IMG/VR virus record: IMGVR_UViG_3300030118_001018
Coordinates: 1 to 29,980 of that record
Length of the DNA stretch: 29,980 bases
Source of the DNA: a virus
Reading direction: 5' to 3' (one strand)
Position numbers and translations under genes: made by a program. Positions 1-29,980 of the stretch are shown here, piece after piece. The stretch's first letter is position 1; each line of letters opens with the position of its first letter. Below the pieces are notes generated by a model. That model worked only from the letters and a program-made list of their open reading frames with translations. It did no database searches and was not told where the DNA came from.

Positions 1-2787
1 TTTGTTAATAGGATCAGTTTCCATTTGCCTAACAAACTTTTTGCTACTTTCTTCCATAATTTTTAAAAAATCTTTATTCTTTTTTTGCTCGTAAGTCATG
101 TTATCCCAACCTATTTCATTCCTTTTAGCAGCAACACGATCTGCGTTTATAGCGTCATCTAAAGCTTTGTGCTGATCTGCAAGCTTTATTTCGTCTGACA
201 GCAAACGTAAGGCATCATTACTAACTTTTCCCTGTTCTAATTCTTTAACAACTTTGTTGACGTTAACCTCAGAAGGCTTAGGAGTATTAAGTAATGGTGT
301 AGTTGGAGGTCTTACCTCACCATTCATTGCAGCTTTCTTAATAATATTATTTATTAAAACTCTTCTATTTGGTAATTCAGTTGCTGTTGTTGGCAATTCT
401 GTTTGTATCTCAGGTGTTTTTGTAGGTAAGACAGGATTATCTAATATTTCATTTATTATTTTTGGCTGTATTCTTCTTGTAACTACTCCAACTTTTGCTC
501 CCTGACCAATCTGTTCTGCACCTTCATTTAATAACTTGCTTATATTTGTATCTGCATATTTGTCCGCATCAAATTGTGCTATTGCAGATTCAGCAAAATT
601 CTTTTGATTTGCAGCTTCAAACCTGTCAATTTTACTACCAGCAGCCTCTAATCTATCTGCACCTTGTCCAGCTCTTCTAAATAAATTACGATCCTGGACT
701 AAATTTCTTCTAATAGATGCTGCTAACTGACCTTTTTCAATCATTAAATTTAACATTTCTGTATTACCAAACAAATCAACTTGGCCGCCTTCGGCTGTAG
801 GAGCATTTTTAGCTTGTTGCAATACTTCAGAAAAAGTTGCGTCAGTTACATCTTTTTTCTGTAAAACTTTATATGCAGTTTGCATGCCAGTTTCATCAAG
901 ACCGCTACCACCAAGCAATAATCCTCTGTTTTGTGTTAGTTTGCCGTCTAATACATCTTGGTAAATATTTTGTGGCAACTTGCTGAGTGCTAAACCTTTT
1001 GCCCCTAAACCAGACTTTAATGGAACTCCTATATCTGTTAATTGCTCTGGACTTGTTATATCTGATTCTTTTAAAAAATTAGCAGCATCAAAAGGAGTGC
1101 CACCGCCTTGAGCAATGTTAGTTAATGCTCCCTGTTGCCTTGCGGAAATAGCATCTGGAGCATCTAAAAATTCAACTTTAACTGAAGGTATGCCAAGCTC
1201 TTTAGCTTTAGCCAATCTGTTATGTCCATTAACAACGTAAGTAAATCCGTCTTTTGGATCTTCCCATACTTGGACTACTCCTTCTAAATCGTTATTCCAT
1301 TTTTCTACACCTTCTAATGATTGACCTTTTTGTACTCCCTGAGCATCAACACCGCCTTTAAATTGAAATCTAACTGGATCTAGCTTTATTTGTTCTACAT
1401 TTAAATATGGCATACCCATCAACCTATTAGGCATTAATGTTTTACCTTCGCCCTCTAATTTTTTAATACCTTTAACAACGTCCTGTCTTGTAAATTGCTC
1501 AAATTCTTTGCCAGTAATTTCTGTTATAACGTCTGATAATTCTGTACCATTCTTAGGATTAGCAAGAGACAATAAGTTATCAGTTGGTACTTGATTTATA
1601 CGAGTATTAATATCGGTTATTGCAAGGCTATTTGTAGGTGCTGATACATCGCTGTATTTTAATAATTGCTGATCACCGTCACCAGTTCTTTGTGAGATTT
1701 TTTCTATAGCTTCTGGTATATTCTTATCTACTTGTGCTATTTCAGATATTTGTTGGTCATCTAAATTTTCTAAAACTTCTTGTACTGAATCTGATTCTGG
1801 TGTTGCAGAGGTTATTTTTTCAGCATTTGTGCCATCAGGGTCTGTATTTTTTGTAAAAACAGTAGTACCGTTTGCGTCTTCTGCTATTAAATTATCTTCT
1901 ATTTGTTTATTTCTAAACTCTCTTCTTGGATTTGTAAAACTTTCAGATACTTTTGCTCTTGTATTATTTGGAAATAAATTTTTAATTTGTTTTGCATTTA
2001 ATAATCCAGCAAAACCAGTTGATATGCTTAAGTTTGGGCCAAAGGATGCCTTAGAAGCTTCGGTTCTGGTCATGCCAGGTTTAGTCCCAAAATTACCTCT
2101 ATTGTCATCTAAAAATGTACTTGGCACTTCATCAATAGCGTTTATTGCAGCTAGTCTTCCTATTGCACCCATTATTGTTTTTGCATTTCTAGGGTTTAAT
2201 AATTGCATTAAACGTCCTGTTGCTGGAATACCCGCAGCTACAAGATTGCCAGCACCGTAAGTTGCTAAACCTAAATATATATTCAGCATTAAGGCAGAAC
2301 GCATATCATCACCATTTTTTTCTGCAATACTCATTTCAGATGGTGCTTTTTCGCCTATGACCTTATAACCTTCTTCAACAAACGCATCAAAACCTCTACC
2401 TATCTCATAATCTGTATATTCACCTTTTTTTAAATCTGTAATTGCTCTTCCAGCGTCACCTATTGCCCTAACAGTTCCCAAAGAAGCTGTATTGTCTAAA
2501 TGTCTAGGTAATAATAATTCATAACCTAAATGTATATAAGAACCTAATAATTTGCCTATATCACCACCAGTAACATCACCCTCTTTAACCTTGCCAACAA
2601 AATCGCTAGTTGCACCAACAGCGGCCATACCCTTACCTTCTGTAACATCCCACCAGGCATAATCCAATTTTGTTCCTGGGGCTTGTTTTTTCTTCTCTTC
2701 TTCTTCAACTTCTGCAACAAGAGTTTCTTCTTCTTCAACAGGCTTAGTAATTAGCTCGTTAGTCTCTAAGTTTTGTTCTATTGGCAT
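1..2787 (-). CDS. Internal virion protein, gp16 position, with ParB-like domain (3' end off window)
   Basis: I translated this frame by hand: it is open from the ATG at 2787 to the left edge, 929 codons with no stop. It lies 4 bases after the gp15-like gene and is the next gene of the late operon, the place of T7 gp16, the large internal protein ejected into the host. The N-terminus is acidic and Lys-rich (about residues 18-38). Around residues 500-560 there is a ParB-like signature: VVNGHNRLAKAKELGIPSV, with N520, G521, H522, N523, R524, matching the G-H-N/R-R-x-x-A-x-x-x-G box of ParB/sulfiredoxin-fold nucleases. It is followed by a helical segment and an LFG motif at 672-674, an arrangement I recall from phage polyvalent ejected proteins. 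I see no lytic transglycosylase motif. The gp16 role is inferred from position; the ParB-like box is seen in sequence. Confidence 0.8.
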   Translation of the reverse strand, partial: MPIEQNLETNELITKPVEEEETLVAEVEEEEKKKQAPGTKLDYAWWDVTEGKGMAAVGATSDFVGKVKEGDVTGGDIGKLLGSYIHLGYELLLPRHLDNTASLGTVRAIGDAGRAITDLKKGEYTDYEIGRGFDAFVEEGYKVIGEKAPSEMSIAEKNGDDMRSALMLNIYLGLATYGAGNLVAAGIPATGRLMQLLNPRNAKTIMGAIGRLAAINAIDEVPSTFLDDNRGNFGTKPGMTRTEASKASFGPNLSISTGFAGLLNAKQIKNLFPNNTRAKVSESFTNPRREFRNKQIEDNLIAEDANGTTVFTKNTDPDGTNAEKITSATPESDSVQEVLENLDDQQISEIAQVDKNIPEAIEKISQRTGDGDQQLLKYSDVSAPTNSLAITDINTRINQVPTDNLLSLANPKNGTELSDVITEITGKEFEQFTRQDVVKGIKKLEGEGKTLMPNRLMGMPYLNVEQIKLDPVRFQFKGGVDAQGVQKGQSLEGVEKWNNDLEGVVQVWEDPKDGFTYVVNGHNRLAKAKELGIPSVKVEFLDAPDAISARQQGALTNIAQGGGTPFDAANFLKESDITSPEQLTDIGVPLKSGLGAKGLALSKLPQNIYQDVLDGKLTQNRGLLLGGSGLDETGMQTAYKVLQKKDVTDATFSEVLQQAKNAPTAEGGQVDLFGNTEMLNLMIEKGQLAASIRRNLVQDRNLFRRAGQGADRLEAAGSKIDRFEAANQKNFAESAIAQFDADKYADTNISKLLNEGAEQIGQGAKVGVVTRRIQPKIINEILDNPVLPTKTPEIQTELPTTATELPNRRVLINNIIKKAAMNGEVRPPTTPLLNTPKPSEVNVNKVVKELEQGKVSNDALRLLSDEIKLADQHKALDDAINADRVAAKRNEIGWDNMTYEQKKNKDFLKIMEESSKKFVRQMETDPINK

Positions 2788-2791
2788 AGTT

Positions 2792-5035
2792 TTAACCTCT
2801 GTAATTAAGACGTTTAGGTGCTGTTCCGCTTAATGCGTAAACAATGTAATTAGTAGCGTCAGATAATTGACCTGTACCTGGAGACATGCCTTTTATTGAA
2901 CTTTTAAGTCCTATATGTGCATTACCTTTTTGTAAAAGGAATTTACGTTGTTCTTCACTAGGGTAGAACTCCTCTTCTTTATAATGCTCTAAAGTATCTA
3001 TTAGCAACTGAAATGGTGATACATTGTATTGATTTGCAAGCCATTTCATAGGCATTGGCATATTCATTGGATTTTCTAAAACTATTTTTAAAACTTTTTG
3101 TGCATCATTTGCAGAAATTATTGGAAACTGCTTGTAATCTTGTTTTTCAATTCTTGTTAAAGGGACTGATTGTAAGGTAGATAATCTGTAAGTAGGTGGA
3201 GCATCTATTGGTTTTTCATCTTTTTTTTGTTTTATTGAATTAGAAAAAATACCGTCTAAAGATTCTTTGTTTTTATTAAATTCTGTAATCGTCTTGTTTA
3301 TAATTTTACCTTGCTCTGCTGCACTTAATTCTCCTTTTTCATTTATTTCAGCGGCAATGTTTTCATATATTTGATCTGCTAATTGATTTTTATAATTTAT
3401 TGATGATTCTTGCTGATTAGATTTTAAATTTCCAATATATTCCTGAACGTCCATTTTGCTAATATCCTTGCCTCTCATAACAGCAGTAGCTACATCTGGG
3501 TAATATTTTTCAACCATAAGAGCTGTAGCTTCTTTTATTTTGTTATTTATCATTGTTGTTTCGTAAGCACCACTAGCTTCAGATCTTTTCTGTCTTGTCA
3601 TGGTTGCAAATTCTTGCCATTTCTTTGTTTTATATGCTGCAAGCTCTGGAGGAATATCAGCCAATGCTTCTGTTAGTTCTTTTCTAACAGCAGTTTCGTC
3701 ATACATAGCTCCATGCCTACTTTGATTTAATGCAAATATTTCTTCTACAGGTGCAGTATTGAATGTAGTTTTTGCAGCAGTTTCATCTAACTGATCTATT
3801 TCCTGGAACAGTTCTATTCTTTTTGCGTATGATAAATTATCATCTGACAATAATTCAGCTACAGCAGCGTTATACTTTGCACTACCTTTTTCTAATGGAA
3901 CAATAGTTTCAGCCCATCTAAGAACAAAATCTTTTTCTGCTGCCTCTTCTTTTCTTTTATTTATTTGATGTGCAGCATTACCAATTTTATTAGATTCAAT
4001 AAGAAAATCTGCACCAAACATTTCACCAGCAGTAGTTATTTTCGTGACATTACCTTTATCATCTGTGACCATGTGTACTGGCACACTTTCTAACATTCCT
4101 AAATAACTAGCAGCTCTTTGAGAATGTTTATTATTTGGATCTATAGCTTCTACTTCTAGCTGTGCTCTTAATGCTAATAAAACATCTTTTTTAAATTCTG
4201 TTGGCTCTAAAGGTAAACCTAATTTTTTTACCTGGTCATTAAGAATAGTTCCTAAACTTGCTACTAAATCATTTTCTGTTAATTCTTCTTTTTTCCAATT
4301 TGTTAATGCCTGGTATAACTGTGCCTTAGTTAATGTTTTTTGTAATTCTTTCTGAAATTTTGTATATGCTTTTAAATGTTTACTGTTAAAACCCTGCCAT
4401 GACTTGTTTACAGAAGGAATTGTGTAATCAATAAAACTTGCACTTGTTTCATCTACTCCCCAATCCTGGGCTAATTGTGTAACAGCCTCTGCTTTTATTT
4501 GATCTAATCTTGGATTTAAAGGATCTAAAGATACTATCTCTGCTGCGTATTTGTTGTACACCCTATCCATGTATATGCCAGCTTCACCAGCAGCTAATTT
4601 ACTAAGTTGATCTTCTCTTGCCTTTTGCCTCCAGGGGTTAACTTCATCCATCATCATGCCTGCAATAGCATCTTCTCTGGACACTTGCTTATTAGTTGCA
4701 GCGTAGTTTTCTGCACTATTAATAGCCTGTCTATTTGCAAGGGCTAAAGATTTTATTACATCATTTCTACCTTTCTGTTCTTCAATACTTTTAACAACTG
4801 GCCCTAGCTGACTAACAGCCTGGCTTGTTTGTTTTAAGGCATCAGATAATTGTTTAAAGCTGTTGTAGCCTTGAACACTCATCTCGTTAGATCGTTGAAT
4901 TATGTTGACACCTTTTGGTGTTGGCATCTCTACTAACTTAGGCGGTGCAGCGGGTTGTTCTGACCTGTAAGACAAAAATCTATTTACTGGTTTAGCAGTA
5001 GGGTTTAATTGGTTTTTTGGAAGTTCTTGTACCAT
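2792..5035 (-). CDS. Internal virion protein, gp15-like
   Basis: The 747-residue product is the same size as T7 gp15 (747) and sits between the gp14-like and gp16-like genes, as in T7. In T7, gp15 is part of the internal core and is ejected to help form the DNA conduit across the periplasm. The protein is hydrophilic and mostly helical, with many Lys, Glu and Gln residues and no signal peptide or membrane segment. The start overlaps the stop of the upstream gene by one base (TAATG type), which suggests translational coupling. The assignment rests on position, length and composition, since sequence conservation in this family is low. Confidence 0.75.
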   Translation of the reverse strand: MVQELPKNQLNPTAKPVNRFLSYRSEQPAAPPKLVEMPTPKGVNIIQRSNEMSVQGYNSFKQLSDALKQTSQAVSQLGPVVKSIEEQKGRNDVIKSLALANRQAINSAENYAATNKQVSREDAIAGMMMDEVNPWRQKAREDQLSKLAAGEAGIYMDRVYNKYAAEIVSLDPLNPRLDQIKAEAVTQLAQDWGVDETSASFIDYTIPSVNKSWQGFNSKHLKAYTKFQKELQKTLTKAQLYQALTNWKKEELTENDLVASLGTILNDQVKKLGLPLEPTEFKKDVLLALRAQLEVEAIDPNNKHSQRAASYLGMLESVPVHMVTDDKGNVTKITTAGEMFGADFLIESNKIGNAAHQINKRKEEAAEKDFVLRWAETIVPLEKGSAKYNAAVAELLSDDNLSYAKRIELFQEIDQLDETAAKTTFNTAPVEEIFALNQSRHGAMYDETAVRKELTEALADIPPELAAYKTKKWQEFATMTRQKRSEASGAYETTMINNKIKEATALMVEKYYPDVATAVMRGKDISKMDVQEYIGNLKSNQQESSINYKNQLADQIYENIAAEINEKGELSAAEQGKIINKTITEFNKNKESLDGIFSNSIKQKKDEKPIDAPPTYRLSTLQSVPLTRIEKQDYKQFPIISANDAQKVLKIVLENPMNMPMPMKWLANQYNVSPFQLLIDTLEHYKEEEFYPSEEQRKFLLQKGNAHIGLKSSIKGMSPGTGQLSDATNYIVYALSGTAPKRLNYRG

Positions 5036-5814
5036 TATTTCAATGCTCCATAAGTAGATAATCCAGCAGATAAACCACCAGCAACAGAACCAAGCAATGC
5101 TGCCCCTGCACTTGGCCCGCTGCCAACCATTGATGGCCCTGCTGGACCGATCAATGTAGGTAATGGAGCAAATGGTGGAATAGGATCAAGATATTCTTGC
5201 TGCTGATAAAACTGTTGACTATTGTATTGATTTAGATATTGAGAAACAGCACCAGCTTGTTGTCTGTTGTATTGACTTTCTTTAAACCCATCATTTATAC
5301 GTTTTAAAGTTGTAAAATCTCCTACTTGCCTTGCATAATCATTCATTAACCTATCGACAGATGGCCCTTCCGTAGCACCCGCTGCAATAGTACTTCTAGC
5401 TTTTAATGCTTGCACATTGTATTGATATAAAGCTACGGCATCAGACATTGCTTCTTGTTGAAACCCTTGAGCAAAAGCTTCGCTTGTACTTATGTAATCT
5501 GCACCAGCAGATGCCCTTGCTCTTGCAACTTCTTCTGCACTAACTATTGCTTTGCTTAATTCATAATTTCTAAGAGAATTTGTATATGCAAGGTTTTGAC
5601 CGTAATTTATTTTTTCTCCCCAAAACCTATATTGATTATTTAAATCTGCTTGAGATGCTTGCTGCCTGGCAGACCAAGTAGCAAATTCATCAGATGCTTT
5701 TTTATAAGCTAATTTATTAACATAATCTTGTCTTTGTGCCTGGTAGTTTGCTATCCCACTTAAAAAGTTAAGAGTACCAGAAACTGCTCCAAACCCTGCT
5801 GCACTTAATACCAT
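5035..5814 (-). CDS. Internal virion protein, gp14-like
   Basis: This 259-residue protein starts with a Gly/Ala-rich hydrophobic stretch (residues 3-22). A long Ala/Gln/Tyr-rich helical body follows, and the C-terminus is Gly/Ala/Ser-rich (about 220-259). That pattern is typical of T7 gp14 relatives, short internal core proteins thought to insert in the outer membrane during ejection. It is coupled by one-base overlaps to the gp13-like gene upstream and the gp15-like gene downstream. The role is assigned from position and composition. Confidence 0.7.
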   Translation of the reverse strand: MVLSAAGFGAVSGTLNFLSGIANYQAQRQDYVNKLAYKKASDEFATWSARQQASQADLNNQYRFWGEKINYGQNLAYTNSLRNYELSKAIVSAEEVARARASAGADYISTSEAFAQGFQQEAMSDAVALYQYNVQALKARSTIAAGATEGPSVDRLMNDYARQVGDFTTLKRINDGFKESQYNRQQAGAVSQYLNQYNSQQFYQQQEYLDPIPPFAPLPTLIGPAGPSMVGSGPSAGAALLGSVAGGLSAGLSTYGALK

Positions 5815-6260
5815 TAATTAGTCCTCCAAAATTGACAAAACAAAGCCCTAGAAAGGCCATACGGTCTAGGGGTTTCAACCGTAAAGCCAAGATATTTTAA
5901 CCATTTAATTGATGATTTATTTTCGTGATATACCCAATTTCCTATAGGTTTTTTTGTTTTATCAAGACAATATTCAACCCATTTAATACCATCAATACAT
6001 AAAGTTTTTCTATGATTTTTTGTAGCAGTTAATCCGTCCGTACCTAACAGCCAAATAGATTGATTAGTGACGCCAGTTAAACCAACTGGATCTCCATTGT
6101 CTCCTTCTATGGCTCTGCAAATATCAGAATTTTTAGCACTTTCCATAACAGCAGTTAAAGGGTCTAGGTCATGGCTAAGACGTACTTCTAGCTCATCGGC
6201 TTCTCTCAGTGCCAAGCCAATTTCCTGTATAACTTTTTCATTAGGCTCTATCCATTTCAT
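5814..6260 (-). CDS. gp13-like protein, GNAT-type fold (DUF2833-like)
   Basis: The product is 148 residues, close to T7 gp13 (138), and lies between tail tube B and the gp14-like gene, exactly as gp13 does in T7. The C-terminal half has the look of this acetyltransferase-like family: a segment on host or virus interaction (WLLGTDGL near residues 70-77), a helix, then LKYLGFTVETPRPYG (about 122-136), which corresponds to the last strand-helix elements of the GNAT fold. In T7, gp13 is needed for virion assembly and is not known to acetylate anything. The start overlaps the tail tube B stop by four bases. Confidence 0.75.
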   Translation of the reverse strand: MKWIEPNEKVIQEIGLALREADELEVRLSHDLDPLTAVMESAKNSDICRAIEGDNGDPVGLTGVTNQSIWLLGTDGLTATKNHRKTLCIDGIKWVEYCLDKTKKPIGNWVYHENKSSIKWLKYLGFTVETPRPYGLSRALFCQFWRTN

Positions 6261-8785
6261 CGTAATGACCTCGCTTTACCTGTAATTAAGGCAGTCCATT
6301 CACAGGTAGAAAACTTACATGGATGCGGTGTGTCATTCTTTATTTCAACTACACATCTTTCTCCCCTAGACATTATTGGAATAGTAAATACACCCTCCTT
6401 AAACCTGTTGTCATCTGGGTTATAGCCATTAGGTAATGCAGAACCTATTAAAGATATACGACTACCTAATACTGTTCCGTCAAACTTATAAACAGATGTA
6501 TTCCTTCTTTCTGCTGTAACTTCAATATCAAAATATGCAGTTTCATGGTATCTAAGTTTTGCATGTCTTACTTGTGTTCTTTCTACGTTTGCAGCAGCTT
6601 TGCCTCCTCCAATTTCTTTATATAATTTGAATTTTGTAAACCTATATCTAAATTCATATTGCTCTCCAAAAAATACTGGAGCATTAGCCCAATTTCCAGA
6701 GGCAGTAATAGAAGTGCCAGAAGTGATTGTTGACAATAAAACACCGCCATTAAATGTAGTATGAAATCCTGACCATGCTTGTGTTGTAGCAGCAGCAGTA
6801 AAAGGCAATGTCCAGGTAGTTGTGTTTGCAGTAGCGTTGTAAGTTCCAGAAGCAACCCTCATAGCTGATGGGGTATCAGTTGTTGTAGAAACTCTTCTAT
6901 CTAGCAACAATGGATAGGGGCTACCAGAAGGAGGTTCTGGACTACGATCTTGTACTGGTATCTTTTCTAAAAATACTTTTGTGCCGTATCTCATTAAACA
7001 AAACAAAGTTTCTCTAATACAAAGCACTTGTAATATTTCATCTGCTCCAGCAAAAGTCCAATGACTCCAGCTTGACTGTGCTCTTTCTACACCTCCACTG
7101 CCACTTCTTAAAAAATACTTGTAAACGTAAATTCTATTTGTAAATCCTGTTTTATGACTCAATGCAAATACTGCATTACTTGTATCATTAACAGTAATTT
7201 TAAAAACATCGCTAGGAACATAGGCAGAAACATAACCTGTTAAATCTTGTGCATCAGCAGTTAAAGCAGTACCAGCACCCCGAACACTAAATTCTCTAAA
7301 TTGTGAAAAATCACCGTTTGCCTGGCAAAATATAATACCTCCACCCGCCAGTTGTGGCCTAACATTTGTATCTATTTCAAACTGCGTTAAAACTGTAATT
7401 TGTGCAGTTGCTGGAGTTAATATTGTTTCCGCTGCATTAAACCTAAATTGATATTGCGAACTAAATAAAATTAATTCATCTTGGTAAGGTATTGCATATT
7501 TAAGAATACTTACTCTGTTATTACTAGCAACAACATCTATAGGGTCACTATCTAAAACAGTAGTAACTGTTTCTGGGAAAAAATCAAATAATGATCTAAC
7601 TCTGGAAAGTATTACATTTTCATCTGCAAGAAATCCTAATCTATTTTTATAGATAAATATGTCATTAATAGGATTACCAATAAAACTTGGGTCTGGAGCT
7701 GTTGTTGTATCTCCAGCAATACGCTCTCCCCAGCTTGGAATCTTTACTTCCCAAGCAACACCATTTATTGTTCCTGATTGAGTAGATCCATTTGCAGGGC
7801 CAAAGAAAAATGTACCATCTGGCAATGCCACTAACAGATGTGGCATTGTATCTCTATTTATTTTGTACTTATCTCCAGGCTTAACTGTTTCACTCCAAGT
7901 ACCTTCACCAAATGTTCCGCTTTTTGGTGCAAAAGAAACATGAAAATCATCAAAACTATTCGTTGGATCACCTTCTATAGTTACCTGGTAATTTTCTGGA
8001 GCTATAGTTGGCAGCTCTGTAAAAGCTTGCACTTTGTCAAATATTGCAGTTATATCAGCATTTGATCTGGCATCAGATACAGATATTGTTAATGCATTAT
8101 TAGATGTGACATGTATAACAGCACCACTTCTAGCAAAATTAACACCCGACAAAGATGAAAAACCATTGATAATATTAGTGGCAATATCTTCAGAACTAAT
8201 TCTATTTTCTGTTACTGTACTTCCGCTTGCAACAACTGGTGCAACCGCAGTCTGTACCGTTACTTCTGTTCCGTTTACGTTTACTCTATACGTTTGACCG
8301 TAAGTAGCTGCCCTTACCCAAATTAATGCTTCATGTGTAGTTGACCTTGCAACAACAGGTGCAACATCGTTGGTCATTGCTGGGCTGGTAAGCGTATTAG
8401 TTATAAATGTAAAATCAGCAATTGTAACAGCTCTTAACTGAGTTTTTGCATCAGTTATTGTTGATAAATAATTATAAGCATTACTTGCTGGGTTTACAGT
8501 TTTAGGATTACCTTCTAAATCAAAAACTTTAATAACACTAGAACTAATAACAGCTAAGTATTCCTCAACTTTATCTCGCAAAATACTATGAATAAAACAA
8601 TCACCAAAACTACTATTAGAAACTAAACCTATTGTTTCACTACAATCTCTTTTTCTTAAGCCTTCTACAATAGAAGACATCCCATTAATTTGTATTTCTG
8701 CCTGAGAAGGATCACGTTGAGCATCAGGTTGTTGACTAATGCCTTGAGCTAAATTTGGTATTGAATAACTTGTTAAAGAACTCAT
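6257..8785 (-). CDS. Tail tubular protein B (nozzle), gp12-like
   Basis: This 842-residue protein is slightly longer than T7 gp12 (794) and follows tail tube A with a 4-base overlap, as in T7. The N-terminus has the family pattern: LAQGISQQPDAQRDPSQAE, residues 12-30, with G-I-S-Q-Q-P and Q-E-N/Q-type continuation. The central part is rich in beta strands, with F-I-Y-K-N-R-L-G-F-L around residues 375-384 and G-R/V-x-F-L-E segments later. Gp12 forms the distal nozzle of the short tail and carries the fibre attachment site. I am confident of family and role. Confidence 0.93.
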   Translation of the reverse strand: MSSLTSYSIPNLAQGISQQPDAQRDPSQAEIQINGMSSIVEGLRKRDCSETIGLVSNSSFGDCFIHSILRDKVEEYLAVISSSVIKVFDLEGNPKTVNPASNAYNYLSTITDAKTQLRAVTIADFTFITNTLTSPAMTNDVAPVVARSTTHEALIWVRAATYGQTYRVNVNGTEVTVQTAVAPVVASGSTVTENRISSEDIATNIINGFSSLSGVNFARSGAVIHVTSNNALTISVSDARSNADITAIFDKVQAFTELPTIAPENYQVTIEGDPTNSFDDFHVSFAPKSGTFGEGTWSETVKPGDKYKINRDTMPHLLVALPDGTFFFGPANGSTQSGTINGVAWEVKIPSWGERIAGDTTTAPDPSFIGNPINDIFIYKNRLGFLADENVILSRVRSLFDFFPETVTTVLDSDPIDVVASNNRVSILKYAIPYQDELILFSSQYQFRFNAAETILTPATAQITVLTQFEIDTNVRPQLAGGGIIFCQANGDFSQFREFSVRGAGTALTADAQDLTGYVSAYVPSDVFKITVNDTSNAVFALSHKTGFTNRIYVYKYFLRSGSGGVERAQSSWSHWTFAGADEILQVLCIRETLFCLMRYGTKVFLEKIPVQDRSPEPPSGSPYPLLLDRRVSTTTDTPSAMRVASGTYNATANTTTWTLPFTAAATTQAWSGFHTTFNGGVLLSTITSGTSITASGNWANAPVFFGEQYEFRYRFTKFKLYKEIGGGKAAANVERTQVRHAKLRYHETAYFDIEVTAERRNTSVYKFDGTVLGSRISLIGSALPNGYNPDDNRFKEGVFTIPIMSRGERCVVEIKNDTPHPCKFSTCEWTALITGKARSLR

Positions 8786-9444
8786 AACCTATACGCTGTA
8801 CCTATTCTTCTTGTTGCCAAGCCCATAGCTGGGTCATAAGTAGGAAATGGCAAATAATTACGACCACCAGTTAAGATATTTGGAACTTCTTGCTGCTGCT
8901 CCATACGTTCTAAAACTATTTTTGCGTCAAGTTCATCTTTAGATGTGTATTTAAATAAAGCATCAGATCCTAATACACGATCAGAAAATACTCTTGCAGC
9001 TCTAATTGTTACCCATCTGTTATAAGCTTCTGGCACATCATCCCAGGCTAATAACCATATAACATCAGCTTTTATTTCATTAACAGTAGTTTCCATTGTA
9101 TATCTTCTTTCTTGCAAGTCATATATTTTTTGACCTCGTAATTGATAGCGACCAGCATATAAGTATGGATCTAATGCAAATTGCAATATATTAGTTGGTA
9201 CTATAATTTCTCCAGTATTTGAATCTTTTTGAAAAGGATATTGAAATTCTGTATTCCAACTCCAACCTTTTGTTTGTCCTTCTTTGTGAAATTCTAATAT
9301 TGTTCTTTCTGCTTGCTTTGAATCATCTATTTGTTCTGTTTCTAAGCTATTTATAGGCTGCTCTCCAATATTTTCCAGCAAGACATTTACTGCGTCTAAT
9401 AACGTAGTACGACCCTGTGTAACCGATTGGTTTCTAATGCCCAT
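8782..9444 (-). CDS. Tail tubular protein A, gp11-like
   Basis: The 220-residue product matches T7 gp11 (196) in position and pattern. The start TLLDAVNVLLENIGEQPI (about residues 14-31) is the usual A-x-N-x-L-L-x-x-I-G-E-x-P-V opening of these adaptor proteins. The segment AYNRWVTIRAARVFSDRVLG (about 140-159) is the conserved helix. Gp11 forms the ring that links the portal to the nozzle. The gene lies just after the capsid terminator, and its start is only 9 bases from a CACATGTG palindrome, so it may have its own control. Confidence 0.93.
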   Translation of the reverse strand: MGIRNQSVTQGRTTLLDAVNVLLENIGEQPINSLETEQIDDSKQAERTILEFHKEGQTKGWSWNTEFQYPFQKDSNTGEIIVPTNILQFALDPYLYAGRYQLRGQKIYDLQERRYTMETTVNEIKADVIWLLAWDDVPEAYNRWVTIRAARVFSDRVLGSDALFKYTSKDELDAKIVLERMEQQQEVPNILTGGRNYLPFPTYDPAMGLATRRIGTAYRL

Positions 9445-9449
9445 AATTA

Positions 9450-9465
9450 TTTACACATGTGTTGA
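9450..9465. promoter_or_regulatory. Palindromic operator candidate, copy 1
   Basis: TTTACACATGTGTTGA is a 16-base near-palindrome centred on CACATGTG. The same core lies at 20903 and 28969, with one base change at 17587. All four are in intergenic DNA close to a gene start. This copy is just upstream of tail tube A. On the minus strand a TATACT box lies a few bases upstream of it. Confidence 0.5.
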
Positions 9466-9484
9466 GTATATTCTACAAGAATAA

Positions 9485-9513
9485 GAAAAAAGAGCCAGTA
9501 AATGACTCTTTTT
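9485..9513 (-). terminator. Intrinsic terminator after the major capsid gene
   Basis: On the minus strand the arms AAGAGTCA and TGGCTCTT form an 8-pair stem (one G-U pair) with a 5-base loop, followed by a run of T. It sits about 40 bases after the capsid stop, the position of T-phi in T7, where it limits read-through from capsid into the tail genes. The plus-strand reading also has a T run, so it could work in both directions. Confidence 0.75.
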
Positions 9514-9547
9514 AGACCAAAGTATGCAATTTGATATTAAATCAAAT

Positions 9548-10573
9548 TTATGGGATTACAACTTTACATGCAGATTCAGCTCTTAGAACACCCATGCCTA
9601 ATGCTTGACGAGCAACCATTAAGTCAGCTTGGTGCTGTACTCTAAATTCTTCACCTGTCATTTGCAGTTGTGGAGATAGTAGTGATACAACTCCTACAGC
9701 TTCTTTGTTAAAGATAAGACCTTTGCACTTACTTAGGTTTTGTGCGTAATCAGAGTTATGATCACCAGCTACTAATGAATAGTTTGCCTGTGTAACGTGA
9801 TTAGACATCAAGATTGGAATACCAGCAACTTGCAAGGTACGACCATCAGCAATAGTTCCACTACCACCAAAGTCAGCGTTAATAGCTCTTGATGATTGTG
9901 TAATTAAGTAATAATCTTCTGGGCCAAATACAGCACACATATCTGTGATGCTTACGTCCTTAGATTCAAAACCAACTCTTGCATCAAAAATAGCGTTAAC
10001 AAGAGCATCACCTTTTGCTTGGCGAGTCGCACCAGAGGCTGTGTAATCTGTGCCAAGTGTTATGCCTTGACCAGTTCTACCGCTGTTAGATGATTTGTTT
10101 AAAGGCTCAGTAGCATTAGAAGCAGCAGCAAAAATCATTCTTGCAACACGCTTGTCATACTCAACGGCTAAAGCCCTTCCCAATTCAGTTGTATAAATTT
10201 GTCTAACGTCAAAGTAAGACATTAATTCATCAACTTCTAGGATCGCAACGTCTGCAACCATTAATGCGTCAAGATTAATGATACGCTCATTTAAATCTGA
10301 AGGATCGTTGCCGTCACCTGTAATGACAGTACCTGGTTGATGATAGGACGCACTTAGCTTTCCTGTAATTGGGAAGGCTACGGATTTGCCTCCTCTTATG
10401 TTTCTTTCTCTAGTTTTGCCTTTAAAAACGCAAGCTCTTTCAAAAGCATCGAGAACCTCGGCAGAGCCGAGTTTGAGCATCAAGGCTCTATCTGTATCAA
10501 GACCAGTAGCTCCAGCTTGCCAGGTGGCAGCAGAACCCTTAATCTGACCCAGACGGCTTAAAGTTACAGCCAT
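9548..10573 (-). CDS. Major capsid protein, gp10-like
   Basis: The 341-residue product compares well with T7 gp10A (345). Shared family features include LMLKLGSAEVLDAFERA (about residues 31-47), a GGKSVAFPITG strand (about 61-71), and INLDALMVADVAILEVDELM (about 99-118), followed by YFDVR and the long helix with ELGRALAVEYDKRVAR. This is the HK97-fold shell protein of T7-like heads. The gene uses more C- and G-ending codons than its neighbours, as expected for a highly expressed protein. A terminator follows it. Confidence 0.96.
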   Translation of the reverse strand: MAVTLSRLGQIKGSAATWQAGATGLDTDRALMLKLGSAEVLDAFERACVFKGKTRERNIRGGKSVAFPITGKLSASYHQPGTVITGDGNDPSDLNERIINLDALMVADVAILEVDELMSYFDVRQIYTTELGRALAVEYDKRVARMIFAAASNATEPLNKSSNSGRTGQGITLGTDYTASGATRQAKGDALVNAIFDARVGFESKDVSITDMCAVFGPEDYYLITQSSRAINADFGGSGTIADGRTLQVAGIPILMSNHVTQANYSLVAGDHNSDYAQNLSKCKGLIFNKEAVGVVSLLSPQLQMTGEEFRVQHQADLMVARQALGMGVLRAESACKVVIP

Positions 10574-10687
10574 GTGGATAAAAAATTAAATTTACAAAAT
10601 ACTTTTTAGTTCGCCTAATTCAATAACATCCACAGGTTGTCCACCTAAGCGGGCCTGGTGCTTGAAATGCTAACTGTTTTTAATATA
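10574..10687 (-). promoter_or_regulatory. Leader between scaffold and capsid genes
   Basis: This 114-base gap is unusually long for the late operon. On the minus strand it contains the partly repeated words GGTGGACAA and TGTGGATG, then a long AT-rich leader to the capsid ATG. A capsid-specific promoter is plausible, since T7 has its strongest class III promoter here. I cannot identify a promoter consensus. Confidence 0.3.
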
Positions 10688-11530
10688 CTAAAAAACGTCA
10701 GAATTGAGTAGTATTTTTGCAACTTTATCTCTATAAGCTTCATCAACATCATATAATCTTTGTCCTTTACTATTTGTTTTGTTCATTGCATCTAATACTT
10801 GCTGTTTACTTTCGTATTTATTTTCCGCTGGTACATTTCCACCCCCGTAGAGTTTTGGTTCTACAACTGATCCAGGAGACTTCATTTGTGACTGAAAATA
10901 TTTCAATGCCCATGTAGCAGCTTCTTTATTTGTATCTGCTATTTGGTTGTATTGATCTAATACATCTTTATCAACATTCTTTTCAGCCCATTGAGTAACT
11001 TCTTTAAACGCTTCATCCCCGCCAATAGCGTTTCTTACCTCTACTCCATCTTCAGGTGTTAAGGGAGCAACAGTTGCTTGCGATTGCTGTGCAGCATTAA
11101 CATAATTTTCTACCACTGCTTTAGGAACATTAAAAACTTCGGCTAAAGTATCAAAGTTTTCACTAATATCTTCACCGTTATCAGCTCTTTTCATAACGTC
11201 AGCCATATCTAATCCTTTTTCTGCTAAAGCTTCTACATATTCTTTTCCGTATAGTTCAGAAGCGGCTTCTGTTGTGTAGTTTTCATCAGGTTCTTTAGAC
11301 GGTGGTTCTACTTCTGTTTTTTCTTGTTGTTGCCCAACACGTTTTTCTAATTCTGTATAAGCTTTTGCTAAATCTTCCTGAGTATTGAATTTTCCTAAAA
11401 TTTTATTATTAGACTGTGCAGCTTCTTGTTCTTGCACAAATTCTTCTAATAAATTCTCTTGCCCTGGTGCGACAATACCTTCTAATTGTTCAGGTGTAGA
11501 AATTTGTGGGCTGTTTGGAGTTTCGGTCAT
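10688..11530 (-). CDS. Capsid assembly scaffolding protein, gp9-like
   Basis: This 280-residue, strongly acidic protein lies between portal and capsid, the fixed place of T7 gp9 (307 residues). It has the expected low-complexity, Glu/Gln-rich N-terminus, including LGKFNTQEDLAKAYTELEKR (about residues 45-64), a motif common in phage scaffolds. A helical middle and a basic C-terminal tail (Y-R-D-K-V-A-K-I-L) follow. Scaffolds of this class direct shell assembly and then leave the prohead. Confidence 0.92.
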   Translation of the reverse strand: MTETPNSPQISTPEQLEGIVAPGQENLLEEFVQEQEAAQSNNKILGKFNTQEDLAKAYTELEKRVGQQQEKTEVEPPSKEPDENYTTEAASELYGKEYVEALAEKGLDMADVMKRADNGEDISENFDTLAEVFNVPKAVVENYVNAAQQSQATVAPLTPEDGVEVRNAIGGDEAFKEVTQWAEKNVDKDVLDQYNQIADTNKEAATWALKYFQSQMKSPGSVVEPKLYGGGNVPAENKYESKQQVLDAMNKTNSKGQRLYDVDEAYRDKVAKILLNSDVF

Positions 11531-11532
11531 GG

Positions 11533-13152
11533 TTATTCAGTAGGTGTTTCTGTTGGAGCTTGCATTTCTTGCGTCATTTGTGCCGCATTAGCAAGTTTTT
11601 GTGGATCAGCCATGCCTGATTGCATAGCTTGTTGTGCAAGAGCTAGTTGTTGTTGCTGTTGCATCTCTTGCATCAACTCTTGCTCAGACTTAACTAATCC
11701 CACTATGTCAATACCCATTGAATAAGCTAAACGCTTAATTAATTCAGATGGTTTAACATAAGTTGCTAAAGATTCTGGGCCCATTGTTTGTCCAAGTGTT
11801 TGCACAAACCTGACTAACTGTTCTAAGTCATTACCTCTACCTACGGCTGATAAACCAACAGTTATTACTGGCTGTACTAAATCAGATGGTAATTTTGGCA
11901 CTTTGCCTTCTCTAGTTAAAATATCTAGCTTACGAGCAACGTATGGTATTTGAAATTCTGTACTTAAAATTGAATAAATAGAGCCTAAACTATTTTCTAT
12001 TTGCAATGCTTGAAGCCTTACTTCTTCTGCTGTAACTCTTTCTGCATCTCTCATGTCAGCTAACATAAAAGCTTGAGATAACCGCATTTCTATTTGCTGT
12101 TTGGCTTGCATTGCAACTGACATGTCCTGACTTTTTTGCACTTGCAACGCTAAAACGTCATTTGGATCTCCAGTTACAAAAGATCCGTTAGCTGCTCTTG
12201 CTAAATCTGCTGCCTTTGTAACTCCTGACGGTTTTGTAAGAAATAAAACTTTAGATGACGCTAATGCACCTTCTGCTATTGCCTGACATAATGCTTCAAC
12301 TGTTTGTAAATCTGCTAAAGCTGCACTCTCAACATAAGACACACCGTATGCCTGTCCATCTACTCTGGTCATGCGTAATGGCAGCCAGGGTGATCTATCT
12401 TTTGGTGCTTTGCCTTCTGTTCCTGGTACAATTTTATTTTTTACTTCTTGATGCCAATAAACTTGACCATCTCTCCACTCTATATGCGTATATAACCGAC
12501 ATTTCTTTTCACTATCTGGCTGATTGTTATAGTCATCTTCTTCTACACCCGCTAATTCTTCATCTTCTTCCATTAACATATCTTTGATAACAGCAGGCAA
12601 AACTTCATAAGCAAGTTCTTCACAAATAACAGATTCCATAGGATTACCCATCGGATCTCTTGTTATTACAAATCTATTTAAATGAAATACACGCAAACCT
12701 TCACTTGCTACATAAAGCATTGCATTACCACTAACAATTAAATGCAATAAGGCTTCATGGAAAACAACTCTGTCATTACTAGCTTCTATTTCCCTTAATA
12801 CCATTCTTTCTATTCTGCTTAATGCTTCTTCTGTAGCAGATTTTTCATCAGGCCCAACACCTTGTTTTGCTAACTCTCCTTCATCTAGTGAAAACCTAAA
12901 CATCTGTTGAGTTGGAGGTAACAAAGCAAGCAGCATACGACTTGCAAGGTTAAGAACACCTCTTGGCCCAATACCGTTCCAGGGAACAGGATAATTTTCT
13001 TTAGAATTATATGTAGGTTCTGCTGACTCAGGTATTAAATATGGCATTGTTAACCTGGCACAAGTCCTAGCACGATCAAGATGATAATTTCTATCTTGTT
13101 CATGTGTTCTATAGAACTTTTCAGCCATTGCAGCAGATTTAGAGTAAACCAT
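11533..13152 (-). CDS. Portal (head-tail connector) protein, gp8-like
   Basis: The product is 539 residues; T7 gp8 is 536. Typical features are the N-terminal helix with RARTCARLTMPYLIPE (about residues 27-42) and a segment with GPRGVLNLASRMLLALLPP (about 62-80). R-D-A-E-R-V-T-A-E-E-V-R occurs around residues 366-377, and a Gln-rich C-terminus follows (about 490-515). Twelve copies form the ring at the packaging vertex. The start is 3 bases from the preceding gene, within the late operon. Confidence 0.95.
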   Translation of the reverse strand: MVYSKSAAMAEKFYRTHEQDRNYHLDRARTCARLTMPYLIPESAEPTYNSKENYPVPWNGIGPRGVLNLASRMLLALLPPTQQMFRFSLDEGELAKQGVGPDEKSATEEALSRIERMVLREIEASNDRVVFHEALLHLIVSGNAMLYVASEGLRVFHLNRFVITRDPMGNPMESVICEELAYEVLPAVIKDMLMEEDEELAGVEEDDYNNQPDSEKKCRLYTHIEWRDGQVYWHQEVKNKIVPGTEGKAPKDRSPWLPLRMTRVDGQAYGVSYVESAALADLQTVEALCQAIAEGALASSKVLFLTKPSGVTKAADLARAANGSFVTGDPNDVLALQVQKSQDMSVAMQAKQQIEMRLSQAFMLADMRDAERVTAEEVRLQALQIENSLGSIYSILSTEFQIPYVARKLDILTREGKVPKLPSDLVQPVITVGLSAVGRGNDLEQLVRFVQTLGQTMGPESLATYVKPSELIKRLAYSMGIDIVGLVKSEQELMQEMQQQQQLALAQQAMQSGMADPQKLANAAQMTQEMQAPTETPTE

Positions 13153-13154
13153 AA

Positions 13155-13658
13155 TTAGACAGAAATGTTTGCACCAGAACCAGCGTCAGACTGACTGCCA
13201 GAACCAATTTTTAATGATGTGCGTGTAGTTTTAGCACCTCGCCTTGTTTTGTTTCTTGTATCAACTTGAGCTGTTTGTGCTCTTCTTGGATCTTCAGATA
13301 ATATTTTTAAAGAACCAGTAACAGCCTGTCCTCTAGCTCTTATACCTCCTAATATTTGCTCTTGCTCTGCTCTTAAACTTGCAGCTTGTGATTTTTGCCC
13401 TTCAATTATTTGTGCCTGCTCTGCCTGCATTGCCTGCAAGCTTGCCTGTTGTTGTGCAGCAGTAGCTTCTCTTTGTATTTTTAACCTCTCCAATTCAGCT
13501 CTTTTTTGTGCTGCTCTTCGATCTGCTTCTGCCTGTGCTCTAGCTGCTGCTTTATCAACTTGATGTTGTTTTTCTCTTTCTACAGCTTTAACTCCTTCAT
13601 TTACTGCAAAACCGCCTGCAACTACTTTTGCTATTGGTACTACTGCTGGTGCACACAT
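13155..13658 (-). CDS. Small virion-region protein with MC start and GSG-type C-terminus (1 of 3)
   Basis: This 167-residue protein begins MCAPAVVP and has a weakly hydrophobic N-terminal stretch. A long Ala/Gln/Arg-rich coiled-coil body (about residues 28-110) follows, and the end is SLKIGSGSQ...GSGANISV. Its two upstream neighbours also start with MC and end with L-K/R-I, then G-S/A-G-x-N-I/L. It looks like one of three related proteins. The position just before portal suggests a virion or head-assembly role, but I recognise no function. Confidence 0.75.
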   Translation of the reverse strand: MCAPAVVPIAKVVAGGFAVNEGVKAVEREKQHQVDKAAARAQAEADRRAAQKRAELERLKIQREATAAQQQASLQAMQAEQAQIIEGQKSQAASLRAEQEQILGGIRARGQAVTGSLKILSEDPRRAQTAQVDTRNKTRRGAKTTRTSLKIGSGSQSDAGSGANISV

Positions 13659-13660
13659 AA

Positions 13661-14056
13661 TTAAACTCCTATGTTAAGGCCAGCACCTTCACTAGCTGCC
13701 ATTAATGATCTATTAATTTTTAAAGTTTTTGTAGGCTTATTTTTTTTAGGTTTTGCAGCAGTAGTTTGTGCATTTGTTGGAACTTCTGCTTGTTGTGTAG
13801 TTGTTGCATAAGTAGAAGCTTGTTGCGCTGCGGCTGCGGCTGCGGCTGCGGCTTGTTCATTCCCAAGTTGTTCTTGGAGTTGTGCTGTTTGAGCATTAGC
13901 AGCATCAATTTGACTTTGTAATTGTGTCTGAAAAGTTTGCTGCTGTGTAGCCATTTGCTCTTTAAAAGCATCTAAAGAAGCTTGGTTTGCTGCAATTTCT
14001 TCATCACTTGGCCCTTTATAGACAATATCTGGGGCTTGCGGTGTACCAAAACACAT
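13661..14056 (-). CDS. Small virion-region protein with MC start (2 of 3)
   Basis: The 131-residue product starts MCFGTPQAPD and has a Gln/Ala-rich coiled-coil core with a run of nine Ala (about residues 69-77). It ends KTLKINRSLMAASEGAGLNIGV (quoted here only as its ends: KTLKIN and GAGLNIGV). Start and end match the two neighbours, which makes a tandem-duplicated family likely. The Ala run is encoded by repeated GCN codons around 13829-13854. The function is unknown. It is encoded between the other two members with 2- and 10-base gaps. Confidence 0.75.
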   Translation of the reverse strand: MCFGTPQAPDIVYKGPSDEEIAANQASLDAFKEQMATQQQTFQTQLQSQIDAANAQTAQLQEQLGNEQAAAAAAAAAQQASTYATTTQQAEVPTNAQTTAAKPKKNKPTKTLKINRSLMAASEGAGLNIGV

Positions 14057-14066
14057 AATTTTACTC

Positions 14067-14465
14067 CTAAGTGTTGTAAGTGAGGTTTAAACCAGAGCCA
14101 GAACCTTGTTTTGTAGCTGTTTTTCTGCGTATTCGCAAACCACTTCTACCTTTTCCTTTAATTCCTCTGGCATCAGCACCTATTTTTGGTGGTTCTGCAC
14201 TTTTTTCTGGAGGTGGAGGCCCAGCTAAAGCCATTAATTGCCTTACCTGACGATCAACATTGTTAGCTGTTATCTGTTTTTGTGTGTTTAACGCTTGCAA
14301 AACATCTTGCTTTTCTCGTAATGAAGCTGTCAGTTGATTTTGTATCAACATAGTTTCATTATTCATTTGTGCTTGAATTGCTTCTTTTTGCAAATCAAAC
14401 TGCTTGTCATAAGCGTTATAGTCTGGTTTTGTGATTGTTCCTGGACTACCACCACCAAAACACAT
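14067..14465 (-). CDS. Small virion-region protein with MC start (3 of 3)
   Basis: This 132-residue protein begins MCFGGGSPGTITKPDYNAYD, then has a Gln-rich helical body (about residues 22-75), a Pro-rich linker (GPPPPEKSAEPP, about 82-93) and a basic C-terminus SGLRIRRK followed by GSGSGLNL. The MCFGGGSPG opening is one I associate with T7-like cyanophage genomes, where these proteins are annotated as hypothetical. It overlaps the 63-residue gene before it by one base. Confidence 0.75.
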   Translation of the reverse strand: MCFGGGSPGTITKPDYNAYDKQFDLQKEAIQAQMNNETMLIQNQLTASLREKQDVLQALNTQKQITANNVDRQVRQLMALAGPPPPEKSAEPPKIGADARGIKGKGRSGLRIRRKTATKQGSGSGLNLTYNT

Positions 14466-14656
14466 TAGATAACCTCCAAATTTAAAGGATTTTGTTCTTG
14501 AACTTCATGTTGAGCTATCAAATACCTAACAACAGATGCTTGACCAGCTCTAAACCACACCTCTTTGTCACTCAGATCAAGGCTTGGTGACTTATCTGGA
14601 AACTTTTCTGCTAAAACAGCAAGTAATTTCTTATCAATAGTTGGAAAATAAGACAT
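14465..14656 (-). CDS. Conserved small phage protein, function unknown
   Basis: The 63-residue product contains LDLSDKEVWFRAGQASVVRY (about residues 26-45). This segment looks like the conserved core of small proteins found near portal genes in marine podoviruses. It is the first gene of the portal operon on the minus strand and starts at the divergence point facing the small terminase. It is coupled to the next gene by a one-base overlap. No catalytic motif is visible. Confidence 0.7.
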   Translation of the reverse strand: MSYFPTIDKKLLAVLAEKFPDKSPSLDLSDKEVWFRAGQASVVRYLIAQHEVQEQNPLNLEVI

Positions 14657-14751
14657 TACAGAGGTGTAATACTCTTTAGATTACCCTTTTTACATGAAAT
14701 ATGTAACCTTTTGGCATAATATAAATAATATATTGCATATATGTAAACAAA
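14657..14751. promoter_or_regulatory. Divergent promoter region with TTACAT-N5-ATGTAA repeat
   Basis: This very AT-rich gap separates the minus-strand portal operon from the plus-strand small terminase gene. An inverted repeat TTACAT-GAAAT-ATGTAA lies at 14690-14706. A CATAAT box at 14715-14720 could be the -10 of a plus-strand promoter, with TTTACA at 14689 as a widely spaced -35. A near-identical 17-base repeat lies upstream of the ssDNA-binding protein gene (25163-25179). Confidence 0.45.
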
Positions 14752-14991
14752 ATGGCTGAATTATCAGAACTTTACGCAGAAATGCACGAATTAGTAGCAG
14801 AACAAGTGTTAGAAGATTTAAGAGATGGAGATCGTAAAGCAAGACAAGAAGCAATGCAGCTTTTAAAACAAAATAATGTAACTGCTACAGCAGCAGAAGG
14901 CAGTACATTAAAAAAATTAAAAAATAAATTAGATTTTTCTAGCCTTGCAGATAAAGTTGTACCTCTTACTGCCCCACCGTCAGCCTCTTGA
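14752..14991 (+). CDS. terS: Small terminase subunit, gp18-like, on the opposite strand
   Basis: This 79-residue protein has the pattern of T7-like small terminase (DNA maturase A): a first helix with LYAEMHELVAEQVLEDLRDG (about residues 7-26), then ARQEAMQLLKQNNV (about 30-43), then a short C-terminal part ending in LDFSSLADKVV. Small terminases of this group recognise the concatemer and regulate the large subunit. The gene is the only plus-strand gene inside the late block. Its last 26 bases overlap the 3' end of the large terminase gene on the other strand. The assignment is from pattern and context. Confidence 0.75.
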   Translation: MAELSELYAEMHELVAEQVLEDLRDGDRKARQEAMQLLKQNNVTATAAEGSTLKKLKNKLDFSSLADKVVPLTAPPSAS

Positions 14992-16732
14992 CACCGCCAT
15001 AAGATTTACCTGTAATAGGTTTTCTAGTCCAACCCATACATATTGCGTCAATAGATCCTACTGTTTCATCCATCCAGGCATCTAATTCTGCTTCTGCTAA
15101 TTCATCAGTTCTAGCTTTTTGTGCCAAAATTTGATCTTGTGCAGCAGATTCGACAAAAAATCCACAAGCAATAGCTAAAGCATCTAATCTATCGTCAAAA
15201 CTTAAGCATCCTCTTTCTGCGGTAAGCCGACTAGCTTGAAAAAATAAACTCCTGGAGTAACCATGCTCAGGATCATCGTCATGTAACCTGTAATCATTTC
15301 TTATAACTTTACTTGTAACAACTAATCTATGCTGTTGTATCAATGGGCCTAATACATCACAAAGTCTATGCTCTTTTCTAATGTTATGCCTAACCTCTTC
15401 AATAGTTACAGGATGAGTTCTTAATAAATGCGGTTTAAGCAATGCAGAAAACATGCCATCACCCATATTAGATTCAGCAATTACATAATTTACATCCCAT
15501 TTATGTGCGACATCAGCTAAAAATTTTAAAACTTCATCTGCATAACCAAGAGTAGAGCCGCCTGACTCTAAAAGAAACATATTACCGTTTAATTCAGCGA
15601 CAACAGCCCAAGCTAATTCATCCTGGCCTCGGCCTGCTGGATCTATTGCTAACACACATCTCCATTGTTCTTGTTTCGATACCCAGCCATTTTGAAATAT
15701 AGGCTTATGATAAAACCTGTCAGAACCCATACCAACACAAACTAAATCCTGTAATCGTTGATCAGGTTGATTAGACCAAACCACAGTTTCAGGTAAAGCC
15801 GTACCATCTATATCCATAACCATAAGATCACCAAGACGTATTGGAAATCTATCAAGGTTAGCTAGTCTGGTATTAAGCATGAACTGCAATTCAAAAGAAG
15901 CCTTAGTCATAGAGGCTTTTCTCTGGAGAATATCTTCATGACCAAAACGTTCTGGATCTGTAGGCTCATGCACGAGGCTGGGGTTAGAGATGACCTCCTC
16001 CTGGATCGTAGGATCGAGGTTGCCCTCGTAGCAATCCAACTCCTTCGGATACAACGCAGGCCAGTAACGAGCAGAATAATTCCTTTCTCTCACAAGACGT
16101 AAATATATACTTGTTTCTGTATGAGGTGTACCAAGATATAAAATCTTACGAGGTAATAATTGTCCTTCTTCAGGTTTAATTATTGACTGTATTTCTTCAA
16201 CAGCATGTGCAACTCTTTCCTGTTTTAATTGTGTTATGACATTAGCTAAAGTTTCAACGTCATCTAATATTGCACAAGTACAACGCTGACCAGTGGTTTG
16301 CCCCATAATACCCATTGATCTAACAGAAGGAGACTGTTCTTTAGATCCTGGAGCGACATCAAAAGCAACATTACTAAATCTATCGGTATTACCTGGCATG
16401 AGACAATTGAGAATATCTATTTCACCAATACATCTCAACATAAAAGCAGAAAAGTCAGTAGCTTTTACAGCAGTAGCTGAGACAACAAGAATTTTTTCAT
16501 TCGGATCAACTCTTAATCGCCATAACGCATAAAAAGACGCAAGAATTGACTTACCTAACCCACGAAATGCAACAGTTAGGCTTTTATCAGGCCCATTTTG
16601 CATCCATTCACAAACTTTTAACTGTTGACGAGTAGGTGTATTAGCTAATCCTAATTCCCTTAATAGATAACAAGTGAAATTAGGAAAGCTATCTCTTAAA
16701 ACTTTAGGAAGTGGCTCCCATAGTTCTTGCAT
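14966..16732 (-). CDS. terL: Large terminase subunit, gp19-like
   Basis: The 588-residue product matches T7 gp19 (586). It has Walker A FRGLGKS (residues 56-62, K61) and Walker B AILDDVE (154-160). An RNase H-fold nuclease domain follows, with AIDPAGRGQDE (362-372, D364), IAESNMGDG (418-426, E420) and DDRLDAL (513-519, D517). It packages and cuts the genome concatemer. Residues about 224-256 (bases 15966-16063) use G- and C-ending codons (GAG, CTC, ATC, GTC, CAG) quite unlike the rest of the gene, which suggests a recombined patch. The gene overlaps the preceding small gene's stop by one base. Confidence 0.97.
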   Translation of the reverse strand: MQELWEPLPKVLRDSFPNFTCYLLRELGLANTPTRQQLKVCEWMQNGPDKSLTVAFRGLGKSILASFYALWRLRVDPNEKILVVSATAVKATDFSAFMLRCIGEIDILNCLMPGNTDRFSNVAFDVAPGSKEQSPSVRSMGIMGQTTGQRCTCAILDDVETLANVITQLKQERVAHAVEEIQSIIKPEEGQLLPRKILYLGTPHTETSIYLRLVRERNYSARYWPALYPKELDCYEGNLDPTIQEEVISNPSLVHEPTDPERFGHEDILQRKASMTKASFELQFMLNTRLANLDRFPIRLGDLMVMDIDGTALPETVVWSNQPDQRLQDLVCVGMGSDRFYHKPIFQNGWVSKQEQWRCVLAIDPAGRGQDELAWAVVAELNGNMFLLESGGSTLGYADEVLKFLADVAHKWDVNYVIAESNMGDGMFSALLKPHLLRTHPVTIEEVRHNIRKEHRLCDVLGPLIQQHRLVVTSKVIRNDYRLHDDDPEHGYSRSLFFQASRLTAERGCLSFDDRLDALAIACGFFVESAAQDQILAQKARTDELAEAELDAWMDETVGSIDAICMGWTRKPITGKSYGGVKRLTVGQ

Positions 16733-16890
16733 TATTCACTTTTCTTTTCTTCTTTTTTCTTCTCTTCTACTACTGGTGCATCCTGTACATAATAATTAGC
16801 AGGCTTTTTTGCTTTAAGGGTAGTATCCTTAACAACGCATGCTCCTTCTAAACCAAGATCAAGACGTTGATTGTTTGTTAAATAAGGCAT
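16732..16890 (-). CDS. Small Lys/Glu-tailed protein before terminase
   Basis: The 52-residue product is MPYLTNNQRLDLGLEGACVV followed by a Lys-rich linker and a C-terminal run of alternating Lys and Glu (about residues 41-52). A longer frame starts at 16932, but that start lies inside the terminator hairpin stem. The ATG at 16890, just after the terminator, is the better choice. The gene is coupled to the large terminase by a one-base overlap. The function is unknown. Confidence 0.6.
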   Translation of the reverse strand: MPYLTNNQRLDLGLEGACVVKDTTLKAKKPANYYVQDAPVVEEKKKEEKKSE

Positions 16891-16905
16891 AATCTTTAAT
16901 AAATT

Positions 16906-16939
16906 AAATACAACAAAACCCCTTATAGGCAATAAGGGG
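16906..16939 (-). terminator. Intrinsic terminator between small-protein cluster and terminase
   Basis: CCCCTTAT (16919-16926) and ATAAGGGG (16932-16939) form a perfect 8-pair stem with a 5-base loop. On the minus strand it is followed by TTTTGTTGTATTT. This ends transcripts of the tiny basic genes before the terminase operon. Any promoter for the 52-residue gene and terminase would have to lie within or just after it. Confidence 0.75.
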
Positions 16940-16997
16940 CTTTGAAGAACCCCCGCTGACCACGACCAAGCAGCAAGCTACAAGGGTTATGTCAACA

Positions 16998-17147
16998 TTA
17001 CCGCTTTTTAGCGGTTTTTGCAGCTCTTTTAAAGTTTGCAGCAGTAGGTGCTCCCTTACTTCCAGGCTTTCTCATCTTTTCTCCAGAGCCAGCTTTAATC
17101 CTTTTTCTTTTTGCATGGATGTTTGCATAAAGTCCTCGTTTAGCCAT
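16998..17147 (-). CDS. Small basic protein, DUF6321-like
   Basis: The 49-residue product begins MAKRGLYANIHAKRKRIKAG and continues SGEKMRKPGSKGAP. I recognise this as a small family annotated as DUF6321 in marine phages and some bacteria; the number is from memory. It has 19 Lys/Arg residues, so nucleic-acid binding is plausible but unproven. It is the last of three tiny genes joined by stop-start overlaps of one base (TAATG). Too short for usual gene callers. Confidence 0.85.
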   Translation of the reverse strand: MAKRGLYANIHAKRKRIKAGSGEKMRKPGSKGAPTAANFKRAAKTAKKR

Positions 17148-17263
17148 TACTTTTTCTTCCTCTTAGAACGTAATTTTTTAAGGTCTGCACCTGTAATCTT
17201 GTCTTTAGGTGCTGCTGTAGCTGCAAGCTTTCTTTGCTTTGCCGAATATTTTGCTTTCGGCAT
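17147..17263 (-). CDS. Tiny basic protein, 38 residues
   Basis: The frame encodes MPKAKYSAKQRKLAA, a middle segment KDKITGADLKKLRSK, and a KRKKK end. TAATG overlaps join it to the gene before and the gene after. This continuous coupling in three frames supports it being translated. MPKAKYSAKQRKLAA-type openings are found next to DUF6321-type genes in marine phages, as far as I recall. The function is unknown; the charge suggests nucleic-acid binding. Confidence 0.75.
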   Translation of the reverse strand: MPKAKYSAKQRKLAATAAPKDKITGADLKKLRSKRKKK

Positions 17264-17325
17264 TACTTCTTACCTCCTTTTACTTTCTTTAAAGGCTTTA
17301 CTTTCTTTGGTTTTCCGTAGGCCAT
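17263..17325 (-). CDS. Very short basic peptide, 20 residues
   Basis: The complete product is MAYGKPKKVKPLKKVKGGKK. It is supported by the TAATG overlap with the following gene and by a GGAGG-like sequence inside its own 3' end that would serve that next gene. It may be a true micropeptide or a leader for translational coupling. There is no family match I can name. Confidence 0.55.
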   Translation of the reverse strand: MAYGKPKKVKPLKKVKGGKK

Positions 17326-17342
17326 AAGAGTGTTACAGGTAT

Positions 17343-17564
17343 CTATCTACTAAAGTAACGTCCTGGACGCTGTTTTGCATCCTCTTCTCTACGCTTCCGT
17401 AAATATTCTTTAAATTGTTCTCTATCTGCTCTTAATCCATCCGTTATCCCATACTTTGCTCTTATCCTTCTCATGCTTCTCTTATAGCTATACCTCTCCT
17501 TTGGTGTTAAATCTTTCTCCTCCTTCCCATAGTTAATCTGAAACTCTGCTAACTCAGTTTCCAT
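17343..17564 (-). CDS. Small charged protein, first gene of the late block
   Basis: The 73-residue product is rich in Arg, Lys and Glu, with a helical region TPKERYSYKRSMRRIRAKYG (about residues 20-39) and an Arg-rich tail. An upstream in-frame start at 17621 exists, but the region between contains the palindromic operator candidate. The ATG at 17564 has AAAGGAT about 10 bases upstream, so I prefer it. It is the first gene of the minus-strand block. The function is unknown; binding to nucleic acid is possible from charge alone. Confidence 0.65.
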   Translation of the reverse strand: METELAEFQINYGKEEKDLTPKERYSYKRSMRRIRAKYGITDGLRADREQFKEYLRKRREEDAKQRPGRYFSR

Positions 17565-17583
17565 TGTCTTGTATCCTTTCATA

Positions 17584-17599
17584 TTTACACTTGTGTAAA
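17584..17599. promoter_or_regulatory. Palindromic operator candidate, copy 2
   Basis: TTTACACTTGTGTAAA has perfect 7-base half-sites around TT and is the most symmetrical of four copies. It lies about 20 bases before the first minus-strand gene of the late block, so a repressor bound here could switch the leftward genes. Confidence 0.55.
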
Positions 17600-17621
17600 A
17601 CAACACTTGCCATTTTAGCAA

Positions 17622-18121
17622 ACCATGCTTAGATTAGAGACGTTAAGGAGATTCCTTAGGCAAGAATCTTACAGAGAATTAACTTCAAATAACCTTTAAC
17701 CTTACATACCTTCTCTACCAATATTCTTTCAGCTTACCTCGATAAGCCTCTCTCGTAATAACCCCTTTTTGGGTCTCACGATTAAAGGGGGTTATCGATA
17801 CTGATTCGGCTACTTTTCCCCATAGCCCCCCTGGAAATCCTCTATAAAAAGAAGATTTCTATATATTTGCAACTATTAATGCAACTAAGGGAGGGAAGGG
17901 CCTGGGGCGGTTGGCCTGCATCACATTAAAAATGTGTTCGACTGCTGGACGGTCTGCAATTCAGTCCAGGAGGCCAGCAAGCAGGCAAGCATAAACAAAA
18001 GTAAGCACCCGCCAAAGAATAGCAGAAGATAACTAATGTAAAGTTTTATCAATATCTTATTTGCAGTAATGCAAAGTTATAAGAGGTCGTACAGAATAGA
18101 ACTAATGGCGGCAACACACAA
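17622..18121. other. Structure-rich noncoding divergence region
   Basis: I find no convincing gene between the first leftward gene and the first rightward gene. The stretch holds several inverted repeats. They are ATAACCCC/GGGGTTAT (17758-17795), GAAATC/GATTTC (17834-17859), TTGCA-N8-TGCAA (17867-17884) and a G+C-rich block at 17885-17990 with nested stems. Another is TTGCA-N4-TGCAA at 18061. Promoters for both directions, a structured RNA or a replication origin are all possible. Early transcription of the rightward genes must begin here. Confidence 0.6.
17911..17976 (+). ncRNA. Possible structured RNA, three-way junction
   Basis: An outer stem TGGCCT (17912-17917) / AGGCCA (17971-17976) encloses two hairpins: CACATT/AATGTG (17922-17936, loop AAA) and CTGGAC/GTCCAG (17945-17969). 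The loop of the second begins GGTCTGC, which recurs in the hairpin at 19015-19036. G+C content is well above the surroundings. Whether it acts as RNA or as DNA is unknown. Confidence 0.4.
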
Positions 18122-18130
18122 ACCACGACC
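18122..18130 (+). promoter_or_regulatory. ACCACGACC leader element, copy upstream of DUF2958-like gene
   Basis: The exact 9-mer lies 19 bases before the ATG at 18150, with AGGA between them as ribosome binding site. It recurs at 19061, 19863 and 21453 ahead of other plus-strand starts, with a one-mismatch copy at 21096. This placement is the main reason for choosing 18150 as the gene start. Confidence 0.5.
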
Positions 18131-18149
18131 ACCGCCAGGAATAAAAACA

Positions 18150-18515
18150 ATGGAAACTATTGAGACACAAGAAAGCTTTAAGCTTATGCCTCTTGAGTTA
18201 ATTCAGGAAATGCCCAGGCTATACGAACAGGACGGCAAGGGAGACCAGGCAACAGTACATGCCCACTTGTTTGGGCCTATTGGAGACTTTTATCTAACAG
18301 AGGTAAACAAGGAAGGTACAGAGGCGTTTGGTTGGTCCAGGCTTTCAGGTATGCCTGATTGTGCTGAATTAGGATACATCAGCATCACAGAGCTGAAGGA
18401 GTTATTAAGCAAGTACACAAGCAGGCCTTCTTTATTAACTGTTAAGTACATGGTTGAAAGAGATCTTTACTGGTCTAAATGCACCATAGAAGACGTTAAA
18501 AAGAGGTATAACTAA
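18150..18515 (+). CDS. DUF2958-like protein
   Basis: The 121-residue product matches the DUF2958 pattern. It has an N-terminal LIQEMPRLYEQDGKGDQATV (about residues 17-36) with L-P/M-x-L-Y. Next comes HLFGPIGDFYLTEVNKEG (about 39-56), then GWSR, then CAELGYISITELKELL, and V-E-R-D-L-Y-W near the C-terminus. The family occurs on plasmids and phages and has no established function that I know. An in-frame extension to 18069 exists, but it would translate through the ACCACGACC leader, so the start with AGGA at 18137 is preferred. It is coupled to the next gene by a one-base overlap. Confidence 0.75.
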   Translation: METIETQESFKLMPLELIQEMPRLYEQDGKGDQATVHAHLFGPIGDFYLTEVNKEGTEAFGWSRLSGMPDCAELGYISITELKELLSKYTSRPSLLTVKYMVERDLYWSKCTIEDVKKRYN

Positions 18516-18658
18516 TGACTCCTACAGATACAGCTTGTCTTTTAATAGACAAGCTTAATCAACTAGACAAAAAGTATCTAGTTAAGACATTAGTTAGTTA
18601 TTTAAATCAGGCACAACGGGAAGAGATCCTGGACGATTTAAAAAGGGAGGTTTTCTAA
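18515..18658 (+). CDS. Small helical protein, 47 residues
   Basis: The product, MTPTDTACLLIDKLNQLDKK and onwards, is a two-helix-like peptide ending LDDLKREVF. It overlaps the previous stop by one base and ends directly before the next ATG. GGGAGG inside its 3' end serves the downstream gene. The function is unknown. It is too short for most callers but fits the tightly packed early operon. Confidence 0.65.
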   Translation: MTPTDTACLLIDKLNQLDKKYLVKTLVSYLNQAQREEILDDLKREVF

Positions 18659-19003
18659 ATGGTTAATACATTTACTTTTCACCATGACGGAGGTCATGGA
18701 TATTTAGAGGTTTCTTTAGACCTCCTTAAATACTTAGGAATTGATCAACATGTGTCTGGTTATTCTTACTTGCATGATAAGCGGGTTTATTTAGAGGAAG
18801 ACATGGACGCTAGTCTGTTTATTTATGCTTATGAGGCAATAGAAAAACAGAAACCGCACCTTATTAACAGATATTGGGACGGTTTAGCACCATGTAGAAA
18901 TTACGATAGATACCCTTCAACAAGTACGGACAGTTTTAACGAAACAATGCAATTAATTAATCATTACAAAATGATTATTAAGAGCAATTTAGTTAAGTCT
19001 TAA
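18659..19003 (+). CDS. Conserved phage/plasmid accessory protein, function unknown
   Basis: The 114-residue product starts with FTFHHDGGHGYLEVSLDLLK (about residues 4-23), then a Gly-Tyr-Ser-Tyr segment and YLEEDMDASLFI (about 44-55). I recall small proteins with H-D-G-G-H-G-W/Y-L-E-V and Y-L-E-E-D-x-D-A signatures on plasmids and phages, often near other accessory genes. I cannot name a function. GGGAGG precedes the start. The gene ends shortly before the tandem-hairpin leader at 19014. Confidence 0.7.
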   Translation: MVNTFTFHHDGGHGYLEVSLDLLKYLGIDQHVSGYSYLHDKRVYLEEDMDASLFIYAYEAIEKQKPHLINRYWDGLAPCRNYDRYPSTSTDSFNETMQLINHYKMIIKSNLVKS

Positions 19004-19013
19004 AGACTCTAGC

Positions 19014-19082
19014 CTGGAAGGTCTGCGGGCCTTCCATGCTGGACTCACCAGCAATTAACAACCACGACCAAAGGAAAAACAA
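19014..19082 (+). promoter_or_regulatory. Tandem-hairpin leader with ACCACGACC, copy A
   Basis: Hairpin 1 is TGGAAGG/CCTTCCA (19015-19036). Hairpin 2 is TGCTGG-ACTCA-CCAGCA (19037-19053). After a short spacer comes ACCACGACC (19061-19069), then AAGGA and the ATG at 19083. No T run follows the hairpins, so this is not an intrinsic terminator. RNase III processing or translational control are possible. Confidence 0.55.
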
Positions 19083-19391
19083 ATGAAACACCAGGAAAGA
19101 GAAAAGTTAAGACAGGAAGCTTTAACACTATTTGCAAAAGCTTTACAACTTAGCAAAAAGGCATCTTTTATAGATCCTGATAAGGTAACCGCAGGAGACG
19201 CAATAGGATCATTAGCCGCCAATTATGTTAGATGGGATTGCGAAGAAGCCTTCAATGTCGCTTACAACGTGCTAGAGGAGTGCAACATGCACGACCTCTG
19301 CAAAGATTTAAGCGAAGCATGGAAAGCTGACCAGGTAAAAGCATTTACTAATGTTTTGACAGGCCAGCCAGTACAAAGGAGGGTGAAGTAA
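19083..19391 (+). CDS. Small early protein, function unknown
   Basis: The 102-residue helical protein has a charged N-terminus (KHQEREKLRQEALTLFAKAL, residues 2-21) and a middle rich in Ala, Asp and Cys. The start is fixed by AAGGA 7 bases upstream and by the ACCACGACC leader. Its stop overlaps the next start by one base. AAGGAGGG near its end is the ribosome binding site of that gene. I recognise no family. Confidence 0.7.
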   Translation: MKHQEREKLRQEALTLFAKALQLSKKASFIDPDKVTAGDAIGSLAANYVRWDCEEAFNVAYNVLEECNMHDLCKDLSEAWKADQVKAFTNVLTGQPVQRRVK

Positions 19392-19633
19392 TGAAACCAA
19401 ACAACGCAAGAGACAAGGAAAGCGGCATCTTAATCAGCCGCTACCAGGAGGAAGGATACAACACCAGGGCCGAATATTTAGCCGGCCTTAGAGAAGAATA
19501 CGGCCCAGAAATATTTGACGCTGTTTCGTCTGTAATGCCACCTTCTGAAGACTTTGATGGCCTTATAACAGAATTAGAGAATTATGAGGCAATTATGGAC
19601 ACCGCCAAAGCCATAGAGAGGTGTTTATCATGA
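19391..19633 (+). CDS. Small early protein, function unknown
   Basis: The 80-residue acidic protein contains SGILISRYQEEGYNTRAEYL (about residues 11-30) and a Glu/Asp-rich C-terminal half. It has a strong AAGGAGG ribosome binding site. It is coupled to both neighbours by overlaps (TAATG before, ATGA after). I see no motif that allows a function. Confidence 0.65.
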   Translation: MKPNNARDKESGILISRYQEEGYNTRAEYLAGLREEYGPEIFDAVSSVMPPSEDFDGLITELENYEAIMDTAKAIERCLS

Positions 19634-19812
19634 GTCGTATTACTATAAGCTTTAATACTGATAATGCAGCTTTTGAAGATAATCCTTTTGAAGTAAAAAG
19701 GATTTTAAATAAATTAGCTGAAAGAATTAGTTACGATACACCCGACCAAATTACATTGCTTGATATAAATGGCCGAAATATTGGCCTATGTATTGTAAGT
19801 GATGACGATTGA
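19630..19812 (+). CDS. Small early protein, function unknown
   Basis: The 60-residue product is MSRITISFNTDNAAFEDNPF followed by VKRILNKLAERI and a C-terminal strand LLDINGRNIGLCIVSDD. The strand-helix-strand layout suggests a small alpha/beta fold. The ATG at 19630 is preferred over the ATG at 19621 because GAGAGGTG lies 8-10 bases before it and it makes an ATGA overlap with the preceding stop. Confidence 0.6.
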   Translation: MSRITISFNTDNAAFEDNPFEVKRILNKLAERISYDTPDQITLLDINGRNIGLCIVSDDD

Positions 19813-19820
19813 AGCCAGCC

Positions 19821-19888
19821 CAGGAGGTTTATACCTCCTCTGCTGTACTCATGCAGCATCAAACCACGACCCAAAAGGAGATTTAATC
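19821..19888 (+). promoter_or_regulatory. Tandem-hairpin leader with ACCACGACC, copy B
   Basis: Hairpin 1 is AGGAGGT-TTAT-ACCTCCT (19822-19839). Hairpin 2 is TGCTG/CAGCA (19841-19858) with ACTCA in its loop, as in copy A. ACCACGACC follows at 19863-19871, then AAAAGGAG and the ATG at 19889. Hairpin 1 hides an AGGAGG sequence in its stem. Confidence 0.55.
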
Positions 19889-20158
19889 ATGCCTAGTTTT
19901 TCATTTATGGACATGGACGGCAATTCAAAAGAAATTGACATCAACAAGTTAAATTCTGTTGAAGATGTAGCCACCGAGTTTAAAAAGTTTCGCCAAGAAA
20001 CTAAAAAAGGCAAAAAAGTGTACATCAGTACAAAAGAGGACAAGCTTAAAAGCGTAAAAGTTTACGAGCCAAAAACACAAGCCGAATTAGATGACGAAGC
20101 AAGGCTCGAAAGTCATCTAAATAAAAAAGCAGGCATTTACCAGGAGGAAACTAATTAA
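19889..20158 (+). CDS. Small charged early protein, function unknown
   Basis: The 89-residue product starts MPSFSFMDMDGNSKEIDINK. It continues with KKFRQETKKGKKVYIST and a highly charged helical C-terminus. The frame is open upstream to 19799, but that part reads through the two hairpins and the ACCACGACC element. The ATG at 19889 has AAAAGGAG at the right distance, so I take it as the start. The 3' end holds AGGAGG (20142-20147), which fits a start at 20154. Confidence 0.7.
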   Translation: MPSFSFMDMDGNSKEIDINKLNSVEDVATEFKKFRQETKKGKKVYISTKEDKLKSVKVYEPKTQAELDDEARLESHLNKKAGIYQEETN

Positions 20159-20324
20159 GAAAAAAATACTTGGAGCTGCCCTTATATTTGTGGGCGGCTC
20201 CATTTCTTTACCAGCTTTAATATATTTATTGGTTGGATTTGCCGAACCGGTATTTGTCTTAATTGTTGGATCAATAATTATTTATTCTATTTTTAAAAAA
20301 GATGAAACAAACAACAATGAATGA
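20154..20324 (+). CDS. Two-helix membrane protein with an apparent ATT start
   Basis: The frame from ATT at 20154 encodes 56 residues: a KKKI start, then ILGAALIFVGGS and LPALIYLLVGF (first membrane helix), a short AEPV turn, FVLIVGSIIIYSIF (second helix) and a charged tail KKDETNNNE. No ATG is in frame; the only other candidate is a GTG at 20190 inside helix 1 with no ribosome binding site. AGGAGG lies 6 bases before the ATT. Positive charge before helix 1 and a charged tail are typical of small membrane proteins such as holin or immunity peptides. A 10-pair hairpin (20172-20201) lies in the coding region. Confidence 0.55.
   Translation: MKKKILGAALIFVGGSISLPALIYLLVGFAEPVFVLIVGSIIIYSIFKKDETNNNE
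20172..20201 (+). terminator. Strong hairpin, terminator-like, inside the ATT-start frame
   Basis: GGAGCTGCCC and GGGCGGCTCC form a 10-pair stem (one G-U) with a 10-base loop, followed by ATTTCTTT. It could attenuate transcription downstream of the 89-residue gene or serve as an RNA processing site. The following T run is imperfect. Confidence 0.4.
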
Positions 20325-20496
20325 ACAGCAAAAAACAACTGTTTTATTCAATATTCTTGGAGCATTATGTGAAATTGCTGAACGTGATGCGACTTTTTTC
20401 TTGCCGCAGAATGGTAACGAAATAGATTATCAGGAATCTATTAATTATTTAGCAAAAGAAATTGGCAAAACCGCCAGGAGACTAGAAAGCGAATGA
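20302..20496 (+). CDS. Small early protein, function unknown
   Basis: The frame encodes up to 64 residues, MKQTTMNEQQKTTVLFNILG at the start and YLAKEIGKTARRLESE at the end. It is mostly helical. The alternative ATG at 20317 makes an ATGA overlap with the preceding membrane-protein stop and may be the true start. The stop overlaps the next ATG by four bases, so it is part of the same operon as the first winged-helix gene. I recognise no family. Confidence 0.6.
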   Translation: MKQTTMNEQQKTTVLFNILGALCEIAERDATFFLPQNGNEIDYQESINYLAKEIGKTARRLESE

Positions 20497-20834
20497 TTAA
20501 AGAGCAATACAAGACTTTCGCAAGATTGTTGACTATGCTCCGACAAAACAGCACCGACAGAAGCCGTATAGGTTTATTATCTGTCGAGTGCTTTTTATAT
20601 GTCGCCCAGGAGTCACAAACCATAGCAGAACTAGCTAAGAAAACAGGAGCAAGCCCGGCAACAGTAAATAAAGCTATTTATCCTTTTGTTCCTAAATTAA
20701 ACAAGGCAGGGGAGCTGGTGCAGCCACGCATACCATTATTGAAGCGTAAAAAGCAGGGCAACTTAAGATCTAAGCTTATAATGCTTTCAAAAACAGGTAT
20801 AGAGGTATTACAACTCATCAGAAGTGAGAAGTAA
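20493..20834 (+). CDS. Winged-helix DNA-binding protein, MarR-like (1 of 2)
   Basis: The 113-residue product has a MarR-type layout: LLSVECFLYVAQESQTIAEL (about residues 28-47), a helix-turn-helix with LAKKTGASPATVNKAI (about 47-62), then a wing region with KRKKQGNLRSKLIMLSKTGI (about 83-102). A second protein with the same layout is encoded at 21123. The pair sits just before the integrase, so repressor, antirepressor or excision-control roles are plausible. MarR-type proteins normally bind 16-20 base palindromes, and one such candidate site lies at 20899. The function is inferred. Confidence 0.7.
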   Translation: MIKEQYKTFARLLTMLRQNSTDRSRIGLLSVECFLYVAQESQTIAELAKKTGASPATVNKAIYPFVPKLNKAGELVQPRIPLLKRKKQGNLRSKLIMLSKTGIEVLQLIRSEK

Positions 20835-20898
20835 ACATAAAGTTATATAACAAAGGTTACAAGCTGCTTATTGAAAACCATTCTCAATGATGTGCCAA

Positions 20899-20914
20899 TC
20901 GTCACATGTGTAAA
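20899..20914. promoter_or_regulatory. Palindromic operator candidate, copy 3
   Basis: The core CACATGTG (20903-20910) is followed by TAAA, and the left outer half-site is degenerate. It lies between the two winged-helix genes, a natural place for autoregulation by a repressor. Confidence 0.45.
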
Positions 20915-20964
20915 GCAATTTTGCAAACCAGGTGCTATATCTAATGCTATAACTATTTACGATA

Positions 20965-21162
20965 ATGAAACTACACCATGAACCTACCTTAATTTTATCT
21001 ATTATCATTCCAGACTTTAGTTATGGAATACATTTAAGCGTCTATAGAACTCGCCAAAAACGTAATTTTGGGTTATCGTTCTTTGTATCGAAAGAAACAC
21101 GACCAACACCAAAAGAATACTCATGGATTTACGTCAACTGGCGGCAGCTTTGGATATTTTAG
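20965..21162 (+). CDS. Doubtful small frame before the second winged-helix gene
   Basis: This 65-codon frame starts MKLHHEPTLILSIIIPDFSY and overlaps the second winged-helix gene by 40 bases in another frame. The overlapping end is not protein-like. Its N-terminal 50 residues alternate hydrophobic and polar residues, as in a beta-rich peptide, and it would fill an otherwise empty 288-base gap. There is no clear ribosome binding site. It may be a decayed gene or leader. Confidence 0.25.
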   Translation: MKLHHEPTLILSIIIPDFSYGIHLSVYRTRQKRNFGLSFFVSKETRPTPKEYSWIYVNWRQLWIF

Positions 21163-21443
21163 GATCATTAGACCCTGGAGTATTACCACTGCATCACACA
21201 CAAGTATTTTTATTTATTTCTAGTAAAGATTCTTGTACTTACAGAGAAATAGAACAAAGATTTAATTTGTCTAATGCTGCTGTAAGTCGTATATGCAATG
21301 CCCTTAGTTCAAGTGCAAGACATAGAGGCAACAGTTTAGGCTTAGTAGAAATTTTTATAGACCCAAAAGAAGGCAGAAGGTACAGAGTAAGACTTTCTAA
21401 AAAAGGTAAGTCAATGCAACAAAACCTAGCCAACATAAATTAA
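21123..21443 (+). CDS. Winged-helix DNA-binding protein, MarR-like (2 of 2)
   Basis: The 106-residue product begins MDLRQLAAALDILGSLDPGV and has LHHTQVFLFISSKDSCTYRE (about residues 23-42). The recognition helix NLSNAAVSRICNAL follows (about 48-61), then the wing IFIDPKEGRRYRVRLSKKGK. The layout matches the protein at 20493 element by element, including the L-S-K-x-G after the wing, so the two are probably paralogues. It lies directly before the integrase with a short gap. A one-mismatch copy of the ACCACGACC element (21096-21104) precedes its start. Confidence 0.75.
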   Translation: MDLRQLAAALDILGSLDPGVLPLHHTQVFLFISSKDSCTYREIEQRFNLSNAAVSRICNALSSSARHRGNSLGLVEIFIDPKEGRRYRVRLSKKGKSMQQNLANIN

Positions 21444-21452
21444 CCACCCATT

Positions 21453-21461
21453 ACCACGACC
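21453..21461 (+). promoter_or_regulatory. ACCACGACC leader element before the integrase
   Basis: An exact copy of the 9-mer ends 5 bases before the integrase ATG, closer than in the other copies and with no purine-rich ribosome binding site between. No hairpins precede it. If the element itself assists translation, this is the gene where that would matter most. Confidence 0.45.
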
Positions 21462-21466
21462 AAATC

Positions 21467-22531
21467 ATGTCTATCAGAAAAAACCCTCACAAAAAGGGTT
21501 GGATTGCTGACTTTAAAATTAATGGCAGAAGAATCCAATTAAAAGCAGCTACTAAAGAGTTAGTTATACAAAAGCAGGCAGAAGCATACAAAAATGCAGA
21601 CAGTTTGCAGCCGGCAAGACGTAGATCAGGAGATATGTTTACGTTATCCCAGGCATTTGACCTTAGTTACAACCTTAGATGGAAGCACAAGGCATGTGGA
21701 TACAACGCTGAAAACTATGGCATGCAAGTATTAAAGTTTTTTGGTGGTCATCATCCTGTTGCATGGATACAAGCAAAAGATATACATAGCATGCGAGAGC
21801 ATTTTCTTAATTTAGGAAATAAACCTGGAACAGTTAATTGGAAGGCAAGTACATTGCGTTGCATGATAGTAGATAGCCATGAAATGGGATATATAAAAGA
21901 ATTGCCTAATTTTCCAAAAAGATTGCCTATGAACAATACAAAAGAAAGAGTATTTAGCAGGGAAGAAGAACAATTATTTGTAAATTATTTTTATTCAATA
22001 CATAAACCAAAATTAGCTCATAAATTTGTATTTTTGATAGAGCAAGGCTGTAGATATTCAGAAGCAGAACGCATGATGGGCAGAGAAGTAGATATTTATA
22101 AGAAAAGAGTGTTATATCCTAAAACAAAAAATGCAGCCGCTAGGACAGTGCCATTAACAAATGCTGCATTAAATGCTATTGCTCCTTACATGCCAACCAT
22201 AAGTACGGCAAAAGTATGGGGAATGAAATACAAAGAATGGCAGCATCAATTTGACATGGCTAAAAATGCAGTTGGATTAGCTAACGATAAATTGTTAACA
22301 ACACATTGCACCAGGCATACATGTGCCACAAGATTAACAGCTCAGGGAGTAAGTTTGATCCAGGTAATGCAATGGGGTGGTTGGAAATCATTGCAGGCGG
22401 TACAAAGATATGCTCATGTTGACATAACACAATTAACAACTGTTGCTGAAAAGATGAATAATACTCAGTGTGGACTAATGTTAGGTGAGAATAAGTTGCA
22501 CATAACTGATGCAACCGACATGCAACTTTAA
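21467..22531 (+). CDS. int: Site-specific tyrosine recombinase (integrase)
   Basis: The 354-residue product has a basic N-terminal arm-binding region (IRKNPHKKGWIADFKINGRR, residues 3-22) and a core-binding domain (about 55-150). The catalytic domain has box I EQGCRYSEA (R196), HCTRHTCATRL (H280, R283), WGGWKS (W306 in the His/Trp position) and the nucleophile Y315 in VQRYAHV. The set is complete, so it is likely active. It inserts the phage genome at a host site. The location immediately upstream of the RNA polymerase is the same as in T7-like cyanophages and pelagiphages that carry integrases. Confidence 0.96.
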   Translation: MSIRKNPHKKGWIADFKINGRRIQLKAATKELVIQKQAEAYKNADSLQPARRRSGDMFTLSQAFDLSYNLRWKHKACGYNAENYGMQVLKFFGGHHPVAWIQAKDIHSMREHFLNLGNKPGTVNWKASTLRCMIVDSHEMGYIKELPNFPKRLPMNNTKERVFSREEEQLFVNYFYSIHKPKLAHKFVFLIEQGCRYSEAERMMGREVDIYKKRVLYPKTKNAAARTVPLTNAALNAIAPYMPTISTAKVWGMKYKEWQHQFDMAKNAVGLANDKLLTTHCTRHTCATRLTAQGVSLIQVMQWGGWKSLQAVQRYAHVDITQLTTVAEKMNNTQCGLMLGENKLHITDATDMQL

Positions 22532-22693
22532 GCAAATGCCTAGTCTAGGAGTGAATCTTGATCACATTGCAAAAGTGATCTATTCTTGATTACAAGGCCG
22601 TAGAGCAAATAAAAACAAGTCACTAACAGTAATCTTTACTTGCATTACAGAACCGTATAGCTCACAATATGGAGGACACACATAAGTTGCAAA
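22532..22693 (+). promoter_or_regulatory. Integrase-to-polymerase gap, possible attP or terminator
   Basis: The gap holds the small palindrome CCTAGTCTAGG (22539-22549) and the hairpin GATCAC/GTGATC (22560-22580). GGAGG lies at 22671, just before the polymerase. In related phages the attachment site is next to the integrase, often a tRNA gene fragment. I searched for a tRNA T-arm here and found none, so attP is not located. Confidence 0.35.
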
Positions 22694-25117
22694 TTGCAAA
22701 AAATGTGCAACCAGTTAAAAGCCCTAAAAACTGAACAAGTTGCAAGACAAAACAAGGCAAAAGAAAGATCAAAACAATCTCATAAAGCATCACAACGCAA
22801 GCTAAAAGAGCATGGCAAAGAGTCAGCTTTACTTTATGGGCAAAAATTGTATGCTGTTTGTTTAGACGCTTTAGCAGAAGAATTAGATAAAACTTTTGAA
22901 GATTATGTATTAAATCCTGACAAGGCAAGAGTAAACGGAGCTGCTATACCATTCTTTGATAACTTTGCTGGCACGCACCATATTGCAGCAGTTGCTTTAG
23001 TAGCAACCATAGACCAGCTAAGTAGAAAAGCCAGAATAGCCACGTTTTGTCAAAATTTAGGTAAAGCAATAGAAGACGAACAAAGATTAGTTAGGTTAAA
23101 TAAAAAAAGTTCAACAGAATTTAGACATTTAATAAGACAAGGGCATAGCAGAAGACGTATAGCGACAAAAGATATGATGCGAAAACTAAACTGCCCAATC
23201 CCTTTATGGAATGATATGACTCGGCTAGATGTAGGCCGTTTTTTATTGGATCATATAGTGCCTGCTACAGGTATTGTAAGCGTTATAAAAAGACGTATTG
23301 GTAAAACTACACCCAGGTTTGTTGTACCTACGCAAGAGGCAGAACAGTTAATTAGAGACTGCCCCGCTAGTGCTTATCGTGGGGTGCATACTGCTATGGT
23401 TTGCCCTCCTAATCCCTGGAATGGTTTATATGGTGGCGGCATGATAAACAACCAGGAGTGTTTAATAAGAGTGCCAATACAAGACCATGAAGAAAAGCAT
23501 ACAACTGCAATAAGTCATTATAAAACTGCAAATTTATTAAAAGTTTTAACCGCAGTTAATTACCTCCAGGAGACACCATTACGAGTTGATGGAGAAATGG
23601 TAGAGCTGCAACGTATCGCATGGGAAAATGGCATAGATGGCTTGTTTCCATGTGCTAGAGCACCAATGGAATTACCTGAAAGATTAGGAGATAAACCTAC
23701 AGCAGAAGATTTAAAGACAAGAAATAGATATGCTGCAATGGCACATAGAGACAGAGAGCAAAATAGACCAAGAAGAGTAAGAATAGAAAGAAGTTTGCAA
23801 ATGGCAGAAGAATTAAAAGGTAGAACTATTTGGCAGAGTTACCATGCAGATCATCGAGGTAGGTTATATACAGGCAATAAATATGTAACAACACAAGGCC
23901 CAGATGCAGAGAAAGCATTATTGAATTTTAATTCAAAAACACCTGTAGATAATACAGCTATAGATTGGCTTTTGAAGGCAGCAGCAGGGCATTATGGTTT
24001 ATCTAAAAAGACATGGGAAGAAAGATTGTTGTGGGGAAATCGTAACATTGAAAAAATAAAAGCAACAGCAGCAGATCCCCTTAAAAACCTAGACCTGTGG
24101 CGGGATGCGGACGATCCCTGGCAATTCTTACAACTTTGCAGGGGTGTAGCAGACGCAATAAAACATAGGAAATCTGATGTACCAGTAAGGTTTGATCAAA
24201 CTACCTCTGGATGTGGAATACTCTCCGCACTTGTAAGGGATAAACATGTAGGCAGATTATGTAATTTATATGGCGATAAACCTTTTGATTTATATACACA
24301 AGTAGCAGAACAAGTTACTTATAGGCTTACCCAGGACTTGCAATTTGGTGACGAGAAAGAAAAAGCATTAGCTGAATTATGGCTTGGTAGAGGTATAGAC
24401 AGGAAACTAACTAAAGGCCCAATACTAGCTAGTCCTTATGGTGGTTCATTTATGAGTTTGTGTGACTCATTAGTAGAGGCATTAGACGAACATTTAAATT
24501 ATGTTCCTTTAGAAGAGTTTGCATTAAGAGTTGCAATGCCATCAAAATATTTAGCAAAACATATATGGGCAGAATTAAAAAAAGAAATTAGTAGTTGTAT
24601 TGCAGTGAAAAAATGGTTAATGAAAGTATGCAGAATGTCACTTTCACAAGGTAGGCCATTAGTATGGACAACACCTTCTGGCTGGCCTATGAAAGTTGCA
24701 GATAGAGAACCAACAACAAGAACAGTAAGGACATTTTTATTTGGAAAAAGATTAAATGTTAATCTCCAGGATCAGCCAAAAAATGCACCGCTATCAGCAA
24801 CACAAGCCAATAAAAGTATTGGAGCTAACTTTGCTCACTCATTAGATAGTGCATATCTAGTATCGCTACTTAACACTTGTGAAGATCAAAGTGTACCTGT
24901 ATTAGTAAATCATGATTGTTTTGCTACTTATGCTTTATGTGCTAATGATCTGCATGAAACACTACATACTACAATGCACAACATGTATCAAAAGGATTTA
25001 CTAAAGCAGTGCTGGATTGAAATGTGCTGCCATAGTGGTATTAATTTTCCTGAACCTCCACATGTAAATACATTAGATGCAAACACTATAGGTAGCAATC
25101 CATATCTATTTTCTTGA
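22694..25117 (+). CDS. Single-subunit (T7-type) DNA-directed RNA polymerase
   Basis: The 807-residue product is shorter than T7 gp1 (883) but has the whole catalytic set: DHRGRLY (386-392), motif A VRFDQTTSG with D501, motif B RKLTKGPILASPYGG with R570, K574 and Y582, NFAHSLDSAYL, and motif C NHDCF with H740 and D741. The spacings R-K-Y equal those of T7 R627-K631-Y639. It transcribes middle and late phage genes from phage promoters. The start is uncertain: TTG at 22694 or ATG at 22703. The GGAGG at 22671 is far from both and would better fit the in-frame ATA at 22682. Confidence 0.97.
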   Translation: MQKMCNQLKALKTEQVARQNKAKERSKQSHKASQRKLKEHGKESALLYGQKLYAVCLDALAEELDKTFEDYVLNPDKARVNGAAIPFFDNFAGTHHIAAVALVATIDQLSRKARIATFCQNLGKAIEDEQRLVRLNKKSSTEFRHLIRQGHSRRRIATKDMMRKLNCPIPLWNDMTRLDVGRFLLDHIVPATGIVSVIKRRIGKTTPRFVVPTQEAEQLIRDCPASAYRGVHTAMVCPPNPWNGLYGGGMINNQECLIRVPIQDHEEKHTTAISHYKTANLLKVLTAVNYLQETPLRVDGEMVELQRIAWENGIDGLFPCARAPMELPERLGDKPTAEDLKTRNRYAAMAHRDREQNRPRRVRIERSLQMAEELKGRTIWQSYHADHRGRLYTGNKYVTTQGPDAEKALLNFNSKTPVDNTAIDWLLKAAAGHYGLSKKTWEERLLWGNRNIEKIKATAADPLKNLDLWRDADDPWQFLQLCRGVADAIKHRKSDVPVRFDQTTSGCGILSALVRDKHVGRLCNLYGDKPFDLYTQVAEQVTYRLTQDLQFGDEKEKALAELWLGRGIDRKLTKGPILASPYGGSFMSLCDSLVEALDEHLNYVPLEEFALRVAMPSKYLAKHIWAELKKEISSCIAVKKWLMKVCRMSLSQGRPLVWTTPSGWPMKVADREPTTRTVRTFLFGKRLNVNLQDQPKNAPLSATQANKSIGANFAHSLDSAYLVSLLNTCEDQSVPVLVNHDCFATYALCANDLHETLHTTMHNMYQKDLLKQCWIEMCCHSGINFPEPPHVNTLDANTIGSNPYLFS

Positions 25118-25162
25118 AATCAAAATATAGCGTTTTATTAACATTTACATAATCTTAGAACT

Positions 25163-25179
25163 CTACATATAGTATGTAA
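25163..25179. promoter_or_regulatory. CTACAT-N5-ATGTAA inverted repeat before the SSB gene
   Basis: CTACAT-ATAGT-ATGTAA lies 20 bases before the ssDNA-binding protein ATG. It has the same 6-5-6 layout, with one base different in the arms, as the repeat at 14690-14706 before the small terminase. The polymerase-to-SSB gap (25118-25198) is otherwise AT-rich without a clear terminator. Confidence 0.4.
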
Positions 25180-25198
25180 AGCGATAACGTCTTATTTT

Positions 25199-25765
25199 AT
25201 GAATACATTATTACAGACACCACTACTAGAAGTGCAATGGTGCAAGCTCTTGGGCGAACCAGAGACAAATAGATTTGAACCTAACAAGCCTCCTGTATGG
25301 AGTGTAGAAGCTATTTTGGATACAAAAAACCAGCAACATGCTGAATGGTTATTAAAACAAGAAGATGAATTTTCTAAACAGCATGGAATAAACGCAAAAA
25401 TATCAGCTAATTCTTTACCAAAAAAAGAAGATGGCATGCTTACACTTTGGACTTTTAAATTAAAAAGATTTACTAGGAAGCGTGATGGTGGATTTACCTC
25501 TGGCCCATTAGTTGTAGATAGCCATAACAATTTATGGAATCATGATTTTCTTATAGGCAATGGATCAAAAATGATTATTGCTTATGAAATATATCCCTGG
25601 AAAGGCCCAACAGGAGTAGGTCTTGCATATCAACCAAGACAAGCACAGGTTGTTTCTCACATTGCCTACGAAAGATCAGCCGATCCTGTATTTGAAAAAG
25701 TACAAGGTGGTTATGTAAACGAAGAAGCAGAGCAAAATACTCCTGTGTTTAATGAAGCAGGCTGA
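25199..25765 (+). CDS. Single-stranded DNA-binding protein, gp2.5-like
   Basis: The 188-residue product has the T7 gp2.5-type pattern: an OB-fold region with FEPNKPPVWSVEAILD (about residues 27-42), WTFKLKRF (about 84-91) and NGSKMIIAYEIYPW (about 121-134). GLAYQPRQAQVV follows (about 141-152), then an acidic tail that contains NEEAEQ. Gp2.5 coats single strands and couples the polymerase and helicase. The position directly after RNA polymerase matches T7-like early-to-middle gene order. The stop overlaps the resolvase start. Confidence 0.85.
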   Translation: MNTLLQTPLLEVQWCKLLGEPETNRFEPNKPPVWSVEAILDTKNQQHAEWLLKQEDEFSKQHGINAKISANSLPKKEDGMLTLWTFKLKRFTRKRDGGFTSGPLVVDSHNNLWNHDFLIGNGSKMIIAYEIYPWKGPTGVGLAYQPRQAQVVSHIAYERSADPVFEKVQGGYVNEEAEQNTPVFNEAG

Positions 25766-26138
25766 ATTTTATCTGCACATAAGACCAAGATCAAAAGCTA
25801 GGCCCAGGTCGTTTATGGGTCAGGTCAGACCATATATGGACAAAGCATATATGCAATGGAAAAAAGATCTATGGTCTATGGCTTCTGAATATTGGACAGA
25901 TGAACCTCTAAGTCATTGCCAAAGCTTTGAAGTAATTTTTTACACTGCGGCAAGAGGAGACATTGATAATTTACTTGGTGGATTATTTGATGCTCTAACT
26001 AGCACTAAAGACGAAAAAAGATTATTTGTTGATGACAACGTAAAAGTTATTGGAGAAGTTCATTGTTACTGGAAACACGAACCAAAGGCAAACAAAGCAA
26101 ATGTTTGGTTTCGTATTACTTATGACAAAACAAAATGA
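25752..26138 (+). CDS. RusA-like Holliday-junction resolvase
   Basis: The 128-residue product shows the RusA pattern: an N-terminal strand with RPRSKARPR (about residues 11-19), then RGDIDNLLGGLFDAL (68-82) with D70 and D72, and LFVDDNVKVIG (91-101) with D94 and D95. E. coli RusA uses D70, D72 and D91. It stands where T7 has the unrelated endonuclease gp3, and the likely job is the same: resolving branched DNA before packaging. It overlaps the SSB gene by 14 bases and the zinc-ribbon gene by 4. Confidence 0.9.
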   Translation: MKQAEFYLHIRPRSKARPRSFMGQVRPYMDKAYMQWKKDLWSMASEYWTDEPLSHCQSFEVIFYTAARGDIDNLLGGLFDALTSTKDEKRLFVDDNVKVIGEVHCYWKHEPKANKANVWFRITYDKTK

Positions 26139-26365
26139 ATTGCCCTCACTGTGATTTTACAAGGACGGAAATTTACCGTACCGATACTAGGACAGAAGGT
26201 TCAACCCCTTATGTCATTAGAAGAAGGATCTGTGATAACTGCAAAACAAAATTTACCACTTACGAATGTGCAGATGTAAAAACCCTGGCACAAAAAATAA
26301 CAAAAACAGCAGCACTTATGAAAGCTTTATCTGAAATGAAACATGCAGTGGGGGTAGATGAGTGA
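26135..26365 (+). CDS. Stand-alone NrdR-like zinc-ribbon protein
   Basis: The 76-residue product begins MNCPHC, then has YVIRRRICDNCKTKFTTYE (about residues 26-44). Cysteines at 3, 6, 33 and 36 and the sequence R-R-R-x-C-x-x-C-x-x-x-F-T-T-Y-E match the DNA-binding zinc ribbon of NrdR, the repressor of ribonucleotide reductase genes. The ATP-cone domain of NrdR (about 90 residues) is missing; a short helical tail replaces it. It may bind DNA within the replication complex or interfere with host NrdR. Overlaps on both sides place it in the replication operon. Confidence 0.75.
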   Translation: MNCPHCDFTRTEIYRTDTRTEGSTPYVIRRRICDNCKTKFTTYECADVKTLAQKITKTAALMKALSEMKHAVGVDE

Positions 26366-26678
26366 ATCTAAATTTATTCGTCATGAGCCTTGCGAGTGTG
26401 GGAGTAGTGATGGCAGGGCGGTTTATACAGACCACAAATTCTGCTTTGCATGCAACACGTTGTTCAAAGAAAAAACAGAAACCACCCGACAGACGTATAT
26501 TCCTCCAGTAGCAGTGCCAGTATTTAAAACCTGGGATAACGATACTTACCGAGGTATTCCTAAAAAAGTACTGGAACAGTACGGAATTTTAAAAACAGAA
26601 ACAGGAGTTGTCTTCCAATACAGAGACAAATCAGGAAAACCAATAGCCCAAAAGATAAGGGTTTTATCGAATGAATAA
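26358..26678 (+). CDS. Primase zinc-binding domain (5' part of split gp4-like protein)
   Basis: The 106-residue product has a zinc motif with C12, C14, C29 and C32 (EPCECGSSDG...FCFACNTLF), as in the N-terminal domain of T7 gp4, which reads the priming site. After a linker it enters the primase core with GVVFQYRDKSGKPIAQKIRV (about residues 83-102). In T7 this leads directly into the TOPRIM region. Here the frame ends at 26678 and the rest continues in the next gene, which starts 8 bases earlier in the +1 frame. The pair either works as two proteins or is joined by frameshifting. Confidence 0.85.
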   Translation: MSESKFIRHEPCECGSSDGRAVYTDHKFCFACNTLFKEKTETTRQTYIPPVAVPVFKTWDNDTYRGIPKKVLEQYGILKTETGVVFQYRDKSGKPIAQKIRVLSNE

Positions 26679-27933
26679 AAATGACAGAATCAGTTGGACA
26701 GGAAAACCGAAAGAAGTCGCAGGGTTTGGTTCACATCTCGCAAATCCTAAGCACCATGATGGAATCGCTATATGCGAAGGAGAGTTTGACGCACCATCAA
26801 TCACCTACTCAACAAACGGAAAAGTGATTGGAATATCAGTACCTAATGGAGCACAGTCAGCAGCAAATTTTGTAAAAAAACATTTGGATTATTTTAATCC
26901 TTTTAAAACTATTTACATTGCTACTGACATGGATGAACCAGGAGAAGAAGCTGCAAATTCTATTGTCGAATTATTTCAACCTGGGCAAGTAAGAAGAGTT
27001 GTATTTCCACTAAAGGACGCAAATGAAACACTTGTAGAACTAGGCAGCATGGCTGTTAAAGAGGCCATCTTTGCTGCTAAAGAGTTAAGACCTGATGGAA
27101 TTAAATCTGCTAGTGCATACGCAGGCATCACAATAAAGCCACCTAACAGAACTGCTACTGACTGCGGGTTTGCTACATGGAATCGCATGACACCTTTTTA
27201 CGACAATCAATTAGTCGTATTAATTGCAGGGTCAGGAATTGGTAAGACTACATTTGCCAGGGCTTTAGCTCTGCATGACATGGAAAAAGGTATTAAGTGC
27301 GGTTGGATTGGTCTGGAGGAAACAGCAGAGGAAGCAATTTTTAGGTTTGTTGGCATGGCTGCTGGTATGCAACTACATGCAAGGCAAAACTATGCTGGTT
27401 TTACTGATGACCAGTTAAAGAATATTGCAGATGCAGACAGCTTTGTAACTAAAGGTGGCATGTTGGAGCTGTTTGATCATTTTGGTTCATTAGATGAAAA
27501 CATAATTCTTCAAAGAATGAATTACATGGTCAGGTCATTAGGTTGTAAACATATCTACCTGGATCATCTAACAATTATTGGTTCTGGTTTAGCTATGGAT
27601 ACCAGGCATTTAGATTCTTTAATTACAAAAATTCGAAGTTTTATTGCTGCTACAAAATGCACTGTATTTGCTATCTCCCATTTAAATAGATCATCTTCCC
27701 AGGTGAAGAATATGGAAGATGGCGGCATACCTGAATTACATGACATAAGGGGATCGCACTCTGTAGTCCAACTTGCTGACACTATATGGGCATTGGGTAG
27801 GTCGAGAGGTACAAATCTTACTCATAGTTACTGTCTAAAAAATCGAATGTTAGGCAGATGCGGCTATGCAGGGTCGTTCGAGTTTCACGAAGAAAATCAA
27901 TTTTTAGATCAAAAATGGATAGAACCATCATGA
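26671..27933 (+). CDS. TOPRIM primase core and DnaB-type helicase (3' part of gp4-like protein)
   Basis: The 420-residue product continues the primase: ICEGEFDA (TOPRIM glutamate, E36/E38) and ATDMDEPG (D86, D88). A linker and a RecA-type hexameric helicase follow, with Walker A AGSGIGKTTFA (about 186-195, K192), EETAEEA, Walker B HIYLDHLTI and the H4-type DIRGSHSVVQLADT segment. The Arg-containing L-K-N-R-M-L-G near residue 390 is the usual finger region. It unwinds DNA at the fork and makes RNA primers together with the zinc domain. T7 gp4 is 566 residues; the two parts here total 526. Confidence 0.93.
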   Translation: MNKNDRISWTGKPKEVAGFGSHLANPKHHDGIAICEGEFDAPSITYSTNGKVIGISVPNGAQSAANFVKKHLDYFNPFKTIYIATDMDEPGEEAANSIVELFQPGQVRRVVFPLKDANETLVELGSMAVKEAIFAAKELRPDGIKSASAYAGITIKPPNRTATDCGFATWNRMTPFYDNQLVVLIAGSGIGKTTFARALALHDMEKGIKCGWIGLEETAEEAIFRFVGMAAGMQLHARQNYAGFTDDQLKNIADADSFVTKGGMLELFDHFGSLDENIILQRMNYMVRSLGCKHIYLDHLTIIGSGLAMDTRHLDSLITKIRSFIAATKCTVFAISHLNRSSSQVKNMEDGGIPELHDIRGSHSVVQLADTIWALGRSRGTNLTHSYCLKNRMLGRCGYAGSFEFHEENQFLDQKWIEPS

Positions 27934-28700
27934 AAAATAAAGCTTATATAGACGTTGAATTATTTACTTACCGTCATGCTTGTGCCAACGAATATGAGTA
28001 CGAGTTATATGACGGCATTTGGTCTTATTACTGTCAAATTAATGATGCAAAATTCGGAGTCGATGCTGAAATACAAAGGCTCGACAAACTATTACCTGAC
28101 TACGAAATGGTCATGGCCCTGGGTTCAAGCACGAACTTCCGCTATTCTATCGAACCCTCCTACAAATCAAACCGTAGGAAATATAGAAGACCCGCTGGGT
28201 ATGCAAAGTTACGAGAATGGATTTCTGAAACGTGGCCCATCGTCACCTTTCAAAACTTAGAAGCAGATGACGCAATAGGAGTATCTGTAAGAAAGAACGA
28301 TGTCATTGTTAGTGGCGACAAAGATCTTAAAACTATTCCAGGACTTCATTTAATAGATGACAATATTGTAAGAGTGACAGAAAGAGAAGCAGATATGCAC
28401 TTTTATAAACAGATCTTAGTTGGAGATAGAGCTGATAATTTTTTTGGTTGCCCTGGTATTGGTGATCAAAATAAATTATTTAAATCAGAAGAATGGTTAA
28501 ATGCAAAAAGTACTTTTGATCTTTGGAAGATAGTTAAAAGAGAATATGACAAAGCAGAAAAGAAAGATCCAGGTAATGTACCTGATCCCTGGGCTACTGG
28601 TAGATTGGCAAGAATATTAAGACAGCATGAATACTTTAGTGGAGACATAGTTTATTGGCAGCCTCCTACGTTTGATATGGTTTGGGATGCTTTTGCATGA
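27930..28700 (+). CDS. 5'-3' exonuclease / flap endonuclease, gp6-like
   Basis: The start at 27930 makes an ATGA overlap with the helicase stop. A longer frame from 27858 would overlap the helicase by 76 bases and its extra residues are not protein-like. The 256-residue product has the FEN layout: AYIDVELFTYRHA (N-terminal Asp), YKSNRRKYRRP (helical-arch basics), LEADDAIGV (acidic cluster), VIVSGDKDLKTIPG and LVGDRADNFFGCPGIGDQ (helix-hairpin-helix region). It removes RNA primers and degrades host DNA in T7. In T7 the DNA polymerase gene lies between helicase and exonuclease; here it is absent from that place. Confidence 0.92.
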   Translation: MKNKAYIDVELFTYRHACANEYEYELYDGIWSYYCQINDAKFGVDAEIQRLDKLLPDYEMVMALGSSTNFRYSIEPSYKSNRRKYRRPAGYAKLREWISETWPIVTFQNLEADDAIGVSVRKNDVIVSGDKDLKTIPGLHLIDDNIVRVTEREADMHFYKQILVGDRADNFFGCPGIGDQNKLFKSEEWLNAKSTFDLWKIVKREYDKAEKKDPGNVPDPWATGRLARILRQHEYFSGDIVYWQPPTFDMVWDAFA

Positions 28701-28792
28701 CATTTAAAGAAGAGCAACGCAAAGCAGCATTAAGACGTATCGCTGAATTAAAACTTTTAATAAAGTACTGGTCTAAAAAATTAGATAAGTAA
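28697..28792 (+). CDS. Tiny basic helical protein, 31 residues
   Basis: The complete product is MTFKEEQRKAALRRIAELKL plus LIKYWSKKLDK, a single amphipathic helix. Its ATG overlaps the exonuclease stop (ATGA), which supports translation. It ends the rightward replication operon and overlaps the converging membrane-protein gene by 12 bases. The function is unknown. Confidence 0.6.
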   Translation: MTFKEEQRKAALRRIAELKLLIKYWSKKLDK

Positions 28793-28936
28793 TTTATCTT
28801 CAATAATTGCTACAAGCTGGTCATCAATTTTGTTTGTACTTTGCTTGGCTAGTGCTTTAAGAATATCAAGCACTAATTTTTTTATCGCTTTTGATTTTAT
28901 AAAAGCAAAAAGAATTGGTCGTAGGATTGCAAGCAT
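28781..28936 (-). CDS. Small membrane-associated protein on the minus strand
   Basis: The 51-residue product MLAILRPILFAFIKSKAIKK continues with LVLDILKALAKQ and an acidic end DDQLVAIIEDKLLI. It has a short hydrophobic N-terminus and an amphipathic helix. I recall similar short proteins (L-x-P-x-L-F-A-F-x-K-S opening) in marine cyanophages. The longer frame from 28984 would read through the CACATGTG palindrome, so the ATG at 28936 is preferred. A TTGCAC-N17-TAATAT promoter lies upstream on the minus strand. It is the only minus-strand gene in the right half. Confidence 0.65.
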   Translation of the reverse strand: MLAILRPILFAFIKSKAIKKLVLDILKALAKQSTNKIDDQLVAIIEDKLLI

Positions 28937-28964
28937 AATTTGTATTACATATATTATAAGTATA

Positions 28965-28980
28965 GTTACACATGTGCAAT
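28965..28980. promoter_or_regulatory. Palindromic operator candidate, copy 4, in a divergent promoter
   Basis: GTTACACATGTGCAAT (core 28969-28976) lies between two divergent starts, at 28936 (minus) and 28987 (plus). On the minus strand it overlaps TTGCAC, the -35 of a plausible sigma-70 promoter with TAATAT 17 bases downstream. Overlap with -35 is the classic place for a repressor site. Confidence 0.5.
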
Positions 28981-28986
28981 ACAACT

Positions 28987-29250
28987 ATGGAAGAGCAAGA
29001 AGAAAAAGATGGCATGAATTGGGTTTCAACAGGAATCCAATTTATTGTTTTAATTTGGTCTTTAGCAGTTATTAGTTTTTCATATTACGGTAACTCAACA
29101 AGGCAGATTGATACAACATTCGCTGCTGGAATTTTAAGTACGGTTTTAGGAAATTTTGGCTTAAATATTAAAAAAAATGGTGACAAAAAGAAAAACAATA
29201 ATGCTGTTAAAATAGTAGATAATAAAGATACAAAGGTAGGTATTCAATGA
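28987..29250 (+). CDS. Holin-like membrane protein
   Basis: The 87-residue product has a short acidic N-terminus (MEEQEEKDG), one membrane helix (GIQFIVLIWSLAVISFSYYG, about residues 16-35), a second hydrophobic segment (FAAGILSTVLGNFGLNI, about 45-61) and a charged C-terminal tail rich in Lys and Asn. This layout fits small phage holins. The ATG at 28972 lies inside the CACATGTG palindrome, so the ATG at 28987 is preferred. It is coupled to the next, secreted protein by a 4-base overlap. The lysis role is inferred from layout only. Confidence 0.6.
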   Translation: MEEQEEKDGMNWVSTGIQFIVLIWSLAVISFSYYGNSTRQIDTTFAAGILSTVLGNFGLNIKKNGDKKKNNNAVKIVDNKDTKVGIQ

Positions 29251-29615
29251 AAAAATTAGTTTCTTTATTTGTTTTTTTATCAAGTCCAGTATTTGCTAAC
29301 CCTACAATACCAACTTGGACTACAGGTACTAGCAACAGATCAGAAAATACCACACAAACTATTACAAGGACGATTGTGACAGAGAAATATGGTGCAGCAG
29401 TAAATACATGGGAAGGGTCAAATATAACCGTTACGTCAGCTACTAGCGGGGGAATAGAAGCATCTGACGCTATATTTACACCAACAGACAATACCGCAGA
29501 TTGGACTTTCACTTCTACCACAAGAGCAGCAAGTCAAATGATAGAAAAAATTACTCAAGATGATTCGATCACAACCACTAGCGTTATTACTTCTCTCAGC
29601 GTGTTTAGTCAGTAG
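29247..29615 (+). CDS. Secreted protein with signal peptide, Thr/Ser-rich
   Basis: The 122-residue product begins with a classic signal peptide, MKKLVSLFVFLSSPVFA, with cleavage likely after A17. The mature part is rich in Thr, Ser and Asn (TTGTSNRSENTTQTITRTIV near its start), which suggests a beta-rich extracytoplasmic protein. Its last 56 bases overlap the next gene in another frame. Secretion of a phage-coded protein is unusual in T7-like phages; envelope disruption, spanin-like function or superinfection exclusion are possible. Confidence 0.65.
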   Translation: MKKLVSLFVFLSSPVFANPTIPTWTTGTSNRSENTTQTITRTIVTEKYGAAVNTWEGSNITVTSATSGGIEASDAIFTPTDNTADWTFTSTTRAASQMIEKITQDDSITTTSVITSLSVFSQ

Positions 29616-29980
29616 TACTGCAAAAGCAGAAGGAGAAACAGATGTTATAGCTGCTCCTAATGCTGTAGGAAATTCATCAATAATTAATCAAAATATGAAT
29701 ATAAATAATGGTATGACAGGCAAGCAGCAGTTTGGAAACTTAGTTTGCAGTCAACCTACTATGGCTGTAACTCCTTTTTATACAGGAAATGATGCTCAAG
29801 GCGAAGAAACATATAGTATTAATGAAGGGTGGGGTGTACAAATGTCTTTTATGATCCCATTGGGAGATAATAATACTTGTAACGAGCTATCCAAAGTAAA
29901 GCTAGAGTTAGCCAAAGAAGAATTATCAAAGCAAGTGCATGATAAGCAATTAGTGAGAGTTTTAAAGTGTTCACAGCTTC
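29560..29980 (+). CDS. Lipoprotein-like secreted protein (3' end off window)
   Basis: The frame starts at the ATG at 29560 inside the previous gene and is open to the right edge (140 codons). The N-terminus MIRSQPLALLLLSACLVSST has a lipobox, L-S-A-C with C15, though cleavage after AKA is also possible. The mature part has NQNMNINNGMTGKQQFG, a Cys, MSFMIPLGDNNTCNEL, then a helical stretch ending DKQLVRVLKCSQL. The D-x-x-LVR-x-LKC ending is one I associate with secreted proteins of marine picocyanobacteria and their phages. The function is unknown. Confidence 0.65.
   Translation, partial: MIRSQPLALLLLSACLVSSTAKAEGETDVIAAPNAVGNSSIINQNMNINNGMTGKQQFGNLVCSQPTMAVTPFYTGNDAQGEETYSINEGWGVQMSFMIPLGDNNTCNELSKVKLELAKEELSKQVHDKQLVRVLKCSQL

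Follow-up and report, generated by a model that had tools for sequence, protein, structure and literature searches.

An exchangeable ParB-type cassette predicted in a split ejection protein of the gp16 type in marine T7-like phages

A marine T7-like phage very probably carries, in the N-terminal half of a split ejection protein of the gp16 type, an exchangeable cassette with two ParB-type core domains, a ParB/sulfiredoxin (Srx) domain and an HTH domain, followed by a helical tail. It has long been asked how phages of the T7 type hold the first stretch of their DNA and draw it into the cell, and T7 gp16 is a suspected clamp. Here bacteria's best-understood DNA clamp appears in a protein of that class, and since this version is predicted to stay locked, one purified domain would be enough to test the question. 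Additionally, a pattern of terminal cysteines suggests a way to keep a split ejection protein together, of which we found no description.

Genomic context of the ParB-module protein

The window, the whole stretch of 29,980 bases that was analysed, belongs to a marine T7-like phage and is a fragment of its virus record. On its minus strand the genes for portal, scaffold, capsid, gp11 (PF17212), gp12 nozzle (PF25675), gp13-type, gp14-type and gp15-position proteins are followed by the gene of the ParB-module protein (Table 1). The nearest named relatives of the nozzle protein were found in uncultured phages S37-C6, S31-C1 and S38-C3, and in Synechococcus phage S-SRP02. The gp15-position protein of S-SRP02 (locus L240, positions 17797-20703) is annotated as an N-acetylmuramoyl-L-alanine amidase, which indicates a wall-cutting domain in gp15 of that phage and thus another domain swap between ejection proteins.

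The ParB-module protein is the first half (p1) of a gp16-position protein split in two. Complete p1 in close relatives (72-78% identical) has 1,501-1,551 aa, and the second half (p2), a protein of about 1,140 aa, comes directly after p1 in complete relatives. Profile comparison matched p2 to 'internal virion protein D' of HTVC041P with a probability of 94% over 570 columns, and the N-terminal part of p1 weakly matched the same protein, so that p1 and p2 together can be regarded as one gp16-type protein with accessory domains inserted. No direct similarity of p1 or p2 to T7 gp15 or gp16 was detectable. A clear sequence homology between p2 and the C-terminal half of unsplit P-SCSP1-type proteins was rejected, as the two showed a weak collinear match (16.6%). 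The original prediction had placed the gene at the gp16 position as an internal virion protein, and this is supported by the gp13 and gp14 homologues upstream and by the homology of p2 to the HTVC041P protein; it had also seen no transglycosylase motif in the part present, and Pfam gave no transglycosylase match in full-length relatives either. From this position and homology we infer that the ParB-module protein is present in the virion and delivered into the cell.

Two other features of p1 were noted. Its hydrophobic segment, around residues 165-185, may be a helix with which such a gp16-type protein inserts into membranes. Towards the C-terminus of p1, beyond the edge of the window, an HExxH motif that is invariant in aligned relatives occurs with a conserved downstream Glu, which is suggestive of a gluzincin-like metallopeptidase. 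An AF2 model of this region from one relative gave no significant PDB match and no zincin, so a zincin fold was not accepted and the assignment stays with the motif. A single weak PARP match (E 7e-4) in one relative was dropped, since it was absent in five long proteins rescanned.

Table 1. Features of the ejection-protein genes and of the ParB-type module (window coordinates; residues are those of p1 unless another protein is named)
Feature	Window position	Strand	Residues	Basis or remark
gp13-type internal virion protein	5814..6260	-		phrog_308, E 2.8e-24
gp14-type internal virion protein	5035..5814	-		PF24072, E 3.5e-8
gp15-position internal virion protein, no Cys	2792..5035	-	747 aa	Position and size
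p1, N-terminal half of gp16-position ejection protein	1..2787	-	929 aa present	Cut by window edge; after gp11-gp12-gp13-gp14-gp15
Hydrophobic segment	2233..2295	-	165-185	Kyte-Doolittle 1.29; similar position in most relatives
ParB-type cassette	433..1455	-	~445-785	HMM on relatives, alignments, AF2 model
ParB/Srx-type nucleotide-binding domain	1108..1410	-	~460-560	hhalign, Foldseek
Box I (C-motif) equivalent PVRFQFK	1357..1377	-	471-477	Q475 invariant, K477 91/92
Box II equivalent G521-H522-N523-R524	1216..1227	-	521-524	Equivalent to BsParB G77-E78-R79-R80
Box III equivalent T556-N557-I-A-Q	1108..1122	-	from 556	Equivalent to BsParB E111-N112; N557 invariant
ParB-type central HTH (DNA-binding) domain	805..1095	-	~565-661	hhalign, PDB sequence matches
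LFG box and long helical C-terminal part	433..777	-	~671-785	Conserved in alignment; helices in model
HExxH, p1 of locus L003			1343-1347	Invariant in relatives

Structural and profile evidence for a ParB-type module

The minus-strand ORF (2787..1) contains TYVVNGHNRLAKAKELG, with G521, H522, N523 and R524 at window positions 1227-1216, precisely where a box with H522 and R524 had been predicted, and it contains QVDLFGN, whose L672, F673 and G674 confirm the predicted LFG. By alignment and model, residues ~445-785 are one conserved module with both predicted ParB core domains, an N-terminal ParB/sulfiredoxin domain and a central HTH domain. The module begins upstream of the interval first proposed, 450-1300, at residue ~445 (window 1455), and reaches to residue ~785 (window 433), and the LFG-containing helical segment, which had been described as following the ParB elements, is a part of the same module. 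Seven key positions (F, Q, G, H, N, I and D) are invariant in 92 distinct module sequences. We rejected a chance motif, because about 340 aa are conserved in those 92 sequences and because Foldseek and hhalign agreed, with strong controls.

An AF2 model of the module, made with 10 sequences (mean pLDDT 77), had the order beta-alpha-beta-beta-(GHNR helix)-beta-alpha, then a helical domain and long helices. When it was searched against the PDB by Foldseek, the first 27 matches were all ParB, Noc, KorB or Spo0J, with a best E of 3.7e-5. These matches extend over about 205 residues, and thus take in the nucleotide domain as well as the HTH domain; the two-domain superpositions were mostly loose, with TM-scores normalised to the target of 0.32-0.63 for the best 19. 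Structure prediction, which had been proposed as a check for the whole protein, gave a ParB fold for the module, and the ParB/sulfiredoxin fold read from the motifs is borne out by Foldseek and by the alignment scores that follow.

Aligned by hhalign to 29 ParB homologues, which had been collected with TIGR00180 and KorB, the module obtained a probability of 97% and a score of 80.6 with insert columns and 69.5 without them, compared to a maximum of 20.0 for 60 column-shuffled ParB alignments and 15.0 for the reversed alignment. The alignment was in register at Box I, II and III and at the HTH. Each domain also stood by itself, the N domain scoring 33.6 (maximum of 17.7 in 60 shuffles) and the HTH domain 44.6 (maximum of 14.5 in 60 shuffles). 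In an hmmsearch of 177,635 distinct PDB sequences with the module profile, the top three were M. xanthus ParB in the register of the HTH, at an E of 0.1 that is not significant alone, and the portal-borne version of the module matched phrog_620, 'ParB-like partition protein' (E 1e-3).

On the window, the curated models PF02195, PF18763 (E limit 1), TIGR00180 and PF17762 gave no match. PF02195, which had been proposed for the profile search, is among those that fail to match, and the module is therefore a divergent branch of ParB, not a member by database rules. A search of PHROGs matched residues 465-761 to positions 1024-1326 of the 'portal protein' profile phrog_21 (E 1.5e-39). The name was rejected, since the match is confined to the C-terminal module of that profile, and this confinement is what revealed portal fusions of the module.

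The nucleotide pocket and the hydrolysis glutamates

The pocket is conserved throughout the 92 sequences: Q, G, H and N were each found in 92/92 and the R of GHxR in 91/92, and F and the I of Box III were also invariant. Canonical ParB proteins have xQPR as the Box I motif, and in the Salisaeta sequence Box I is RFQPR, which supports Q475 as the Q of xQPR. In BsParB, the changes G77S and R80A interfere with CTP binding, and E78 and E111 are required for CTP hydrolysis; the E78Q and E111Q proteins bound CTP, closed the N-gate and loaded DNA, and did not hydrolyse (PMC8494293). In the module, the position equivalent to E78 is H in 92/92, and the position equivalent to E111 is never Glu in the 92 sequences, with Q, T, S, A, K or N among the residues listed.

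Since both hydrolysis glutamates are replaced, a canonical NTPase is unlikely. We predict from these residues that nucleotide binding is kept, that hydrolysis is lost and that the clamp is biased toward its closed state. The original prediction of a ParB-like nuclease or NTPase module thus survives as to ParB, whereas nuclease found no specific support and canonical NTPase is improbable with the glutamates replaced in 92 sequences; what is present is a two-domain core of an NTP pocket and an HTH. The nucleotide bound may be CTP or another; a 2025 survey of the ParB fold reported binders of CTP, ATP and GTP and found the nucleotide not reliably predictable from sequence (PMC12704722). The residues of the recognition helix vary between lineages, so a specific parS-like site is unproven. 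A search with PF13614 for a ParA-type ATPase in the phage's own record, which is a fragment, gave no match.

Distribution of the module

Iterative profile scans detected the module of about 340 aa in some two hundred viral stretches (218 relatives, of which 80 were kept). Among the classified loci, 61 had it beside T7-type gp11/gp12/gp14 genes, and in six (L087, L093, L098, L099, L106 and L115) it formed the C-terminus of a lambda-type portal, the portal part matching Phage_portal_2 at E ~1e-110 in two that were tested and exceeding the TIGR01539 cut-off in one. In L092 and L094 the module has an ORF of its own close to the portal gene, and the remaining classified loci had other or undetermined settings, including phage proteins of more than 4,000 aa. 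Cyanobacterial contigs have it too, as do those of a sphingomonad and others. Weaker relatives occur in a protein of 3,912 aa from Ruegeria phage 45A6, in Dunaliella viridis virus SI2 and in gp43 of Salisaeta icosahedral phage 1, which is annotated as a structural protein and DNA methyltransferase. The first-named virus of these two, SI2 (locus L016, positions 7948-12952), which has the ParB module, is recorded as infecting a green alga, but its taxonomy is Caudoviricetes and its genes are in the order of a tailed phage.

Among close relatives chosen by their nozzle protein (60-98% identical) and having enough downstream sequence, the module was present in 14 of 29 and absent in 15. Relatives without it keep the same N- and C-terminal parts of the gene: in four of them (L199, L201, L206 and L207) it is replaced at the same place by unrelated sequence of about 128-187 aa, and the other module-less relatives in which the order is clear have just 26-70 aa there. 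On a nozzle tree of 56 phages, presence and absence needed six changes, all forced by well-supported branches. The patchy presence and these forced changes indicate an accessory cassette that was repeatedly gained or lost, and since about half of the close relatives lack it, the cassette is not essential for ejection.

Terminal cysteines of split ejection proteins

In essentially every split pair examined, p1 has exactly one Cys, within its last four residues (...GGC or ...EGC, sometimes with 1 or 3 further residues), and p2 has exactly one Cys, at residue 3-5, typically in M-x-x-C-D-D-x-F. These pairs lie outside the window (L003, positions 8001-15982; L019; L050; L053; L061; L240, positions 20703-27037; and about 30 others), and the exceptions were two p1 ORFs with one extra Cys near the start. 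The p1 of the window has no Cys in its 929 residues, as expected, since its end lies outside the window. A single Cys at these places has a chance of about 0.003 and 0.004 per protein. Clustered at 60% identity the p2 set gives 18 groups, and at 40% it gives 10; this spread shows that the pattern does not come from one recent ancestor. Dunaliella viridis virus SI2, of a distant lineage, has the same pattern, with Cys 790 of 792 and Cys 6 of 830.

Ejection proteins of the gp15 and gp16 type otherwise lack cysteine. The unsplit homologues or counterparts in P-SCSP1, L038, P-SCSP2, HTVC041P and T7 (gp16; 0 Cys in 1318 residues, L244) contain no Cys at all. The same holds for gp15, both in T7 and in 45/45 relatives, whereas the median for the nozzle proteins of these phages is 6. 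The simplest reading of the sequences suggests a disulfide that would staple p1 to p2 end to end and restore one chain. A review of ejection proteins (PMC8954989) and the T7 ejection paper have no mention of cysteine or disulfide. As for gp14, that of phages with unsplit gp16 (T7, L244:5729; P-SCSP1, L002:4149; P-SCSP2, L243:16908; HTVC041P, L242:16797) has residue 2 as its only Cys, and that of the split-type phages checked has no Cys.

Possible roles of the module

According to a review, the C-terminal part of T7 gp16 reaches the host cytoplasm, binds DNA without sequence preference and is a suspected clamp that holds the genome at ~850 bp (PMC8954989). By analogy, a ParB-type module in a gp16-equivalent protein would most simply be an added DNA clamp for the first-entering end. 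The ejection protein would leave the virion before or together with the DNA, the conserved pocket of the cassette would bind a nucleotide (CTP or another NTP), and the cassette would then close, as ParB clamps do, around the leading phage DNA, which enters first, on the cytoplasmic side. Without both hydrolysis glutamates the clamp would stay closed, and it would hold, ratchet or shield the incoming end, as T7 gp16 does by other means. The homology, both domains, the conserved motifs, the gene position and the exchange of the cassette are established by the analysis, whereas virion location, injection, NTP binding, clamp closure and the DNA that is held are all parts of this proposal. Taken as a whole, such a nucleotide-bound clamp that stays closed on the first-entering DNA is something we put somewhat below an even chance, and cassette identity together with the clamp mechanism, which is our best explanation overall, comes close to an even chance without quite reaching it. 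Swapped in and out among related phages, the complete two-part module suggests that in some phages a DNA clamp is injected along with the genome. The fullest version, in which a permanently closing, non-hydrolysing injected clamp locks the first-entering end while its carrier is a gp16 split into two chains, joined end to end by a disulfide through the sole Cys of each half and parting in the reducing cytoplasm, is unlikely to be right in all its parts.

Alternatively, the protein may be an injected effector, a DNase or nickase under NTP control that acts against host DNA or aids early replication; Iyer et al. (2017) put forward such a role for the DdrB-like ParB domains of polyvalent proteins. 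The genomic theme is the same, giant proteins of late genes, linked to the virion, that have ParB and an HExxH motif (PMC5512222), and the weak relative gp43 of Salisaeta phage, with its annotation as methyltransferase and structural protein, also fits. However, the module has the whole CTPase and HTH architecture, it does not match the DdrB-ParB model (PF18763), no conserved acidic nuclease metal site was identified, and the missing hydrolysis glutamates, as read from sequence, argue against a simple nuclease. We consider an effector of this kind improbable.

A role within the capsid, where the module would bind DNA and so tether or order the genome at the internal core or portal, with no job in the host cell, draws on the HTH domain and on the lambda-type portals that bear the same module as a C-terminal extension and stay in the capsid. 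In the T7-like phages, however, the module sits in a protein of the ejected class, and its gain and loss among close relatives fits an accessory role better than assembly; we regard the tether as doubtful. That the module acts after injection against the host, as a ParB mimic disturbing ParABS/SMC or as an anti-defence factor, would suit a swappable accessory cassette with a ParB-like fold in an injected-type protein and a window with no parA-type gene, but the module is carried by phages and by prophage-like contigs whose hosts differ widely, which makes a single host target less likely, and we regard this as quite unlikely.

In the open-access literature (subscription papers were outside the search) no paper had both 'ParB' and 'internal virion protein', and none joined 'ParB', 'ejection proteins' and 'phage'; the view that a ParB domain in a T7-like core protein is unfamiliar agrees with the first of these results. 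The 2025 survey of the ParB fold used PF02195 for its search and does not mention portals or virions (PMC12704722). Since both the standard ParB models tested and this PF02195-based survey miss the module, a virion-linked branch of the ParB fold has probably gone uncounted.

Comparison with known systems

The same module in the same gene is found in gene 21 of the Prochlorococcus phages P-SCSP1a-u (MPP-C) and in BAQ94395 of uncultured phage S31-C1. In P-SCSP1, g20 and g21 were guessed to be internal virion proteins by size and position, in a paper in which 'ParB' is absent (PMC9860041). Unlike the split carrier described here, the P-SCSP1 protein is a single chain of 2,571 aa without Cys.

In comparison with T7 gp16 (internal virion protein D), the carrier is likewise encoded after gp14- and gp15-type genes, is likewise Cys-free in the portion in the window, and its p2 is homologous to the HTVC041P protein. 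It differs in being split in two, in having no transglycosylase domain that was found, in the inserted ParB cassette and HExxH region, and in that no similarity to T7 gp16 is detectable.

DdrB-like ParB domains were described in polyvalent phage proteins by Iyer et al. 2017 (PMC5512222), whose available text names no T7-type ejection protein with such a domain. The module resembles them, as far as that text goes, in being a ParB/Srx domain in large phage proteins that are linked to the virion, and an HExxH motif, zincin-like at the level of sequence, lies nearby; the kinship to polyvalent-type proteins that had been suggested is supported to this extent. It differs from them in having a ParB HTH, in giving no PF18763 match and in occurring in T7-type ejection proteins and lambda-type portals.

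Compared to the CTPase clamps ParB, Noc and KorB, the module has the equivalents of E78 and E111 replaced and a helical C-terminal tail instead of the known dimer domain; it is embedded in a large ejection or portal protein, falls below every curated ParB cut-off and has no ParA-type ATPase that was found in the window. Like those clamps, it has an N-terminal ParB/Srx domain followed by an HTH, and it keeps the Q of Box I, the GxxR of Box II and the N of Box III.
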